NCBI RefSeq assembly: GCF_000307105.1
Contig: NC_018645.1
Coordinates: forward strand, 1,500,578-1,564,577
Source of the DNA: Desulfobacula toluolica Tol2
GTDB taxonomy: Bacteria; Desulfobacterota; Desulfobacteria; Desulfobacterales; Desulfobacteraceae
Direction of reading: 5' to 3'
DNA: 64,000 nucleotides
A program made the position numbers and the translations under genes. This document shows, one piece after another, positions 1 to 64,000 of the stretch. The notes beneath the pieces are model-generated. The model was given only the letters and a program-made list of their open reading frames with translations. It was not told where the DNA came from and did not search any database. Position 1 is the stretch's first letter. Every line of letters begins with the position of its first letter.

Positions 1-101
1 ATGTCAACCAGAACATGATCATGTCTTTTGCTGAAAGTTTCTGCCACTATCAGGGACGTTGTGATGGGTTTATTATTTTTTGCGATTACAAGATCAGTCA
101 T
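1..101 (-). CDS. Rha-family phage regulatory protein (partial, 3' end outside window)
   Basis: Only the first 33 residues are visible. The start is ATG at 101 with GAGGTG five bases upstream. The N-terminus carries a KPITTSLIVAETFSKRHDHV segment typical of the Rha (pRha) family, phage-encoded proteins linked to lysogenic regulation. The stop codon of the ORF6N gene lies 10 bases before this start, so the two look like one operon, as is common in phage antirepressor modules. The call rests on a short N-terminal match and the neighbour. Confidence 0.6.
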   Translation of the reverse strand, partial: MTDLVIAKNNKPITTSLIVAETFSKRHDHVLVD

Positions 102-110
102 TTTTCACCT

Positions 111-500
111 CTAATGCCGGGTTCTAAAATAGTTTTTTGCAACTTGCTTTTGCGTTGTCCAAGCCTTGCTATCGGTGAAAGATTTTACCAGGAGCATGTA
201 TCCCGTGGCGGTTAAAAAGATCATTGGGTTACGTTGGCCAGTTTCAGGACCGCGGTGGCAATTTATCCCCGCAATTAGATTTCTATGTTCTTCATAGGCC
301 ACCCGGTAGAAGTCTTCATTTTCAATAAATCGCTTTTTATTATAATGAAAATTTCCTCTTGCTGTTCCATCCGGTCTTTCATGAACCAGGTCCATCATTT
401 TGAAAGTGATAACGGGTTGGTCCATATAAAGAATTCTGAAAAGGTCGTGACCTTCAATCTTGTGGCAAGCGTAGGGGGGGGCAGATCCCTGCCAGCTCAT
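111..500 (-). CDS. ORF6N-domain (phage antirepressor-type) protein
   Basis: A 129-aa protein whose middle has the ORF6N signature: ITFKMMDLVHERPDGTARGN, then FHYNKKRFIENEDFY, then an FLTATGYMLLVKSF stretch. ORF6N domains occur in phage and prophage antirepressors and are thought to bind DNA. It lies directly upstream of a Rha-family gene on the same strand. The start is uncertain: ATG at 500 (TTG at 503) has no clear ribosome binding site. Eight consecutive G residues (474-481, plus strand) lie in the first codons, so the true N-terminus could be in another frame. It probably belongs to a mobile island. Confidence 0.6.
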   Translation of the reverse strand: MSWQGSAPPYACHKIEGHDLFRILYMDQPVITFKMMDLVHERPDGTARGNFHYNKKRFIENEDFYRVAYEEHRNLIAGINCHRGPETGQRNPMIFLTATGYMLLVKSFTDSKAWTTQKQVAKNYFRTRH

Positions 501-524
501 CAAAGGACGAAAGGAAAAATAATC

Positions 525-553
525 TTGACATTTTGTAGCTTAAAAGCTACTTT
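525..553 (+). promoter_or_regulatory. Promoter and palindromic operator of the toxin-antitoxin operon
   Basis: TTGACA at 525-530 and TACTTT at 548-553 are spaced 17 bases apart, a good sigma-70 layout. A perfect inverted repeat, GTAGCTT-AA-AAGCTAC (535-550), fills the spacer and touches the -10 box, the usual place for an autoregulatory operator. The toxin ATG at 561 is only 7 bases past the -10 box, so the transcript is predicted to be leaderless or nearly so. Confidence 0.6.
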
Positions 554-560
554 TAATTAA

Positions 561-893
561 ATGGAAACCACTGAAAGATTCATACAAGAATATATCACCG
601 GGGAAGGTAAAAACCCTTTCAGAGAATGGTTTGATTCCTTGAAAGATATCCGTACCCAGGCAAAGATTGATGTGAGGCTTGGGAGATTGCGCCTTGGTAA
701 CTTTGGGGATACAAAAAGCTTAGGGAAGGGCGTATATGAATTAAGAATCCATTTTGGCCCTGGATACCGCATCTATTATGGCCTGGAAGGAAATAAAATT
801 GTTATCTTGCTTTGTGCCGGTGATAAAAGCAGCCAAAAAAAGGATATCAAAAAGGCAGTAACCTTTTGGGAAGAATACAAAGGAGAAAAATGA
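561..893 (+). CDS. Type II toxin, RelE/ParE superfamily (HigB/Gp49-like)
   Basis: A 110-aa protein of the Gp49-like addiction-module killer family. Diagnostic stretches are NPFREWFDSLKD near the start, then GVYELRIHFGPGYRIYYG and a C-terminal KDIKKAVTFWEEYK. Family members are usually ribosome-dependent mRNA interferases or related toxins. The stop TGA overlaps the ATG of the downstream antidote, so the two are translationally coupled in toxin-first order, as in HigBA. No ribosome binding site precedes the start, and the promoter is immediately upstream. The length is normal for the family. Confidence 0.85.
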   Translation: METTERFIQEYITGEGKNPFREWFDSLKDIRTQAKIDVRLGRLRLGNFGDTKSLGKGVYELRIHFGPGYRIYYGLEGNKIVILLCAGDKSSQKKDIKKAVTFWEEYKGEK

Positions 894-1189
894 TGGCCAC
901 TGTAAACTATCAAGAAGGGCTTTTGAAACGATTACAGGACCCTGAATATGCCTCTGAATACCTGAATGAAGCATTAAAAGAAGGGTCTCAGGAAATGTTC
1001 ATGCTGGCGCTCCGTGATGTGGCAAAGGCCAAAGGGATTTCACAGGCCGCCAAGGAAGCGAATCTTAACCGGGAAACTATGTACAGGATGTTATCAGAAA
1101 AAGGAAATCCAAATCTTTCAAGCCTGAATAAATTATTGGATACCCTGGGGCTTACATTGACTATCGGGAGAAAAGAAAGCGCCGCATAA
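890..1189 (+). CDS. Antidote protein, HigA-like helix-turn-helix family
   Basis: A 99-aa helix-turn-helix protein of the addiction-module antidote family paired with Gp49-like toxins. The C-terminal half holds the HTH: GISQAAKEANLNRETMYRML, then SEKGNPNLSSLNKLLDTLGL. The start is ATG at 890 (a second ATG follows at 893), preceded by AGGAG at 881 and overlapping the toxin stop. It should neutralise the upstream toxin and repress the operon through the GTAGCTT palindrome at 535-550. The second role is inference. Confidence 0.85.
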   Translation: MMATVNYQEGLLKRLQDPEYASEYLNEALKEGSQEMFMLALRDVAKAKGISQAAKEANLNRETMYRMLSEKGNPNLSSLNKLLDTLGLTLTIGRKESAA

Positions 1190-1267
1190 AGGCTATACAG
1201 GTTACCAGGTGAATGAATAAGAGTTGACCAGGGGAAACCTTTAAAAAATGGAAACGAAGTGATTAAG

Positions 1268-1546
1268 ATGATAACGAAAACTTTCCCTTTTGACATTTCA
1301 GAACATCTTGAAACGGATGAGGATATCCGTGGTTTTCTGAAAGAAACAGCAAACACCGGTGATAATTCGGATTTTATCCATGCATTAAATATTGCCGCTA
1401 AAGCAAGGGGTATGACCGAAATAGCCAAGCAAGCAGGCGTTACCCGCGCCAGCCTGTACAAATCCCTCTCTGAGAATGGTAACCCCAGGTTCGAGACCAT
1501 CAGCAAAATAATTAATGCCCTGGGCTGCAAGCTGGTCATTGCTTAA
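1268..1546 (+). CDS. Orphan antidote protein, HigA-like helix-turn-helix family
   Basis: A 92-aa protein of the same antidote family as the gene upstream. It begins with the characteristic MITKTFPFDISEHLETDEDI and ends with an HTH (GMTEIAKQAGVTRASLYKSL, then SENGNPRFETISKIINALGC). A GTG at 1259 in the same frame is an alternative start, but ATG 1268 fits family alignments. No toxin gene precedes it; only about 70 non-coding bases separate it from the previous antidote. It is therefore either an orphan antitoxin or the remainder of a second toxin-antitoxin pair. Confidence 0.75.
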   Translation: MITKTFPFDISEHLETDEDIRGFLKETANTGDNSDFIHALNIAAKARGMTEIAKQAGVTRASLYKSLSENGNPRFETISKIINALGCKLVIA

Positions 1547-1547
1547 A

Positions 1548-1820
1548 ATGTCAAACATAATCCAGGTCACAGAATCAAACGGCAATGTTTTTAAGGATAT
1601 CGGCTTTTCCCGGGAACAATCAAACAAGCTTGCCACCAAATCTTATTTGATGATGCAGATTGAGTCTCTCATTAAAAAGAAAGGTATGACCCATGACCAG
1701 GCCTCAAAGCTAATGGGTGTGTCCAGGCCCTGTGTCAGTGATGTAATGCGGGGAAGGATTGATAAATTTACCATTGGCGCCCTGGTGGATATGTTGACCA
1801 AGGCTGGGCTTCGTATTTAA
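1548..1820 (+). CDS. XRE-family helix-turn-helix protein
   Basis: A 90-aa protein with a C-terminal HTH: KKGMTHDQASKLMGVSRPCV followed by SDVMRGRIDKFTIGALVDML. This layout is shared by small XRE-type regulators and by antitoxins of the HigA2 type. The ATG lies one base after the TAA of the upstream antidote gene, so it is probably co-transcribed. An open frame extends upstream to 1515 inside the previous gene, but ATG 1548 is the sensible start. Its target and partner are unknown. Confidence 0.75.
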   Translation: MSNIIQVTESNGNVFKDIGFSREQSNKLATKSYLMMQIESLIKKKGMTHDQASKLMGVSRPCVSDVMRGRIDKFTIGALVDMLTKAGLRI

Positions 1821-1853
1821 GGCCGGTGTCACTGTTGTTTTCCTTTTGGGTAT

Positions 1854-1936
1854 TTTGTGGATCATGTATGATCTTTAAACTTATTTGTGGATCATAAAAT
1901 TAAAAATATGATCCACAAATCCATTTGTGGATCATA
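1854..1936 (+). repeat. Cluster of TTTGTGGATCATA repeats forming a palindrome
   Basis: TTTGTGGATCAT(A) occurs directly at 1854-1865, 1884-1896 and 1924-1936, and inverted at 1907-1919. The last two make a near-continuous palindrome with 14-bp arms and a two-base centre (1907-1936). The cluster lies between the 3' ends of the convergent XRE and Fic genes. It could be a bidirectional terminator, although it lacks a T-run, or a protein-binding array. Confidence 0.6.
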
Positions 1937-1944
1937 CATGATCC

Positions 1945-3066
1945 TTAAAGAATATCTTTTCCTTCAGCAATATTTATCAATTCTGTGAATGCATAGATTG
2001 CCGGAGTCCTCCCGCTGGATTCCCTTAAGACTGTGAAAAGGCCATTATCCCGGAGTGTGGAGAGAATCCGTTTTGCCGTGGGAGTGGGGATCTCTTTGAT
2101 GCCGGTGAAATCCGTTGACTTGAAAATGGGTCTTGAAAAAATGAAATCCAAAGCGTGGATGGCGTATTGTGAATGGGTCAGATCCACTATCTGGTTTTTT
2201 TTGAACTCATAAAGAGACAGTATTTTAGCTGCCTTTACCTGGTTCTCAAGGGCCTGTATTTGAATGGCTTTAAGGAAGAATACACACCAGCCGGTCCAGT
2301 CATCATCCCTTGATATTGCCAACAGCCTTTCATAATATTCTTCCCGGTTTCTCTCAAAATAGGCGCTTATGTAAAACATCGGCGATTGGATCAAGCCTGC
2401 TTTATGCAGGAAGAGGGGAACACACATTCGCCCAAGCCTTCCATTACCGTCCAAAAAAGGATGAAGGGCTTCAAATTCAGCATGGAGGACCGCGAGCTGA
2501 ACAAGAATGTCCGGAGCTTTTTCATGAATGAACCTCTCCCATTTTCCCATTGCCTCATCCAGCTTGTCTGCTGATATGGGGATGAATTTGGCTTCATCAA
2601 TGGGGCAACCCGGTGGGCCTATCCAGTTTGGAATTCTTCTGTACTCTCCTGGAGATTTGCCCTGGCCCCTGACTCCTTGAAGCAAGGTCCGGTGAGCGCC
2701 TTTAATAACACGTTGACATAAAGGCAAATCTTCTAACAGCTCGGTGGCATGCCACATTCCCTTCCTGTAGTTCAGGATTTCGTTGATATCGGCTTCCTTG
2801 TCCCGGGAAAGCTCTTTTGACTCCCCTTCAGCCTCAAATTCCAGGACTTCTCCCATGGTAGCCTGGGTGCCTTCAATCTTGGACGAAAGAACCGCTTCTT
2901 GGGTGCTAAGCGGGCTTAAAAGAACCCCGGCGTTGGGAATCGCTGAAAGTGTTCCGTCATACCTTGCCAAGGCTGCATTTGCCGGTCCGATCAGTGGAAT
3001 CAGAATCGACCAGTCAATATTGTCAGGCGGGAATTTTCCGTAATGGTAGTTCACTGGAGACGTCAA
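1945..3066 (-). CDS. Fic/DOC-family protein adenylyltransferase, with internal inhibitory motif
   Basis: A 373-aa Fic protein. The catalytic motif HPFLDGNGRLGR, near residue 200, matches HPFx(D/E)GNGRxxR, which transfers AMP (or another nucleotide moiety) to target hydroxyls. SSKIEGT near residue 62 fits the N-terminal (S/T)xxxE(G/N) inhibitory helix of class II Fic proteins, so activity is probably self-restrained. An N-terminal Fic_N-like segment precedes the core, and a C-terminal winged helix (residues about 300-360) resembles a regulatory DNA-binding domain. The start is TTG at 3066 with AGGA eight bases upstream. It is a standalone Fic gene in a mobile-island context, with no separate antitoxin beside it. 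Confidence 0.9.
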   Translation of the reverse strand: MTSPVNYHYGKFPPDNIDWSILIPLIGPANAALARYDGTLSAIPNAGVLLSPLSTQEAVLSSKIEGTQATMGEVLEFEAEGESKELSRDKEADINEILNYRKGMWHATELLEDLPLCQRVIKGAHRTLLQGVRGQGKSPGEYRRIPNWIGPPGCPIDEAKFIPISADKLDEAMGKWERFIHEKAPDILVQLAVLHAEFEALHPFLDGNGRLGRMCVPLFLHKAGLIQSPMFYISAYFERNREEYYERLLAISRDDDWTGWCVFFLKAIQIQALENQVKAAKILSLYEFKKNQIVDLTHSQYAIHALDFIFSRPIFKSTDFTGIKEIPTPTAKRILSTLRDNGLFTVLRESSGRTPAIYAFTELINIAEGKDIL

Positions 3067-3119
3067 TTGATTTTTCCTTTCAAGTCAAAATATCTTTTCG
3101 ATTGCGGCAAGGTAAAAGA

Positions 3120-3680
3120 TTATGCCGATTTTTTCAACACATTGTAAATGGTGGCCCGGCTGACACCATATTTTTTAGATAATTGTGTGGGGTTCATCCC
3201 TGTCTTGTGTTTGATCTTGATTAATATTTTTTGATCATCCGTAAGGGACGGCTTTCTGCCCAGGTGCTTACCTTTGGCTTTGGCGGCTGCAATCCCGGCC
3301 AGTTGCCGTTCCTTCCTGAGATTAGTCTCAAACTCTGCAAAGATTCCCAACATTTGAAGAAATGCTTTTCCGCCAGCGGTGCTGGTATCAATCTTCTGGT
3401 CCAGGATTTCCAGGGCAGCACCTTTATCATTCAGGAGTGCAATGATATTAGTTAAATCGTTCATATTCCGGGCTAATCTGTCCAGTTTCCAGACCACAAG
3501 CTTATCCCCCTGGTCGATCATATCAAGCAGAAGGTTCAGCACTTCCCGGTTCTTTGCCGTGGTCCCTGACTTTTTTTCCTGCCGATAAGTTGCATTCGGA
3601 TAAGCTTTTTTTAATGCTTGTTCTTGTAAATCTGTATTTTGATCAAGTGTTGATACTCTGGCATATGTGAAAACTGTCAT
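3120..3680 (-). CDS. Serine recombinase, resolvase/invertase family
   Basis: A 186-aa small serine recombinase. The N-terminus FTYARVSTLDQNTDLQ holds the catalytic serine (residue 10). LVVWKLDRLARNMNDL and the FLQMLGIFAEFETNLRKER stretch are the conserved core and E-helix region. The C-terminal HTH (MNPTQLSKKYGVSRATIYN) binds the crossover site. ATG 3680 is chosen over an upstream in-frame start because GGGGG lies just before it and homologues begin at this point. It probably acts in resolution or inversion of the surrounding mobile DNA. An inverted repeat 87 bases upstream is a candidate site. Confidence 0.9.
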   Translation of the reverse strand: MTVFTYARVSTLDQNTDLQEQALKKAYPNATYRQEKKSGTTAKNREVLNLLLDMIDQGDKLVVWKLDRLARNMNDLTNIIALLNDKGAALEILDQKIDTSTAGGKAFLQMLGIFAEFETNLRKERQLAGIAAAKAKGKHLGRKPSLTDDQKILIKIKHKTGMNPTQLSKKYGVSRATIYNVLKKSA

Positions 3681-3766
3681 GGTAGCCCCCTGGTTAAAGT
3701 GTTCTTGTTGAGCTGTCAGAAACATCTTAAATATTTCTATAAAACATGTCAATAATTTAAAAAACA

Positions 3767-3803
3767 ACCTTTATAACATAGGTTTTTGATATGTTATAAA
3801 GGT
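3767..3803. repeat. 14-bp perfect inverted repeat upstream of the serine recombinase
   Basis: ACCTTTATAACATA (3767-3780) and TATGTTATAAAGGT (3790-3803) form perfect 14-bp arms around a 9-base spacer. The location upstream of the recombinase start makes it a candidate res-like site or an operator for the recombinase. A paired second subsite was not obvious by eye. Confidence 0.6.
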
Positions 3804-3976
3804 ATACTTTGTTGACACGCAAGCCGGTAATACATTTTAGCAAGAGTTGTTAATGTCGCCTAATTTATAAAATTTTTAAGGGCAGTCATATGACTTGTGT
3901 TAAGTGGCAGGCGGGTAAAGGTGACAAACATCTTTGCAACCATCACCCGCAGCAATATTTTTACAGTATGGTCAGG

Positions 3977-4177
3977 CTAAATGCCTTCTAAAATACTAAT
4001 GCCTTTAGCCTGGCCATCTTGAACAACATTATTGAGAGGCGGCAAACTAAAAATAGCTTGATAAAACCTCTGACCGGCATACGTAACGCCTCCAACCGGA
4101 TATAAACCTTTATCAATTTCACGATTTACTGACTTTTCAAGGTCTTTCAACCTGATTTCTTCGACAATTTTATACAT
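3977..4177 (-). CDS. DUF1737-domain small protein
   Basis: A 66-aa protein matching the DUF1737 pattern: an N-terminal KIVEE-type start, EKSVNREIDKGLYPVGGV in the middle, then a RFYQAIF ending. The domain is found in small phage and plasmid proteins and has no established biochemical role. GAGAGG precedes the ATG with normal spacing. The next genes on the same strand (4208-5145) lie upstream and may share its transcript. Confidence 0.65.
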   Translation of the reverse strand: MYKIVEEIRLKDLEKSVNREIDKGLYPVGGVTYAGQRFYQAIFSLPPLNNVVQDGQAKGISILEGI

Positions 4178-4207
4178 TCTGTCCTCTCAATAATAATTTT
4201 TTCATCG

Positions 4208-4687
4208 TTAATCCATATCTACAATTTTAACATTTGGTTTGGTGGTTTTCTTTTTAACATGGGTTAAAATTAATTTTTTTACGGGTTCCGGGTCTTTTAA
4301 ACCATAGGCATGCTCACCCTCTAAAAATTTTTTTAGATCCTTGGAGGTCTTGAAATCAATTTTCTTGGTAAAAAACCGGTCGAACAGCGAGCCCACCTCC
4401 TGGGAAATCTCCTCCACCTGATCGTCACAAACATAAGTTTCCCTGAAGGTGATCGTTGAAGATCCGGAAACGGCTTTCAATTGCACTGTGGTGGTTCCTT
4501 CACGCCTTCTTTCAGCAATGCTGATCGATTCTTTTTTAACTGTTTCCAGTTCCTGTTTGATCTTTTTTAATTTTGCGTCCAGGCTCAATCCTTTTTTTAC
4601 CAGTTTTTGGATCTCCACTTCTTCAGCCGGTAGATCATATTTTTTCCCTTGAACCTGGGTTCTTTTTAATCCTGATGTTTTGGCCAT
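4208..4687 (-). CDS. Hypothetical coiled-coil protein
   Basis: A 159-aa protein I do not recognise. Residues 20-65 are rich in charged heptad-like sequence (LVKKGLSLDAKLKKIKQELE), which suggests a coiled coil. The remainder is mixed alpha/beta with a lysine-rich tail. ATG 4687 is preferred because AGGAG sits about ten bases upstream, whereas an in-frame TTG at 4696 lies too close to that site. Its position between small phage-like genes suggests a mobile-element function, but none can be named. Confidence 0.6.
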   Translation of the reverse strand: MAKTSGLKRTQVQGKKYDLPAEEVEIQKLVKKGLSLDAKLKKIKQELETVKKESISIAERRREGTTTVQLKAVSGSSTITFRETYVCDDQVEEISQEVGSLFDRFFTKKIDFKTSKDLKKFLEGEHAYGLKDPEPVKKLILTHVKKKTTKPNVKIVDMD

Positions 4688-4723
4688 AATTTTCAAACTC
4701 CTGTTTTTAAGTCTATTCTCAAA

Positions 4724-5005
4724 TCAGCTGTTGTATCGGTCGTGACTTTTGTTTCTTTCCAAAAATGCAATTAACTCCGGATAAGTGACACGTTTATGGG
4801 TTCCAATAACAAAACTGTCCAGGGAATTAGGTATCCTGGGTTCATTGCTGTTTGACAATGATGGTTCATACGCATGAACTAATCTATGAAATGTCATAGA
4901 GCTTATGTCAAGTATTTTGCAGACCTCACCTGACTTATATACAGCCTTGCTGGGTGTCTGGTTAAGCGCCAAAAGTTCTTTCAATGTTTCTGTACCGTTT
5001 CCCAT
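4724..5005 (-). CDS. Helix-turn-helix protein, MerR/excisionase-like
   Basis: A 93-aa protein with a winged-helix pattern typical of MerR/HTH_17 domains: KSGEVCKILDISSMTFHRLV, followed by a wing-like stretch and THKRVTYPELIAFLERN. Such proteins in mobile elements often act as excisionases or as plasmid or phage regulators. AAAGG lies eight bases before the ATG. The downstream coiled-coil gene starts 37 bases after its stop, so the two may be cotranscribed. Confidence 0.65.
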   Translation of the reverse strand: MGNGTETLKELLALNQTPSKAVYKSGEVCKILDISSMTFHRLVHAYEPSLSNSNEPRIPNSLDSFVIGTHKRVTYPELIAFLERNKSHDRYNS

Positions 5006-5019
5006 AAATGTGAACCTTT

Positions 5020-5145
5020 CTATTCAGTTTTAATGATTTTCCGGATGTGCTCTATTGTCAGTGCAATTACGCGCTTTTCCCCGGGAAGATCGTTGATTGT
5101 AATACAGTATTCATATATCTGCTCAAATGCGATTAATCCTGGCAA
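5020..5145 (-). CDS. Small ORF, 41 aa, upstream of the HTH gene
   Basis: A TTG-started frame of 41 residues with a strong GGAGG six bases upstream (complement of 5152-5156). The peptide (PGLIAFEQIYEYCITINDL, then an EKRVIALTIEHIRK segment) has no family I recognise. It ends 14 bases before the HTH gene start on the same strand. The strong ribosome binding site and operon position support translation; length and lack of homology keep confidence low. Confidence 0.4.
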   Translation of the reverse strand: MPGLIAFEQIYEYCITINDLPGEKRVIALTIEHIRKIIKTE

Positions 5146-5599
5146 TTTATCCTCCAAGTAGTACGGAAAAAGTATGGATAAAGTCTCATAAAAAAACTAA
5201 TATTTTTCTAACATATTGAAATTATTATAAATAAATTCAATATGTTGGGTTGGGTTATTTTTTTTAAAAGGAGTTTGACTCCCCCCCCCACCCATCAAAA
5301 TAATTTTTATCTGGATTTTCCAGATAGGGAATGATGGGCGCATGAAAAAAAAATGCATCCCGGGTTATCCCAGGTGATCTCGTAAAATTCCGTGAAATCC
5401 CGGTTAAATTTATTTTGCATGCTCGAATTTGCTTGTAGATACTGGATATCGTCTGAGTGCAAAGAATCTTTTCTTTTCTGCTATATCTGTAATTGGAATT
5501 TATGCCCTCATGTAATAATTTTGCATTAGAAAAATAATCTGTAAAAAGATCACATGTAAAAACTTTACGATGTTTTAACCACGATACTCTAAAACAAAC

Positions 5600-6062
5600 T
5601 CCTGAAAGCACTATTAATAAAGGATTACAGAAGAATAGAACGTAATGTTTTATAGAGGTTAAAACATAAAAGTTCCAGTTTGTTTTTAACTTAAAAATCG
5701 CTTTAAGACCCCAATTGACAAGGGTATTAAGCGTTTTAGCGGTTTCCTTTATTCGGATAATATATAAGTTTGAGAAGTCCATATAAAAAGCTTTGGAAAC
5801 CCTCATCAATAAAGGCTTTATGGAAGTGGTTAAAACTTTTTGGCTGTTTTTTAAAACTTTTAATGCTGCTATAGCCTGAAAGCCTTTATTGACAGTTGTC
5901 TTCACGTTTTTGTTTATGGTCCGATTAAAAATAGGATTGGTAACAAGGCAAGTCTGCTGATCAAATTTAAGCGTAGGCCAATGGCTAAAAACTGCTATAA
6001 AATTGCCCGTCTGATTTACCAAAAGTTGACCACCCACTTTCTTGAGCCTTTATTGATAAAGG
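5600..6062. repeat. AT-rich region with degenerate long repeat and inverted repeats
   Basis: The stretch 5146-6184 has no gene I can support. It holds a perfect 13-bp inverted repeat, CAATAAAGGCTTT (5807-5819) and AAAGCCTTTATTG (5879-5891). A further AGCCTTTATTG lies at 6045-6055, inside a CCTTTAT-TG-ATAAAGG hairpin (6047-6062). Blocks around 5600-5720 and 5795-5900 share scattered matches in the same order, suggesting an old repeat of roughly 190 bp. The last copy runs into the tRNA 3' fragment. A 257-codon frame on the minus strand crosses the region but looks like chance. Confidence 0.45.
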
Positions 6063-6070
6063 TTTGGGGA

Positions 6071-6105
6071 TGAGGTGACGGGTTCAAATCCCGTCACTCA
6101 CCCCA
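6071..6105 (+). tRNA. 3' end of a tRNA (partial; candidate attachment site)
   Basis: A T-arm, ACGGG-TTCAAAT-CCCGT (6078-6094), is followed by a seven-base acceptor strand CACTCAC (6095-6101), a discriminator base and an encoded CCA (6103-6105). No matching 5' acceptor strand (GTGAGTG) or D arm lies in the preceding 100 bases, so only the 3' part is present. Such fragments are typical of att sites left by elements that integrate into tRNA genes. The amino-acid identity cannot be told. Confidence 0.5.
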
Positions 6106-6184
6106 TTAACTTTCTTTGATTTCAATAGCTTATCCTAATTTTTTTATCCTCTTGCACCTGTTGAACTGTTTTGGTTCCCCCTGA

Positions 6185-6403
6185 ATGGCATCATTTTTAT
6201 CAGGAAGCATATACCGTTTGAAAGCATCTGAAACGTGGCCTGTGCCTTCCCGTTGGATCTGTGCCTATGTATTTGCCGGTGCTTATGTGAACTTTATGAC
6301 AGAAGAGGAAGACGACCGTGTCGTATTGGCTTATGGCTCAAACTATGCTCGACAAGCTGTTACAGAACTAAAAATATTTTCGCAAGACTGCCACATGTGC
6401 TAA
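6185..6403 (+). pseudogene. Remnant of a BBE-type FAD-dependent oxidase (C-terminal part)
   Basis: The translation contains YVNFMTEEEDDRVVLAYGSN followed by YAR, which closely resembles the berberine-bridge-enzyme (BBE) C-terminal domain of FAD-linked oxidases, whose consensus continues with LVELK and a KYDP motif. Here the sequence drifts after YAR (QAVTELK) and stops, and nothing upstream resembles the FAD-binding domain. It is a short decayed fragment, not a working gene. Confidence 0.5.
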
Positions 6404-6441
6404 TACCTATTGTAATGGACAACCGCATGTTGTGATAAGAT

Positions 6442-7344
6442 TTGCAAATTGTTCATTCCGTAACAGTCTGTCGATGGAACAGGCCCATGATCGGAGTGAA
6501 TTGCGCATCAATTCCAGGGGAACTATATGAAAGCGAGTTTTTTGGCCACAAAAAAGGAGCTTTTACCGGTGCCATTTCAGACAGGGCCGGTCGATTCCAG
6601 GCAGCCGACGGCGGAACTCTGTTTTTAGACGAAGTTGGAGAAATCCCACTTACCATGCAGGGAAAACTGCTCCGGGTTCTGCAGGAGGGGTTGTATGAAA
6701 GAATAGGAGAGGAAAAAACCAGAAAAGTTGATGTCAGAATAATCGCTGCCACAAATAGAAACCTTGAAAAAGAAGTTGCAGCAGGAAGTTTTCGCAAGGA
6801 TCTATATTACCGGCTGAATGTCTTTCCCATTGAGGTTGTTCCCCTGCGTGAAAGAAAAAAAGATATCCCTCTTCTTGCCCGGCATTTTTTAAACATAGTG
6901 TCGGGAAAAATGAATCTTCCCGTACCCTATTTGACTGAGTTAAATATCAGGGAGCTCATGAATTATGACTGGCCGGGAAATGTACGGGAACTGCAGAATG
7001 TAGTTGAAAGAGCCGTCATCACGTCCAAATCCGGTTGTATTCTTTTTTATTTGCCTGGGAACTCTTCAAAAGTTAAGCATGATGAAGGCGGACTAAGATC
7101 TTTAAGAGAAGCACAGGAAAGTAAGACGGTTTTTACAGAAAAACAGATAAATACAAAGATCAGACAAAATATAATATTTGCCCTGGAACAATGTAACGGA
7201 AAAATATATGGACCAAATGGAGCAGCAAGTCTTTTGGGCTTAAGACCCACAACCCTGACATCAAGGATCAGCCGTTTTAAAATAAAAAAAGATGAACTTT
7301 GCTTGGACCAAAGAGTTATGTCTCAAGGAAAAAAACATAAATGA
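6442..7344 (+). pseudogene. 5'-truncated sigma-54 activator (AAA+ and Fis-type HTH only)
   Basis: From about 6481 the frame matches the AAA+ domain of NtrC-type activators: [20 protein letters not shown], the sigma-54 contact loop GAFTGA, Walker B ([11 protein letters not shown]), AATNRN, and [17 protein letters not shown], ending in an HTH. It is strongly similar along its length to the full regulator at 20407-22077. The Walker A (GESGTGKE) and the whole sensor domain are missing. The sequence just upstream looks like scrambled remains of the missing part. It is probably non-functional: without Walker A it should not hydrolyse ATP. Confidence 0.8.
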
Positions 7345-7762
7345 ATCCAGCAGGAAATTGGAGGTTTTTTAGGTCGGTTTGTCCTGGTCAAAGGCAGAAA
7401 GATGAGGGTATACGGAACGTTGTCTCTCCAGCCTTTTTCTGTCGGGCAGCCCGGATTATGACAATGGACAGCGGGAGTTTTTTCAAGTCCTGGTCTTGCT
7501 CAAGGGTTAGGGAAAAGTATGTAATGTCCGAAGCAAAATAGATACCGTACTAGTTCAGAAATGATAATATTTTTCAATTTACGATATCAGATTACATTGT
7601 TAATGTGTGTTAAATTGCATCTTTGATGCCTAAAAGCAATTAATGTTACAATATTTGTACTGTATAAAAACGTATTGTCTTAGAATAAGCAGTAGGTTAT
7701 AGTGTTACTTAATTGGTACTTTAATTTGATAAAACCATTTAATGTGTACAATAGGTAGCTTT
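7345..7762. other. Gene-free stretch before the hipBA-type pair
   Basis: No supported gene. A 66-codon open frame at 7341-7541 has no recognisable family. The second half is AT-rich. ACAATA (7648-7653) and TATTGT (7673-7678) are inverted and could be part of a promoter/operator for the downstream HipB-like repressor, but I cannot assign a promoter with confidence. Confidence 0.3.
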
Positions 7763-8101
7763 ATGATGTTTGAAAAAATGTCGCCAGTCGCAATTGCCGG
7801 GCAATTAGGGGAGAGACTAAAACAAGCCAGGCTGAATGCCGATTTAACACAGGCTGAACTGGCATCAAGAACCGGTTTAAACAGGAGGACTATTTTGAAT
7901 GCTGAGAAAGGTAACGTCCAATTAAAAAACCTGATCGCAATTCTGATAAGTCTTGGCATGGTTGAGCAAATCAATGTGTTTTTACCGGTACAGGAAATCT
8001 CTCCTTTACAGTTGGCTAAACTAAAAGGGAAAAAACGGCAGCGAGCTTCAAGATCTCAAAAAAGAAAATCCCAAATAAGTGAAGATAAATCTTTATGGTA
8101 A
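7763..8101 (+). CDS. hipB: HipB-like XRE-family antitoxin
   Basis: A 112-aa protein with an XRE-type HTH at about residues 15-70: GERLKQARLNADLTQAELAS, RTGLNRRTILNAEKGN. A lysine/arginine-rich C-terminal tail follows. HipB proteins bind and neutralise HipA kinases and repress the operon. ATG 7763 is chosen because AGGTAG precedes it; an in-frame ATG at 7742 is the alternative. The stop overlaps the hipA start, which indicates translational coupling. Confidence 0.8.
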   Translation: MMFEKMSPVAIAGQLGERLKQARLNADLTQAELASRTGLNRRTILNAEKGNVQLKNLIAILISLGMVEQINVFLPVQEISPLQLAKLKGKKRQRASRSQKRKSQISEDKSLW

Positions 8102-9414
8102 TCGAAATCGTAAAAGTAAAATATAGAGAACAGGATGTCGGTGCCATAAGTTTTAATACCAAAACAGGTGTTGGCGCATTTGAATTTGAATCTCGCTTTA
8201 TTAAGTCGGGTATTGAGCTTTCACCTGTAAAAATGCCTTTGTCTAAAAAGATTTATTCGTTTCCGGAGAATAATAACGAAACTTTCAAAGGATTACCCGG
8301 GATGATTGCAGATTCTTTGCCTGATGATTTTGGTAATGCAGTGATGAATGCCTGGATAGCCGGTCAGGGGAAATCTACAACAGACATCACCCCATTGCAG
8401 CGTCTTCAATATACAGGAAAGCGTGGCATGGGAGCATTAACTTATTCTCCGGCAATCCAGCGGAAAAATCTGAACAGGTCACAACATGTTGACATTCAGT
8501 CTTTAATTTTCATTGCCCAGGAAATCTTGGACAAACGGGAACAATTCCAGGTAACGCTTGGACCACAAGGCCAAGAAGATAAAGAAGCTATGACGGCACT
8601 GTTATCTGTCGGTACGAGTGCCGGTGGTGCCAGACCTAAAGCAGTGCTTGCATTTAACAGTGATTTTACTCAGGTGAGGTCGGGGCAAACCAATGCGCCT
8701 GAAGGTTTTACTCATTGCGTGATGAAGTTTGACGGTGTCAGCGAAATTCATAAAAATAAAGAAACATTTGGTGATCCATTGGGATACGGCACAATGGAGT
8801 ATGTTTATCATCTCATGGCCAAAGCTTGTGGAATAGACATGATGCCCTGCCGGTTGCTCAACGAAGGGAATCGACGTCATTTCATTACTCAGCGGTTTGA
8901 CAGGAAAGGCAACCGGAAAATACATGTACAAACATTAAACGGTATTGCACATGTTGATTACAAAAAGGTCGGCTCGTTTTCATATGAAGAATTGTTTTCA
9001 CTTGCAAGAGAACTCAAGTTAACTCCGGATGATGCAATACAAATATTCAAACGAATGGTTTTTAATATTGTTGCACGCAATCATGACGACCATTCTAAAA
9101 ATTTTGGATTCATGCTTGACAACCAAAACAAATGGCAATTGGCACCAGCCTATGATTTGGCTTACAGCTACAAGCCTGGAAGCCCGTGGGTAAGCAGTCA
9201 TTGGATGAAGCTCAATGGAAAGAGAGACAATTTTATCCGCAAAGATTTTTATAGCCTGAAAAAAATAAGCCCTATATTTACCAAACGTAAAATTGATCAT
9301 ATCATTGAAGAAATCATAGAGCATGTTTCACAATGGGATGACCTGGCCGTTGCACAGGGTGTTCCACAATCATTAATCAAATCAATAAGCAGCAACTTGC
9401 GGTTAAAATTTTAG
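8095..9414 (+). CDS. hipA: HipA-family serine/threonine kinase toxin
   Basis: A 439-aa HipA homologue of full length (E. coli HipA has 440). The glycine-rich loop with the autophosphorylation serine appears as VGTSAGGARPKAVL. The catalytic region is NHDDHSKNFGFML, followed by the metal-binding LAPAYDLAYS. The N-terminal HipA_N-like domain covers residues 1-110. Family members phosphorylate aminoacyl-tRNA synthetases or other targets and slow growth. The ATG overlaps the hipB stop by seven bases. All key residues look intact, so the module may be active despite the decayed surroundings. Confidence 0.9.
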   Translation: MVIEIVKVKYREQDVGAISFNTKTGVGAFEFESRFIKSGIELSPVKMPLSKKIYSFPENNNETFKGLPGMIADSLPDDFGNAVMNAWIAGQGKSTTDITPLQRLQYTGKRGMGALTYSPAIQRKNLNRSQHVDIQSLIFIAQEILDKREQFQVTLGPQGQEDKEAMTALLSVGTSAGGARPKAVLAFNSDFTQVRSGQTNAPEGFTHCVMKFDGVSEIHKNKETFGDPLGYGTMEYVYHLMAKACGIDMMPCRLLNEGNRRHFITQRFDRKGNRKIHVQTLNGIAHVDYKKVGSFSYEELFSLARELKLTPDDAIQIFKRMVFNIVARNHDDHSKNFGFMLDNQNKWQLAPAYDLAYSYKPGSPWVSSHWMKLNGKRDNFIRKDFYSLKKISPIFTKRKIDHIIEEIIEHVSQWDDLAVAQGVPQSLIKSISSNLRLKF

Positions 9415-9420
9415 AATGGG

Positions 9421-9738
9421 TTGACAGGTCAAGTCTATATTTTCCCAGAAATGAAAAGGTATTCAAAAGGTATAATGGATATGAGGTTGAGGTTTTACTT
9501 TGATAAATCTGGCATGATGGAAAATCCTTATCCTCCTAAAAAAGAACAAAAAATCATTGTATCTTACATCCAAGCCCAATTCATCAAAATCGATAAGGCC
9601 ATTGCCATACAGGAGCAGATGATTGAAAAACTCAAGGAATACAAAGCCACGCTGATCAACTCCGCCGTGACCGGAAAATCAAGGTGCCACAAACAGGAAA
9701 AGCAAGGGCCGTGGCATGACAGAGAGATAAGCTTATGA
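9421..9738 (+). pseudogene. Remnant of a type I restriction specificity subunit (HsdS C-terminus)
   Basis: The frame begins inside a target-recognition domain (RYSKGIMDMRLRFYFDKSGM, then NPYPP). It continues into the conserved HsdS spacer helix (PPKKEQKIIVSYIQAQFIKI, then a long coiled coil ending INSAVTGK). HsdS proteins are usually 380-450 aa with two recognition domains; only the last part remains. No hsdM or hsdR lies nearby. The stop overlaps the RhuM-like gene start. Confidence 0.7.
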
Positions 9739-10157
9739 CAGATGACAGCCGCATACAGATCTACCGGGTGGATGTATGGTTTGAACAAGAGACGGTCTGG
9801 CTGACCCAGCGCCAGATGGGTGAGGTGTTTGACACCACGCCGGAAAATGTGCTGATGCATCTGAAAAATATTTACAAGACCGGGGAGCTTGAGCAAAAGT
9901 CAACTGCTAAGGATTTCTTAGTGGTTCGCACGGAAGGCACACGACAGGTCAAACGAAAGCTCAAGCATTACAATCTGGATGCCGTGATTTCAGTTGAGTA
10001 TCGGGTGAATTCAAAACGGGGGGTGCAGTTCCGTATCTGGGCCACGCAACGGCTTAGGGATTATCTCGTCCAGGGCTATACCATCAACCAGCAGCGGATT
10101 AAATCCTTCTGGCGGCAAGCGATGCTGCATTCAAGTCTGCAATGCAGCAAAGCTTGA
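9735..10157 (+). pseudogene. RhuM-family protein, C-terminally truncated
   Basis: The first 120 residues match the RhuM/virulence RhuM family: VWFEQETVWLTQRQMGEVFD, a LKNIYKTGEL segment, then KHYNLDAVISVEYRVNSKRG and QFRIWATQRLRDYLVQGYTI. Family proteins are about 300 aa or longer. Here the similarity ends after NQQRIKSF and the frame stops shortly afterwards, consistent with a frameshift or deletion. RhuM-like genes are often found beside restriction genes and in islands. Confidence 0.75.
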
Positions 10158-10170
10158 GAGAAATTGTAGA

Positions 10171-10296
10171 TGGATAAATTTCAAACGGCATGAAACATCA
10201 ATCAAATACATACATAAGGGCAGCAGAAAATACGATATTAGAGAAATGATTTCAACCCCAATGAATAAAATTGAGAGGGACTTTTTAAAGCGTTAA
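10171..10296 (+). pseudogene. Short open fragment after RhuM, unassigned
   Basis: A frame of 41 codons without its own start codon (it includes HETSIKYIHKGSRKYDIREM and ends KIERDFLKR). It does not belong to RhuM as far as I can tell. It may be the tail of another truncated gene or chance. Confidence 0.2.
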
Positions 10297-10379
10297 CCAG
10301 GACAGCGAGCGCAGGGCTGTTAACAGCCCGCTGCATTTAGACAAGCTTGTGAGCTTAATATTAGATTAGGAATAAAACT

Positions 10380-11711
10380 ATGACAACACAAGAAACTATT
10401 AAGAAAACAGGGGATTTTATTAAAAATTCTGCGACAATCAAAATATTCTCCATCGGACTGCTAATCATGATTCTTCTAATTCCAACATCAATGATAACAT
10501 CTATGATGAGAGAGAGGGAATCAAGAAGAGATTCTGTTGTCCAGGAAATAAACCAAAAATGGGGAAATAGCCAGATTGTTACCGGACCGTTTTTCACAAT
10601 ACCATATAAATCTTTCTATAAAGACGAAAAAGATAAGATAAAATTCAACATGCATTATCTTCATATTCTGCCTGAAAACCTTAATATTTCTGGGAAACTA
10701 TATCCGCAAATCAGATACAGAAGCATTTATGAAGCTGTCTTGTATAATGCTCAAATCCAAGTAAATGGTAATTTCACGATTCCTGTATTGAGCCAGTCTA
10801 ACATTGACGTAGAAAATGTACTTTGGGAAAAAGCAATTTTTTCTATTGGTATCACCGACATGAGAGGCATTCAAGACAATATAAAGATAGTTTTTAACCA
10901 AGACAATTACAAAGCAAATCCAGGATTAAAAACAACTGACATTGTATCATCAGGCGTTCATTGCTATATTCCTCTTTTAGAAACTAAAGACACCAACTCC
11001 TTTTCCTTTCAACTCAATTTAAACGGCAGCGAAGTAATTCAATTTGTGCCGTTAGGTGAAACAACGAGCTTGAAACTAAAATCAAATTGGCCGTCACCAA
11101 GCTTTAACGGGGCTTATCTTCCAACAAACAGAGAAGTTTCAGACAAAGGCTTTTCCGCTGACTGGAATGTTTTGCACCTGAACAGAAATTTTCCTCAATT
11201 ATGGATAGGCAATCAATATAAAGTTAGTGACACATCTTTTGGTTTGAAGTTACTCATTACTGCGGACATATATCAAAAATCCATTAGGATATCGAAATAT
11301 GCAATAATGTTTATAGTCTTTACATTTTCAGCTTTTTTCTTGTCAGAAATTATCAACAAAAAGAGAGTTCATCCCATTCAGTATATTTTAATTGGACTTG
11401 CCGTTATATTATTTTACGTTCTGCTGCTTTCAATTTCTGAGCATCTGAATTTTGATATTGCTTATATATTATCGGCTTTTGCAATAACCACTACCATAAC
11501 TGCTTATTCTAAAGGGATTATTAAGAACAATCATTTCACATTAACAGTCTGCGGCGTATTAATAATCCTATATTCATATTTATACATTGTTCTTCAATTA
11601 GAAGACTTTGCCTTAATTATGGGCAGCATTGGACTATTTGTCGTATTAACAACAATAATGTATATAACAAGAAAAATTGATTGGTATTCTTTGGATAAAG
11701 ATCAAATTTAA
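10380..11711 (+). CDS. creD: CreD-family inner membrane protein
   Basis: A 443-aa CreD homologue. One membrane segment (residues about 21-40) is followed by the family hallmark EINQKWGNSQIVTGPFFTIP at the start of a large extracytoplasmic domain. A C-terminal block of five or six helices (from about residue 305) completes it. CreD is an envelope-integrity or colicin-tolerance protein controlled by CreBC in enterobacteria; its molecular role is unclear. No creBC genes are adjacent, so control must differ. AGGA lies about nine bases before the ATG. The gene is AT-rich like the mobile region before it, which may indicate transfer. Confidence 0.9.
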   Translation: MTTQETIKKTGDFIKNSATIKIFSIGLLIMILLIPTSMITSMMRERESRRDSVVQEINQKWGNSQIVTGPFFTIPYKSFYKDEKDKIKFNMHYLHILPENLNISGKLYPQIRYRSIYEAVLYNAQIQVNGNFTIPVLSQSNIDVENVLWEKAIFSIGITDMRGIQDNIKIVFNQDNYKANPGLKTTDIVSSGVHCYIPLLETKDTNSFSFQLNLNGSEVIQFVPLGETTSLKLKSNWPSPSFNGAYLPTNREVSDKGFSADWNVLHLNRNFPQLWIGNQYKVSDTSFGLKLLITADIYQKSIRISKYAIMFIVFTFSAFFLSEIINKKRVHPIQYILIGLAVILFYVLLLSISEHLNFDIAYILSAFAITTTITAYSKGIIKNNHFTLTVCGVLIILYSYLYIVLQLEDFALIMGSIGLFVVLTTIMYITRKIDWYSLDKDQI

Positions 11712-11881
11712 TAATAATCAAATCCAATAATAATCTAAAAAAGGGGTGGGGAGGGCTGCTAAGAAGCGTAGCGGCCTTATCGGGTATTTAAAGTTAATTC
11801 AAACCATCAAAAAACACCGGACTCTTCGGTGATTTAGGGGGGCACGGCGGTTAAACGGTTTGGTATAACTCTTTGAAAAAA

Positions 11882-13231
11882 ATGATAAATGAACAGATGA
11901 CTGTGCATAATTCAAAAGAGAATTCACATATGGAAAAGAACACAAAAGATGATCTCGAACAAATTTTTAAAAAATATTATTCAGCCCATAGAGAAGGCAA
12001 GCTTTTTGAAGCGGAAAAAGGCTATCAGGAAATATTGAAAAAAAGGCCTGACTGGGGTCAGGCGCTAACTGCGCTTGGATCACTATACCTGGACCAAGAT
12101 CGGCCGGATAAGGCAAAACCAATATTTGAAAAAGCTGCCAATCTCAACCCTCCTGATTTGTCGGCATGCTATAGTTTGGCAAGGCTGAAACAACTGGAGA
12201 ATGATCATCAAGGAGCCATAGCTATTTACAAGGTTATGCTGGATCAGCAGCCGAATGCCGGTATTGTATGGAATAATCTGGGTATCGCATACCGGGAAAT
12301 AGGGAGGCCAAATGATGCTTTATCCAGTTTTCAGGCGGCAGTAAGGTTTGCTCCACAAATGGCAGAAGCTTGGAACAACCTTGGCGTGACACAAGATGAG
12401 CATAATCTGACACAAAATGCTTTGAATTCATACAAAAAGGCCATTGAAATACAGCCGGATTATGCATCCCCCCACTTAAATCTCGGAATTTCTCTTCAAA
12501 AGTCTGATCAGTTAAAAGAAGCTGAAGAACACTACAACAAGGTGCTTAAAATACAGCCGGAAAATAAAACAGCAAAATTCATGCTCCAAAGCATCGGGGG
12601 CATAGAAACACCTGATGCTGCACCGGTAGAACATGTACGCAGTATTTTTGATCAGTGTGCCCAAAATTTTGAAGCCATCCTGGTTGAAGAACTGGAATAT
12701 AAAACCCCTGAACTCCTTTTTAATATCGTGCGCCCCTATTTGACTGAACAGATGACTATTCTGGACCTTGGCTGCGGCACAGGTCTTGGCGCTCAGCTTT
12801 ATCAGCCTTTTGCGAACAGTCTGACAGGTGTTGATGTATCGGCAAAGATGCTTGAAAAGGCATCTGAAAAGAAAATTTACAACCGACTTGAAATTTTTGA
12901 CATCCTTCAGGATTGGGTTTTCCCTGAAAAATTTGATCTGATATACAGCTCTGATGTGTTTGTATATTTTGGGAATTTGGATACGATCATCAGATCCGCA
13001 TCTTCATACCTTGTTAACGGAGGGAAAATTGCATTTTCAGTAGAGAACCTGAAAGATGATAGTGCTGAGTATCAACTTTTTCCCAGCGGCCGCTATGCAC
13101 ATTCACAAAAATATATTCAGGAGTGCCTGAATCGGAATGGATTACAATTAATAGAAATAAACAAAGCTGATGTCAGGAAGCAGTCTGGAAATCCGGTCAA
13201 GGGATTGTTGATTGTGGCACAAAAAAAATAA
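11882..13231 (+). CDS. TPR-repeat protein with C-terminal SAM-dependent methyltransferase domain
   Basis: A 449-aa fusion. Residues about 25-235 are tandem tetratricopeptide repeats (for example GIVWNNLGIAYREIGRPNDA and a WNNLGVTQDEH repeat). Residues about 250-449 are a class I methyltransferase with motif I ILDLGCGTGLGAQL, TGVDVSAKMLEKA and the post-motif DLIYSSDVFVYF. It resembles predicted TPR-containing methyltransferases; the substrate is unknown. The start is uncertain: TTG 11873, ATG 11882 and ATG 11930 are all possible, and none has a strong ribosome binding site. Confidence 0.8.
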   Translation: MINEQMTVHNSKENSHMEKNTKDDLEQIFKKYYSAHREGKLFEAEKGYQEILKKRPDWGQALTALGSLYLDQDRPDKAKPIFEKAANLNPPDLSACYSLARLKQLENDHQGAIAIYKVMLDQQPNAGIVWNNLGIAYREIGRPNDALSSFQAAVRFAPQMAEAWNNLGVTQDEHNLTQNALNSYKKAIEIQPDYASPHLNLGISLQKSDQLKEAEEHYNKVLKIQPENKTAKFMLQSIGGIETPDAAPVEHVRSIFDQCAQNFEAILVEELEYKTPELLFNIVRPYLTEQMTILDLGCGTGLGAQLYQPFANSLTGVDVSAKMLEKASEKKIYNRLEIFDILQDWVFPEKFDLIYSSDVFVYFGNLDTIIRSASSYLVNGGKIAFSVENLKDDSAEYQLFPSGRYAHSQKYIQECLNRNGLQLIEINKADVRKQSGNPVKGLLIVAQKK

Positions 13232-13303
13232 GAGGTGAACAGATCAGGAGATATCATACTTAATTAAATTTTCCGGATTTCCGGGTTAGGAGCAACTAAA
13301 AAA

Positions 13304-16300
13304 GTGGCATTTACCCAGAAAGAAAAAATTATTATTATTGCACGGCTGCAGGCATACTTATCAGAGTTTTCAAAAGAGCCTCACCTTTATGAGTTGTGCG
13401 AAAAGATCAACAAAACCATTCATCCCTTGATGAATGAGACCGTTGCCGGACTTGAACTCAAACCCATTCGGGTGTTGCTGGAAGAATTCAGGACATTTTC
13501 AGGACAAGACGCTGTTTCCATGTTTGATGTGCTTCTGGTTGAAAAACGATTAAAAACCATTGGGCAGTTGAGACAACAGGCCATCGCCGCAAATAAGCCC
13601 CTGGATCTTTCCGAATATCATGACGGGTTAAGTCAGGTGCCGATCAAGCTTTACTCCTGGCAATCTGTCATTTCACAATTCAGCCGGATGATTGATGAAT
13701 TTGATGCTGCTGAATCAAGTTATGAATACTTAACTCATTTAAGCCGGGACTTTTTCGGCAATGCCCATAAAGGATTCAGGCCCCCAATGTTCCCGGATCT
13801 TACAGACACCATCATCCGTGAGTTGATCACCAGGGGACTGGTATCCTCCATGAATGCTGCGGATTTAATTGATGACATCAACCGGATCAGGCAGTTTACC
13901 GCCATGCAGAGCAGACAAAACCGTGAAAAAATTTTTTCAGGAGATCTGCCTGTGGATTCATTCTTAAAAATGGGGCATGATGCATACCAGTTTCTTGAAG
14001 AATATTGGGTTTCCAGTCATTTGAAAAAAAACATCGATGTTTGCAGCTATCTTATTTTATGGGACGGACCTGGAAAAGCCCGGTTTCTGAAAAAGTTTGC
14101 TGAAATTGCACCTGTTGAGAAAAACCTTGAGTTGTGTATGGCCTGTACCGGTGTCCACCCGGAAAAGTCTCAAAGAGATTGGCTTTTGGGAACTGATCTT
14201 GAGATTGAAAAAGATCTGAAAGGTCTCAGAGAAACTATGAAACTGATCGAAGAAAATCGATTTGTTTATGAATTTTTATATGTCATCAATTTTGAAGGAT
14301 CTCTTGAAACCCCTATAAGCAGTCGGTGGAAGACTGTTTTTGAAAAAATCAAATCAGACAAAGAAATTCTTGTGCCGGAGCCGGCAGAACAGTCTTGCAA
14401 ACCGGCCCAAAAACTTTCCAAACCGGCCCAAAAACCATTGCATCCTGTTTGCGATACTGCATTGTCAAATACTCATCTCTCAAAACAACAACCTCTTTCC
14501 ACTGCAAGTATTATGGATGAGACGGTTCCATATATTCCTGATGAATCATCCGACATGGATATTGATGACCTGTCAGCAATGAACGAACTGTCGGCCATGG
14601 ATAAAAAAACCTCCTTTGAGGATCAAATTGTTCAGGAACACAGCCCCTGGAATAAATATCTAAAACCGTTTTTGTCTGAAAATCTTTTGGGAATTCTTGG
14701 AGCTGCCCTGCTCATGCTGGCCTGGCTTTGCATTTCAATCTGGGTATGGAACAAAGGACAATATTACCGGCTTTTAACCGGTGCATTGCCCATGTATTTT
14801 ACCTCTGTTGCGCTGGCATACATCAGCCGTTTTTTCTACAAAAACCTTCATAAAGGTGTGTCACCCAAAGCTCCTGCACTTTTTGCCACGATTTGCGTAT
14901 TATCCATCCCGTTTAATTATCTGATCGCTCTGTCCATGTTTTACCTGGACAAAACCATTGGCCCTGTTGCGGGGACAGGGCTTGGCATACTTTACGCCAT
15001 CACCTTGTTTGACCTGATAGGCAGGTGGATTAAAGATTCCATCGGGTTTAATCCAGGCCTGTATTTAATCATCATCAATACCATTTTATTTTTACCCGGT
15101 TTTTCATTGTATGCCGGTGCCCATATGCTGCCGGCTGCCATCACGATCATCATGTTTGCCACATTTTTTGTATATGGATATACGATTCATGCTGTTTTAA
15201 AAAAAGATCAATCAAAGCACTGGTTCAGAACCCTGCTTTTCGGAGTGAATTACCTGTTAACCCTGTTTATCTGCTGTGTATACTACAGAATTATACCGGA
15301 TGCAGGCAGTATGGCGGTTCTTCTTCAGCTGATTGCTCTTGGCATAATTTTTTTCGGGCAACAGGAAAGAATCTATAAACAGCTTATCCTGACATCGGTA
15401 TTGTCTGTTCTTGGTATTCTGCTCAGCTTTAAATCGGTTCTGCCAGTGACGCCTTTTTGTCTGCTCTTAAGTGCGGCTTTATGGTTGCTGTATAAGAAGT
15501 ATCTTCGAGCAGCCTTGCTGGATAATATTATTACAGCCCATATTTTTTGCTTTTTTGCTTCAATCGTTTTTGAAATCAAAGATGTATTTTTGCCCTCAGG
15601 CAGGTTGTTCATCTGTGGTGTGATTCTTTCCGCTGCGGTTTCTCTGGTATGTGCTGTTTTGTACGAAAAAAAATATTCAAAAACAGCGATTCAATCCATT
15701 TCGTATTTGATTCTTCCGGTTCTTTTGTCTTTTCCGGCAACCCTTTTTCTGAAATTCTTTAACGGGTGGGCAGGATTTTTAATCATGATGATTCTGTCTT
15801 TTTTTGTCTTTGTTTATGGCTATATCCGTTATGCAAAACACTATTTAAGAACCTTATGGTTCCTTAATTTGGGGGCCATGCTGATTGTACCCTGTTTGGG
15901 ATTGCTGTTTATGCACCGGTTTGATGCGGCCCTGATGTCGTTTGCTTTTATGGGATTGGTCTGGACCCTGGCATCAATAAAGCTGAAAGACGCCCTGGCC
16001 CATGTTTATAAAACAGCAGTATCCCTGATCATTTCCATGATTGCAATGGCGGTATTTATCTTTGCCTGCCTGGTGTTTCATTTTGAGCCCCCAAATTTGA
16101 CTATGATCATGGTTCTTGCGTTTATCTCTTTGCTGGTATCTTTGAGCCTGTCAGCAAAGAATACCATGTCCCAGCTTCCTGTGTATCTGATTTTTTCAGT
16201 GTCCTGCGTGTTTGGTATGGTAGCTTATAAAGCAACGGGAATTCAGATGAAAACCGGCCTGGGAACAGGCGTGGCCTCACTTGGTTTTTTATATGCCTCC

Positions 16301-17854
16301 CACTTGTTCAAAAAACACGGCATCTGGCAAAGCAAATCATTTGATACGATATTCAACCGGGAACTGCCCTTGCGGTCCAAACAATTTTTAAGCTTTCCTT
16401 TTGAGTTGGCCGGATGGGCCATGGCCCTGATCGCCTGTATTAAGGTTTGTTCTCATTATACCCTTTTAAATTCCGGGCCTCATCATTTTTCATTCTTTGC
16501 GCTTAAAATTGTTTTAACTCTTTTGATTGTGTCTTTTGTGTTTTATTATTTTGTTATCAAATACAATTTCAAACAGACCGGGTTTATTGTTTTTTTGCCG
16601 GCGATTCTGATTTTCTGCAGTGCCTCATCCTATGTTCCCGCAATTTTACAGCCGCTCTGGCTGGTCCTATGTCTGTTTATATATGACACCTGGTCACGAA
16701 CGGTTAAAATCAAAGTTGATCATGAGGCCTCTTTGAAAAGCCCCATCGTGTATATGAATACATTTTTCAACCATGCAGGTGCAGTTCTCGGGTTTTTATT
16801 TTATGTGTATTACACAGCATTTGTACCTGAATCTTTTTGGAATAAACATTTGCTTTTTGCCTCTGTAACAATGGTTTGCGCATATATGCACAAAACGCTC
16901 ATTGTGAGGAAATACAAAAGATATTCTCACTTGATTTTGCTTCATCTGATAATATTAATAACATTTGGATATGTTTTGTTTGAGCAGGACGCCATCGTAA
17001 ATGCGGTTCAGCAATCATCAGGAATGTTTTTATATCAAGCGGGATCTGATTTTCTAAAACTGCTCATACTTGCCGGCCTGATATTTTTTATCCCGGGATT
17101 CAGCTTTGAAAGATCAAAAAATAAAATTGCCAAATATTATTCAGATGTTTTTCACACATGGCTATTTGGTGTGGCCTGTGTTTTCAGTTTTTGTGTTTCA
17201 GTGCCGTTTTTCTACGGATTTTATGGATCATTAAGCCCTGTTTTTTTGAACAGTCTGCTCTATATTGTCATAGCCGGATATTTCTTGATTCACGCAGGCA
17301 ACCGGTATTTTAAAACCGCTTTTTTGTATATTGCAAAAGCATTTGTGTGCGTTTATGCAGGACTTCTCCTGATGTTTGAGCCGTTAGCGGGATTGATTTT
17401 TGGATTCACGGTGTTTGCGCTGCTGGAAGCATTGCTGTGCCTGGGGATTAAACATAAGGTAACAAGACCGATGGAATCCAATACCGGAGATATTCATATC
17501 AATTATCTAAACCGGCTGGCTAAGTCTGCCGAGGTCTTTGTCCATATCGCCCTTGTTTTTCATCTCATCCAGTTTATGCGCTTATTTCAAGCACCGCCCG
17601 GTGTTTTATTATATCTGCTTATCCCCTATATGGTGTTTTGTTACAGAAGGCTTTACAAGCCATATCTCGGGTATCTGGCAGTCGGTATTTTCGCCTATGC
17701 AAACGGATTTGTTGCAATGGGATTTCATGATTTTTTTATTAAAAACAATTTAAATACCAGCCATCTTTTGAGCATATCCGCCATGTTCACAATTTTTGTT
17801 TTCCTGGTTTATAATAAAGTGGCCGCAGCACAAAGAAGGGAGGTGGAGATATGA
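13304..17854 (+). CDS. Giant multi-pass membrane protein with cytosolic N-terminal domain
   Basis: A 1516-aa protein I cannot assign to a characterised family. Residues 1-about 380 are soluble and largely helical, followed by a low-complexity linker (370-445) with repeated KPAQK and AMNELSAMD-type motifs. From about residue 465 (LLGILGAALLMLAWLCISIW) to the C-terminus it is almost entirely hydrophobic helices, probably 30 or more. The start is GTG with AGGAG 11 bases upstream. Its stop overlaps the ATG of the next, also giant, membrane protein (ATGA), so the two should be made together and probably interact. No catalytic motif is evident. Confidence 0.75.
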   Translation: MAFTQKEKIIIIARLQAYLSEFSKEPHLYELCEKINKTIHPLMNETVAGLELKPIRVLLEEFRTFSGQDAVSMFDVLLVEKRLKTIGQLRQQAIAANKPLDLSEYHDGLSQVPIKLYSWQSVISQFSRMIDEFDAAESSYEYLTHLSRDFFGNAHKGFRPPMFPDLTDTIIRELITRGLVSSMNAADLIDDINRIRQFTAMQSRQNREKIFSGDLPVDSFLKMGHDAYQFLEEYWVSSHLKKNIDVCSYLILWDGPGKARFLKKFAEIAPVEKNLELCMACTGVHPEKSQRDWLLGTDLEIEKDLKGLRETMKLIEENRFVYEFLYVINFEGSLETPISSRWKTVFEKIKSDKEILVPEPAEQSCKPAQKLSKPAQKPLHPVCDTALSNTHLSKQQPLSTASIMDETVPYIPDESSDMDIDDLSAMNELSAMDKKTSFEDQIVQEHSPWNKYLKPFLSENLLGILGAALLMLAWLCISIWVWNKGQYYRLLTGALPMYFTSVALAYISRFFYKNLHKGVSPKAPALFATICVLSIPFNYLIALSMFYLDKTIGPVAGTGLGILYAITLFDLIGRWIKDSIGFNPGLYLIIINTILFLPGFSLYAGAHMLPAAITIIMFATFFVYGYTIHAVLKKDQSKHWFRTLLFGVNYLLTLFICCVYYRIIPDAGSMAVLLQLIALGIIFFGQQERIYKQLILTSVLSVLGILLSFKSVLPVTPFCLLLSAALWLLYKKYLRAALLDNIITAHIFCFFASIVFEIKDVFLPSGRLFICGVILSAAVSLVCAVLYEKKYSKTAIQSISYLILPVLLSFPATLFLKFFNGWAGFLIMMILSFFVFVYGYIRYAKHYLRTLWFLNLGAMLIVPCLGLLFMHRFDAALMSFAFMGLVWTLASIKLKDALAHVYKTAVSLIISMIAMAVFIFACLVFHFEPPNLTMIMVLAFISLLVSLSLSAKNTMSQLPVYLIFSVSCVFGMVAYKATGIQMKTGLGTGVASLGFLYASHLFKKHGIWQSKSFDTIFNRELPLRSKQFLSFPFELAGWAMALIACIKVCSHYTLLNSGPHHFSFFALKIVLTLLIVSFVFYYFVIKYNFKQTGFIVFLPAILIFCSASSYVPAILQPLWLVLCLFIYDTWSRTVKIKVDHEASLKSPIVYMNTFFNHAGAVLGFLFYVYYTAFVPESFWNKHLLFASVTMVCAYMHKTLIVRKYKRYSHLILLHLIILITFGYVLFEQDAIVNAVQQSSGMFLYQAGSDFLKLLILAGLIFFIPGFSFERSKNKIAKYYSDVFHTWLFGVACVFSFCVSVPFFYGFYGSLSPVFLNSLLYIVIAGYFLIHAGNRYFKTAFLYIAKAFVCVYAGLLLMFEPLAGLIFGFTVFALLEALLCLGIKHKVTRPMESNTGDIHINYLNRLAKSAEVFVHIALVFHLIQFMRLFQAPPGVLLYLLIPYMVFCYRRLYKPYLGYLAVGIFAYANGFVAMGFHDFFIKNNLNTSHLLSISAMFTIFVFLVYNKVAAAQRREVEI

Positions 17855-20298
17855 ACAAACATCTGTCTGTCCAGAGAGAAAAAACCGCTGTATTCCTGTC
17901 CATCATTGTCATGTGCCTGTTAACAGTTAACTTTTTTAAATCCCATCACCTGTCCGAACCCTTTGAAATCAGGTTTGTGGTCAGCAGTGTTATCCTTCTG
18001 CTTGTCTGTTTTTTCTTTCGGTTCTGTCTGACGGCGGTAACACCGCTGATACGGTCCCTTTACAGGATTTCGGTGGTGATGGCTTTCTGGTCATTTTGTT
18101 TTTTTCTTTTTCCCTTTCCCAATATGGTGCTTTATATGATACCGCTGCCCGGTTTTTATTTTTTATTCCGCATTGAAACAAAGGAGGCCAAAAGAGTGGA
18201 AGATGCTCTGGCAGCAGGCATTCTTATGGCAATGGGGACCTTTTTATACATTCAGCAACGCCCGTTGCAGGCTGTTTTATTTCCGGATCAGCCTTTTGAC
18301 TGGATAAATTATTACATCCATTCACCCGTGGTGATTCTCATGGGAACAGGTTTTTTGCGCTTGAGCAAACATTCTGACTGGAAAGGCTTGAGCATTCTGG
18401 GAACGCTATTGATCACCACTGGCTCAATACTATTATCCGGTTATTTGATTAAACCTTTCTGGCCCTATTTTCCCGAAGTTTTGTGTGCGATTCTTTGTCT
18501 TCACCTGGTTCAGATATATTTTATCCTTCCGCATAACGGCAGGGCCTTGTTTATCAGATTCACCAATATAAACGAAACCGACCTCAAACAACTCAACACT
18601 ATTTTGTATTTCATGAGTGCCTTTATTATGCAGGCCTGCATTGTGCAGCTTATCGGTTATCATGGCCTTGACCACAGGATTATTTCTGCTGTTATTCTTG
18701 CTGCGGGCGGTTTGTTGTACAGGTACAGGCAAGTTACCATTTCCATGGTGATGATTGAAATGGCCCTGTTGTTTTTTGTTGCCGGAACATTTTATTTCAG
18801 ATCATACGGATTGATATGGAGCATTCCCATTGGTATCATAATATTATTATCAGTAATTTCCCGCTTGAAAAAACAGTTTCTTTATCCTGTCTCCAATGCG
18901 GTTATCAATGTTTTGTTTGTTCTGTATTATTTGTTAATTTTTCAATTCAACCTGCTTCATCCTTTGGGCATCCTGTTTATTCTGTTTCCTTTCATGTGCT
19001 GGGTGATGCTATCCGGTCGGCCTTTTGCCGTTCCCAGAACATATCATTTTGCATTCTGGCCGGTGATCACTTTTATTGTTCTGATTTGTCTGCTCCGGGG
19101 AATTACACAGGGATTTTTCCTTTACTGGGCATTAATTAATCTTTTCCCACCCCTTTGCCTTAACCTGATCATTCGCACAAAAACTTTTAAAACCCAGGCT
19201 GTCAGGCTAAACTTGCATTTCATCAATGACTGGGAAGATAACAGTCAACAGGCACTTTTTATTCTTGCATATATTTCTGCCGGGATCAGTATCACAAGCA
19301 TAGTGTTCAACTTGCAGTGGTATATGGACAGTTGGATGCCGGTTCTGCTCACGGGTTTTGTTTTTATGATCAGTTCAGGTATTTTTCTTGCGTATGCATT
19401 GACCCGTAAAAAACTTGGTTTTGTCATCCAGACTGAATGCTTTTTCTGGGCACTCCTGGCGCTGATCCGCTGGAAACTGGATGTTCAGGAAACCCTGGAT
19501 TTTGGCTCGCCTGTTGACGGATACCTTCTTATTGCCATATCCGTTATCATTGCAGGCATCCGGGATGTTCTCAGAAAAAAGATCCCGGAATTTTCCGGGT
19601 ATTTTCAAAAAACCATTTTGTTCTATGGTGTCATTGGCTGGCTGTATCTTCAGGCGATTCAGTTCTTCTGGGCCGGCAACCTGACAGGCACATTTCATCA
19701 TGCCGAACTGTCTTCCATTCTCATGGCTGCATTAAATCTGTGGCTTTCAAAGGCCGGGAAAAATGTTCACTCCATTTATACGGTTATTTTTATTAATATG
19801 GCGCTATTGCTCTATTTTTTCAATCAGGACTGTACAAACCTTATGTTTTATATATTTCCATCCATGTATAGTGCGCTGATCCTGATTCAGATGTTCAAAG
19901 ATAAACTGGGGGCAGAAAATACAAAAAATTTCAGACTGATTGTTTCCCTGATCCTTTGCGGAACATGTTCTTTTTACAATATTATGGATTTTGGCAGTTC
20001 TATCTGGTATCCGGTCATTGCGACCTTTATGTCTTCGTTTTTTGTTGTGGCTGGCATTCCGCTGAAAGTCAGGATATTTTTGTATCTTGGAACCCTGTTT
20101 TTTATTGTTAATGCCATTGGTGTGATTGCCCATATTATTATTAATCAGCCAGCAGAAAACATTACGCTTTCCATTGGCATTCTGTTTTTGGTTGCCGGTA
20201 TTTTGTTTACGGCAAGCTTTCTGTTTTTCCAGATGAAACGTCAGCAGGTGATTGACCGATACCATCAGATTGCAAGTGAATTAGAGACATGGGAATAG
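17851..20298 (+). CDS. Large multi-pass membrane protein, partner of the upstream giant
   Basis: An 815-aa protein made almost entirely of membrane helices (roughly 22-24), ending in a short charged tail (QQVIDRYHQIASELETWE). The start ATG overlaps the stop of the 1516-aa gene, a strong sign of coupled translation, with GGAGG just upstream. I see no transporter signature or catalytic residues. The pair could form a membrane complex with the 1516-aa protein's soluble domain facing the cytoplasm; this is inference from gene order. Confidence 0.75.
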   Translation: MNKHLSVQREKTAVFLSIIVMCLLTVNFFKSHHLSEPFEIRFVVSSVILLLVCFFFRFCLTAVTPLIRSLYRISVVMAFWSFCFFLFPFPNMVLYMIPLPGFYFLFRIETKEAKRVEDALAAGILMAMGTFLYIQQRPLQAVLFPDQPFDWINYYIHSPVVILMGTGFLRLSKHSDWKGLSILGTLLITTGSILLSGYLIKPFWPYFPEVLCAILCLHLVQIYFILPHNGRALFIRFTNINETDLKQLNTILYFMSAFIMQACIVQLIGYHGLDHRIISAVILAAGGLLYRYRQVTISMVMIEMALLFFVAGTFYFRSYGLIWSIPIGIIILLSVISRLKKQFLYPVSNAVINVLFVLYYLLIFQFNLLHPLGILFILFPFMCWVMLSGRPFAVPRTYHFAFWPVITFIVLICLLRGITQGFFLYWALINLFPPLCLNLIIRTKTFKTQAVRLNLHFINDWEDNSQQALFILAYISAGISITSIVFNLQWYMDSWMPVLLTGFVFMISSGIFLAYALTRKKLGFVIQTECFFWALLALIRWKLDVQETLDFGSPVDGYLLIAISVIIAGIRDVLRKKIPEFSGYFQKTILFYGVIGWLYLQAIQFFWAGNLTGTFHHAELSSILMAALNLWLSKAGKNVHSIYTVIFINMALLLYFFNQDCTNLMFYIFPSMYSALILIQMFKDKLGAENTKNFRLIVSLILCGTCSFYNIMDFGSSIWYPVIATFMSSFFVVAGIPLKVRIFLYLGTLFFIVNAIGVIAHIIINQPAENITLSIGILFLVAGILFTASFLFFQMKRQQVIDRYHQIASELETWE

Positions 20299-20337
20299 GA
20301 ACATATGTAAATGGGAAGAGATCACTGATTGCAACTT

Positions 20338-20391
20338 ATTGTAAGTCATAAACAGATTGTAAGTCATAAACAGATTGTAAGTCATAAACAG
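20338..20391 (+). repeat. Three tandem 18-bp repeats
   Basis: ATTGTAAGTCATAAACAG occurs three times without gaps (20338-20355, 20356-20373, 20374-20391) between the 3' ends of the convergent membrane-protein and regulator genes, and is followed by a T-run. The copies are identical, so this is a recent duplication or a binding array. Confidence 0.85.
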
Positions 20392-20406
20392 ATTTTTTAC
20401 CGGAAT

Positions 20407-22077
20407 CTATTCCAGATCAATATCTGCGCTGATTTTTTTTTCGTTGAATATCTCTTGTTTTGTTATTTTCATGCGGCTGATTCGTGAGGAAAGGGTGGTG
20501 GGAGATATTCCCAGAAGCATTGCCGCACCATGATCGCCATATATTGTTCCTTTGCATTTTTTCAGGGCAGCGATCATGTTTTTCCTGGTTTTTGCCCTGA
20601 TCTGCTGTTCTGTAAAAATTACAGTCTCTTTGGTGGTATCCCATGGATTTTCAGCCGGTTCTTTGGACGTTTCAATCTGTGTGGATGCCACTGGCAAATG
20701 GAAAAAAAAACGGCCGGATCGTGATGTGATAACGGCTCGTTCAATAATATTTTGCAGTTCCCGCACATTTCCTGGCCACTCGTAATCCATGAGTTCTCTT
20801 ATGTTTGAATCGGTCAGCTGTGGCACGGCATGATTCATTTTTTTTGACACGGATTTTAAAAAATGCCTGGCAAGAATGGGGATATCCTTTTTTCGTTTGC
20901 GCAATGGGACAACTTCAATTGGAAAAACATTGAGCCTGTAATACAAATCCTGCCGAAAATTACCGGCTGCAATTTCCTGTTCAATGTTTCTGTTGGTGGC
21001 GGCAATGATTCTGACATCCACTTTCCGGGTCTTTTCTTCTCCGATACGTTCATACATGCCTTCTTGAAGAACTCGAAGCAGTTTTCCCTGGATTAAAAGC
21101 GGTATTTCCCCGACTTCATCCAAAAACAGGGTTCCTCCGTCTGCTGCCTGGAATCTCCCCCCTCTGTCAGATATGGCTCCGGTAAACGCCCCTTTTTTGT
21201 GGCCGAAGAACTCGCTTTCATACAGTTCTCCTGGAATGGAGGCGCAATTAACGCTTATCATGGGTTTTTTCTTGCGAAGGCTGCGCTTGTGGATCTCTCT
21301 TGCCACAAGCTCCTTGCCTGTTCCCGATTCTCCGAGAATCAGGACACTGGCCTCGGTTGGCGCAACCTGGGCGATCTGGTCAAGCATGCTGATTACAGGA
21401 GGGCTTTTTCCGATAATCCCCCCGGGTGACTGGATGTGATGAATCTCGTTTCTCAGGTATTCATTTTCCAATTCAAGCTGGGCTCTTAATGATTCAATTT
21501 CTTCAAACGCCCGTGCATTGGAAAGGGCAAAGGCAACAAATCCGGCAACATTTCCCAGCCAACGGTCTCCTCTTCTGACCCGCTTAAGATCAATCAGGGC
21601 ATAAACCGCTATGATGCCGAGAATATCATTTTTCAAGGCAAGGGGCTGAATCCCGACGCCAACGATTTCCGGGGTTGTATCCTGTATGTCCTGAAATAAT
21701 TTTTTCTGGTTTTCATCAAAGTTATGAATTCGAATTCCCACCCCTGTCAGGGCCACACTGCCTATTTCGGAAAATCCTATTGGAATACGGCTGTCCGCTC
21801 CGGTGGTGCAGTTCCATGCGGTGTTTTCCTTGTGTTTTGTAACGCTTGCCACCATGTGAAGGCAGGATGTTTCCCGGCACAGATGTTTTCTGTGGCATGC
21901 ATTGCAATCCTTGCCCGGCTGCACTGTCCATATTCTGACAAGCCCTACATGGGGTCTTGCTGCAAAGGTTTTTGCAACCAAATGAGGTATCTCTTCTGCC
22001 GAACACTTTCTTCCCATATGCAACATGAGATCCTGAAGCGAATCAAATTCCGGCTCATAATTTTGTGAAATTTCCAT
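20407..22077 (-). CDS. Sigma-54-dependent regulator with GAF-like sensor
   Basis: A 556-aa enhancer-binding protein. Residues 1-190 form a GAF-like sensor containing an unusual cysteine group (CNACHRKHLCRETSCLHMVA) that could hold a metal or Fe-S centre. The AAA+ domain (residues about 220-450) has Walker A GESGTGKE, sigma-54 loop GAFTGA and Walker [10 protein letters not shown] Fis-type HTH ends the protein. It is divergent from the reductive-dehalogenase cluster and is the natural candidate for its activator. ATG 22077 is given; GTG 22095 in frame is possible and neither has a good ribosome binding site. A truncated paralogue lies at 6442-7344. Confidence 0.88.
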   Translation of the reverse strand: MEISQNYEPEFDSLQDLMLHMGRKCSAEEIPHLVAKTFAARPHVGLVRIWTVQPGKDCNACHRKHLCRETSCLHMVASVTKHKENTAWNCTTGADSRIPIGFSEIGSVALTGVGIRIHNFDENQKKLFQDIQDTTPEIVGVGIQPLALKNDILGIIAVYALIDLKRVRRGDRWLGNVAGFVAFALSNARAFEEIESLRAQLELENEYLRNEIHHIQSPGGIIGKSPPVISMLDQIAQVAPTEASVLILGESGTGKELVAREIHKRSLRKKKPMISVNCASIPGELYESEFFGHKKGAFTGAISDRGGRFQAADGGTLFLDEVGEIPLLIQGKLLRVLQEGMYERIGEEKTRKVDVRIIAATNRNIEQEIAAGNFRQDLYYRLNVFPIEVVPLRKRKKDIPILARHFLKSVSKKMNHAVPQLTDSNIRELMDYEWPGNVRELQNIIERAVITSRSGRFFFHLPVASTQIETSKEPAENPWDTTKETVIFTEQQIRAKTRKNMIAALKKCKGTIYGDHGAAMLLGISPTTLSSRISRMKITKQEIFNEKKISADIDLE

Positions 22078-22111
22078 AGGTGCATAATCTACCACGAAAA
22101 AGCAGGAAATT

Positions 22112-22146
22112 CCAACTCATTTTCGTTGGCCACGAAAATGAGTTGG
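22112..22146. promoter_or_regulatory. 35-bp palindrome upstream of the sigma-54 regulator
   Basis: CCAACTCATTTTCGT (22112-22126) and ACGAAAATGAGTTGG (22132-22146) are perfect 15-bp inverted arms around TGGCC. A further CCACGAAAA half-site lies at 22092-22100. The location, 35 bases upstream of the regulator start and inside the divergent promoter region, suggests an operator, possibly the enhancer site of the regulator itself. It could also form a hairpin. Confidence 0.65.
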
Positions 22147-22213
22147 CAAAAGGCTTGACCCGGCAGGATAAAAAAACATTACCATTTCATTAACTTATGG
22201 TTGTTTTATGATG

Positions 22214-22229
22214 TGGCATGGTTTTTGTT
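22214..22229 (+). promoter_or_regulatory. Possible sigma-54 promoter of the reductive-dehalogenase cluster
   Basis: TGGCATG-GTTT-TTGTT fits the -24/-12 layout (TGGCAC-N5-TTGCW) with the -24 GG intact and the -12 GC changed to GT. It faces the cluster and lies about 70 bases from the palindrome upstream of the divergent sigma-54 regulator. The mismatch in the -12 element keeps this tentative. Confidence 0.35.
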
Positions 22230-22274
22230 TAAGACCAATATTTGAGTATTGTTTTTTATCAGAGAATGGAACCC

Positions 22275-22346
22275 GGAATGCGGCTGTACCCTGGAATAAG
22301 GGTAAAGGCCGGAATAAGTCTGAAATTCGGAATACTTGTCTGATAA
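22275..22346 (+). repeat. Four GGAAT iterons with an exact 18-nt period
   Basis: GGAAT occurs at 22275, 22293, 22311 and 22329, each 18 bases apart, with partially conserved following bases (GGAATAAGG, GGAATAAGT, GGAATACTT). An outer inverted pair, ATCAGA (22258-22263) and TCTGAT (22339-22344), and short internal hairpins (TACCC with GGGTA) could fold the leader. It lies between the putative promoter and the first gene of the cluster. It may be a direct-repeat binding array or a structured leader. Confidence 0.45.
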
Positions 22347-22419
22347 ATGAAATAAACCGGTTCAACCTTCAGGGAAGACACCGGTACGGTAATTTGTAAT
22401 TTGATAAGGATACAACTTC

Positions 22420-22914
22420 ATGTTTTTTAAAAAACCAATGAGCAACAGATCAAAGCTCATTTTATTGTACGGTTTTCTTGTTTTAACGGCAGTGGCTGTT
22501 TTTTTCCAGTCACAAGGGCCTTCGCGCCTTAAAACCGAACATTTATGGACAAACAACAGCAATCCCGACGAGCTGAATGCGTTGCCTGCCTTGACACAAG
22601 AAAAAGTCTATTCGGCTCTGGCAAATGTTAAAGATCCTGAACTTCAGCTTAATATCCATGAACTTGGGTTGATTTATGAGATGAGCATTGTCAAAAGGGC
22701 CGTAAATATAATCATGACATTGACCACGCCCAATTGTCCTTTTTCCAAGACCTTTATCCAGAGTATTAAAAAGGAATTGCTGGCCATTCCTGAGATTGAA
22801 ACCATCAAGCTGAGTTTGACTTTTGATCCTCCATGGACAATCAACAGGCTTGCACCTGAAATAAGAGATCAACTCATTGGCGTCGATCAGGCACCAGATC
22901 ACCTTCAAAATTAA
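22420..22914 (+). CDS. Membrane-anchored DUF59 (MIP18/SufT-like) protein
   Basis: A 164-aa protein: one N-terminal membrane helix (residues about 13-31), a linker, and a DUF59/MIP18 domain from about residue 60 (LANVKDPELQLNIHELGLIY, then a TLTTPNCPFS motif with the conserved cysteine). DUF59 proteins such as SufT and PaaD act in Fe-S cluster maturation, normally in the cytosol. Here one is tethered to the membrane by an N-terminal anchor. As first gene of the cluster it probably helps mature the Fe-S dehalogenases. TAAGGA lies nine bases before the ATG. Confidence 0.8.
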   Translation: MFFKKPMSNRSKLILLYGFLVLTAVAVFFQSQGPSRLKTEHLWTNNSNPDELNALPALTQEKVYSALANVKDPELQLNIHELGLIYEMSIVKRAVNIIMTLTTPNCPFSKTFIQSIKKELLAIPEIETIKLSLTFDPPWTINRLAPEIRDQLIGVDQAPDHLQN

Positions 22915-22920
22915 GGATGC

Positions 22921-23559
22921 ATGATGTTACCGTCTCTGGAACCTGCAATAAACGGTTTTTTGCTGGGTATTGCCACGGGCCCTGCCTGCTTCAGCAGCTG
23001 TGTGCCTGTACTTTTTTCCGTAAGTCTTGCCAGGGGGCAGATCGCTTCACGCTCATCCAACTGGAATTTTCTTTTTAAATTCATTGGCGGCAGGTTTATG
23101 GCTTACCTTGTTTTTGGCCTTGCCATCGGGCTTGTGGGTGACGTATTGGGTGTCTATGGATTCAAGATAGGTGCATGGGCCACTATAGTGCTGTCCATAC
23201 TTCTTGTAGCCTATGGCATGGGCATCAAACTTCCCCATTTTGGAATGTGCGCGCGGGCCAATAAGATTGGCAGTTCGCCTTATTTTCCTTATGTGTTGGG
23301 GATATTAACCGGCCTTAATGTCTGTCCGCCTTTTCTTCTGGCAATTTCATATTGTCTTCAAAAATCCGCCAACCCATTGTTCGGGATTCTTTTTTTTCTG
23401 GCATTTTTTCTGGCCACCACTCTTTACATCCTTCCCATGGGATTTATGGGAAGGTTTACGGGTCAAAAGAAATTGATTCTTCTGGGCCGGGCCGCATCGG
23501 TTGGCGTGGGTATCTTTTTTTGCTGGAAAGCATTGTCAATTTTGAGGCTGATATCATGA
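22921..23559 (+). CDS. DsbD/CcdA-like (SafE-type) six-helix membrane protein
   Basis: A 212-aa protein of about six helices with the paired-cysteine layout of the CcdA/DsbD and sulfite-exporter TauE/SafE group: ATGPACFSSCVPVLFS in helix 1 and GLNVCPPFLLAI in helix 4. CcdA-like proteins pass reducing equivalents across the membrane through these cysteines. In this setting it could keep exported cysteine-rich redox proteins reduced. AAGGA lies just upstream of two adjacent ATG codons. The stop overlaps the next gene (ATGA). Confidence 0.75.
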   Translation: MMLPSLEPAINGFLLGIATGPACFSSCVPVLFSVSLARGQIASRSSNWNFLFKFIGGRFMAYLVFGLAIGLVGDVLGVYGFKIGAWATIVLSILLVAYGMGIKLPHFGMCARANKIGSSPYFPYVLGILTGLNVCPPFLLAISYCLQKSANPLFGILFFLAFFLATTLYILPMGFMGRFTGQKKLILLGRAASVGVGIFFCWKALSILRLIS

Positions 23560-23993
23560 AAACCCTTGGTTCAGTAAACCAGCCCATCCCATACGATCAG
23601 AAGACCAAACACAGGAGGAGTGTAATGGAAATCGCTGCTTTTTATCTTGTTGCCTGCCTGTTCATGGCAATATCCGCCGTACTTTCCGGCACTCAATGGA
23701 ATGAAGCAAACGGAGTTATGGAATATTTGCGGTTAATTTTGTTGAACAAACCCGTCATTATTCTGCTTACACTTGTTATTTTTATTTTGAGCGGCATCCT
23801 GGTACAGATCGGAAAATTTCATTTTCATCTTTCTTATTACGAGATATCCATCATCTGGCTTGCCACCTCATGGGTATCCATTGCCACTTTGTGGATCATC
23901 AGTGGAATAAAGCCCTCCTGGCCGGAACTTGCCGGTATTGTTTTTTGTCACATCGGCCTTGGTATTTCAACCATCGCACGCATATCCACCTGA
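23556..23993 (+). CDS. Four-helix membrane protein of unknown function
   Basis: A 145-aa protein with about four membrane segments after a hydrophilic N-terminus of about 25 residues. No known family is recognised. ATG 23556 overlaps the stop of the upstream gene, so the two are coupled. Its place immediately before the first dehalogenase suggests an accessory or membrane-organising role. Confidence 0.65.
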   Translation: MKTLGSVNQPIPYDQKTKHRRSVMEIAAFYLVACLFMAISAVLSGTQWNEANGVMEYLRLILLNKPVIILLTLVIFILSGILVQIGKFHFHLSYYEISIIWLATSWVSIATLWIISGIKPSWPELAGIVFCHIGLGISTIARIST

Positions 23994-24116
23994 TCATAAA
24001 AATATAAAAAGGAGGAGATGACCCGCAACGGTCTGGTCAACCAAACAAAAACATGTGCATGGAATATCAGGCACAGCAAAACATTATTGGCTTAAATATT
24101 TTTGGAGAAAAATTTT

Positions 24117-26036
24117 ATGGATGAAAAACTGAAAAAATACATACTGATCGGTCTATGGGTGGCCGCAGCAGCATCTTTGGTATGGTTTTTTGCATCTGAG
24201 CTGAACATCAACGCTCTTTTTGCAATCATGCTGTGTGTTGCCGCTGCCATGGGCTGGTGGAGCATGATGTTTAAAATTACTGAAAAAATGCGGAACATTG
24301 GAATTATTTCCATGTCGAGTTTCTGGACAATCATCGCATTTTTCATGTTCTTTCCTTTTCCCGCACCTGAAGCACCTCAGTATATCCAGGGCGAGGTTCA
24401 CCGGTTCAGCGAAATGAACCATGGATTCGGAAGGGCATATATGGGGGTTTTAGGGCCTCAGATCAACAACCACGGATATGTCTACACAGACAAGGAAATG
24501 ATTGAACCCCTTGCCAAGGCACGTGGCGGTAAAAAACCAAGCTTTACAACAACACTTCCCCTGTCACGGGCATTGTTTGGTGCCACTACGCTGCTGGACG
24601 GTCTTCGGGCACCGGACCAGGTACAGGGCGAGCCAGTAAAGGTTCTCAAATACCCCTGGACTACATTTGAAGGCGCCCACCGGGATAAAAAAATTGGGTG
24701 GAACAAAGGAGATGTTCTTCTGGGCAATGTTGCCGGAAAACTGGGCTATAAAACAGCCAAATACACGCCTGAAGAAAACGCTCTCATGGTCAAGGAAATC
24801 GGACTGTGGCTGGGTTCTGAAGATGTGGGAATCTGCAGGGTCGACCCGAGATGGTTCTTTTCTCATGATATCATGACAGCGGGCACCCCTCTGCCCCTTG
24901 AAAAAGTTGAGGAACTCAAATACGGCATCCAGGTTTTCACGGATCAGAGATGGCGAAGAGTTTTAAATGATCCGGGCTGGTCTTGGTGGAGCATCACAAA
25001 AAGCGGCCAGGCATACAGCACCAGTGCTTTTATTGCCGTGCGCCTTGCCCAGACACTCAGGGATATGGGATATGCGGCAAGGGTTGGTCATGGCGGTATC
25101 AATTATGAAACCATTGAAACTCCGTTTTCCGTTTATTGCGGGCTGGGTGAATATGGCCGGTTGAGCGATGCTGTTGTGCCGTCTGTTGGAGGATTGCGGT
25201 TTAAATCCGCCACCATCCTGACGGATTTTCCCATGGCCGTAGATCCTCCCCGCCAGTCCTACGGGGTTACCCGGTTTTGCAGTCATTGTGACCGGTGCGC
25301 CCGTTCCTGCCCGGTGAATGCCATTCCCATGGGAAAAAGAACCATTGAGAACGGAATTGAAATGTGGCATGTGGACAAGGATAAATGTGTCCGGTTCAGA
25401 ACCGGAAACCTAAACGGCAACTGCTGCAACGAGTGCCTGAAATCCTGTCCTTACAACAAACCGGCCACAGCTTTCCATCTTATGGGCAATTACATGCTCA
25501 AGCATTCGTATCTTGCACCCTTTCTTTTCGGAAACGTCAATGGTGTGGGCCTTGAAGACTGGCTCGACTATCAATACGGCACGGAATCAAAACAATTCGG
25601 AGTAAACCGTCCTGCACGGTGGATACTTGAAAATCCGGGATTTAAAACCGAATTTCCCCGAAAAGTCGGACGTTACATCTATACGGAAGAAGACAGAAGC
25701 CCGGATGAAGAGTGGGCAACGGGTGTAGGTGCCAAAATGGGTAAGGTAGGCGTGACTTACAAAGGCATTCAATGGGGTGAAATTCCAGCCCGTTTACTTG
25801 ATGAAAACGGAAGAAGCAAAAATGTGCATTGGGACAACCCCAAAGGGGAGCTTGACAAGGATGTCAAGGCCATTGGAAAAGTGCTGACCAAAGAGGAAGC
25901 CGATGCCATGCTCAAGGAAGGAAAGGCCTTTTCCGGCGGATGGTATAAAAAAGACGAAGATGTTTATCCGAGGCGGTCAAAATATGAAAAAGGCACCTGG
26001 TCCTATGAAAAGGCTGCGGATGACTGGGCTCTGTAA
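24117..26036 (+). CDS. rdhA: Reductive dehalogenase homologue with N-terminal transmembrane helices
   Basis: A 639-aa RdhA-type protein. Three membrane helices (about residues 8-24, 29-49 and 57-78) replace the Tat signal of classical respiratory RdhA. The corrinoid-binding catalytic domain follows, then two Fe-S motifs: CSHCDRCARSCPVNAIP near residue 388 and CCNECLKSCPYNKP near residue 437. The family reductively removes halogen from organic compounds using a corrinoid. By the positive-inside rule the helices would place the catalytic domain outside. ATG 24117 follows GGAG; an in-frame TTG at 24102 is disfavoured. RdhAs with N-terminal helices are known from genome surveys; their substrates are not established. 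Confidence 0.88.
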   Translation: MDEKLKKYILIGLWVAAAASLVWFFASELNINALFAIMLCVAAAMGWWSMMFKITEKMRNIGIISMSSFWTIIAFFMFFPFPAPEAPQYIQGEVHRFSEMNHGFGRAYMGVLGPQINNHGYVYTDKEMIEPLAKARGGKKPSFTTTLPLSRALFGATTLLDGLRAPDQVQGEPVKVLKYPWTTFEGAHRDKKIGWNKGDVLLGNVAGKLGYKTAKYTPEENALMVKEIGLWLGSEDVGICRVDPRWFFSHDIMTAGTPLPLEKVEELKYGIQVFTDQRWRRVLNDPGWSWWSITKSGQAYSTSAFIAVRLAQTLRDMGYAARVGHGGINYETIETPFSVYCGLGEYGRLSDAVVPSVGGLRFKSATILTDFPMAVDPPRQSYGVTRFCSHCDRCARSCPVNAIPMGKRTIENGIEMWHVDKDKCVRFRTGNLNGNCCNECLKSCPYNKPATAFHLMGNYMLKHSYLAPFLFGNVNGVGLEDWLDYQYGTESKQFGVNRPARWILENPGFKTEFPRKVGRYIYTEEDRSPDEEWATGVGAKMGKVGVTYKGIQWGEIPARLLDENGRSKNVHWDNPKGELDKDVKAIGKVLTKEEADAMLKEGKAFSGGWYKKDEDVYPRRSKYEKGTWSYEKAADDWAL

Positions 26037-26063
26037 TAAGAAAAATTGATAAAGGAGTTGTTT

Positions 26064-26285
26064 ATGTCTTTAAAAATAGGTTCAAAAGAGTTGTCACTCA
26101 GCCTCACATGGATTGAGATGTGGGGCTGGTCAGTGGTGATCGGAATGCTCCTGTTCGGATTGTGGGGTTTTTATGACGGCATTGAAGTGGGAAGTCTCAG
26201 GGCGGGATGGCGGTTTATTGCCATGTTTCTGATCTTCACGGCTCCGGGCTTTGTGACCATGGTTTTTTTCAAGCCAAAAGAATAA
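26064..26285 (+). CDS. Small two-helix membrane protein (RdhB-like position)
   Basis: A 73-aa protein with two membrane segments (about residues 17-38 and 49-68), preceded by a strong AAAGGAG. It follows the dehalogenase by 27 bases, where rdhB membrane-anchor genes usually lie. RdhB proteins are about 75-105 aa with two or three helices, so size and position fit, but sequence similarity is not obvious to me. An extra anchor would be surprising because the dehalogenase already has helices. Confidence 0.6.
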   Translation: MSLKIGSKELSLSLTWIEMWGWSVVIGMLLFGLWGFYDGIEVGSLRAGWRFIAMFLIFTAPGFVTMVFFKPKE

Positions 26286-26305
26286 TTATGTAAAAACTCA
26301 TGATT

Positions 26306-26405
26306 AAAAGCTCCCCGAGAAGGGCACCCGCGACCGTGCAAAAAAGCGTTGCAAAAAAGTCCTGCATACGCTTGTGTTGCAGTTTCCAAACCCGGGGAGC
26401 TTTTT
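26306..26405 (+). ncRNA. Predicted three-helix structured RNA or terminator with U-tract
   Basis: AAAAGCTCCCCG (26306-26317) pairs perfectly with CGGGGAGCTTTT (26393-26404), closing a 75-base interior. Inside are GCAC/GTGC (26324-26339) and a ten-pair helix with one bulge, AAGCGT-TGCA with TGCA-T-ACGCTT (26344-26373). A T-run ends the outer helix. Between the small membrane gene and the second dehalogenase, it could be a terminator with an insert, or a structured non-coding RNA. Confidence 0.5.
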
Positions 26406-26521
26406 AAAATACCATGGATCATTTATGATACGCAAATATTTTTATACTTCAGTATATTTTACGAAAACAGGCGGTTATGCAGTGATTTTTCTAACTATAC
26501 TGATCAGTAAAGGATTGTAAT

Positions 26522-27925
26522 ATGAAATCGGGATGGAAATGGTTTGAGATATCAAGCCTTCTGTTTCTTATCACCCTGGATGCCTTGCTGTTTGTTCTCA
26601 GCACCATACTTTTTTCGGAAAAAATGGGCAGGGGGCTGATTATCAGTTTGAGTGCATTCATCTTTATGTCGGGCGTCACTTTTTTCTTTGTAAAATTAAA
26701 AAGCAAGGGCTGTTTTGAAAACAAAAAAGCAAAAAAACAGATCATTGCGGCCCTGTGTGCTGCCGGCCTGTTTACTCTGGCCCTTTTTGTTCCGACCGAG
26801 CAAAGCAGCCGTTCAGACGTTCTTGGCTCAACTGATATCAAGGGGGAACAGCAGCGGTATGATGCAAGGGAACAGCCGGGGGCGGAGCTGTATACTGATA
26901 TGAACGATGCGGTTCCAACAGATCAGTTGACTCTTTCCATCTATGATATCTGTGTGGGAAAAGTTTCTTATAAAGTACACAGGGATGGAACACCTGCATC
27001 CCCCAGAATAGAGGTAACAAATCCCCAAGTCCTGACAGATCATATCAAGGATCAGGCAAAAGCACTGGGTGCAAGGGTGGTGGGCGTTACTGAACTTGAT
27101 TCAACCTATGTGTTTACAAATGATCATGCAGGCAATCCCATCAGGCTTTCTCATCCCAATGCAATTGTCGTGGGAAAGGATCTTAAATATACACTGGCCA
27201 GCCCGACAGCTCCTCTTCCCTGGGAAGAGATGTATTCTTCCATTCCAGAGGAACTTGCTGCAGCCCTGTCCGGCCGGGTGGTTAAGTCGGCAGAAAAGAT
27301 ATCAGACAAAGATCTGGAAGAGTTGAAACAAGCCATGAGATTTTTTTCCGAAGGCGGAAAAACCGCAGTTGAACTGGCAAGGTTTATCCGGGGGATGGGG
27401 TATTCGGCAAGAGCCCATTATACCAGGTGGAGCGAGGTTCAGATCATTCCCCTTGCCATAAAGGCAGGGCTTGGAGAGCTGGCGCGAAACGGCATGATCA
27501 TTAACAAAGAAATGGGGCCCAGGGGGTCGTTTGCCGTTGTTACAACTGATCTGCCCCTTGTGTTTGACCGGCCAATCAGGCTTGGTATCAAAGAGTTCTG
27601 CAATACCTGTAAAAAATGTGCTGATTATTGCCCTGTAAAAGCCATCCCTTTTGGTTCTCCAAATTGGGTCAGAGGCGCTTTGAAATGGTCTGTTGACGGG
27701 AAAAGATGCGGCGACTACCTGGTTTCCAATCCAAAATGCCTGGCCTGCATCGGGTCATGTCCTTATAACAAACCCGATAATATACTGCATGACGCAGCAA
27801 ACTTTATGGTTTCAAAAAGATCCAGGCTGACCAACTGGCTGATGGTAAAAATAGACGATCTTCTGGGATACGGTCAAATGGCTGCGCCTGATCCCAAATT
27901 TCTTGAACAATTGAATCAGGGTTGA
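26522..27925 (+). CDS. rdhA: Second, shorter reductive dehalogenase homologue with N-terminal membrane helices
   Basis: A 467-aa protein. Three membrane helices (about residues 8-30, 36-57 and 75-90) separated by positively charged loops precede a compact RdhA-like corrinoid domain. Two Fe-S motifs follow: CNTCKKCADYCPVKAIP near residue 360 and CLACIGSCPYNKP near residue 406. It lacks about 170 residues relative to the first dehalogenase. The epoxyqueuosine reductase QueG shares this fold, but QueG is cytosolic and has no membrane helices. Whether it is a catalyst or an electron-transfer partner of the first enzyme cannot be told. The ATG follows GGATTGTA, a weak site. Confidence 0.82.
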   Translation: MKSGWKWFEISSLLFLITLDALLFVLSTILFSEKMGRGLIISLSAFIFMSGVTFFFVKLKSKGCFENKKAKKQIIAALCAAGLFTLALFVPTEQSSRSDVLGSTDIKGEQQRYDAREQPGAELYTDMNDAVPTDQLTLSIYDICVGKVSYKVHRDGTPASPRIEVTNPQVLTDHIKDQAKALGARVVGVTELDSTYVFTNDHAGNPIRLSHPNAIVVGKDLKYTLASPTAPLPWEEMYSSIPEELAAALSGRVVKSAEKISDKDLEELKQAMRFFSEGGKTAVELARFIRGMGYSARAHYTRWSEVQIIPLAIKAGLGELARNGMIINKEMGPRGSFAVVTTDLPLVFDRPIRLGIKEFCNTCKKCADYCPVKAIPFGSPNWVRGALKWSVDGKRCGDYLVSNPKCLACIGSCPYNKPDNILHDAANFMVSKRSRLTNWLMVKIDDLLGYGQMAAPDPKFLEQLNQG

Positions 27926-27928
27926 ATT

Positions 27929-28126
27929 TTGAACGATACACACAATCACACAAAGACTTTGTTGGCAAGACTGAACAGCAGCAGATATGCCGGTCTTGTC
28001 TGGCTTGTCCTGGCCGGCAGCCTTGCAGGTTGCGGATTCAATATTGCATTCGGCACTTTTTTTCTGGATATGCAGGGCCTTTTAGGCGGTGCAATCAGCG
28101 GGGTTCTGATCCATGCGATTTCATAA
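27929..28126 (+). CDS. Small membrane protein (RdhB-like position)
   Basis: A 65-aa protein with one or two hydrophobic segments (YAGLVWLVLAGSLAGCGFNI and a glycine-rich second one). The start is TTG at 27929, three bases after the stop of the second dehalogenase, with AGGG about eight bases before it. No family is recognised. By position it parallels the small membrane gene after the first dehalogenase. Confidence 0.5.
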   Translation: MNDTHNHTKTLLARLNSSRYAGLVWLVLAGSLAGCGFNIAFGTFFLDMQGLLGGAISGVLIHAIS

Positions 28127-28128
28127 AT

Positions 28129-28219
28129 TAATTAACGGCCATGGCAGATCAAAATGGTGCAACAAAAAACAAAAAAGATTTGATTTCAAGATGTTAAAAA
28201 TTGTTTTGTACAAAAAAAG
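28129..28219 (+). repeat. Two-hairpin leader element, copy E
   Basis: Shares the core ATTAACGGCCATGGCAGATC and a following AACAAA stretch with copies at 31592, 39213, 39285, 41622 and 53880. ACAAAA (28169-28174) pairs with TTTTGT (28204-28209), and the second hairpin is followed by an A-rich tract instead of T. It ends nine bases before the next start codon. Confidence 0.5.
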
Positions 28220-28227
28220 GCAGTGAT

Positions 28228-28584
28228 ATGACAGATTTGTTTTTGAATATTATTCCCAATGCAATCCTTGCAGGCATTGGTGTCTACATCATCATAACGG
28301 CATTGTTAAAGGATCTTATACCCGGTAATCAAACCGCTACAGTGCTTACGGCACCCGGACAGTTTGATCCTGACATGGGCGGCAACGCCTGTTTTGCAAT
28401 GCATCTGCCGTTAAGGGTGATTTTGGATGACAACTCGGTTACCACCGCATATATCAGCGCCTGCAACATGTGCATGAATAGCGTTAAGCAAGGTGACCGG
28501 GTCTGTCTTGACACAAGCGGGGACTGTTTGACCGCAAAAAAAATCATGACCGCAAAAAAAAATATGGCAGGAAGAACATCATGA
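28228..28584 (+). CDS. Small protein with one N-terminal membrane helix, unknown function
   Basis: A 118-aa protein with a single membrane anchor (residues about 8-27) and a soluble domain containing four cysteines (ACFAMH, SACNMCMN and VCLDTS segments). No family is recognised. ATG 28228 is chosen over an in-frame start at 28201 because the first lies inside the leader element. The stop overlaps the ATG of the permease gene, so the two are coupled. Confidence 0.6.
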   Translation: MTDLFLNIIPNAILAGIGVYIIITALLKDLIPGNQTATVLTAPGQFDPDMGGNACFAMHLPLRVILDDNSVTTAYISACNMCMNSVKQGDRVCLDTSGDCLTAKKIMTAKKNMAGRTS

Positions 28585-30035
28585 TGGGCATGGCCGCACT
28601 CTTTTTTTTTCTTTTTCTTCTTCTTGCATCCTTCAGGCAATGGATAAGGCAGGATGTGCTGCCTCTTCAGTCCATCCTGGTGCTGGGGTCTCTGGTGCTT
28701 GTTGTCATGGCCATGGTTTTTAACGTTGAATTCAGGGTGTCCCAGATTTTTTCGGCAGCAACCCTTCATCCCATTACCGCAACCATTGCCGGTTTTTTGC
28801 TGGCAGGTGCCGTGGACGCAGCAGGCGGGTTCAAGGCTGCGGCAAAAATTTTAACCCGCATCTCCCAAGGCAGGATTCTGGGGCTTTCCGGCACGATCTT
28901 TTTGCTGGTGAACGTACCCACCATATTTGCCATGCCCTGCGGCAGAGTCTGGGCAGCCGCCCTTATCCCCGCCACCATCATGTTCGGCATGACAGTGGCA
29001 CGCCTACAGAACCGGCCGTCTCTTGTGCCGGCAATTGTCTTTGGCCTGATCGTGAATGCTGCGGCATCCTGCGGCCCGTCTCCGCTGGGAGGCATCGGCA
29101 TGATTGTTGAGGGAACAGCAGGATATGCCCTTCACGCCTTTTCCAATTCCCAGCAGATTTCCATCATGGTTATAACCATTTTGACCATGTTTCTGGTGGC
29201 TTTTTTTTCAAAGATCACTGTTCCCATGGACGAGGCCGGGCCGGAAAACCGGGAGGTCAAAACGCTGCCTGATTCCGCCTATTTTGCATTTTTTTTGTAT
29301 ATGGCCGGTCTGGGAGCGGTTTTTATCTTTGAGCCTCCCGTACCCATTCAGACCGTACTGCTGGTCATGACCATCTTTGTCATGGCTGTGGGAAATGTGG
29401 GCTTTAAAAGCCTTGTTGCCGGCATTATCATTCACCCGGTAACGGCCATGGTGGCTGGATTCATGATGGCCGGAGCCCTTATGGTTACAGGCGGGTTTGA
29501 GGCATTGACAACCCTGCTTGTCTGGCTTGCCACACACACTCCCCTGGGGTTTGTCGGGGTGGGTGTGGTATTGATCTACATCCCGGTTATCTTCCCCATG
29601 CCCTGCGGCAGAATTACGGCGGCGGCTCTGCTGCCCGGTGTTTTGATGTTTGGGATGGAAGTGAGCAAAAGCACAGGGATAGACCATTGCCTTCCGGTCA
29701 TGCTGGTGGGTTTTGTGGTCTGCTGTGCCGCCTCCTGCGCTCCGTCTCCCCTGGGTGGTATCGGCGGCATTGGTGAAGGGAACCTGAGACTGAAAAGCGG
29801 CATAACTGCAAATGCCCTTCAAATCAGTATCCTGCTGGGTGCGCCTGTTGCAGGACTGATTGTCGCCGGTATCGGGCTGACAAACCGTATGTTCATGCTC
29901 GATGAGATGGCGGTTTCAATCGGAATTGCCGTCATCTGCGGGATACTTACCAATATTCTTTCCGGCTATAAACCCTGCAAGCCTGGGGGGATTCTCGGCG
30001 GCATTCTCGTGGGTGTGCTGATAATGGTGCTTTAA
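28581..30035 (+). CDS. Internally duplicated 12-helix permease, unknown substrate
   Basis: A 484-aa polytopic protein of two homologous halves. HP(I/V)TA occurs at residues 63 and 285, MPCGR with following AAAL at 119 and 341, and SC(G/A)PSPLGGIG at 164 and 386. Each pair is offset by exactly 222 residues. Such inverted- or direct-repeat halves with discontinuous helices are typical of ion-transporter superfamily carriers, but I do not recognise the family. The conserved cysteines in both PCGR and SCxPSPLGG motifs are unusual. Placed between dehalogenases and Fe-S proteins, it may move halide, an organic acid or a substrate; this is inference. Confidence 0.75.
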   Translation: MMGMAALFFFLFLLLASFRQWIRQDVLPLQSILVLGSLVLVVMAMVFNVEFRVSQIFSAATLHPITATIAGFLLAGAVDAAGGFKAAAKILTRISQGRILGLSGTIFLLVNVPTIFAMPCGRVWAAALIPATIMFGMTVARLQNRPSLVPAIVFGLIVNAAASCGPSPLGGIGMIVEGTAGYALHAFSNSQQISIMVITILTMFLVAFFSKITVPMDEAGPENREVKTLPDSAYFAFFLYMAGLGAVFIFEPPVPIQTVLLVMTIFVMAVGNVGFKSLVAGIIIHPVTAMVAGFMMAGALMVTGGFEALTTLLVWLATHTPLGFVGVGVVLIYIPVIFPMPCGRITAAALLPGVLMFGMEVSKSTGIDHCLPVMLVGFVVCCAASCAPSPLGGIGGIGEGNLRLKSGITANALQISILLGAPVAGLIVAGIGLTNRMFMLDEMAVSIGIAVICGILTNILSGYKPCKPGGILGGILVGVLIMVL

Positions 30036-30052
30036 TAATCTATGGTGCTATA

Positions 30053-30529
30053 ATGAAAAAAAAATTTTTATACATAAATGTTTTTTGTTATCTGTGTATT
30101 GCCGCTTTTCTTGCCGCCACCATCGGTACATCCTTGAAGTCAGGATATCCATGGGCCATGACCTGTTATAACTGCGTGCTGGGACGGCAGATCTGTCCTC
30201 TGGGAATTGATCCCTATGGCTTTATATCGGCTGCCATCACCAATGATCCTGAAATTTATGTGAGTGCAACCAACATACGGATGAAACTTGGAAAAGCCTT
30301 GGATATTGATCCGAATATGACCCTGATCCTTCCGGACAAGTCTCTGGTGACTGCTCAAACATTATCTTTGACCCAAAAGGATTTGGATTATGAAGTTACC
30401 ACACACAAAATAAAGGTTAAGGATGCCGCAACTTTCTGTCCTCTTTGCGGCAATTGTGACAGGGTGTGTCCCATTAATCTGCCGGTTTTAAAAATAATTG
30501 AGGACTTAAAAGACGATGGAAAATTCTAA
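30053..30529 (+). CDS. Membrane-anchored Fe-S protein
   Basis: A 158-aa protein with an N-terminal membrane helix (residues about 5-26). Two cysteine motifs follow: CYNCVLGRQICPLGIDP near residue 38 and a typical 4Fe-4S motif, CPLCGNCDRVCPINLP, near residue 130. It probably transfers electrons at the membrane, most simply to the dehalogenases. Its 3' end overlaps the next Fe-S gene by 14 bases. Confidence 0.78.
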   Translation: MKKKFLYINVFCYLCIAAFLAATIGTSLKSGYPWAMTCYNCVLGRQICPLGIDPYGFISAAITNDPEIYVSATNIRMKLGKALDIDPNMTLILPDKSLVTAQTLSLTQKDLDYEVTTHKIKVKDAATFCPLCGNCDRVCPINLPVLKIIEDLKDDGKF

Positions 30530-31235
30530 CCGTGAAAAAAAACGGTCCTATGCAGGGCTTTTGATGCTGATTTTGTTTCTTGGTATTGCCGGAGGGGTAT
30601 ATGTGATTCAAACCGATCTGAAAAAAATATTTCCCGGCACCTATCCAGGTGTTGTGCCTCCCATTCAGGCAAAGTTCTTTTTTTTACGAGACATGATTGA
30701 AATAAGGCTGTCCAGGGAGCCGTCATCAGACCGGATTGTTATTTTTGCCTATGATGATGCGGGCCGCCAGGTGACAATCTTAAAACCCATATATGACCGG
30801 GTGGTGAAAGTTATGCCGGGTGATCTTGCCGACTTTCGTGTTGATTTTACAAAAGGGAAAACCCCTGGATTCGAGGTTTTTAAAAAAGCCAATAATCTTA
30901 TGGAAGAGGTGAATTTTTTTGACCTTATGATTGCTGCAAAAGCCGAAAATTTAAAATTCGGGGTTCAAGAATGCCTTTATCCTGCGTGTTCCATGTGTGT
31001 ATCTGTCTGCCCGGTCATTGCAAACGGGGTGATCACCATGCCGCGCCTGGAAGATGGGCGCATACACCCCGTTATTAAACATGGCGGGTGTCCGCGATCC
31101 GGCAAATGTTTTTCTTTGTGTAAAATGGGGGTTATCTATAAGACGGATTTGCGGCTGAGCATAAAACCGGAATATTTGGATAAAGGCAATGAGGACTGGT
31201 CATATTTTGATACAAAAAAAGGAAGACAGCAATAA
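30516..31235 (+). CDS. Membrane-anchored Fe-S protein with extracytoplasmic domain
   Basis: A 239-aa protein: basic N-terminus, one membrane helix (residues about 13-32), a domain of about 110 residues without known match, then a cysteine-rich region (CLYPACSMCVSVCPVIANG and CPRSGKCFSLCKMG) consistent with two Fe-S clusters. The charge distribution predicts that the cysteine region lies outside the membrane. It overlaps both neighbours and belongs to the same operon. Confidence 0.75.
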   Translation: MENSNREKKRSYAGLLMLILFLGIAGGVYVIQTDLKKIFPGTYPGVVPPIQAKFFFLRDMIEIRLSREPSSDRIVIFAYDDAGRQVTILKPIYDRVVKVMPGDLADFRVDFTKGKTPGFEVFKKANNLMEEVNFFDLMIAAKAENLKFGVQECLYPACSMCVSVCPVIANGVITMPRLEDGRIHPVIKHGGCPRSGKCFSLCKMGVIYKTDLRLSIKPEYLDKGNEDWSYFDTKKGRQQ

Positions 31236-31555
31236 TGTTTCTGGCCCTGTACACTTCCTGCGTGATTATCTGCGTAGGGCTTTTGATCTATTCGATTGTT
31301 TTTCAAATCATCAACAAACGTCTCCAGGTTATGCTCTGTACGGAATGCCGTCAATGCATGGCAGTCTGTCCGCTACTGTCCAAGGGGTGCAACCCAATGG
31401 AAATCATGCTGGGTGCTAAAATTGATCAGCTTGACCAGGTCATGGGGCAGGGCGGGGCTTTGTGCGTGAGCTGCAAAAAATGCCAAAAGGCTTGTCCCAG
31501 GGGACTTGCACCCTTTGAGGAAGTTGAAAAATGGAAAAACCTTAACCTGGAATAA
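31235..31555 (+). CDS. HdrC-like small Fe-S protein with membrane helix
   Basis: A 106-aa protein with an N-terminal membrane helix (residues about 4-27) followed by two classic 4Fe-4S motifs, CTECRQCMAVCP and CVSCKKCQKACP. This is the HdrC/GlpC-type dicluster arrangement. The positive residues after the helix place the clusters on the cytoplasmic side, opposite to the prediction for the two preceding proteins. The ATG overlaps the previous stop (TAATG). It may be the entry point of electrons into the system. Confidence 0.78.
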   Translation: MFLALYTSCVIICVGLLIYSIVFQIINKRLQVMLCTECRQCMAVCPLLSKGCNPMEIMLGAKIDQLDQVMGQGGALCVSCKKCQKACPRGLAPFEEVEKWKNLNLE

Positions 31556-31591
31556 CTGCCGCGGCATACCTGGTAGTTCTTTCTGGTTTGC

Positions 31592-31690
31592 CTATAACTG
31601 TCACGGGCAGACTTGGTCTTTCACCTTGGTTTGCCCACAAAAAAGATTGAAAGTCGCTGTTTGAACTTTTAAAGATTTTTTTGGAAAGAA
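31592..31690 (+). repeat. Two-hairpin leader element, copy A
   Basis: GGGCAGAC (31605-31612) pairs with GTTTGCCC (31629-31636). AAAGTC then pairs with GATTTT, and a T-run follows (to 31682). The element ends about 27 bases before the ATG of the PpiC-type gene and lies in its orientation. It is closely similar to copy B. Confidence 0.65.
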
Positions 31691-31716
31691 TATTAATTGA
31701 AAAAGGATAAAAAAAA

Positions 31717-32730
31717 ATGAAAAAAATACCTCTTATTATTTGTTTAATACCAGCTCTGTTTATTGGGCTGTTTTACGGCATCACAGCTGCAGCTTCTTCG
31801 TTAAACGATGAGGTACAGTCAGATGAAAAAGAAGGTGTTGTTGTTGCCGTGATCAACGGATCAAAAATTTACAGGACAGCTCTGGATCTTGAGGTTAAAA
31901 GCCTTACCGCCCATCTTCTGAGCCTGGGTGATCCAGTGCCCAAGTCAGATGAACCTGAAATAAGAAAAAAAGCCCTGGAAAGCCTTATTAATGCCGAAAT
32001 CCTATATACGGCAGGCCTGAAAGCCGGATATGATATTGATGCAGCATTAATTGACCAGGAAATTCAACAGGTTAAAGATCAATTTGAAACACCCGCTGAT
32101 TATCAAAAAATGCTTGAAAGCATCCATTTTACTGAAAATCAATTGAGACGACATTTTAAAAAAGGCCTGGTTGTTAAAAATTTTGTGGAGCAGGAATTTG
32201 AAAAAAAAGTGATCGTAACTCCCCGGGATATCCGGCAATATTACACTGATCATCCTGAAAAATTCAACCGGCCGGAAGAAGTTAAGGCCAGCCATATTCT
32301 TATCAAGCTGGATGAAAACGCCACACCTGCACAGAAAATAAATGCAAAAAAAGAAATTGAAACCATCCTGGCCCAGATCAAGGCAGGCAAAGATTTTGCC
32401 ACCCTTGCAAAAGCCCTGTCCCAATGCCCCAGCAACAGCGATGGGGGAGATCTTGGCTATTTTAAAAGAGGAGTCATGGAAAAAAGCTTTGAAGATGCCG
32501 CTTTTTCACTTGAACCCGGCCAATCAAGCGGTATTGTCTTAACAAGTTTTGGATATCACATTATCACTGTCACCGGCAAAAAGCTTGAAAGCACGGTTCC
32601 TTTTGAAAAAGCTGAAAAAAGAATCCAGCGGCATTTGACCCTCCATCGATCCAAGGCGCTTTTAGATAAATTTGTAGACCTGCAGAGGCAATCGGCAACC
32701 ATTGATATTGAGAAACAGCCGGAGGCATAA
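31717..32730 (+). CDS. SurA/PpiC-type periplasmic peptidyl-prolyl isomerase
   Basis: A 337-aa exported protein. The signal peptide covers residues 1-about 27 (cleavage near TAAASS). A SurA_N-like chaperone region follows (about 40-175). A parvulin domain (about 185-290) contains VKASHILIKLDENATPAQ, FATLAKALSQCPSNSDGGDL, GYFKRGVMEKSFE and the FGYHIITV ending. It probably helps fold envelope proteins in the periplasm. AAGGA precedes the ATG. A two-hairpin leader element is just upstream. Confidence 0.88.
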   Translation: MKKIPLIICLIPALFIGLFYGITAAASSLNDEVQSDEKEGVVVAVINGSKIYRTALDLEVKSLTAHLLSLGDPVPKSDEPEIRKKALESLINAEILYTAGLKAGYDIDAALIDQEIQQVKDQFETPADYQKMLESIHFTENQLRRHFKKGLVVKNFVEQEFEKKVIVTPRDIRQYYTDHPEKFNRPEEVKASHILIKLDENATPAQKINAKKEIETILAQIKAGKDFATLAKALSQCPSNSDGGDLGYFKRGVMEKSFEDAAFSLEPGQSSGIVLTSFGYHIITVTGKKLESTVPFEKAEKRIQRHLTLHRSKALLDKFVDLQRQSATIDIEKQPEA

Positions 32731-32806
32731 TTTGCTGGTTAATGAGTTTTAATATTTTTAAGGCAAGTGGGGGGGCATAGGCTCAATGGGATCAGGCTTG
32801 TGTTAT

Positions 32807-32824
32807 TGTTAGCTTTTGCTAACA
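32807..32824. repeat. Short hairpin in the intergenic region after the PpiC-type gene
   Basis: TGTTAGC-TTTT-GCTAACA is a perfect seven-pair stem with a four-base loop; the flanks GATCAGG and CTTGATC partly extend it. No T-run follows, so it is not a clear intrinsic terminator. The surrounding 32731-32955 holds no supported gene. Confidence 0.4.
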
Positions 32825-32955
32825 CCTTGATCATAAGGAGGCCTTCAAAAAAGAGTGCCGACAATGCAGGCATGATCCTTGATCTGTTGGAAAATATAGG
32901 TGTCAAATGCACGGCAGGTATTTTAGCCGCGTTATGATTCTTATTTTATGTGTTT

Positions 32956-35382
32956 TCAGATTCCTGTTTTATATTGGGCGTTGGTGGATGGATGAATAAT
33001 TTGTTTGAGTTCTTTTTTTGAATCAGGTTTTGAATCAGGTTTTGAATCAGGTTTTGAATCAGGTTTTGAATCAGGTTTTGAATCAGGTTTTGAATCAGGT
33101 TTTGAATCAGGTCTTGAATCAGGACTTCCATTTATAAGATTCTCAAAAAGCCGTACGATTCCGGATTTATCCATATCCATTGTATCAATTTTCGTTCCGG
33201 TTTTTATATCCCTTAAGTCAATGAAAAAACCGGAAAAAAGATCCGGCAAATCAGTGACAATATCTGTATTCAGGAAATTAATATTATTATACATGCAATG
33301 ATAGTCCCCCTTTTTTTTATCAATCAAAAAGCAAACCTTTTTTAAATTTGTGATTGAGCAGGATTTATTACACTCTTGAATACATTCATCATCAATCTTG
33401 GTTTTTTTGCACCCAATGGTCTGATGAAATAAGCATTGCCTGCTGGTTAGAAGCAAAATAGGGTGATATATACTATAGTACAGTTTGAAATCATCAGGAC
33501 TGACAATCCTTTTTATTTGATTTTTATTGATTTCATTTGAAATAAATGAGCCGCAACAATTAAACTTTTCTTTTATGCATAAAAGACTGAAGGAATTGGT
33601 ATTGTTAAGATAAGGCCCTGCGATCCAGGCAATTTTGTTTTCATAGGCTTTGTAAGCGATTCCGGTGTTGTTTGTTACAATGAGTTTTGGTTGCACCTGC
33701 TTGAGAAATTCCACTGCCGCAGTATAGCTTTTTCCTATCAAAACAGGCGGGAACCAGGCAATTAAATTTTTATTTTTTTGGAAAAGTTCTATGAGTTCGG
33801 CAATTTTATTTTCAAGGCAATCAGGGAGCTTATAATAGATATCGGCTGAAGTTGTATTGCACAGGTACAGATCCTTTGGGGAGGATATCAATACACAAAG
33901 AGAGGGTTTGGTTTTTAATTTGCTTTGTTTGTTTAAGACGGGAACTTTAATCGGTGCAACAATAGGTTTTGAGCCGTTTAAGAGGAATGCAATTTCATTT
34001 TTCATTGAAGTGAGTTCTTGAAACGGTATAAAAAGATCTTTTTGCAGATTTTTTAAGTCTATCTGCTCAATGTAAAATTTTGTATTATTCAAGCTCTTAA
34101 ATCTTTTTTCTATGGCGCTATGGTCAATGGTGTGTTTGTCTGCATTGATAAGATTGTTTTTTGAAAATACAGCAAATGAAGTTTCAGGTGTTTTTGCCGA
34201 TATTTTCAAAGGGGCATTTGTTTTTCCTGAGATGCTTATGGTTAAAGGAGTTTTTGCTATGCTTAAATCTTTGATTCTGTCTTTAACTGTTGTTATAATT
34301 TTTGTTTTTTCATCATAAAGTTCTTGTTTGATTTTTTCCATGCTGTTGGTTGCCGAACAGCTTTTGCTCTTTTTTTTTATCTCAAAAAGATGCTTTGCTG
34401 AATTATCCCGGGGATTATCAATAAACATATGTTTATTAATATCTCCCTTTAAATAGGCATTTGAAAAATCCCGGTTAAAAACTTTATAAAGGTCAATGTT
34501 GTCACTTGTTAAATTTTTTGTATTGTCTGTATTAGTTGCTGCATAATCTGTGTTATCTGCATTGTAAGCATTATCGACTCCGCCATGGTCATAAAAATTC
34601 AGGATTTGTTTTTTCCAGCAGTTCACCACGGTATATACATAATGAAATTTTTTTATTCTTCCTTCTATTTTAAGGGAATCAACCCCTGCATCATACAGGT
34701 TTTTGAGATCAAAGTATGCTGAATTATCCTTAAGATTAAGAGGAAAATCCTTGCCCGCAGGGGTGGTCATATATCTGTCTCTGCAAGGTTGACTGCAGCG
34801 GCCTCGATTTCCTGAATTGCCTCCGAGAATGGAACTTATGTAACAAAGTCCTGAAAAAGAGATGCAATAGGACCCATGGACAAACACTTCGGTTGAGATA
34901 TTGTTTTCACGGGCAATTGGGGTCAACTCTTTTATCTCATCAATATTCAACTCTCGTGACAGATTAACCCGGGCAGCAGCAAGTTTATTTAAAAAAAGTA
35001 TCTGGCCTTTATTATGTGTGGTGCATTGTGTGGATGCATGTATTTCAAGGTCTTTAAAATATTTGGACAACAAATAAAACAATCCTGAATCCTGAACAAT
35101 TACGCCGTCAATCTTTGTGTTTACAACTTTGTTAAGCAATCTTACAAGAGCTGGAATTTCACTTTCCAGTATGATTATATTCAGGGTTAGAAAAACTTTG
35201 CAGTTGTGCTTATGAGCAAGATTTAAAATTCCGTTTAAATCTTCAAAATTTATATTTGCCGCCCTGTTTCTGGCATTAAATTTAATCAGCCCACAGTATA
35301 CTGCATCCGCTCCTGCCAGGATGGCGGCCTTTATGGAATCAATGTCTCCGCCAGGTGCCATTAATTCAAACTTGTTTTTCAT
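32956..35382 (-). CDS. U32-family (RlhA/TrhP-like) protein with C-terminal KPDS repeats
   Basis: An 808-aa protein beginning KFELMAPGGDIDSIKAAILA, the usual start of U32 'peptidases'. The conserved block VFVHGSYCISFSGLCYISS with GNRGRCSQPCRDRY carries the family cysteines. Members such as RlhA and TrhP make hydroxycytidine or hydroxyuridine in RNA, so the old peptidase name is probably misleading. Homologues are about 450-650 aa; here a long middle region and C-terminal domain follow. The tail holds about nine KPDS-type units coded by a 12-bp tandem repeat. An in-frame start at 35472 would add 30 poorly supported residues. Confidence 0.82.
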   Translation of the reverse strand: MKNKFELMAPGGDIDSIKAAILAGADAVYCGLIKFNARNRAANINFEDLNGILNLAHKHNCKVFLTLNIIILESEIPALVRLLNKVVNTKIDGVIVQDSGLFYLLSKYFKDLEIHASTQCTTHNKGQILFLNKLAAARVNLSRELNIDEIKELTPIARENNISTEVFVHGSYCISFSGLCYISSILGGNSGNRGRCSQPCRDRYMTTPAGKDFPLNLKDNSAYFDLKNLYDAGVDSLKIEGRIKKFHYVYTVVNCWKKQILNFYDHGGVDNAYNADNTDYAATNTDNTKNLTSDNIDLYKVFNRDFSNAYLKGDINKHMFIDNPRDNSAKHLFEIKKKSKSCSATNSMEKIKQELYDEKTKIITTVKDRIKDLSIAKTPLTISISGKTNAPLKISAKTPETSFAVFSKNNLINADKHTIDHSAIEKRFKSLNNTKFYIEQIDLKNLQKDLFIPFQELTSMKNEIAFLLNGSKPIVAPIKVPVLNKQSKLKTKPSLCVLISSPKDLYLCNTTSADIYYKLPDCLENKIAELIELFQKNKNLIAWFPPVLIGKSYTAAVEFLKQVQPKLIVTNNTGIAYKAYENKIAWIAGPYLNNTNSFSLLCIKEKFNCCGSFISNEINKNQIKRIVSPDDFKLYYSIYHPILLLTSRQCLFHQTIGCKKTKIDDECIQECNKSCSITNLKKVCFLIDKKKGDYHCMYNNINFLNTDIVTDLPDLFSGFFIDLRDIKTGTKIDTMDMDKSGIVRLFENLINGSPDSRPDSKPDSKPDSKPDSKPDSKPDSKPDSKPDSKKELKQIIHPSTNAQYKTGI
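33016..33123 (-). repeat. 12-bp tandem repeat (nine units) inside the U32 gene
   Basis: TTTTGAATCAGG is repeated eight times perfectly (33016-33111), with a ninth unit changed to TCTTGAATCAGG (33112-33123). On the minus strand each unit encodes four residues (KPDS, once RPDS). Being a multiple of three, changes in copy number alter length without breaking the frame. Confidence 0.95.
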
Positions 35383-35540
35383 ATTTTTTTCAAATTCTTT
35401 TGTAATAACGCAATAATCCAGCCGTTTGTTTGAACGATTACAGAAGGATGCATCAGATATTTTGTCTGACAAGTATTCAGAAAAAGAGGTGTGTTCCGTG
35501 GGAAAACCGTTTTTTAGAGTTGCGTCTGATAAATTTGGGA

Positions 35541-36107
35541 TCAGGCCTTGGACATGAATTTTTTTGTTTCTGTATTGACCTTGATCATGTCTCCTGCTTC
35601 AAGATATTCCGGGATCTGAATCTCAACGCCGTTTGAAAGGGTTGCGGGTTTGGTTCTTGCTGATGCACTCGCACCTTTGATGCCGGGAGCAGTTTCAGAT
35701 ATTTCAAAAACAAGGGCATTTGGAATTTCAATGGAAACCATATTCTCATCAATGATAAGGGCAACAAGGCCTTCCATACCATCCGTGATCCAGACAAGTT
35801 CATCTTCTATTGCATCGTTTTCTATCATGTACTGGGAATACTCCTGGCTGTCCATGAATACATGCAAAGCGCCGTCTGGATATAGATATTGTACAGGTCG
35901 TTTCAAGAGAGCCACTTCATTGAGCATATCATTTCCCTTGTAGCTTTCTTCATATTTTTGTTTGGTCTTAATGTTGTTGAATCTTATCTTGTAAAGGGTT
36001 ACAGCTCCTCTTGCCGATGGAGTTTTAACATCAATATGTTTAACCATGTAAGCGTCATTATTTATCTCAACAACATTCCCTTTTTTCAACTCACAAGCCT
36101 TGGGCAT
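35541..36107 (-). CDS. efpL: Elongation factor P-like protein EfpL (YeiP)
   Basis: A 188-aa EF-P paralogue. KTPSARGAVTLYKIRF near residue 29 is the YeiP/EfpL-type tip loop, unlike the PGKGxA loop of EF-P. The C-terminus has ETAPGIKGASASARTKPATL. EfpL relieves ribosome stalling at difficult peptide sequences. AGGAG precedes the ATG with good spacing. The U32 gene lies downstream on the same strand. Confidence 0.9.
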   Translation of the reverse strand: MPKACELKKGNVVEINNDAYMVKHIDVKTPSARGAVTLYKIRFNNIKTKQKYEESYKGNDMLNEVALLKRPVQYLYPDGALHVFMDSQEYSQYMIENDAIEDELVWITDGMEGLVALIIDENMVSIEIPNALVFEISETAPGIKGASASARTKPATLSNGVEIQIPEYLEAGDMIKVNTETKKFMSKA

Positions 36108-36432
36108 TTTTTATTCTCCTGCATACTGTTTTTTTGTCTGTTTATTTTTAAAAAAGTATAAATACCATTCAAGAGAAAAATTTAAAAGCACAAGAACAAA
36201 AAAAATACCGCAGAAACTTGAACCTGTGATGGAAAAACAGCTTTTTAAACAAATATTTATGATGCCCTAACAATAACCTGACTGGCCATGACAAAATGAT
36301 TTTGTGAGTGGATATTAACAATATGAAAAGACTTGTATGTTTTAACTTCAGAGTGATAGATTGAGACCATTGGGCGTATGTAAAAGTTGATTTTATCGGA
36401 TAAAAGCTTTGCAAAGCTGAGGAGATTATTAA
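36108..36432. other. Gene-free stretch between EfpL and the ABM-domain gene
   Basis: A divergent intergenic region of about 325 bases, AT-rich, presumably holding both promoters. A possible weak relative of the two-hairpin leader element lies near 36263-36345 (CTGGCCATGACA, then ACAAAA-TGA-TTTTGT). No gene is supported. Confidence 0.3.
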
Positions 36433-36738
36433 ATGATAAATGTAATTGCATCAATACAAATTAAAGAAGGCCGATTGTCAGAATTTATTGAGATTTTTAA
36501 ATCAAACATTCCAAGAGTTCTTGAAGAGAAAGGATGTATAGAGTATGTTCCAACCATTGATGTTCATGCAGATTTACCCCCTCAGCAGTTGAATCCAAAC
36601 GGTGTCACAATAATTGAGAAATGGGACAGGCTGGAGGATTTAAAAGCTCATCTGTCATCATCACATATGCTTTCATACAGAAAAAAAACAGAGCATCTTG
36701 TTGATAATATGTCCGTCAAAGTGCTGGAACAAGTGTGA
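36433..36738 (+). CDS. Antibiotic biosynthesis monooxygenase (ABM)-domain protein
   Basis: A 101-aa ferredoxin-like ABM protein of YgiN type: MINVIASIQIKEGRLSEFIE at the start, a GCIEYVP strand, then TIIEKWDRLEDLKAHLSSSH. Such dimeric small proteins include quinol and other monooxygenases, but many have no known substrate. GAGGAG precedes the ATG. It lies 28 bases upstream of thiM, so it may share its transcript. Confidence 0.8.
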   Translation: MINVIASIQIKEGRLSEFIEIFKSNIPRVLEEKGCIEYVPTIDVHADLPPQQLNPNGVTIIEKWDRLEDLKAHLSSSHMLSYRKKTEHLVDNMSVKVLEQV

Positions 36739-36766
36739 TTTGATTAAAAATAAAGAGAGTATACCC

Positions 36767-37564
36767 ATGACCCTGCAACCCGCAAATATATTTAAAGATG
36801 TTGAAAAAATAAGAGAAAATGCCCCTCTTGTTCACAATATAACCAATTATGTGGTGATGAACACCACGGCCAATGCCCTGTTAGCCATAGGTGCGTCCCC
36901 GGTCATGGCCCATGCTGTGCAGGAAGTTGAAGATCTGGCAGGGATTGCCGGAGCCCTGGTTCTGAATATCGGTACCTTGAACGATGGATGGATTGATGCA
37001 ATGTTCAGGGCGGCAAAAACAGCAAAATCAAAACAGGTTCCCATTGTCCTGGACCCGGTAGGGGCGGGTGCCACACCCTATCGTACCCAAACAGCAAAGG
37101 ATCTGATTCAGGCCTTTGCTCCATCCATCATCCGGGGGAATGGATCGGAAATTATGGCATTGTGCGGTCAAAGCCAATCCACAAAAGGAGTTGACAGCAC
37201 CAGTGAATCGAATCAGGCTGTTGACGCCGCAAAAACCCTGGTTCGTGAAATCGGCTGCACCGTGTGTGTCACCGGGGAAACTGATTATATTGTCTCTGCT
37301 CAAACTTTATACGAAGTTAAAAACGGCCATGCCTTAATGCCAAGGGTAACCGGTTTGGGATGCACTGCCACGGCCATTTGCGGTGCTTTTGCCGCAGTCA
37401 ATCCTGAATTCGACAAAGCTGCTGCCCATGCAATGGCAGTCATGGGGATTGCCGGGGAAATTGCTGCTGAAATTTCATCGGGTCCTGGAACGCTTCAGGT
37501 CAATTTTATTGATGCGCTTTACCAATTGTCTGAAACTGATATCAAAAAGCGCTTAAAAGCATAG
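36767..37564 (+). CDS. thiM: Hydroxyethylthiazole kinase ThiM
   Basis: A 265-aa ThiM. It phosphorylates the thiazole alcohol in thiamine salvage. Conserved segments include PLVHNITNYVVMNTTANALL, GASPVMAHAVQEVEDL, PIVLDPVGAGATPYR and the C-terminal GLGCTATAICGAFAAVNPEF with the catalytic cysteine. Homologues start at ATG 36767. It is followed by thiD, making a salvage pair; no thiE is nearby and no TPP riboswitch is convincing. Confidence 0.93.
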   Translation: MTLQPANIFKDVEKIRENAPLVHNITNYVVMNTTANALLAIGASPVMAHAVQEVEDLAGIAGALVLNIGTLNDGWIDAMFRAAKTAKSKQVPIVLDPVGAGATPYRTQTAKDLIQAFAPSIIRGNGSEIMALCGQSQSTKGVDSTSESNQAVDAAKTLVREIGCTVCVTGETDYIVSAQTLYEVKNGHALMPRVTGLGCTATAICGAFAAVNPEFDKAAAHAMAVMGIAGEIAAEISSGPGTLQVNFIDALYQLSETDIKKRLKA

Positions 37565-37609
37565 AAAACAATCATGGAGCCAATCCCTGTAAAAAAAGGA
37601 GAAAAGATT

Positions 37610-38425
37610 ATGAAATCTTATTATAGAGCCTTGACCATAGCCGGATCGGACAGCGGCGGAGGTGCGGGTATCCAGGCTGATCTGAAGACATTTTCAGCTC
37701 TGGGCTGTTTTGGAATGTCGGCCATTACAGCCCTGACAGCCCAGAACACCCGGACAGTGACCGGTATTTTCCCGGTTCCTCCGGAATTTATCGGCCAGCA
37801 GATAGATGCGGTTATGGAAGACATTGGAACCAATGCCGTTAAAATCGGCATGCTTCATTCACCCGAGGTTATTGAAATTGTTGCCCGAAAACTGGTCCAT
37901 TGGAAAACTTCCAATATCGTACTGGACCCTGTCATGATTTCCAAAAGCGGGGACAAGCTGCTTCGTGATGACGCAGTTAAGGCGTTGAAAAATGTTTTGA
38001 TTCCAGGGGTGACAATCATCACTCCCAATCTGCCTGAAGCGTCCGTCCTTCTGGGTTGGGAGGTTACAACACGGGAAGACATGTACCGGGCCGCCATGGA
38101 ACTTGCCACGCTGGGGTGTGACAATGTGTTGCTCAAGGGCGGACATCTCGACCATGAAGACAGCAGCGATCTTTTGTATCAAAAAAGTACGGATACCTTA
38201 ACCACACTGCCGGGGTCACGCATTAACACCATTAACTCGCACGGGACCGGCTGCACATTGTCTTCAGCTCTCTGCGCCGGCCTTGCCAGGGGTATGGATA
38301 TTGAAACAGCCGTGCAGAATGCCAAATCTTATATCACCGGAGCCCTTTTAGCCGGGATCGACTATAAAACAGGCAAGGGCCACGGCCCTGTCAATCATTT
38401 TTATAATATTTGGCCGGAGAAATAA
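37610..38425 (+). CDS. thiD: Hydroxymethylpyrimidine/phosphomethylpyrimidine kinase ThiD
   Basis: A 271-aa ribokinase-fold enzyme that phosphorylates HMP and HMP-P for thiamine synthesis. It shows [20 protein letters not shown] at the N-terminus, [10 protein letters not shown], and the C-terminal anion hole [22 protein letters not shown] precedes ATG 37610, and an in-frame upstream start at 37574 is not needed. It lies 45 bases after thiM and is probably cotranscribed. Confidence 0.93.
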
Positions 38426-38482
38426 AAAATAACTGGAAACTGTTGCTTTTGGGATGCTTGAAGCAAACTTTTAAACAACAAT

Positions 38483-38508
38483 AGGCCTCTGGATCATTCC
38501 GGGGGCCT
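38483..38508. terminator. Hairpin terminator between convergent thiD and DUF2058 genes
   Basis: AGGCCTCTGGA-TCAT-TCCGGGGGCCT forms an 11-pair stem (two G-T pairs) with a four-base loop, flanked by ACAACAAT and TGTTTGTTG that extend the pairing. It is positioned to stop transcription from thiD and possibly from the convergent gene. Confidence 0.7.
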
Positions 38509-38612
38509 GTTTGTTGATCAGCTTGAATCTTGGGGCTATTATTTTTCAGGTTCTTTGAACAATATGAAAGAGCATTCAACCGGTTGGAATTATGTGTTTC
38601 CCATTATTTGTT

Positions 38613-39098
38613 TTAACAGCTTGATTCGTCATGGTCGTTATATAATACAACCATATCACCATGATTGCGGCTTGTGATCTGTTCAGCCACCTTTGCAGGA
38701 ACAATCTCGAAACAATCATCAAATTTGACAATGGCTAATTGTCCATGACAGAGCTTTTGGGATATTTTTTCGTTTACAAATAATCGTTTGATTTTTTTTC
38801 CTACGGTAAAGTAGTAGGACTCATCATAATCATCCAGATTTAATCGGTTTGTTTCAATGAGTTGCCTTACCTGTGCCAGGTTTTCACGTTCCTGCTTTTT
38901 TTTGTTGAGTTGCCGGTTGAGTTCTTGGCTGAGTTTTTCTTTGGCCAATTGTTCTTGCCGTGCTTTGTTTATTTCAGTAGGGGAGCCTTTTGCTTTGTTT
39001 TTCTTGCGACCAACATGTTTTTCATGCTTGACCTTTTTAACCTGTTTTTTATTAACAAGTCCTGCTTTAAGCAGTTGGTCCTGAAATGATTTTCCCAT
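38613..39098 (-). CDS. DUF2058 (YaiL-like) protein
   Basis: A 161-aa protein that fits DUF2058: KSFQDQLLKAGLVNKKQVKK at the start, a highly charged coiled-coil middle (KARQEQLAKEKLSQELNRQL), and a C-terminal domain with VGKKIKRLFVNEKISQKL. The E. coli relative YaiL is a nucleoprotein or polysome-associated protein of unclear role. The strongly basic first half suggests nucleic-acid binding. A two-hairpin leader element (copy B) lies upstream in the same orientation. Confidence 0.8.
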   Translation of the reverse strand: MGKSFQDQLLKAGLVNKKQVKKVKHEKHVGRKKNKAKGSPTEINKARQEQLAKEKLSQELNRQLNKKKQERENLAQVRQLIETNRLNLDDYDESYYFTVGKKIKRLFVNEKISQKLCHGQLAIVKFDDCFEIVPAKVAEQITSRNHGDMVVLYNDHDESSC

Positions 39099-39212
39099 GG
39101 TGTTATCCTCATCTTATTTGTTTTTGCTACAATAATATATCCAGGCACAGACATCAAATATTTAAAAATTAGTGATCATTTGATTCTTGACAATCCCCTG
39201 ACTGTAAAATTT

Positions 39213-39303
39213 TTATATAACGGCCATGTCAGATCACTTTGTCACAACAAATAATGAAAGATATTTAATTTCAGCAGGTTAAAAGTTCTTTCATATAAAA
39301 AGT
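39213..39303 (+). repeat. Two-hairpin leader element, copy F
   Basis: Core ATAACGGCCATGTCAGATCA with a later CAACAAAT. ATGAAAGA pairs with TCTTTCAT in the second hairpin, using bases different from copies A and B yet keeping the pairing. It lies upstream of the cyclophilin gene and overlaps tail-to-tail with copy B on the other strand. Confidence 0.5.
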
Positions 39304-39390
39304 CTTCAAAAATTCAAACAGTGACTTTCATGTTTTGTTGTGGGCAAATATGAGCGAAAGACCAGATCTGCCCGTGGCAGTTATATGAAA
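39285..39390 (-). repeat. Two-hairpin leader element, copy B
   Basis: Read on the minus strand, it matches copy A closely: ATAACTGCCACGGGCAGATC, then TTTGCCCACAACAAAACATG and AAAGTC pairing with GACTTT before a T-run. GGGCAGA pairs with TTTGCCC. It lies about 190 bases upstream of the DUF2058 gene in the same orientation. Confidence 0.65.
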
Positions 39391-39439
39391 GCCTTTAAAA
39401 TTTTAATTTAGATGGTGGATTCGGGGCATTGTTGAGGTG

Positions 39440-39469
39440 TTGACAAAACTTATTTTTATATCCTATATG
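39440..39469 (+). promoter_or_regulatory. Putative sigma-70 promoter of the cyclophilin gene
   Basis: TTGACA (39440-39445) and TATATG (39464-39469) are 18 bases apart. The predicted transcript starts about 40 bases before the start codon, so the two-hairpin copy F upstream would not be in this transcript. Confidence 0.45.
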
Positions 39470-39516
39470 GGTTGAATGGCTTAATTGTTGGATAATTTTA
39501 AATTATGGAGAAAAAA

Positions 39517-40170
39517 ATGATTTCAGGTAAAAAAATTTTTACTGGTGTGTCTGTTGTTCTATTTTTGTTTCTAATACCCTGTTCTGTCTTTTCCCAGGAT
39601 CTCAGTACTCAGGATCTCATCGTTCAGGATCTCAAGGATGGATTATACGCACAATTTGATACTGATAAAGGCCGGATTCTGGCTGTTCTATATTATGACC
39701 GTGTTCCCCTCACTGTTATTAATTTTGCCGGACTTGCACAAGGAACAATTGCCTCCAGTCAAGGTACTTCAAAAAAATATTATGACGGATTGATTTTTCA
39801 TAGGGTGATCAAAGATTTTATGATTCAGGGTGGTGATCCTACCGGAACAGGCCGGGGCGGTCCTGGATATAGATTTGCCGACGAGTTTGTGGCTGGCTTG
39901 AAACATGATTCTCCAGGAATCCTGTCAATGGCCAATGCAGGACCAGGAACAAATGGCAGCCAGTTTTTCATTACCCACAAGGCAACGCCATGGCTTGATA
40001 ATAAACATACGGTGTTTGGAAAAGTGATCACCGGTCAGGATGTGGTCAATAAAATTGAAAAAGGCGACCGGATAAATACTTTGACAATTATCAGGGTTGG
40101 CGAAAAGGCCAAGGCCTTTAAAACAGATCAGGCAAGCTTTGATGCGGCTGTGAATAAAATAAAGAATTGA
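39517..40170 (+). CDS. Cyclophilin-type peptidyl-prolyl isomerase, exported
   Basis: A 217-aa cyclophilin with an N-terminal signal peptide (about residues 1-26, ending VFSQ). The catalytic core shows [20 protein letters not shown] and [20 protein letters not shown], with the usual active-site arginine and phenylalanine. It accelerates proline isomerisation, probably in the periplasm. ATG 39517 is chosen because GGAG precedes it by six bases; an in-frame ATG at 39505 has no such site. Confidence 0.9.
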
Positions 40171-40239
40171 AGTTAAAGCTTGAATAAACCAACTGTGGGG
40201 CTGGATGAACCGGATGTGATTATATCCTTTTCTTTTTTT

Positions 40240-40992
40240 TTAAGGCAATTGGAATGGTTCCAATTCAGACAATACGCTGTAGTTAGTGATATCGCATTGA
40301 ACAGGTGTTATGGAAATATAGTTTTGCAATATCGCAGTGATATCTGAATCCGGTTCATCTGCTACCTGATCAATGCGGCCATACCAGTAATAAGACCTGT
40401 TTTTAGGATCAACACGCTTGTCAAATTGTTTGGAAAGATTATTAGAAGACTGCCGGGTGATTTTAACACCTCTCACCTCATCAAATGGAATATCCGGTGC
40501 GTTGATGTTCAGGAATGTTCCTGAAGGAAGCCCGTTATAATACACCTTATCAACTATATTGACAATGAAGCGGGACATTCCTTTAAAATCAAGAGTTTTT
40601 CCTGTTTTTATGGAAACCGCCAGGCTCAATATGCCGTTTAAAGCGCCTTCCCTGGCAGCTGAAACCGTTCCTGAATAATTGATATCAACTCCTGCATTGC
40701 AGCCAGGATTGATTCCTGAAATAATCAGGTCCGGTGGCGTGGTAAAAAGGTCAAATAACCCCAGTTTAACACAGTCAGCAGGTGTTCCTGCAACCGCATA
40801 TCCATCATCTCCGTCATTTAAGCGGACCGGGCTCATTCGTATGGGGTCATTAAGGGTGATACCGTGGCTCACGGCACTTTTTTCTCTGTCGGGTGCAATC
40901 AGAACAACCTTGTGATACTGCCGGAGTGCTGCGTACAACACCTGAATTCCAGGAGCAGCGTAGCCGTCGTCATTTGTAAGAAGAATTTTCAT
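40240..40992 (-). CDS. surE: 5'/3'-nucleotidase SurE
   Basis: A 250-aa SurE phosphatase. The metal site appears as ILLTNDDGYAAPGIQVL at the N-terminus; APDREKSAVSHGITL, GTPADCVKLGL and SGINPGCNAGVDINYSGTVS follow. SurE dephosphorylates nucleoside monophosphates in stress survival. The ATG follows AGAGGA. The convergent cyclophilin gene ends 70 bases away. Confidence 0.95.
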   Translation of the reverse strand: MKILLTNDDGYAAPGIQVLYAALRQYHKVVLIAPDREKSAVSHGITLNDPIRMSPVRLNDGDDGYAVAGTPADCVKLGLFDLFTTPPDLIISGINPGCNAGVDINYSGTVSAAREGALNGILSLAVSIKTGKTLDFKGMSRFIVNIVDKVYYNGLPSGTFLNINAPDIPFDEVRGVKITRQSSNNLSKQFDKRVDPKNRSYYWYGRIDQVADEPDSDITAILQNYISITPVQCDITNYSVLSELEPFQLP

Positions 40993-41016
40993 TGATTTTC
41001 CTCTGCCTAAAGAAGA

Positions 41017-41430
41017 TTAATAGTCCACTTTTTTTCTCAATTTTTTGACCCTGCCGTTTTTTGTCTTGCTATCCAGGCGCTTTTCAACTGCTCCTTTTTT
41101 CGGTCTTGTTTTTTGTCGCTTCTTTTTTTTGACCAGAACGCTTTGAACAATTTTTTGTAAGCGGTTCAGTGCATCTTCCTTGTTTTTTTCCTGGGTCCGA
41201 AAAGTCTGGGCCTTGATCACCAGAACACCGGTTTTTGAAATTCTCTGGTCGCTGAGAGATAATAGCTTGTCTTTAACCTGATCCGGCAGACTGGAGGCTT
41301 GAATGTCAAAGCGAAGGTGTATCGCAGTGGAGACTTTGTTGACATTCTGGCCGCCTGCTCCCTGTGCCCGTATGGCCTGGAACTGAATTTGCGTTTCCGG
41401 AATACTTATGTTGTCGTTTATTTTCAGCAT
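41017..41430 (-). CDS. arfB: Alternative ribosome-rescue factor ArfB
   Basis: A 137-aa peptidyl-tRNA hydrolase-domain protein: FQAIRAQGAGGQNVNKVSTA contains the catalytic GGQ. The C-terminal lysine/arginine-rich tail (KKKKRQKTRPKKGAVEKRLD and beyond) inserts in the mRNA channel. ArfB releases peptides from stalled ribosomes without stop codons. It lies 24 bases upstream of surE on the same strand. Confidence 0.93.
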   Translation of the reverse strand: MLKINDNISIPETQIQFQAIRAQGAGGQNVNKVSTAIHLRFDIQASSLPDQVKDKLLSLSDQRISKTGVLVIKAQTFRTQEKNKEDALNRLQKIVQSVLVKKKKRQKTRPKKGAVEKRLDSKTKNGRVKKLRKKVDY

Positions 41431-41621
41431 TGCAGATTCTCATTTGATTGAAAAAAATATTAGATGCTTAATACGGTATAAAAATTTTGTGATCCTGTCA
41501 ATGCGTAGAAAGGCCATCTTTAAAGACAGACTGGATACTTTTGGGTTGTCGGTTTTATTTGAAAAGTATTTACATTGCCGGAAACAGCATTATTTTTTAA
41601 TAATAGACATTGGTGGTTTTT

Positions 41622-41730
41622 TTTTAATAACTGCCATGGGTAAACCTGATATTTTGTTTAGGATTTGCCCACATCAAAGCATGAAAGTTTTGGTGTGAAT
41701 TTTTTAAGATTTTTTTTATAAAAATCATAA
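41622..41730 (+). repeat. Two-hairpin leader element, copy C
   Basis: ATAACTGCCATGGGTAAACC matches the family; GGGTAAA pairs with TTTGCCC, whereas copies A and B have GGGCAGA. AAAGTTTT pairs with AAGATTTT, and a T-run follows. The element ends about 20 bases before the start codon of the 85-aa gene. Confidence 0.6.
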
Positions 41731-41750
41731 AGGCCGCAAGGAGGAAAAAA

Positions 41751-42008
41751 ATGTATACTAAAAATCAACTTTGCGAAAAAATAATATCCGTATATCCGGA
41801 TATTGGTGAGTGCGGGATAGATCTGAATGTAGAGTATGATCAGGATAAAAAGGTATGGGTTGTACAACTGAATAAAGATAACCAGACCTTGAAGACCTAT
41901 CTTGAACCGGAAGATGCAAATGTCTGCATGGAGGGTAAACAATGTATAGGTTTGGGGATGCAGATATACCAGCTCAGGGATAATATAAAAAATATGCGTG
42001 ATTCATAA
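41751..42008 (+). CDS. Hypothetical 85-aa protein
   Basis: I do not recognise the family. The protein is soluble and acidic, with three cysteines (KNQLCEKIISVYPDIGECGI, and VCMEGKQCIG near the end). AAGGAGG precedes the ATG at good spacing, so translation is well supported. A two-hairpin leader element lies just upstream. It precedes a methyltransferase gene by 56 bases and may share its transcript. Confidence 0.65.
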   Translation: MYTKNQLCEKIISVYPDIGECGIDLNVEYDQDKKVWVVQLNKDNQTLKTYLEPEDANVCMEGKQCIGLGMQIYQLRDNIKNMRDS

Positions 42009-42064
42009 AACAAACAAAAGCATGTTGTTGCTTTGAAATATGAAAAAACCAACAGAGAGGAAGG

Positions 42065-43153
42065 ATGCCGGATAAAAAAAAGCAGGATTTCAATCGGAAA
42101 ATGGTGGATATTTTAAACTATGGGGCACTTAACCTGGCCATGGGAATCGGATATAAAACAGGGCTGTTTGATGTGATGGACACTATGGATGCTCCTGCAT
42201 CAGTAAAGCAAATTGCCGACAGTGCAAATCTGAATGAACGATATGTCTCAGAATGGCTGGGAGTGATGGTGACCGGACAAATTGTGCATATTGTTTCACA
42301 AGCATCCGGGGAAACGGCATATTCTTTGCCGGCAGAACATGCCACCTGCCTGACCAGGCGCTCGGGTGATGCAAATTTAGGCGTGTATTCTCAGGAAATT
42401 CCATTACTGACCCAATGCGCTTTGGAGCAAGTTGAAAAGGGGTTCTCATCCGGTGATGGTGTTCCTTTTTCATGCTATCCAAAGTTCCAGTCATTCATGG
42501 CAGAGCTTTCCAATGCCAAACATGAACAGGTTCTGGTGGATAAATTTTTACCTGGAGTGGATGATGGAAGGCTTGTGTGTGATCTGGAAAAAGGAATAGA
42601 CGTGTGTGACTTGGGCTGTGGTGAAGGGGTTGCACTGAACCTGATGGCACGGCATTTTCCTAAATCAGATTTTATTGGAATTGATACCCATGAAGCGGCC
42701 ATTGAAACAGCCCGGACAATGGCTGTTGAGCAGGGATTGAAAAATGTGACTTATCTGATACAGGATGCTGCCCGGATTGAAGGAAATGCTGAATTTCAAG
42801 AACGCTTTGATTATATCACGGCTTTTGATTCCATACATGATCAGACAAAGCCATTGGATGCCTTGAAAGGAGTTCGGTATATGCTTTCCTGCAACGGCAG
42901 GTTTTCCATGGTGGACATTGATGCTGGCAGCGACCATGCTAAAAATTTAAATCATCCCATGGGGCCTTTTTTGTATACGGTAAGCTTGATGCATTGCATG
43001 CCTGTGGGGCTTGTTGATGGCGGTACGGGTCTTGGCATGATGTGGGGAAGACAAAAGGCCGTTCAGATGTTGAATAGGGCAGGGTTTGAAAAGGTTGCTG
43101 TGATTGAAATGGAACATGATCCTTTTAATGTGCATTATTTTGCTAATAAGTAA
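42065..43153 (+). CDS. SAM-dependent methyltransferase with N-terminal winged helix
   Basis: A 362-aa protein. The N-terminal 100 residues form a winged-helix/dimerisation part (ILNYGALNLAMGIGYKTGLF). The C-terminal domain is a class I methyltransferase with motif I VCDLGCGEGVALNLMARHF and FIGIDTHEAAIETA. It belongs to the group of methyltransferases with an HTH-like domain also called transcription-factor-like; the substrate is unknown. AGAGAGGAAGG lies upstream of ATG 42065. Confidence 0.8.
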   Translation: MPDKKKQDFNRKMVDILNYGALNLAMGIGYKTGLFDVMDTMDAPASVKQIADSANLNERYVSEWLGVMVTGQIVHIVSQASGETAYSLPAEHATCLTRRSGDANLGVYSQEIPLLTQCALEQVEKGFSSGDGVPFSCYPKFQSFMAELSNAKHEQVLVDKFLPGVDDGRLVCDLEKGIDVCDLGCGEGVALNLMARHFPKSDFIGIDTHEAAIETARTMAVEQGLKNVTYLIQDAARIEGNAEFQERFDYITAFDSIHDQTKPLDALKGVRYMLSCNGRFSMVDIDAGSDHAKNLNHPMGPFLYTVSLMHCMPVGLVDGGTGLGMMWGRQKAVQMLNRAGFEKVAVIEMEHDPFNVHYFANK

Positions 43154-43176
43154 TTCATTACACAAAACTGATCTGC

Positions 43177-43413
43177 ATGGGAAGAGCCATTATGATTCCT
43201 GGATTTTTAGGTGCCAATATCGAAGTTGCCATCTATCCTGAGCGCCGGGCTGCTGTAAACGGTAACTGGAATGAATTGTCAAAAACCGTTCTGTAAGTTG
43301 GAAAGACAGCGGATGAAATTTTTGCAGGCAATAGGGAAACAGCTCGTGCAACCGGTATTCCCCATGTGTCTGATGTCAATAATGAAAGTGCAAAAAAGAT
43401 CTTAAATTCATAA
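43177..43413 (+). pseudogene. Short frame interrupted by an in-frame stop
   Basis: ATG 43177 opens a frame of 39 residues (MGRAIMIPGFLGANIEVAIY) ending with TAA at 43294-43296. The same frame continues for 38 further codons to 43413 (VGKTADEIFAGNRETARATG). Both halves look protein-like and share composition, so a single ancestral gene with a nonsense mutation is possible. No family is recognised. Confidence 0.3.
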
Positions 43414-43435
43414 ATTTATGATGTGAATTTGAATA

Positions 43436-43505
43436 AACAGGGCCTTGTCTTTTTGTTGTTTTTGACAGCTTTTTATCAGTTTTTTTGTTAAGGCAAGGCC
43501 CTGTT
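43436..43505. terminator. Long-armed hairpin at the end of the oxidoreductase operon
   Basis: AACAGGGCCTTG (43436-43447) and CAAGGCCCTGTT (43494-43505) are perfect 12-bp arms. The second overlaps the stop codon of the KorB-gamma gene, which lies on the minus strand. The 46-base loop is T-rich on the plus strand. The hairpin could serve as terminator for either strand. Confidence 0.55.
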
Positions 43506-44799
43506 ATGCATTGAATGTTTTTTCAATGGTTTCCATTGCGGTCAGATATCGGTTTTCATTGAAACAGAACTTTAATGCGTGAATCAGCATCTCTTTGTTG
43601 ACGGCTTTCTCTTTTTTTGCCATTACTCCAAGGGAGGCCATAGCCCAGTCCTGTTTTTTTATTTTCAGTTTCCTGAAGTCGATTTCAACAACTTTCCCTG
43701 GGGTTTGGGGAATTGAAACCTTTTTTTCTTTGAATACAAAAGTATCCGGTTTCAGGGATGCAAATATTTTGTTTCTTCGCTGTACCCCTTCATCACTCAA
43801 TGCCAGGACAACGGACGGCGATTCAATGCCTGGGTAGTCTATTTTATCGGGTGAAATAATGATCTCACTGACAGACGGCCCCCTGAGAACGGTGACATTA
43901 TGGTCGTTTTTTATTGACACGTTCATGCCTGCACAAAGCCCTGCATGACCGACAATATCTCCTGCAGTTACGATCCGCATGCCGGCACTGCCCAGAATAA
44001 CCACTTCCTGGTGTTGATAATTTCCAAGATGTATTTTTTTTTCTATGGTTGCTGCCTCGGGGAAAATGGTTTTTTCTTTGGCAAGTTCCCGGTAGCGGTC
44101 TCCATATTCAGGTCTTTGGTTTTTTTCAATCCTGCCGGATGGTTCAGGAAACTTTTTGATCATCTGATCAAGTGAGGCTGGGGTCAGCGGATTTTTTTTT
44201 GTATAACGGCCCGTACAGATACCAAGGGTTTCAATGATGGAAAACCCATGGTGTTCAATGGCTTTACAGATTTTCCCGGACAAGTCTGCATCATACCCCG
44301 AACATCTGTCAACATAAGTGGCACCTGCACTTTGGGCAATTGTGCAGATATCCAGTGGAATTTCAGCTTGATTGAGAAATTCCGATCCCACCACTGCTTC
44401 TGTCGGGGTAGTGACGGAATATTGCCCGCCGGTCATGCCAAAGTTGAAATTGTTGAGAATGATCAGGGTCATATCCAGGTTACGTCTGCATGCTGCCAGA
44501 ACATGGGCACCTCCGATTATAAGACCGCCGTCTCCCATTGTGACAATAACGTTAAGGTCAGGGGCGGCAAGTTTAAGACCGGTCGCATAGGTCAGGGCAC
44601 GACCGTGAATGCCGTGAAGAGCGTGTGTGTTAAAAAAGGTATCAAAAAGACCGGAACAGCCGATATCAGAAACAATAACGGTTTTATCTGCCGGAAGGTT
44701 TAAGTCGGTCAGGGCTTTATCAAGTCCTTTGGTGATTTTTTCATGTGTGCATCCGGGGCAATAGACAGGGGGACGGTTTTTATTTAAAAAGCGACTCAT
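43504..44799 (-). CDS. korB: 2-oxoacid:ferredoxin oxidoreductase, beta and gamma subunits fused
   Basis: A 431-aa protein. Residues 1-about 270 are the thiamine pyrophosphate-binding beta subunit: VYCPGCTHEKI, DIGCSGLFDTFF, MGDGGLIIGGAHVLA and NFNFGMTGGQYS. From about residue 270 (VVILGSAGMRIVTAGDIVGH) a gamma-type domain follows in the same chain. The pair with KorA oxidises a 2-oxoacid to acyl-CoA with ferredoxin reduction; exact substrate unclear (2-oxoglutarate, branched-chain or aryl). ATG 44799 follows GGAGG. It overlaps korA by 20 bases. Confidence 0.85.
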   Translation of the reverse strand: MSRFLNKNRPPVYCPGCTHEKITKGLDKALTDLNLPADKTVIVSDIGCSGLFDTFFNTHALHGIHGRALTYATGLKLAAPDLNVIVTMGDGGLIIGGAHVLAACRRNLDMTLIILNNFNFGMTGGQYSVTTPTEAVVGSEFLNQAEIPLDICTIAQSAGATYVDRCSGYDADLSGKICKAIEHHGFSIIETLGICTGRYTKKNPLTPASLDQMIKKFPEPSGRIEKNQRPEYGDRYRELAKEKTIFPEAATIEKKIHLGNYQHQEVVILGSAGMRIVTAGDIVGHAGLCAGMNVSIKNDHNVTVLRGPSVSEIIISPDKIDYPGIESPSVVLALSDEGVQRRNKIFASLKPDTFVFKEKKVSIPQTPGKVVEIDFRKLKIKKQDWAMASLGVMAKKEKAVNKEMLIHALKFCFNENRYLTAMETIEKTFNA

Positions 44800-45907
44800 T
44801 TTCAATGACCTCCATGATTTTTGACGGCGTGATCAGTTGGCCGTTCATCTGGCCGTAAAATCCTATCTTTTTGTCACAAAGCACCCGCTGGATTTCCTTT
44901 ACATATTGGCCCAGGTTCATCTCAATGACTGCAATGCGGGTAAAGGGTTTGGCTTTTTTTATCAAAAGATCTTCGGGCACCGGCCAAAGGCTTTTTAAAT
45001 TAAGTGTTGAGACGGCTTTGCCTTTTTTTTCAAGGCGTTTTGCAGCATTTTTCACCGAACGTGATGTAATGCCGTAGCTGATGACCAGTGTGTCTGATGT
45101 TTCTTTGATATTCTCTTCAAACAGTGTGATTCTGTTCCGGGCTTTGTGAATTTTTTTTCTCAGCCGCGCCTGGTTTTGAGCAATTACATCCGGGTCAATG
45201 GTGAGATAGCCGTCAGGGCCATGGGTTGAGGATGTCTGCCTGACAATGGTTTTGCCTCCAATTGGAAGAAATGGTGGGGCTGCATCTGGTTTAGCCTCAA
45301 AAGGCAGATAGGTGCTTTCTGAAAATAGGTTTCGTGCCACAATCTTCGGAAGGGTTATCGACTCAAGATCAATACTTTGCTTTGTCATGCCGATTTCCTT
45401 GTTGGAGGCAATAAAAACAGGACACCGGAATTCTTCGGCATAATTAAATGCGTGGAAGGCAAGAACATAGCAGTCCTTGGCATCTGCGGGCACAAGAACG
45501 ATCACTGGAACACCGCCTGAGTTTCCCCACCTTAAAAATTGAATGTCACCGTCAGCCCCTCTGGTTGCCGAACCTGTTGACGGGCCAAGTCTCTGCACAT
45601 CTGCAATCACCAGGGGAATTTCACTGCCAATGGCAAATGAAATCTGCTCGCTGTAAAGACTGATGCCGGGGCCGGATGTTGCGGTGAGTGCCTTTTTACC
45701 TGCCATGGCCGCACCAATGCAATATCCCATTGAGGCGATTTCGTCTTCTGCCTGTACACATATACCTCCTTTGGGGGGCAGCATTTTCAGCATGTTGTTT
45801 AAGATTGTCGTTGCCGGTGTAATCGGATACCCGGCAAAAAAATTACATCCGGCTGCAATGGCTCCCCTTGCAAGAGCTTCATTTCCGTCCATAAATGATA
45901 TTGCCAT
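44780..45907 (-). CDS. korA: 2-oxoacid:ferredoxin oxidoreductase, alpha subunit
   Basis: A 375-aa alpha subunit: FMDGNEALARGAIAAGCNFF, GYPITPATTILNNM and TSGPGISLYSEQISFAIGSE belong to the pyrimidine-binding domain I, and a domain II (about 250-360) follows with KSLWPVPEDLL. No ferredoxin-like insertion is seen; delta-type subunits are absent nearby. ATG 45907 has GGAGG upstream. It forms a two-gene operon with the beta-gamma fusion. Confidence 0.87.
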   Translation of the reverse strand: MAISFMDGNEALARGAIAAGCNFFAGYPITPATTILNNMLKMLPPKGGICVQAEDEIASMGYCIGAAMAGKKALTATSGPGISLYSEQISFAIGSEIPLVIADVQRLGPSTGSATRGADGDIQFLRWGNSGGVPVIVLVPADAKDCYVLAFHAFNYAEEFRCPVFIASNKEIGMTKQSIDLESITLPKIVARNLFSESTYLPFEAKPDAAPPFLPIGGKTIVRQTSSTHGPDGYLTIDPDVIAQNQARLRKKIHKARNRITLFEENIKETSDTLVISYGITSRSVKNAAKRLEKKGKAVSTLNLKSLWPVPEDLLIKKAKPFTRIAVIEMNLGQYVKEIQRVLCDKKIGFYGQMNGQLITPSKIMEVIENESLFK

Positions 45908-45985
45908 ATTGTCCTCCACAGGTTTTAATATAGCTTTTCTTCAATGTTCGAGGTCAACCATTCTGATTCACAATTGCCATGGGAT

Positions 45986-46615
45986 TTATTTGTTGCTTGC
46001 AGCAAGACCAATTGCTGCCCCAATAAAAGTGCTGCCAATAATTCTTTTTATATGTTTTCCCACCATATCTTTGGAAAATAGTGATACAATTTTTTGACCG
46101 CATATTGCATAAATCATAAAACAGGAAAATGCTATAAAAGTGCAAATAGTCATAAGCACGCAGAACTGATAGAAATAGGCCATACCAGGATCAATAAATT
46201 GAGGAAAGACTGCAGTGAAAAATACAATTGCTTTGGGATTTCCAGCGGTCACAAAGGCGGCTTGCAGATACATCCCGGTCAAAGAATTTTTTTTCGTGGA
46301 ACGGTTGAGGTTTTTTGTAGATAATGACATTTCTGATGAGCATAATATGCTGATTCCAATATAGAGAAGGTATGCTGCCCCTGCCCATTTGATGAGTTGA
46401 AATGCAGTTTCGGAAGCCATTAAAATTGTTCCCAGACCTGCAATGGAAATAGATGCTTGAATGAATGTAATTGTTACATTGCCCATGGCTGACGCCATGC
46501 TTTTTTTGGCTCCGTAATGTATGCCGTGAGTTAAAGCCAGCAACATGCTTGGACCTGGTATTATTGACGCAATAAATACAGTCATTGAAAACATCATTAT
46601 GAAATTAAAAGACAT
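45986..46615 (-). CDS. LysE/RhtB-family amino acid exporter
   Basis: A 209-aa protein of about six helices. The RhtB/LysE signature is present: FIASIIPGPSMLLALTHGIH near the start, an AGAAYLLYIGI helix, and QAAFVTAGNPKAIVFFTAVF. Members export amino acids or homoserine lactones. AAGGA lies about nine bases before the ATG. It lies 79 bases upstream of korA on the minus strand, so it may be transcribed into it. Confidence 0.88.
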   Translation of the reverse strand: MSFNFIMMFSMTVFIASIIPGPSMLLALTHGIHYGAKKSMASAMGNVTITFIQASISIAGLGTILMASETAFQLIKWAGAAYLLYIGISILCSSEMSLSTKNLNRSTKKNSLTGMYLQAAFVTAGNPKAIVFFTAVFPQFIDPGMAYFYQFCVLMTICTFIAFSCFMIYAICGQKIVSLFSKDMVGKHIKRIIGSTFIGAAIGLAASNK

Positions 46616-47032
46616 ATTATAAATCCTTGTTCATGGTGATTATTATTCTGATCAGCTTATACATATAATACAAACATCTCTTTGTATGATCGTAGAATGT
46701 TTTTCTTGATTTAACAACCACTAAGCAAGGAAAGTGTTGATTATTGTTTGTATTAAAGAAATGAAAATTGCTTATATGATTTTTTCAGACTTTTATGTAT
46801 TGCCTTATTATTAAGCCATACTGTTGTTCGGCAAGTTGCAAAAAATGCCGCCTCTATTTGTCGTTTTATCGGTTGAAGGATTCAAAGTATTAAGGATGTT
46901 TTTGCTTGATGGTTGGGAATGGATCGTCAAGGGTTTGCTGGTTTATAAGGAGAGCCGATCCTAAGCTTTTGTTGATTAAGGTGGGTATTGGTTTGGATTG
47001 GCCTTGATTTTATTTGCTTTTTTGTAATTGCC
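46616..47032. other. Gene-free stretch between LysE exporter and mod promoter
   Basis: About 420 bases with no supported gene. A 39-codon frame (46845-46964) lacks a ribosome binding site and any recognised match. The region presumably holds the LysE promoter. Confidence 0.3.
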
Positions 47033-47061
47033 TTGACATGCCAAATACAAACCAATATAAA
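47033..47061 (+). promoter_or_regulatory. Strong sigma-70 promoter for the modABC-type operon
   Basis: TTGACA (47033-47038) and TATAAA (47056-47061) are separated by exactly 17 bases. The predicted start near 47068 gives a leader of about 160 nt before ATG 47229. The leader has several potential stems (AAGAC with GTCTT; CCTC-GGGG-GAGG; TTTTGC with GCAAAA), so it may carry post-transcriptional control. I cannot match it to a known Mo-cofactor riboswitch. Confidence 0.6.
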
Positions 47062-47228
47062 CCTTGCATGCTTTCAAGAGTAAGCAAAGACATGGGATTT
47101 GGATAAGATAGTCTTAAAAAAGCAAGGAGCGTCTGCCTCGGGGGAGGTTGATTCTGGTACGGCTGTTTTGCTTTTTTTGCAAAAGGTATGGAATAAAATA
47201 AAAAGCAATTTGAATTCAGGAGGTTGAA

Positions 47229-47987
47229 ATGCGCAAACTCATTTTCATTTTTGTAATTTTGCTGGTTTTTGCGGGAAACAGCTATGCTGCTGATCTTGTT
47301 GTTTTCAGTGGTGCGGGACTCATAAAACCCATGGAAGAGATGAGAAAAAATTTTGAAAAACAAAATAATATACAGGTGGATATCCATTACGGCAGTTCAG
47401 GTGAAATATTTGGAATGCTTGCGGCGGGTCAGCCCTGCGATGTATTGATTCCCGGTGCAGCCAAGTATACTGATGATGCCCTGAAAAACGGCTGGGTAAT
47501 CAAGGAAACCATTCATAATCTGGTTCTTCATGTGCCGGTTATTGCCGTGCCCAAGGGAAATCCAGCTGATATACGGGGTTTTGAAGACCTGGCCAGGCCG
47601 GGTATCAAGGTCGCCATTGGTGATCCAAAGGCCCCGGCCATAGGGAAAGTGGCCAAAAAGATGCTGACAAAGGCCGGATTATGGGAAAAGGTTCAACCCA
47701 ATATTGAGGTGTATGCTCCGACCGTTAACCAGTTGCTGATTTATGTGGCCTTGAAACAGGTCGATGCGGCGGTTATATGGGGAGATCTGACCTCTTGGGC
47801 AGAGGGTAAAGGCAAACTTGAAGTCATACCCATTGAAGCAAAATACAATATGATTAAAACCATTCCCACAGCGGTTTGCTCAAAGACCGCTAACATGGAA
47901 AAAGCCATGGCATTTAATGCCTATGTGGCATCAAAACAGGGCGGTCGGATTTGGCAAAATTGGGGTTTCAAGCCTTGCGAAGAATAA
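47229..47987 (+). CDS. modA: Molybdate/tungstate-type ABC transporter, substrate-binding protein
   Basis: A 252-aa periplasmic binding protein. Signal peptide 1-about 21 (ending SYAAD). The ModA-type start LVVFSGAGLIKPMEEMRKNF leads to DIHYGSSGEIFGMLAAGQPC and later IALGDPKAPA-like VAIGDPKAPAIGKVAKKM. ModA proteins bind molybdate or tungstate; which oxyanion is bound cannot be told by eye. GGAGG precedes the ATG. It is the first gene of a three-gene operon. Confidence 0.87.
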   Translation: MRKLIFIFVILLVFAGNSYAADLVVFSGAGLIKPMEEMRKNFEKQNNIQVDIHYGSSGEIFGMLAAGQPCDVLIPGAAKYTDDALKNGWVIKETIHNLVLHVPVIAVPKGNPADIRGFEDLARPGIKVAIGDPKAPAIGKVAKKMLTKAGLWEKVQPNIEVYAPTVNQLLIYVALKQVDAAVIWGDLTSWAEGKGKLEVIPIEAKYNMIKTIPTAVCSKTANMEKAMAFNAYVASKQGGRIWQNWGFKPCEE

Positions 47988-48757
47988 ATTATTTCCGGAT
48001 TTCGTTTGTTTTTCTTACCCAATTTATTACCCTTGTGCTTGTTTTGGCAATCGGATCACTGTTTGTCGTGCCTGAATTCAAAGACATCTGGCAAAATCTG
48101 TGGAGTGAGGAGATGATGTTTTCCCTGAAGCTTTCCATGGGAACGGGGCTGATATCCACGATCCTGGTCATGGGTTTTGCTCTTCCCATTGGTTATACCT
48201 TGTCCCGGTTTGATTTTTTCGGCAAAGGGTTTGTCAAGACCATCATTGATCTGCCCGTGGCATTCCCGGAACTTGTTTTGGGACTTTGCCTGCTTCTGCT
48301 TTTCGGCAACAGCTTTGTCAGCAGGTGTATGGAGATGATCGGGTTAAAATTTGTTTTTACCAAACAGGGGGTTGTGGCGGCACAGTTTTTCACAGCCCTT
48401 CCTTATGCCAGCCGTATCATGAAATCCACGTTTGACTATATTGATCCTCGCCTGGAATTTGTTTCCCGTTCCCTGGGGTATTCCATGTTTCAAACTTTTA
48501 TCAATGTCTCCCTTCCCCTTGCAAAAAACGGATGTCTTGCCGCCACGGTGATTTCTTTTGCCAGGTGCATCGGAACCTTTGGAACGGTTCTGATTCTGGC
48601 CGGAGGTTCCTACATGAAAACAGAAGTTCTTCCAGTTACCCTTTACCTGAATATTTCCTACGGCAACATGGGGATGGCGCTTACAAGCGGAATTGTTTTG
48701 ATGGTGGTCTCCTTTGCAGCGATTTATATTTTTGAAAGAGCAGAGGTAGGATTTTGA
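47951..48757 (+). CDS. modB: Molybdate/tungstate-type ABC transporter, permease
   Basis: A 268-aa permease of about six helices. The EAA-type loop conserved in ABC permeases shows as SRSLGYSMFQTFINVSLPLA. The frame opens at TTG 47951 inside modA; a second TTG at 47975 is an alternative, and the start is uncertain. It overlaps modA and the downstream ATPase gene (4 bases), so all three are coupled. Confidence 0.85.
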   Translation: MAKLGFQALRRINYFRISFVFLTQFITLVLVLAIGSLFVVPEFKDIWQNLWSEEMMFSLKLSMGTGLISTILVMGFALPIGYTLSRFDFFGKGFVKTIIDLPVAFPELVLGLCLLLLFGNSFVSRCMEMIGLKFVFTKQGVVAAQFFTALPYASRIMKSTFDYIDPRLEFVSRSLGYSMFQTFINVSLPLAKNGCLAATVISFARCIGTFGTVLILAGGSYMKTEVLPVTLYLNISYGNMGMALTSGIVLMVVSFAAIYIFERAEVGF

Positions 48758-49818
48758 CATTACTTGAGATTGAAAATCTGCATATTCATCTGGGGGAATT
48801 TTATCTACAGGGGATTTCCTTTTCACTGGAAAAAGGAGATTATCTGAGTATCATAGGCCCGACAGGTTCGGGCAAGACCATTTTGCTGGAAAGCATTGTT
48901 GGTTTCTGGGCACCGGATAAAGGCCGGATCATCGTTGAAGGAGATGACCTGACCCATGAATTGCCGGAACGAAGGCGGATCGGCATTGTATACCAGGATT
49001 ATGCACTGCTTCCGCATTTTACGGTGTTTAAGAATATTGCCTATGGCCTGAAAAAGATTCAAAAGCATGGGATCAAAGAAAAAATAAAGGATCTGGCGAT
49101 CTCCCTGAATATCGGTCATCTTCTTCACCGCAAACCCGCTACGCTTTCAGGCGGGGAACAGCAGCGGGTCGCACTTGCAAGAGCGCTTGCAGTGGAGCCA
49201 AGGCTTCTGCTTATGGACGAACCTTTTTCCGCCCTGGATCTTCAGACTAAGAATGAGGCCCGGCGTCTTTTGAAACAGGCGATTCAAGATCGGGGGACAA
49301 CAGTCATACACATTACCCACGATCTTGAAGATGCCTGGGCCCTGGCCAACAAGATCGCTGTCATAAAGAACGGTCATTTGATCCAGTTTGGTGCGATGGA
49401 AGAAATCTTTCATCGGCCGAACTCACAGTTTATTGCGGATTTTGTAGGGGTAAACATCCTTGACGGGCAAGTCATTCAAAGCTCATTAGGGATGAGTACC
49501 GTCCGTGTGAACGGCTTTGAGTTGATGTCCAGGGACGAGGCCCCTGTCGGATCACGGGTGAAAGTGGCCATCAGGCCCGAGAATATCGTTGTTCTCAAAG
49601 CCCCTCCCGGCCTGGAGTATGCAAAGAACATACTGAAAACAACCCTGACGCAGGTTGTCAATCAGGGAAATACCTGTCTGCTGCATTTGAAATCCCAAGA
49701 GACCTTTATCAAGGTTCTGGTTACCCATAACGCCTTGGAAATGAATGCTTTTTGTGAAGGCAACGATGCATACGCAATTGTCCGGCAGGATGATGTCAGG
49801 ATTATTCCTGAGTCCTGA
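48754..49818 (+). CDS. modC: Molybdate/tungstate-type ABC transporter, ATP-binding protein
   Basis: A 354-aa ATPase: Walker A GPTGSGKT, Q-loop VYQDYALLP, signature LSGGEQQRVALARAL, Walker B LLLMDEP and switch histidine HITHD. After about residue 235 a C-terminal TOBE-like regulatory domain follows (VKVAIRPENIVVL), consistent with oxyanion sensing. The start is TTG at 48754 overlapping the permease stop. It energises the importer. Confidence 0.9.
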   Translation: MTLLEIENLHIHLGEFYLQGISFSLEKGDYLSIIGPTGSGKTILLESIVGFWAPDKGRIIVEGDDLTHELPERRRIGIVYQDYALLPHFTVFKNIAYGLKKIQKHGIKEKIKDLAISLNIGHLLHRKPATLSGGEQQRVALARALAVEPRLLLMDEPFSALDLQTKNEARRLLKQAIQDRGTTVIHITHDLEDAWALANKIAVIKNGHLIQFGAMEEIFHRPNSQFIADFVGVNILDGQVIQSSLGMSTVRVNGFELMSRDEAPVGSRVKVAIRPENIVVLKAPPGLEYAKNILKTTLTQVVNQGNTCLLHLKSQETFIKVLVTHNALEMNAFCEGNDAYAIVRQDDVRIIPES

Positions 49819-49927
49819 AGCACAGGACATTGATCGAAAAGATTAAATGAAATAAGGAATTTATTTTTTTAACGATATAAGTTGGCGGCTTGGGTTGATG
49901 CAGGTATTGGACGTATAAAAAAATTAA

Positions 49928-49957
49928 GGGCAAAAATTTTTTGATGCGGTTTTGCCC
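49928..49957. terminator. Bidirectional terminator between modC and the PEP-CTERM gene
   Basis: GGGCAAAA (49928-49935) pairs with TTTTGCCC (49950-49957). On the minus strand a T-rich run follows directly, giving a good intrinsic terminator for the PEP-CTERM gene. On the plus strand the T-tract is weaker. Confidence 0.65.
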
Positions 49958-49973
49958 ATTTATATTTTGATAT

Positions 49974-50576
49974 TTACGAGACTTTATGTGTACTTTTTTT
50001 TCTGCTGATACCTGCAAGGGCTAAAAGACCAAAACCGAAGAGCATCAGTGTTGACGGTTCAGGCGCATGGTTCCCATGCATGTCGGTATACACACCAAAT
50101 ATTTTAACATCTGAAACCATAATATCCCAATCCTTGTTTTTATGTCCATCGTTGAAGTCCTTGAATTCTACTTTGAATATGGACGGTGTTGTGACAAGAT
50201 CAAGAAGGTTTGTGTCTATCACCCAAGAACCATTGTCCATCTCCCAGTCACCAAACAGTAGGTTATCATTTATGTATATATCTATATATTCATAGAAGTT
50301 TGGGTTATTATCCTTTAAATCTTCGCTTATTGTCCAACATAAAAACGCAGAACTAATTACATCGTTGCCGTCAACGTCTCCTTCGGACAATGTGTCATTG
50401 ATCAAATCAAAGTTCCATGTATGGGATTTTGACTCATTTCCCCCTGCGTTAAAAATTACATCCTGGGAGTCAAGATCAAGATAAGAGAGGTAAGGGGCAG
50501 CATACGGGGATGCAGATGCTGAAGTGGTTAAAATAAATGTCAGTCCTGTTAATAATAACAATAAAAAATTTTTCAT
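49974..50576 (-). CDS. PEP-CTERM sorting-domain exported protein
   Basis: A 200-aa protein with a signal peptide (1-about 22, ending SASAS) and a C-terminal PEP-CTERM: APEPSTLMLFGFGLLALAGI followed by SRKK. Exosortase removes such tails and sends the protein to the surface or matrix. The middle part (residues 25-160) is a beta-rich domain with many aspartates. Presence implies an exosortase elsewhere. AAAAGGA precedes the ATG. Confidence 0.88.
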   Translation of the reverse strand: MKNFLLLLLTGLTFILTTSASASPYAAPYLSYLDLDSQDVIFNAGGNESKSHTWNFDLINDTLSEGDVDGNDVISSAFLCWTISEDLKDNNPNFYEYIDIYINDNLLFGDWEMDNGSWVIDTNLLDLVTTPSIFKVEFKDFNDGHKNKDWDIMVSDVKIFGVYTDMHGNHAPEPSTLMLFGFGLLALAGISRKKSTHKVS

Positions 50577-50981
50577 GATCTATCCTTTTTGTTTTAAAAC
50601 AGATTAAATTATTTCCGGAATACCTTAATTGATTATTTTATTTGCAATTTCGTGAAATACGTATGTCTTTGTCCATCCAAAAAAAGCAATCTTTGTACCA
50701 TATGGTAAAACAAAGATTTTTTGTATGAATTATATCACTATTTCAATATGTTGGTTAATGGAAGATCAAATGTTTTAATAAGCTTGCCTGAATAGAGTTG
50801 ATACTATTTTTACATGATTTTAATACAATTTTTATCCAAGTTAAGAATTTTTTTTACATACTTTAAAAATCAAGCAGCATAAAAGGAATTGTAAATATTT
50901 TCGTAATAACTTTTGTTTCTGTGAAAAATTCTTTATAATTCGAACATCCCTTACAAAAAGAATTAATCTGGAGACAATCTA
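50577..50981. other. AT-rich intergenic stretch before the NtrC-type regulator
   Basis: About 405 bases without a gene. TATAAT at 50934-50939 with TTGTTT (50913-50918) at a short 15-base spacing is a candidate promoter for the regulator. No other structure stands out. Confidence 0.35.
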
Positions 50982-52325
50982 ATGGAACAGGTCAGGATTC
51001 TGGTGGTGGATGATGAACTGGTGATCCGCGAATCTCTTGCCGGCTGGCTGAAAAGAGACGGGCACCATGTCAGTACAGTTGAAAGCGGGGAACAGGCTCT
51101 TGATATATTAAAAAACCAAAGTTTTGATATCCTGCTTTTAGATATTCAGCTGGACGGGATCAGCGGCCTGGAAGTTCTTACCCATGTTAAAGAAGAATAT
51201 GAGGATATTGACGTGATCATGATCACGGCATTTGGAACTGTTCCATCTGCGGTTCAGGCCATGAAATCTCATGCCTTTGATTATATTTTAAAGCCTTTTG
51301 ATCCGAATGAACTGGGGGTTTTGATCGAAAAACTGGTGGCTCACCGGGCACAGAAAAAGGAAAATATTTTCTTAAAAGAGGAATACGAAAACCTTACCCG
51401 GTTTGAGAGCATGATCGGCCAGTCAAAACCAATGCAGGAAGTTTTCAGGCTTATTCAGGATATACGGGATGTTGAGTCTTCGGTTCTGATTACCGGTGAA
51501 ACCGGTTCAGGCAAAGGCCTGGCTGCCAAGGCCATTCACTGCAACAGCCCTGTCAAGGATGGTCCTTTTGTGAGTGTGAATTGCGGTGCCATCCCTAAGC
51601 ATATCATGGAAAGTGAGTTGTTCGGCCACCGCAGGGGCGCATTTACAGATGCCAAGGAAAACAGGAAGGGACGGCTGGAGCTGGCAGCCGGGGGAACTCT
51701 TTTTCTGGATGAAATCGGTGAAATAAGCATGCGTATGCAGATTGATTTGCTTCAGGTGCTGGAGGATAAGATTTTTTACAAAGTAGGGGGAACCCAGCCT
51801 ATTACGGCAAGTTTCAGGGTGATTGCCGCCACCAACGCAGATCTTGAGCAGGCCATCCGAAACCGGACTTTTCGGGAAGATCTTTATTACCGCCTTAATG
51901 TGATCTGTTTTACCATGCCGCCCCTCCGGGATCGGAAAGAAGACATCCCGCTTCTGGCAGAGCATTTTTTACACCAGTTTACACGGGAGGTCAACCGGGG
52001 GGTGGAACGGATCAGTCGGGATGCCATGGACGAGCTGATGCTTTATGAATGGCCTGGAAATGTCCGGGAATTGTCCAATGCCATTGAACGGGCAGTTGTG
52101 GTTTGCAGGACCGGAACTATAACCCCTCATGATCTTCCCATTGGTGCGTCGCTGGAAGATGAACTTAAAACCAGGTATTTTTCTTTGAATGATATGGAAA
52201 AACAGCATATTCATAAAATTCTGGAACAGACTGGCTGGAATATTTCCAAAAGCGCTGTCATTCTTGGTATTGACAGGTCGACTCTTTACAATAAAATCAA
52301 ACGATACGAATTGAAACCGGATTGA
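50982..52325 (+). CDS. NtrC-family response regulator with altered GAFTGA loop
   Basis: A 447-aa response regulator. Receiver domain 1-about 120 with DILLLDIQLDG (phospho-acceptor aspartate) and the FDYILKPFD lysine. The AAA+ domain (about 138-370) has Walker A GETGSGKG and Walker B TLFLDEIGEI. A Fis-type HTH ends it (HIHKILEQTGWNISKSAVIL). The sigma-54 contact loop reads GAFTDA, not GAFTGA, so coupling to sigma-54 may be altered or lost. A GGAG site precedes the ATG. The likely partner kinase lies at 55351-56565. Confidence 0.88.
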   Translation: MEQVRILVVDDELVIRESLAGWLKRDGHHVSTVESGEQALDILKNQSFDILLLDIQLDGISGLEVLTHVKEEYEDIDVIMITAFGTVPSAVQAMKSHAFDYILKPFDPNELGVLIEKLVAHRAQKKENIFLKEEYENLTRFESMIGQSKPMQEVFRLIQDIRDVESSVLITGETGSGKGLAAKAIHCNSPVKDGPFVSVNCGAIPKHIMESELFGHRRGAFTDAKENRKGRLELAAGGTLFLDEIGEISMRMQIDLLQVLEDKIFYKVGGTQPITASFRVIAATNADLEQAIRNRTFREDLYYRLNVICFTMPPLRDRKEDIPLLAEHFLHQFTREVNRGVERISRDAMDELMLYEWPGNVRELSNAIERAVVVCRTGTITPHDLPIGASLEDELKTRYFSLNDMEKQHIHKILEQTGWNISKSAVILGIDRSTLYNKIKRYELKPD

Positions 52326-52945
52326 ACCGCGTGAGTTTAAACCCATATGATATGAATCCAGATTTTATGAAACCAGATCATATTAACTCAGATCATATGA
52401 ATTCATATGGGGTCATTATAATTTCGCCGGTGGGGGATATCCCCTCATGGATCACCGCCGTCATTGCCGAAAGGGTCAAGGAGATCTTCAGGTTTGAGAC
52501 GCGGGTATCTGTCCTGCTGGAGGATATTTTTTTTGCCTATGACCGGGAACGGGACCAGTATTATTCTACCCGGATTTTAGAGGAACTGGCGACCAGGATG
52601 CCGGAGGATTGCATAAAGCTTCTGGCAGTGACACAAGAGGATCTGTTTATCCCCATTTTAACCCATGTATATGGGGAAGCTCAACTTGGGGGGAGAACCA
52701 GTATTATATCCCTTTCCAGGCTTATGGAATATCCAAATTCCGGGTCCAGGGAAAAGAGCCGCTGCCGAATTGTCAAGGAAGCGGTTCATGAACTGGGACA
52801 TACTTTTGATCTCCGTCATTGTGAAGATGAGCATTGTATGATGCACTATTGCCGCAAGCTTGAGGATGTGGATCATAAATCAGATCGGTTCTGCCGGTAT
52901 TGCAAAATTTTTCTGTCCGATTCTATCAAGTCCCTTGGGGTATGA
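52322..52945 (+). CDS. amzA: Archaemetzincin-family zinc metalloprotease
   Basis: A protein of up to 207 aa with the extended archaemetzincin motif: VHELGHTFDLRHCEDEHCMM, then HYC and a closing FCRYC pair. This matches HExxHxxGxxHC-x4-CxM and the CxxC, except that the glycine is aspartate. The zinc-binding histidines, catalytic glutamate and structural cysteines are all present. Archaemetzincins have few known substrates. The N-terminal 25 residues (PYDMNPDFMKPDH and following) are repetitive, and ATG 52397 may be the real start. The frame overlaps the response-regulator stop by four bases. Confidence 0.85.
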   Translation: MNRVSLNPYDMNPDFMKPDHINSDHMNSYGVIIISPVGDIPSWITAVIAERVKEIFRFETRVSVLLEDIFFAYDRERDQYYSTRILEELATRMPEDCIKLLAVTQEDLFIPILTHVYGEAQLGGRTSIISLSRLMEYPNSGSREKSRCRIVKEAVHELGHTFDLRHCEDEHCMMHYCRKLEDVDHKSDRFCRYCKIFLSDSIKSLGV

Positions 52946-53861
52946 ATCGTTTCAGCAAATCTTCCCAGGACACGCCGGGAAGATTACCGAAAAGATCCGA
53001 CACAAAACTGCCGCCGTCAGCCGCCTTGGCCTGGGTTTCTTCCTCAATAAATGCGGTCAGCCGCTTTACCTCTTGTCCCATGAATCCCTTTGAAGACTCC
53101 ATGAACATCAATTGTTTCAAATCTCGTTTCAAATCGGGGCAATAAAGCATAAACAGCCAGCCGTCCGTATAGGGTGACTGGTTGATCAGGCCAGGTTTTT
53201 TTTTGACCTTTGCATTCACTTGTGTGATAACCCCGTTGACAGGAGAAAGAAAATCGACCTTGTGTTTCTGCCGTGACAGGGTGACGGCAGGCAGCCCTTG
53301 TTTAAGCTGCTTTCCCATCAAGAGATCGGCAAATGTGTCAAATTTTCCCAACAGCCTGCAGGCAAAATCATCAATGCCTGCGCGAACCATGCCCTGTCCT
53401 TCCAGTTTGATCCAGGTGTGTCCAGGATGAAGATAGTATCCTGTCGGCAGACAAATTCCGTTGATATCATCAAATGCCACCGGTTTTAAGACAGTATGTA
53501 CCGTGAACTGGTCATGAAAATACTGGTCAAATTCACAATCCGTACAGTGATAGGACTTGGGACAGGTTTTAAATTCAATATGACCTTTCATGTGATGGAC
53601 ACAGGGCCGTCCGGCAAGGGGCATCTGTCTGAGCCGGTCTTTCCAGAAAATAAAGTTTTCCCGTTTGCTTTTAATGGTTTTGATTTTTTGGGGACTGGTT
53701 TTATTTTGCCTGATTTTATTTTTACGGCAGACTCTGGTCATTGCCCGGTCAAATTGGCAGGTAATACAGCAAAAATTTTTATAACAGTGTTTTTTAGGAA
53801 CCACACCTGCCTGCATCCAGAGGCAGTCCGGTAGGCTTGCTTGTTTTAATGCAATCTTCAT
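52926..53861 (-). CDS. Cysteine-rich protein with GcvH-like lipoyl domain (paralogue 1)
   Basis: A 311-aa protein. Two cysteine motifs of identical spacing, C-x12-C-x5-C-x2-C, occupy about residues 13-35 and 87-109; each is followed by an aromatic residue and aspartate. A GcvH-like domain follows (about 128-250): GYYLHPGHTWIKLEGQG, GIDDFACRLLG and SPVNGVITQVN. Lysine 199 aligns with the lipoylated lysine of GcvH. No glycine cleavage genes are nearby, so another role is likely. ATG 53861 follows GGGTGG; GTG 53870 is in frame. It converges on the archaemetzincin gene with a 20-base overlap. Confidence 0.75.
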   Translation of the reverse strand: MKIALKQASLPDCLWMQAGVVPKKHCYKNFCCITCQFDRAMTRVCRKNKIRQNKTSPQKIKTIKSKRENFIFWKDRLRQMPLAGRPCVHHMKGHIEFKTCPKSYHCTDCEFDQYFHDQFTVHTVLKPVAFDDINGICLPTGYYLHPGHTWIKLEGQGMVRAGIDDFACRLLGKFDTFADLLMGKQLKQGLPAVTLSRQKHKVDFLSPVNGVITQVNAKVKKKPGLINQSPYTDGWLFMLYCPDLKRDLKQLMFMESSKGFMGQEVKRLTAFIEEETQAKAADGGSFVSDLFGNLPGVSWEDLLKRFIPQGT

Positions 53862-53879
53862 GGATACCACCCATTATTT

Positions 53880-53965
53880 GTTTTTATGAGAAAGTCCTGA
53901 AAAATTAATACAGCGACTTTAAATTTTTGTTGTGTACCACCCAGGATGAAACACCAGGTTTGCTC
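53880..53965 (-). repeat. Two-hairpin leader element, copy D
   Basis: Read on the minus strand: AATAAATGCCATGAGCAAAC, then CACAACAAAAATTTAAAGTC, and a GACTTTCTC ending. AAAGTC pairs perfectly with GACTTT, while the first hairpin is weak. It ends about 20 bases before the first GcvH-like gene, in its orientation. Confidence 0.5.
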
Positions 53966-53972
53966 ATGGCAT

Positions 53973-54914
53973 TTATTTGAATCTTGATCCGGTTTTGAGA
54001 AATGTACGGGTCAGGTTCCCCCATCCCAGGCCGGGAAGATTTCCGTAGATATCATGGGTCAGAACCCCTCCATCAGCCGCCAGGGGGCCTGCCACATCCT
54101 CTATCATGTCTTCCAGGGTGGTGATTTCACGGTTCAGCCATTCCACACTATCTTCATCTGCCATCAGGTGTTTGACTGCCCTTTTGATATCGGAATTATG
54201 AACCGTAAACAGCCACCCGTCCTGGTAAGGCAGTTTGCCTGAAAGGTTCGGGGTGGTTTTTACCGAAGGGTTAACTTTGGTAATCACTCCGTTGACAGGG
54301 GAGAGAATATCGGCAAGGTTCCTATTGCGTTTTATACCCCATCCCGGCTTGTTTTGGTTCAGTTCCTGTCCGGTCAAGGGAAGATCGAAATTATCAGGAT
54401 TACCCAATACCTTGAATGCAAAATCATCCATGCCTATCCGGATGATGCCGCCGCTGTCGATACAGGCCCAGGTGTGTCCGGAATGAAAATAATACCCGTT
54501 GGGCAGTTTGAATCCTTTTATATCCGTCATCTTTACCATGGCATGACCTGTGTTCGGTGACAGGGAATCTTCAAACAATTGATCAAAATCACACCTTGAA
54601 CAATTGTAATTCATGGGGCAGATCCTGTGATCGGCTCTTTGGGTCAGGGTATGACGGCAGGTTCTGTCCCGGCTGTCTTTTTTTCTCATGGCATCCTGCC
54701 AGGAAATGTGTTTTCCTGCGGCAGCAAGTTTTGTCATTGCTGCATCATATTTGCAGGTGGTACAGTCGTGATAGTGGTTGCAGCCTTTCTTGGACCCTAC
54801 GCCTGCCTGCATCCAGATACAGGGCCGTTGGATTTTATCCTTTCCGGATTGCCACAAGGTTTGGGGTCTTGAATATACCTGTTTTTTTGATTGGGTTTTC
54901 ATGGTCTCATTCAT
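53973..54914 (-). CDS. Cysteine-rich protein with degenerate GcvH-like domain (paralogue 2)
   Basis: A 313-aa paralogue of the previous gene. It has the same two C-x12-C-x5-C-x2-C motifs (C32-C45-C51-C54 and C86-C99-C105-C108), followed by YD or FD. The GcvH-like domain (about 130-250) contains GYYFHSGHTWACIDSGGI and SPVNGVITKVN. Here the position of the lipoyl lysine is arginine 198, so it cannot be lipoylated there. AAAGGAG precedes the ATG. The two paralogues probably work as a pair on the membrane-independent side of this two-component cluster; the cysteines suggest zinc or Fe-S binding. Confidence 0.75.
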   Translation of the reverse strand: MNETMKTQSKKQVYSRPQTLWQSGKDKIQRPCIWMQAGVGSKKGCNHYHDCTTCKYDAAMTKLAAAGKHISWQDAMRKKDSRDRTCRHTLTQRADHRICPMNYNCSRCDFDQLFEDSLSPNTGHAMVKMTDIKGFKLPNGYYFHSGHTWACIDSGGIIRIGMDDFAFKVLGNPDNFDLPLTGQELNQNKPGWGIKRNRNLADILSPVNGVITKVNPSVKTTPNLSGKLPYQDGWLFTVHNSDIKRAVKHLMADEDSVEWLNREITTLEDMIEDVAGPLAADGGVLTHDIYGNLPGLGWGNLTRTFLKTGSRFK

Positions 54915-55350
54915 TTGGTGTCTCCTTTAGAAAATTGGTTTGTTATTTTGAGTTTTTCTATGGATACAAAAGAGCAAAAAGGATACCAAACAGTGTTTTG
55001 ACAGGGCAGGTTATGGATTTTTTCTTTTTCCACAGGCTTTTTGGGCCTTTTTAAAAAAAAAGGGGCAATTGACTATATGTGGTTTTTTGTAACACTTATG
55101 TTCCTCCTGAACCTGTAATTCAGGTGAAATCCTTTGATATAAAGACGTATAGGCTCTTGTTGGATTTTTCTGCATGAGTATGGATATTTTCAACAGTCCC
55201 AAAGAAAATACCATCAGTTCCTGAAACGTATTATGGTATTTTTCTATCTGTCCGAAACCTGAAATAACTATTTCTTGCTTCCAGGAAAGCGCCTATGGTA
55301 AAAATTAAGATGATTCCAGTTTTATTCATTCATTATTAAAGGAACCTGTC
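54915..55350. other. Divergent intergenic stretch before the histidine kinase
   Basis: About 435 bases between divergent genes, without a supported gene (a 67-codon minus-strand frame at 55011-55214 has no known match). It presumably holds the promoters of the kinase and the cysteine-rich pair. No palindrome or sigma-54 site was evident. Confidence 0.3.
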
Positions 55351-56565
55351 GTGAACTTTCCTCAAAATGAAATGGATACCATTTTGAATGGTATTCGTGA
55401 TTTTATTCTGATAATATCCCCTGACCGGGAGATCCTGAAAGTCAATGACGCGTTCTTAAAGCATATGAATTATGCCAGGGAGGATGTTATTGGCCGCAAA
55501 TGCTATGAGGTTTTCAAAGAGGTCACGCGCAAAAGCAGCAATTGTCATTCAAAATGCCCCCTGGAAAAAGTGATCCGCGAAAAGCGTCACTGCCAGGCGG
55601 AATTGACCCGGCTGGGATCTGATGGCAAAATCAAATATACGGAATTGACGATTTTTCCCATCTGGGAGAAAAAGGGAAAAATTTCCAAATTCATTGAAAT
55701 CAGCCGGGATATCACTAAACGCAAAACCGATGAAAAGCAGAACCAGGATCATTTGAGGAAAATGGTTGAGGAGCGCACCCGGCAGCTCAAAGAGACCCAT
55801 GAACGGATGCTTCACCAGGATAAAATGGCCTCTCTTGGAAAATTGTCTTCTTCTGTTGTACATGAGATCAATAATCCTGTGGCCGGGATTTTGAACCTGA
55901 TCATGCTGTGCAAACGGATTTTAAAGGAAGATGATATCAAACACGATGAACTGGACCTGTTTGGTCAATACCTGGATCTCATGGAAACCGAAATTCGCAG
56001 GATCGGCAGGATTGTGAGTAATCTTCTGGTTTTTGCCCGGCACTCCAAGATTGAGGTGGTCAAATTTGATGTGAACGAATTGATTGAACAGACCTTGATT
56101 CTTAATTCAAATCTGTTAAAAATAAATAAGATAAGGGTTATAGAAGAGCTTGAACATAACCTGCCTTTGATCTGCGGTTCTGAAGATCAGCTCAAGCAGG
56201 TGATCATGAATCTGATCTCAAATGCTGTGGAAAGCATGTCCAGGGTCTCAAAAAAACGGTTGACCATCAGAACTTTCAGCAAACCTGAAAAAAAAGCCGT
56301 GGGGATTGAGGTCGGTGATACAGGTGCCGGTATTTCTCAGGAGATGATTTCAAAGATATTTGAGCCTTTTTTTACCACCAAACAAAAAGGCAAAGGTGTC
56401 GGGCTTGGCCTGTCCGTGGTATACGGGATCATAAAGGAACATGGCGGCCGGTTGTTTGTGGATTCAACACCGGAAAAAGGGACTTTGTTTTCCATTACCC
56501 TTTTCCAGGAACTGGATCAAAAAAAAAGTGGGTCAACATTATCCTTGCCGGATCAGCCGGGTTAA
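55351..56565 (+). CDS. PAS-domain sensor histidine kinase
   Basis: A 404-aa kinase without membrane helices, so it should sense a cytoplasmic signal. A PAS domain covers residues 5-about 125 (VNDAFLKHMNYAREDVIGRK; cysteines follow in NCHSKCPLEK). A coiled coil leads to the H-box KLSSSVVHEINNPVAGILNL, then N-box LISNAVESM, G1 GDTGAGIS and the F/G2 boxes. The start is GTG, with AGGAA upstream. It is the likely partner of the NtrC-type regulator at 50982. The PAS cysteines could be redox-active. Confidence 0.87.
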   Translation: MNFPQNEMDTILNGIRDFILIISPDREILKVNDAFLKHMNYAREDVIGRKCYEVFKEVTRKSSNCHSKCPLEKVIREKRHCQAELTRLGSDGKIKYTELTIFPIWEKKGKISKFIEISRDITKRKTDEKQNQDHLRKMVEERTRQLKETHERMLHQDKMASLGKLSSSVVHEINNPVAGILNLIMLCKRILKEDDIKHDELDLFGQYLDLMETEIRRIGRIVSNLLVFARHSKIEVVKFDVNELIEQTLILNSNLLKINKIRVIEELEHNLPLICGSEDQLKQVIMNLISNAVESMSRVSKKRLTIRTFSKPEKKAVGIEVGDTGAGISQEMISKIFEPFFTTKQKGKGVGLGLSVVYGIIKEHGGRLFVDSTPEKGTLFSITLFQELDQKKSGSTLSLPDQPG

Positions 56566-56587
56566 TTATAAACGCATAAAATCGCTT

Positions 56588-59500
56588 TTAGTTGATTTGA
56601 TTCACAATTTTTTCAACTACTTTTTCTGCGGTATCTCCAAACAGAGTTTCAACTTCCACCAGATTAAGATATTTATCATCCCATTGGAAATTATCACTTT
56701 CAAGAATCCAGTCTTTTAGCCTGTTGTATTTGCCGCCTAGGGCTTTGATTTTTTTCAGGAGTGACACTTCACTGGATGGTTTAAAGTTGATATTTAAAGA
56801 CAGAATATATTCAATGATATTGGGCGTGGCCGGATTTGAAGAAATGATTGGTATAACCAGTATGTTTTTTTTGTCTTTTCTGCCTTTCCCGATATAAACA
56901 TTTCCTTCCCTGACAATAATATTTTTAGTTCCCTTAAGCCTGGGGTCTGTTTCCACACGAGATGGTTTGTCTTTCAGTGATCCTGTTTTATTCACTATTT
57001 TAATTTTTGTTTCATGGTTAACCTCTCCTAAAAGGTTTAAGCCGGAGATCTGATAGAGCAGGGCGCCATTGATCCTGGAAATAACCTCCTGGAGGTTCTT
57101 GATCACCAGAACATTCGTGTTGGTAACCTGGGAAATTTGAATATGATTGGCTGCAAGTTCATCAAAGACAAGACCTTCAAATTTTTCCCTGATTCTGCTG
57201 GTTCCCACGGTCACGGTTTTTGCCTGGTGCTTGATGGCATCAACCGGCCTTGCAAGGGTGTTTATTGCCTGACCCATGGTGTCAAAAAAGGTGTCTAACA
57301 TGTTGGAAGGTGTGCCCTTTGTCTCAAAATCAATCTCAAAATCAGATACCGGTAATCTGCCGGACAGGTATTTTAACAGCAGTGTCAGATTGGCAACATT
57401 ATCAAGCCCCATGGCAGCAGGAAATCCGCCTTGGCGTCGTTTTTTTGAAAAATCATTATAGAATTGGGCAATGGTTTCCCTGAATTTTTTTTCCAGAAGA
57501 ACTTCATACACGTCATGTCCCATGGATGTATATTCTTCCAGAAGATTTTGCACTTGGGCTCTTCCTTTATACATAAACCTGGAACCTTCATTGATGGCAA
57601 GAGCTGCATAATACCCCCATATGTGTCCCACAAGAGTATTCAGGACAGGAGCAAAGTGTTCTTTTATTTCAGGGATTTTAAATACATCCCTGGCATAAAG
57701 GTCAAACCGGTCTTCTCCAATGGTGGTGATGACCACAGGCGTTGCTTTGTGCGCATGGAAGATTGCCGTATCTTTTATGATATCACCCAGTACGCTTTCC
57801 CTTGTGCCAGCGGCACAGATGATGATCAAGGGTTCGCTGGACAGGTCAATGTGTTTTTTGTCTTCAATGAAATCCGATGAAATGGTTTTATAGCAAAGCT
57901 CACTGAGTTTGATCCTGATCTCATCGGCAGAGGTCTTGTTTGAGCCTGACCCGACAGTTGCCCAATAGTTTTTAGAGACTGCACACCGGTAAGCTGACTC
58001 TTTGATTTGCTCTTTCATTGCCAGTATGGTTCTCATTTTATCCGGCAGATCCATGATGTCGTTGATCTGTTCGGTAATAAATTCATTTGACCTGGTTTTT
58101 GTCATACCGGCAATGTGAAGGCCTAAAACAGCGCCTGCGGCAAGTTGTGAATAAAATGCTTTTGTGGATGCCACAGACATCTCAATATCCCGGCCGGAGC
58201 TGGTGTAAAAAACACCGTCTGTTTTAAAGGTCAGATCAGAGTCTCTTCTGTTTACAATGGCCAGGGTCTTTGCACCACAGGCTTTTACCATGTCAACCGT
58301 CCGGTTGGTATCGGTTGTGGTGCCGGACTGGCTAATGGCGACAACAAGGGTGTCAGCCATTGTTTTTTCAGTGTTTTTTTCTTCAGCAATACAGAATCCG
58401 GAAAGCTCTGATGATTTCAAGGCTCTGATATCAATTGCCATATCCTTCATATAAAAATTCAACAGGTCTGCACAGCCCTGTGCTGCAACGCCAGCAGTCC
58501 CCTGGCCGATAAAATGCACTTTTTTAATTTTGTTGTTTTTAATGTCTTCTTCCAGAGATCTTGGAATCACTGTCTCGTCAAGTATTGTTGAGAACAAAGA
58601 TGTTTTTGGGGATAGTTTGAATTTGTTTTCAAGGGTTTTTTCAACCGAGTCCGGGGATTCTGAAATTTCTTTTAAAAAATAGTGGGGAAAATTTTGCCGG
58701 TCAATATCGCGTGACGTAATTTTGCTTGTCAGAACGTGATCTTTTTCTATCTGGATAGGGGTGCTGTCATAATAAAAAGATTGAATTCCTGATACGCCGC
58801 CTTCTGATTTCTGGTCAAGAATAACAATCTGGCCTTTTTTTTCTCCATTGAGTTTGATGTATTTTGGAGTCTCCTCGACAATTCCGTAAAGTTCAGATGC
58901 TGCAATATAATGATCTTGCGCAATTCCGACAAAAATGGCCTGTCCGCTTCCTTTTTGGGCTAAAAACAGCTTTCCTGGGGCCAAATCCGTATGCATGCTG
59001 ATGGCATGGGAACCTTCAAAATCGTTGACAGCCAGCCTGAAAGCCTCTTCAATGGTGTTGTCGTGCTTCAGGTAGTGTTCGATTTGAAGGGGGATCAATT
59101 TTGTGTCTGTATTAATATCTTCATGGATTTTTTCATATCTTGCCTCATACTCTGTTTTTAATTCAAGATAATTGTCAATATCGCCATTCAGGCAGACATG
59201 GACGATGCCTGTTTGAGTAATTTTTTTATCTATGGAGGTGTTGTCCTGTGGATGGCAGTTGGCTTCTGTAATGTCTCCTACAGAAGCCCATCGGGTGTGA
59301 GCTGATATGGAATTTGCAACAAATTTATAATTGACAAGCAATTGAAGTATGAGATCATTTTTGATCTGGTTTCGGATAAAGGATATATTATCCCCCAGAG
59401 AACCGATTTCCGCAGCAAACTTATATACAAAGGAAATGGAAATAAAATGATTTTGGTCCTGCATGAATGTATCATTTATGGTCAGGCTGTTATTGATAAG

Positions 59501-60298
59501 TACCCGGCGGTTTGTCCGCTGTTTTAACCTGTCGGAAAGTCCGGTATTTATCAGATCGTTCCTGAAATTTTCAAACTCCTGTTTTGGAAAGGTGAACATA
59601 ACGGAGATTCCGGCAGAATCTCTTCCCCTGACCTCAAGCCGGTCAATACTGTTCAACACGGCATTTATTCTTTTGAATACATTTAATCCTTCAGAGTTGC
59701 CTGAATCTTCAAGACCCTTGGCAAGATTGCTGATTGCCGTGATGTTGTTTGCAATCTCTTTTTTCAGGCACCAGCTGATATCATGAAGTGTTTCAAGACG
59801 TAGGGAAATGGTTTTTGCATCTTTTGCAGATAAATTTGCAGATTTTTTTTTAAATAATGATGTTTGATCTGTAATTAATTTGTCGATATGGCCTGTAATA
59901 GAAGCAAGCAGTTCTTTTTTTTCTTTGCTGAAAAACAGATTGGAAAATACATTTTCCTGTTTAAGCCCCTGGCATTTTTCAAATAATCGGTTTAAAAAAT
60001 CATCACCGCAAAGAAAATCATCCGTGATGGAGATTGCATCAGTGGACAGGCTGCCGGTCTTTAAAGAAAGAACCCTTTTAAGGATTTGATCTAAATCAAA
60101 TTGTTGAGGGGGATTATTGCCTTTAAATGCAATAAATGCCGAGATACCACACGATACGGTATTGGGTTTATCCGGGAAGACAATAATGCTGTTTTCTTTT
60201 GCTGCTGTCATGGATTTTCCGAATTCAATATTTGTTGAAAATAATTTTTTGATCTGATTGAAAAAAAGGCTTGAAAACATTTTTCCGTATAGCTTCAT
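56588..60298 (-). CDS. Giant GlmS-like protein (glutamine amidotransferase and SIS domains with C-terminal extension)
   Basis: A 1236-aa protein, about twice the length of GlmS. The class II amidotransferase part includes SCGISAFIAFKG (Cys50), VRGRDSAGISVMF, SAHTRWASVGDITEANCHPQ and LNGDIDNYLELK. Two SIS domains follow: HFIGQGTAGVAAQGCADLL, AISQSGTTTDTNRTVDM and MSVASTKAFYSQLAAGAVLG. About 330 further residues have no recognised domain. GlmS makes glucosamine-6-phosphate; whether this one does is unknown. In GlmS the cysteine is the first residue after Met; here it is internal, so processing would be needed for amidotransferase activity. GGGGAG precedes the ATG. Confidence 0.82.
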   Translation of the reverse strand: MKLYGKMFSSLFFNQIKKLFSTNIEFGKSMTAAKENSIIVFPDKPNTVSCGISAFIAFKGNNPPQQFDLDQILKRVLSLKTGSLSTDAISITDDFLCGDDFLNRLFEKCQGLKQENVFSNLFFSKEKKELLASITGHIDKLITDQTSLFKKKSANLSAKDAKTISLRLETLHDISWCLKKEIANNITAISNLAKGLEDSGNSEGLNVFKRINAVLNSIDRLEVRGRDSAGISVMFTFPKQEFENFRNDLINTGLSDRLKQRTNRRVLINNSLTINDTFMQDQNHFISISFVYKFAAEIGSLGDNISFIRNQIKNDLILQLLVNYKFVANSISAHTRWASVGDITEANCHPQDNTSIDKKITQTGIVHVCLNGDIDNYLELKTEYEARYEKIHEDINTDTKLIPLQIEHYLKHDNTIEEAFRLAVNDFEGSHAISMHTDLAPGKLFLAQKGSGQAIFVGIAQDHYIAASELYGIVEETPKYIKLNGEKKGQIVILDQKSEGGVSGIQSFYYDSTPIQIEKDHVLTSKITSRDIDRQNFPHYFLKEISESPDSVEKTLENKFKLSPKTSLFSTILDETVIPRSLEEDIKNNKIKKVHFIGQGTAGVAAQGCADLLNFYMKDMAIDIRALKSSELSGFCIAEEKNTEKTMADTLVVAISQSGTTTDTNRTVDMVKACGAKTLAIVNRRDSDLTFKTDGVFYTSSGRDIEMSVASTKAFYSQLAAGAVLGLHIAGMTKTRSNEFITEQINDIMDLPDKMRTILAMKEQIKESAYRCAVSKNYWATVGSGSNKTSADEIRIKLSELCYKTISSDFIEDKKHIDLSSEPLIIICAAGTRESVLGDIIKDTAIFHAHKATPVVITTIGEDRFDLYARDVFKIPEIKEHFAPVLNTLVGHIWGYYAALAINEGSRFMYKGRAQVQNLLEEYTSMGHDVYEVLLEKKFRETIAQFYNDFSKKRRQGGFPAAMGLDNVANLTLLLKYLSGRLPVSDFEIDFETKGTPSNMLDTFFDTMGQAINTLARPVDAIKHQAKTVTVGTSRIREKFEGLVFDELAANHIQISQVTNTNVLVIKNLQEVISRINGALLYQISGLNLLGEVNHETKIKIVNKTGSLKDKPSRVETDPRLKGTKNIIVREGNVYIGKGRKDKKNILVIPIISSNPATPNIIEYILSLNINFKPSSEVSLLKKIKALGGKYNRLKDWILESDNFQWDDKYLNLVEVETLFGDTAEKVVEKIVNQIN

Positions 60299-60328
60299 TC
60301 TTTACTCCCCGTTAAAAAGTTTTGAACA

Positions 60329-61705
60329 TTACAATTGTGCCGTGGCGTAAGTTTTTTTAAAATATTTTTTTAAAATCATCTTTGCATATGTACCGGCTTT
60401 TGTTCCAATATATTCTCTGTGCCCGACAACAATAGATAAAGCAATTTTTTTATTTGTTGTTTTTTCATTCCCAAAACCGGTGAACCAGTCGTATTTAACA
60501 GTATGCTCTTTATTATACAAAGAGCCTGTCTTTCCTCCAATCGTGAGTTTGGAAAGAACGGCATCTTTTGAAGAGCCTCTAAAGGATTTTCTGGCAGTGC
60601 CCTTTGATACGGTTTTTTTCATCAATTGCATCATTGTTGTTGCTGTTTCAGGGCGTATGGCTTTTTTATAGGTTGCTTGTTTGTTTTTGTAAATGATTTT
60701 TCCATCAGGGTCTGTCACATGTTCAACAATACTGGGCAGCATTATATCGCCTGAATTTACCACGGCCGATATGAGCATGGCACCGAATAGAGGAGAGATA
60801 GTGGTGTCTGTGTTAAATCCGCATCCAAGTTCAGCCAGGTGGTACTCGCTGCTGTTTGTTTCAAACCGGCCGGAAAAAAAAGGCAGTTCCGAATGGATGA
60901 TCTGGTTGAATCCAAATGCATCTGCATAGGATTCAAGTCGTTTCTCCCCAAGGTGGTTTTTACCGATTTTACCGAATACCGGGTTTACGGATTCTGCAAA
61001 AGCCCTGGAAAAAGAAATTTTACAGGAGTATTTGTTTTTAACATCTTTAAGTTGCCGTTTATACAGGGTGTACTTGTTTCCGTTAAAGTACAATGTTGTT
61101 CCCGGGGTGTATCCCAGGGTTTCAACAGCGGCTGAAGCCGTTATGATTTTAAAGATACTTGCTGCAGGATAGTTTGATGCAATACAGGGGTTGGCATTTG
61201 GATTTTCAAGATCAAATCCTGTCATGGCAATGATTTTTCCCGTATCAGCTTCCATGACAACAAAAGCGATCCGCTGCGGTTTTCCACGAGTTAATTTTTT
61301 GAGTCGGTCCAGCACGGACAATAAATATTCTTGAAGATCAACATCAATGCTCGTGGTAATTTTATAGCTGGTTTCCGGGGTGTCCAGAAAAAAAATATTT
61401 TTATCTGTTTTGGTAAATTTTGTGGTGCTGATAATCTGGTTTAATTGGTTTTTTGACAATAATTTTTGTTCTTTTGGATTTTTTTGGGAGTTTGCAGCAA
61501 GCGTTTTTTTGACGGTTTTGCGGTCGTCATCTTTATTTTCCGGTGCTTGAATTTTAAAACTTTGGATGCCCGAGATCAAAATCAAGAGGAAAACCAAGCC
61601 GGTTATCACTTTTATGGTTGCTAAAAATTTCTTTTTTTTTCTTTTTTTAACAATATAGTTGGATTGAAAATCCCGCCAGGAGTTTTCTTTTTTATTAATA
61701 ATCAA
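60329..61705 (-). CDS. Penicillin-binding protein, transpeptidase domain
   Basis: A protein of about 458 aa with a basic N-terminus, one membrane anchor (FLATIKVITGLVFLLILISG) and a transpeptidase domain. The three active-site motifs are AASIFK (SxxK), AESVNP (SxN) and GGKTGS (KTG). It crosslinks peptidoglycan in the periplasm. No glycosyltransferase or PBP dimerisation domain of usual size is seen, so it is a short class B-type enzyme or an OXA-like relative. The start is uncertain; TTG 61705 has AGG upstream, and TTG 61735 is also in frame. No ATG lies in the first 130 codons. Confidence 0.83.
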   Translation of the reverse strand: MIINKKENSWRDFQSNYIVKKRKKKKFLATIKVITGLVFLLILISGIQSFKIQAPENKDDDRKTVKKTLAANSQKNPKEQKLLSKNQLNQIISTTKFTKTDKNIFFLDTPETSYKITTSIDVDLQEYLLSVLDRLKKLTRGKPQRIAFVVMEADTGKIIAMTGFDLENPNANPCIASNYPAASIFKIITASAAVETLGYTPGTTLYFNGNKYTLYKRQLKDVKNKYSCKISFSRAFAESVNPVFGKIGKNHLGEKRLESYADAFGFNQIIHSELPFFSGRFETNSSEYHLAELGCGFNTDTTISPLFGAMLISAVVNSGDIMLPSIVEHVTDPDGKIIYKNKQATYKKAIRPETATTMMQLMKKTVSKGTARKSFRGSSKDAVLSKLTIGGKTGSLYNKEHTVKYDWFTGFGNEKTTNKKIALSIVVGHREYIGTKAGTYAKMILKKYFKKTYATAQL

Positions 61706-61967
61706 ATGAATACCTATGCAAGCAATTTTCAGCAAGTAGTTAATATATCGTTTCTATTGTGTTTAAATTTTGATTGATCGTGCTGTTTTTTGTGGTAAAT
61801 TCAGTATTGTCAGGTCAGGCTGGTAAAAAGTTCTGCCCAACAGTGTGGAGTTTGAAGTAATCCACACTGTCAAGGTTGTTTGGTCTTTTTTAATCCAAAA
61901 CCTTTGTACCGATGAATTTAATTGCAACAATACGATACAATGGAAATTGATACAAGAGATATTGCCA

Positions 61968-63896
61968 TTATTTTACCTGGTTTCCCGGCACAATTTTTTT
62001 GTCAAAACCGGACAGCACAAGCTTTTTTTTGTTGTTGGCGGCAAGGATCATCCCCTGGGAAAGTTCTCCCATAAGTTTTGCTTCTTTCAAGTTTGCAACA
62101 ACAATCACCTGTTTGCCTACGATCTGTTCGGGTGTATAGTCCTTTGCAATTCCTGCAATGACCTGCCGCACCTCAGCACCAAGATCCACCTGAAGCTTTA
62201 ATAGCTTGTTGGATTTTTCAATTTTCTCAGCCTTTACAACGGTTCCTGTCCTTAAATCAATTTTTGCAAAATCATCAATTGTGATTTCTTTTTTTAATGC
62301 CGGTTTAAAAGACTTGGTGGCTGCAACAGTTTCTTTGGGGGGGATTTTATCCGTATCAATTCTTGGAAACAATATCCCGGGTTTTTCTACCAGTGTTCCT
62401 GGTTTGATCTGTCCCCATGAAGCTGTTTCTTCCAGGGTGTAAAATCCGTTTTCCTTTTTTGCCATGCAAAGGGTTTTTTGCATTTTATAGGATGTGTCAG
62501 GCATAATAGGATAAATCAGGCAGGAAACAACCCGTAACCCCTCGATCAGGTTATACAGAACCGTTGCAAGAACAGGGGTGTTGGCTTCATCCTTGGCCAG
62601 AGCCCAGGGTTCATTGGTATCAATATATTTATTCATGATGCTGATAAATTGCCAGACAGCTCCCACGCCTTTATGGAATTCACACACGGCCATGGCTTGT
62701 TCAAAAGCATCAATGGCAGTTTTTGCATCAGATTCCAGGGACAGGGATTTTTTTTGTTCGATTTGCAGGTCCAATCCTTTTACCTCGCCATTGAAATAGC
62801 GATGGGTCATGGAAAGGATTCTTGAAAAAACATTTCCAAGATCATTTGCAAGGTCTGAGTTGATTCTTGAGACAATAGTTTCCTCTGTGAAATTTGCATC
62901 CAGGCCAAAGACCATTTCCCTCATGAGAAAATATCTGAAAGAATCCACGCCGTACTGCGCCGTCACCTGAACAGGATCTGTGACATTACCGATGCTTTTG
63001 GACATTTTGCTGCCTTTGACATTCCAGAACCCGTGAACATTCAAGCCATTATAAATCGGTATTCCAGCAGCTTTGAGCATGATGGGCCAGTAAATCCCGT
63101 GGGGCTTGATAATGTCTTTTGCCACAAAATGGCGGGTTGTGGGCCAGAATTTTTTGAACCGCTCACCATCAGGGTATTCCAGTGCTGAAATATAATTTAC
63201 AAGGGCGTCAAACCAGACATAGGTGACATAATCTTCGTCAAAGGGCAGGGTTATCCCCCATGTCAGCCGGGATTTCGGTCTTGAAATGCAAAGGTCTTCC
63301 AGGGGTTCCTTTAAAAAAGAAAGAATTTCATTTTTGTACTGGGCAGGCCGGATAAAATCAGGATTGGTTTTAATGTGATTGATGAGCCATTCCTGGTATT
63401 TGCTCATTTTGAAAAAATAATTGGATTCTTTTATAATCTCGGGTGCGGTTCCATGATCCGGGCATTTGCCGTCCACAAGTTCCCTTTCCTGGTAAAAGCG
63501 TTCACATCCAAAACAATACAGTCCCTCATAGCTTGAAAAATAGATATCTCCTGACTCATAAATTTTTGACAGAACCTTTTTGACCACTTGAATATGATTT
63601 GGATCTGTTGTTCTGATAAATCGGTTGTTTTTAATGTTTAATACAGGCAATAAATCCTGAAACAGCTTGCTGATTATGTCGGCATACTCTTTTGGTGTTG
63701 TTTGCCTGGCTTTTGCCGCCTGGACAATCTTGTCCCCATGTTCATCGGTTCCGGTTAAAAAAAAGGTGTCATGGTTATCCATCTGCTTGAATCGTGTTGC
63801 AACATCAGCGCAGATGGAGGTGTAGGCATGACCCAGATGGGGTTTTGCATTGACATAATATATGGGGGTTGTAAAATATTGCTTTTGAGTGTTCAT
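61968..63896 (-). CDS. metG: Methionyl-tRNA synthetase with C-terminal tRNA-binding domain
   Basis: A 642-aa MetRS. HIGH appears as NAKPHLGHAYTS and KMSKS as GSKMSKSIGN. Zinc-knuckle cysteines are in LYCFGCERFYQ with GKCPDHG. The C-terminal 110 residues form the dimerising tRNA-binding domain (IDLRTGTVVKAEKI and LGELSQGMILAA-like sequence). It charges tRNA-Met. The ATG overlaps the stop of the upstream RicT-type gene (ATGA). Confidence 0.97.
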   Translation of the reverse strand: MNTQKQYFTTPIYYVNAKPHLGHAYTSICADVATRFKQMDNHDTFFLTGTDEHGDKIVQAAKARQTTPKEYADIISKLFQDLLPVLNIKNNRFIRTTDPNHIQVVKKVLSKIYESGDIYFSSYEGLYCFGCERFYQERELVDGKCPDHGTAPEIIKESNYFFKMSKYQEWLINHIKTNPDFIRPAQYKNEILSFLKEPLEDLCISRPKSRLTWGITLPFDEDYVTYVWFDALVNYISALEYPDGERFKKFWPTTRHFVAKDIIKPHGIYWPIMLKAAGIPIYNGLNVHGFWNVKGSKMSKSIGNVTDPVQVTAQYGVDSFRYFLMREMVFGLDANFTEETIVSRINSDLANDLGNVFSRILSMTHRYFNGEVKGLDLQIEQKKSLSLESDAKTAIDAFEQAMAVCEFHKGVGAVWQFISIMNKYIDTNEPWALAKDEANTPVLATVLYNLIEGLRVVSCLIYPIMPDTSYKMQKTLCMAKKENGFYTLEETASWGQIKPGTLVEKPGILFPRIDTDKIPPKETVAATKSFKPALKKEITIDDFAKIDLRTGTVVKAEKIEKSNKLLKLQVDLGAEVRQVIAGIAKDYTPEQIVGKQVIVVANLKEAKLMGELSQGMILAANNKKKLVLSGFDKKIVPGNQVK

Positions 63897-64000
63897 TGTC
63901 GGGTAGATCCTGTTTTTGAGTTATTCAGTTGCCGTATGGTTTTTTCTATTTCAGTATTATCCTCTAAACGAATGGTGATACTTTCTTTTAAAACATTCTG
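63893..64000 (-). CDS. ricT: PSP1/RicT-family protein (partial, C-terminus only)
   Basis: The last 35 residues before the stop contain QNVLKESITIRLEDNTEIEK, which resembles the C-terminal PSP1 domain end of RicT-like proteins (NVLKE-x-VTVRLEDGTE). The gene lies directly upstream of metG with overlapping stop and start codons, the usual order in deltaproteobacteria. The N-terminal part lies outside the window. Confidence 0.65.
   Translation of the reverse strand, partial: QNVLKESITIRLEDNTEIEKTIRQLNNSKTGSTRQ

Follow-up and report, generated by a model that had tools for sequence, protein, structure and literature searches.

The window, i.e. the whole 64,000-nucleotide stretch of the Desulfobacula toluolica Tol2 genome analysed here, contains a tight set of twelve genes on the plus strand (22420..31555), in which all genes named in the initial annotation are present. 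The first gene encodes a DUF59 (SufT/PaaD-like) protein with one N-terminal helix (22420..22914; PF01883, E=5e-14) and is followed by those for a DsbD_2/CcdA-like membrane protein (22921..23559; PF13386, E=1e-20) and sm145, a small polytopic membrane protein of 145 aa (23556..23993), whose gene start overlaps the preceding gene end by 4 nt. RdhA1 (24117..26036) is composed of three helices, a reductive dehalogenase (RDase) core with Tyr/Lys/Arg and a conserved C-terminal extension of ~160 aa, and RdhA2 (26522..27925) of three helices and an RDase core with Fe-S motifs and Phe/Ser/Leu. Between them lie the gene for sm73, a two-helix membrane protein of 73 aa (26064..26285), and, in the gap before rdhA2, a GC-rich imperfect inverted repeat that ends in a T-run (26306..26404, plus strand). 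Further downstream follow a small membrane ORF of 65 aa with a TTG start (27929..28126), cys118, a single-helix Cys-containing protein of 118 aa (28228..28584), a permease-like protein (28581..30035), and three Fe-S proteins with one helix each: FeS1 with two Fe-S motifs (30053..30529), FeS2 with Fe-S motifs (30516..31235), and FeS3 with two [4Fe-4S] motifs (31235..31555). A gene for a PpiC/SurA-like PPIase with a hydrophobic N-terminus (31717..32730, plus strand; PF00639, E=3e-29) starts 161 nt downstream.

Profile and motif searches bore out the DUF59 and DsbD_2 assignments and the Fe-S motifs of the trio, several of whose Fer4 matches lie below their cut-offs. A Pfam search with sm145 gave no match, and none of the small membrane proteins could be assigned to a family; likewise, no RdhB, RdhC, or RdhT was recognised by Pfam or NCBIfam profiles, libraries that may lack such models. 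The permease had been called novel, and indeed no Pfam or NCBIfam model matches it. Its two halves are 44% identical to each other over 108 aa; an AlphaFold model based on a two-row alignment was unusable (mean pLDDT 38).

Regulation and conservation of the gene set

A sigma-54-dependent activator (bEBP) is encoded divergently upstream (20407..22095, minus strand; PF00158, E=1e-71) and is likely the regulator of the operon. It is a paralogue of the bEBP beside the other rdhA of this genome, which also has a Tyr-Lys-Arg active site (L093; 51.6% identity over 547 aa), and its AAA region is 52% identical over 231 aa to a bEBP at the same place on a Desulfovibrio MAG contig (L062). The candidate activator site is a perfect 15-bp inverted repeat with a 5-nt spacer (22112..22146); when the 325-nt region was shuffled 2000 times base by base, no repeat of at least 13 bp occurred, and no such inverted repeat was found at the corresponding places in L062 and L093. 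A putative sigma-54 -24/-12-like promoter, TGGCATGGTTTTTGTT (22214..22229, plus strand; consensus as in PMC6299228), is marked out only by its position, since three such matches were observed in the window as against 1.9 expected by chance. The inverted repeat between sm73 and rdhA2 is possibly a processing or attenuation hairpin; an Rfam search of 20000-33500, this hairpin included, returned no riboswitch or other RNA at E values up to 1.

Ten of the twelve genes are found in the same order on the Desulfovibrio contig, with identities of 35-66% and with the bEBP gene collinear as well, so that the gene set goes beyond a chance assembly. Conservation is highest for RdhA1, with 66% identity over 635 aligned residues; the remaining proteins lie at 35-49%, among them sm145 (48% over 119 aa), sm73 (41%, at the same position), and the permease (49%). 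Cys106 of the DUF59 protein, residues Cys23, Cys27, Cys110, and Cys135 of the DsbD_2/CcdA-like protein, and seven cysteines of FeS2 are common to both genomes. The 65-aa ORF and cys118 have no counterpart there; the gap between rdhA2 and the permease gene is only 32 nt in L062. A homologue of the PPIase is absent at that locus, where a PDZ protein stands in its place, and it is uncertain whether the PPIase belongs to the set.

The proposal that the neighbours define a distinct set thus agrees with the Desulfovibrio contig, on which both RdhAs, the permease and the Fe-S trio occur together; as regards the search of genomes for this co-occurrence, the permease was detected in a single genome among the 340 sampled from the class, and full-length RdhA1 in a single one among the 336 sampled from the phylum, in each case that of D. 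toluolica itself. The system was located in two genomes only, and by these comparisons the gene set is intact, rare, and patchily distributed. In a plasmid search, nine records had RDase matches covering 36-41% of RdhA1 and none matched the permease; IMG/VR held no relative. A pseudogene reading was rejected, since the reading frames are uninterrupted and L062 conserves them. The cluster is not described in the titles and opening parts of abstracts searched, and the Tol2 genome (2013) and complexome (2016) papers may annotate it.

Family membership and active sites of RdhA1 and RdhA2

Both proteins match the solved RDases 4RAS, 4UQU, and 8Q4H and contain, in both genomes, the Fe-S motifs CXXCXXCXXXCP and CXXCXXXCP. 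TIGR02486 is the best family for RdhA1 (E=5e-41), although its 141.6 bits lie below the curated cut-off of 160.35; RdhA2 (E=1.7e-49, 169.4 bits) is the only one of the four cluster RdhAs to exceed it, the Desulfovibrio homologues scoring 143.2 and 140.4 bits. PF13486 gave no match anywhere, controls included, and is therefore uninformative here. An AlphaFold model of RdhA1 from a two-row alignment was unusable (mean pLDDT 30).

As catalytic criterion we used Tyr plus Lys/Arg (NpRdhA Y426/K488; SmPceA Y246/R305). In NpRdhA, Y426 is the proton donor and S422, K488, and R552 hold the phenol hydroxyl; activity suffers severely in the variants K488Q and R552L (PMC7565698). The catalytic Tyr-Lys-Arg is retained by RdhA1 in both genomes, together with Ser292 at the place of S422, whereas RdhA2 has Phe-Ser-Leu at the catalytic positions in both. 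Among 52 RdhA rows, 21 are Tyr-Lys-Arg (both RdhA1 proteins included), 29 Tyr-Arg-Trp, and two Phe-Ser-Leu, the last being the two RdhA2 proteins. With the known catalytic residues gone, RdhA2 probably does not function as a dehalogenase, and the assumption that both RdhAs are catalytic is not supported. Where the initial annotation looked to missing corrinoid-binding residues as a counterargument, the loss found concerns proton-donor and substrate residues and is confined to RdhA2, RdhA1 retaining them; for corrinoid binding itself a simple sequence signature does not exist.

NpRdhA, a catabolic enzyme of Nitratireductor (4RAS, 6ZXU), is a soluble enzyme with a fused reductase part (PDB name: NAD-binding/iron-sulfur), unlike RdhA1, which is membrane-fused and has a C-terminal extension of another kind. 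A second RdhA-like stretch in the N-terminal part of NpRdhA is visible as a weak match to 4RAS 151-222; it is a degenerate duplication and parallels the pair of RdhA1 and RdhA2. In the tree RdhA1 groups with the Tyr-Lys-Arg side, AU tests rejecting no alternative (p 0.13-0.39). The membrane RdhAs are separated, but a joint clade is not rejected by AU tests (p 0.388, 0.129, 0.16), for which the groups were chosen with the tree already in view; we therefore make no claim of separate origins.

Membrane orientation and the export question

The three N-terminal hydrophobic segments and the missing Tat signal reported for RdhA1 and RdhA2 were confirmed: no twin arginine occurs in the first 130 residues of either protein or of the Desulfovibrio RdhA1, a single one is present in the Desulfovibrio RdhA2, C-terminal to helix 3 (residue 111), and none of the four has an RRXFXK signal. 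Orientation calls were based on hydropathy and charge counts. The charge bias of the four RdhAs (6:1, 9:5, 4:1, 8:5) is C-out throughout, so that the earlier placement of both catalytic domains outside the membrane is supported in two genomes. By the same reading, in both genomes, the DUF59 protein, FeS1, and FeS2 are predicted N-in/C-out and FeS3 N-out/C-in, all four without a twin arginine in their first 60 residues; cys118 could not be assigned to a side. A twin arginine before the first helix of window sm145 leaves a small chance that one of the partners is exported by Tat, although the Desulfovibrio counterpart of sm145 has none.

RdhAs with three N-terminal helices, two Fe-S motifs, and no Tat motif are known as hybrid RdhAs, the majority of which carry an EXE motif (Atashgahi 2019, PMC6797604). 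The cluster RdhAs do not simply continue this group: EXE between helices 1 and 2 is found in 17 of 17 sampled hybrids but in none of the four, 16 of the 17 are C-in by charge (one tie), their active site is Tyr-Arg-Trp, and the accessory set is missing from 12 hybrid neighbourhoods. The same authors raised the question of how, in the absence of Tat, an RDase fused to the membrane could come to have its catalytic domain outside (PMC6797604). For 16 of the 17 hybrids the question falls away, as their charge pattern indicates the inside; for the cluster it is sharpened because the four RdhAs, the DUF59 protein, FeS1, and FeS2 read outside in two distant genomes although none of them carries its own Tat motif.

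Function of the system

The reading we favour, with about an even chance of being correct, is that of a dedicated exoplasmic membrane-fused RDase system of the NpRdhA type that also comprises a degenerate RdhA as partner, separate Fe-S proteins belonging to the system, and a DUF59/DsbD-like pair. Both genomes encode TatC and CbiC. RdhA1 would be the catalytic subunit, anchored by its helices with the catalytic domain on the outer face, and would probably dehalogenate a hydroxylated aromatic compound. RdhA2 would either pair with it and relay electrons or be a subunit that holds a cofactor. FeS3 on the inner face and FeS1 and FeS2 on the outer one, together with the small membrane proteins, may carry electrons, and the co-oriented DUF59 and CcdA-like proteins may mature Fe-S proteins or cofactors outside. 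The permease would probably transport the substrate or the product. A halophenol that diffuses freely would need no permease, which counts against this reading, as does the fact that Fe-S and corrinoid domains outside the membrane without Tat are unusual. If it holds, it would point to Fe-S and corrinoid maturation outside the cytoplasm. An extended version, which we consider rather doubtful, is a self-contained pathway replacing Tat, in which Sec-inserted apoproteins, an outward DUF59 carrier reduced by the CcdA-like protein, the dead RdhA as cofactor holder, and the dedicated permease would build such enzymes outside.

The export problem would be avoided if the charge bias misleads and RdhA1 and RdhA2 are membrane-bound catabolic RDases with cytoplasmic domains loaded in the cytosol. 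This is unlikely, yet a genuine contender: the other 19 Tyr-Lys-Arg rows are without N-terminal helices by the same scan, the hybrids are C-in in 16 of 17, and FeS3 lies on the inside; however, the bias of all four cluster RdhAs is opposite to that of the hybrids, and the DUF59 protein, FeS1, and FeS2 agree on the outside in two genomes. Dual Sec-Tat export, through an atypical motif before helix 3 or a Tat-targeted partner, appears very improbable, even though TatC is encoded in both genomes and the actinobacterial Rieske proteins have the same layout of three helices N-in followed by an outside Fe-S domain (PMC5449189). All four cluster RdhAs differ from these in having no twin arginine before helix 3, RdhA1 has one Lys/Arg in the 20 residues after its hydrophobic helix 3, and neither the KKAKK before helix 3 of window RdhA2 nor the twin arginine of sm145, which would suit this route, is kept in L062.

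An RdhA-derived corrinoid reductase that acts on a compound outside the organohalides and has RdhA2 for its structural half would accommodate the length of the branches (1.98 and 1.72 changes per column), the unusual partners, and the three of four RdhAs under the TIGR02486 cut-off, the organohalide substrate itself being inferred. We regard it as improbable in view of the Tyr, Lys, Arg, and Ser292 of RdhA1 in both genomes and of a regulator that is a sister of one beside another rdhA. Equivalents of the Lys, His, Asp/Glu, and Tyr in the C-terminal quinone site of the respiratory menaquinol:organohalide oxidoreductase PceA2B2 (PMC10624902) exist in the cluster; as a sign of respiration they were rejected, since RdhAs without helices share them, and PceA differs in being exported by Tat and having a separate PceB. 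RdhA2 adds a conserved, catalytically degenerate member to the RdhA family. Members of this family are generally annotated as dehalogenases.

Gene organization and conservation of the set

All ORFs named in the initial annotation at 22420-31555 were found in the window. They encode, on the forward strand, a DUF59 protein (22420-22914), a CcdA-like DsbD_2 protein (22921-23559), the small membrane protein sm145 (23556-23993), the RdhA-family protein RdhA1 (24117-26036), sm73 (26064-26285), the second RdhA-family protein RdhA2 (26522-27925), sm65 (27929-28126), the 118-residue, single-helix, Cys-containing protein cys118 (28228-28584), a permease (28581-30035), and the Fe-S proteins FeS1 (30053-30529), FeS2 (30516-31235), and FeS3 (31235-31555), with a gene for PpiC (31717-32730) located 3' of FeS3. 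Four adjacent gene pairs of the cluster overlap by 1-14 nt, the largest intergenic gaps within the set are 123, 236, and 101 nt, and 161 nt separate it from the PpiC gene. The GC content of 2-kb bins is 0.45-0.51 at 24001-30000 versus 0.35-0.46 in the other bins of the window, which is compatible with transfer. At 32956-33301, a run of PDSK repeats forms the C-terminus of an 838-aa ORF.

The cluster is a conserved, rare, and unusual membrane reductive dehalogenase (RDase) system. Relatives were sought by one scan of genome contigs with RdhA1 as query, a method that detects close relatives only, and a single one was obtained, locus L062 of a Desulfovibrio sp. MAG (66% identity, query residues 1-633). 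Its gene order is that of the window: a divergent sigma-54-dependent activator (bEBP; 52% identity over 231 aa), DUF59 (36%), DsbD_2 (40%), sm145 (48% over 119 aa), RdhA1 (66%), sm73 (41%), RdhA2 (46%), permease (49%), FeS1 (41%), FeS2 (41%), and FeS3 (35%); counterparts of sm65, cys118, and PpiC are absent from this locus. The permease, which consists of two halves with 44% identity over 108 residues and has no match in Pfam, NCBIfam, or PDB sequences, was found in one of the 340 genomes sampled from the window's class (its own; E up to 1e-10) and, in the overlapping class and family samples of L062, in 1/297 and 1/199 genomes, L062's own each time (E up to 1e-5). Core matches to RdhA1 occur in 65 of the 340 class genomes, full-length ones in its own genome only, which was also the only one among 336 genomes of the phylum sample (E up to 1e-40). 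The neighbourhoods of 14 other rdhA genes were compared (12 encoding membrane hybrids, i.e., RdhAs of the published type with N-terminal helices, one without helices, and the own genome's other rdhA), with flanks of 0.25 to 9.9 kb per side and matches at E up to 1e-4. They contain no match to DUF59, DsbD_2, sm145, sm73, permease, FeS1, or FeS2; the single FeS3 match is located within an rdhA, and three of the neighbourhoods have a bEBP match. Within this sample, the helper genes thus accompany the RdhA1/RdhA2 pair and not RdhAs in general. The co-occurrence of the RdhA pair, the permease, and the Fe-S trio in the collinear L062 supports the initial annotation's view of a distinct gene set.

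Active sites and phylogeny of RdhA1 and RdhA2

In an alignment to solved RDases, RdhA1 Ser292, Tyr296, Lys359, and Arg424 (residue numbers count from base 24129) correspond to S422, Y426, K488, and R552 of NpRdhA, the catabolic RDase of Nitratireductor, whereas RdhA2 carries Phe275, Ser336, and Leu400 at the places of Y426, K488, and R552. Among 52 aligned RdhAs, 21 including both RdhA1 proteins have the triplet Tyr-Lys-Arg, 29 Tyr-Arg-Trp, and two, the RdhA2 proteins of the window and L062, Phe-Ser-Leu. In NpRdhA, Y426 is the proton donor, the substrate hydroxyl is bound by S422/K488/R552, and the K488Q and R552L variants show severe impairment (PMC7565698); RdhA2 is therefore naturally equivalent to R552L with two further changes. 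It retains both Fe-S motifs. The pair probably consists of one catalyst, RdhA1, and one degenerate twin, RdhA2, which the initial annotation had wrongly ranked as an enzyme equal to RdhA1. NpRdhA likewise has, towards its N-terminus, a second stretch that resembles RdhA (matching weakly at 4RAS 151-222), a degenerate duplication, and RdhA1 plus RdhA2 may be a two-chain counterpart of this arrangement.

In the phylogenetic tree, RdhA1 is placed on the Tyr-Lys-Arg side (98/89). RdhA2 falls on the Tyr-Arg-Trp side and does not belong to the hybrid clade there (16 rows; 100/99), from which the 17th hybrid, L061, is missing as well; RdhA1 and RdhA2 are both on long branches. Separate origins of the membrane RdhAs are suggested; clades of hybrids with RdhA2 (p 0.388), hybrids with both (p 0.129), and RdhA1 with RdhA2 (p 0.16) were not rejected by AU tests.

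Membrane topology, export, and proposed mechanism

Topology was assessed by hydropathy scans and K+R counts, comparing the N-terminus and loop 2-3 with loop 1-2 and the 20 residues past helix 3. With ratios of 6:1 (RdhA1), 9:5 (RdhA2), 4:1 (L062 RdhA1), and 8:5 (L062 RdhA2), all four are predicted to be N-in/C-out, and the topology puzzle raised earlier, catalytic domains outside the membrane, persists in both genomes. Of the 17 hybrids of the class, 16 have the opposite bias and L023, for which the start is possibly wrong, scores a tie; the EXE motif between helices 1 and 2 is present in 17/17 hybrids versus 0/4 cluster RdhA proteins. For membrane-fused RdhAs, mixed TMHMM orientations were described and the export of outward ones was posed as a question (Atashgahi 2019, PMC6797604); by charge, the enzyme is predicted to lie inside in 16 of the 17 hybrid rows among L016-L061, as against these mixed calls.

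By such counts, DUF59, FeS1, and FeS2 are predicted to be N-in/C-out and FeS3 N-out/C-in in both genomes; cys118 gives no decided orientation. No RR occurs within the first 60 residues of DUF59 and the three Fe-S proteins. An RR immediately precedes the first hydrophobic segment of sm145 in the window but not in L062, and one at residue 4 of the DsbD_2 ORF is confined to L062. The dual Sec-Tat signature described in PMC5449189 is absent from the four cluster RdhA proteins. Genes for TatC and CbiC are present in the window's genome and in that of L062, so the Tat route and corrinoid synthesis seem to be available.

We propose that an outward-facing RdhA1 would dehalogenate a hydroxylated aromatic. 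Electrons from FeS3 at the inner face would travel via the small membrane proteins and reach FeS1/FeS2 and RdhA2. Supplying or protecting the outside Fe-S sites would fall to the DUF59 protein (Cys106) and to the CcdA-like protein, whose Cys23, 27, 110, and 135 are conserved in the window and L062, and PpiC might aid folding. Equivalents of the PceA C-terminal quinone-site residues (PMC10624902) occur in the cluster, but are common to RdhAs without helices too. In FeS1, Gly replaces the third Cys of the first Fe-S motif in the window; the L062 motif is full.

Upstream region and other rdhA loci

The divergent bEBP gene (20407..22095, reverse strand) lies 5' of the cluster, followed by a perfect 15-bp inverted repeat (22112-22146), compared with none of at least 13 bp in 2000 shuffles, and a sigma-54-type -24/-12-like site (22214-22229). 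Taken alone, the -24/-12 pattern is not rarer in the window than by chance (three found versus 1.9 expected), so position is the sole argument for this site. Neither element occurs in the matching stretches of L062 and of L093, the own genome's other rdhA locus. For 31 deltaproteobacterial rdh clusters, 22 regulator genes of the bEBP kind were reported, and the RdhAs of D. toluolica and D. phenolica are described as nearly identical (Liu and Haggblom, PMC6299228). Between sm73 and rdhA2, an inverted repeat without Rfam match (26306-26404) has 29-nt arms, 72% complementary, and a terminal T-run.

L093 (G000:C1:111300-131200, 9474-12580) encodes a 414-aa RdhA of the Tyr-Lys-Arg type without helices. 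A gene in divergent orientation to this rdhA encodes a sigma-54 activator that shares 51.6% identity with the bEBP of the cluster; a Prismane-family protein and a transposase are encoded nearby. Another RdhA of the Desulfovibrio MAG (L065, G340:C127) has a Tat-like motif, TRRAFIK, close to its N-terminus.
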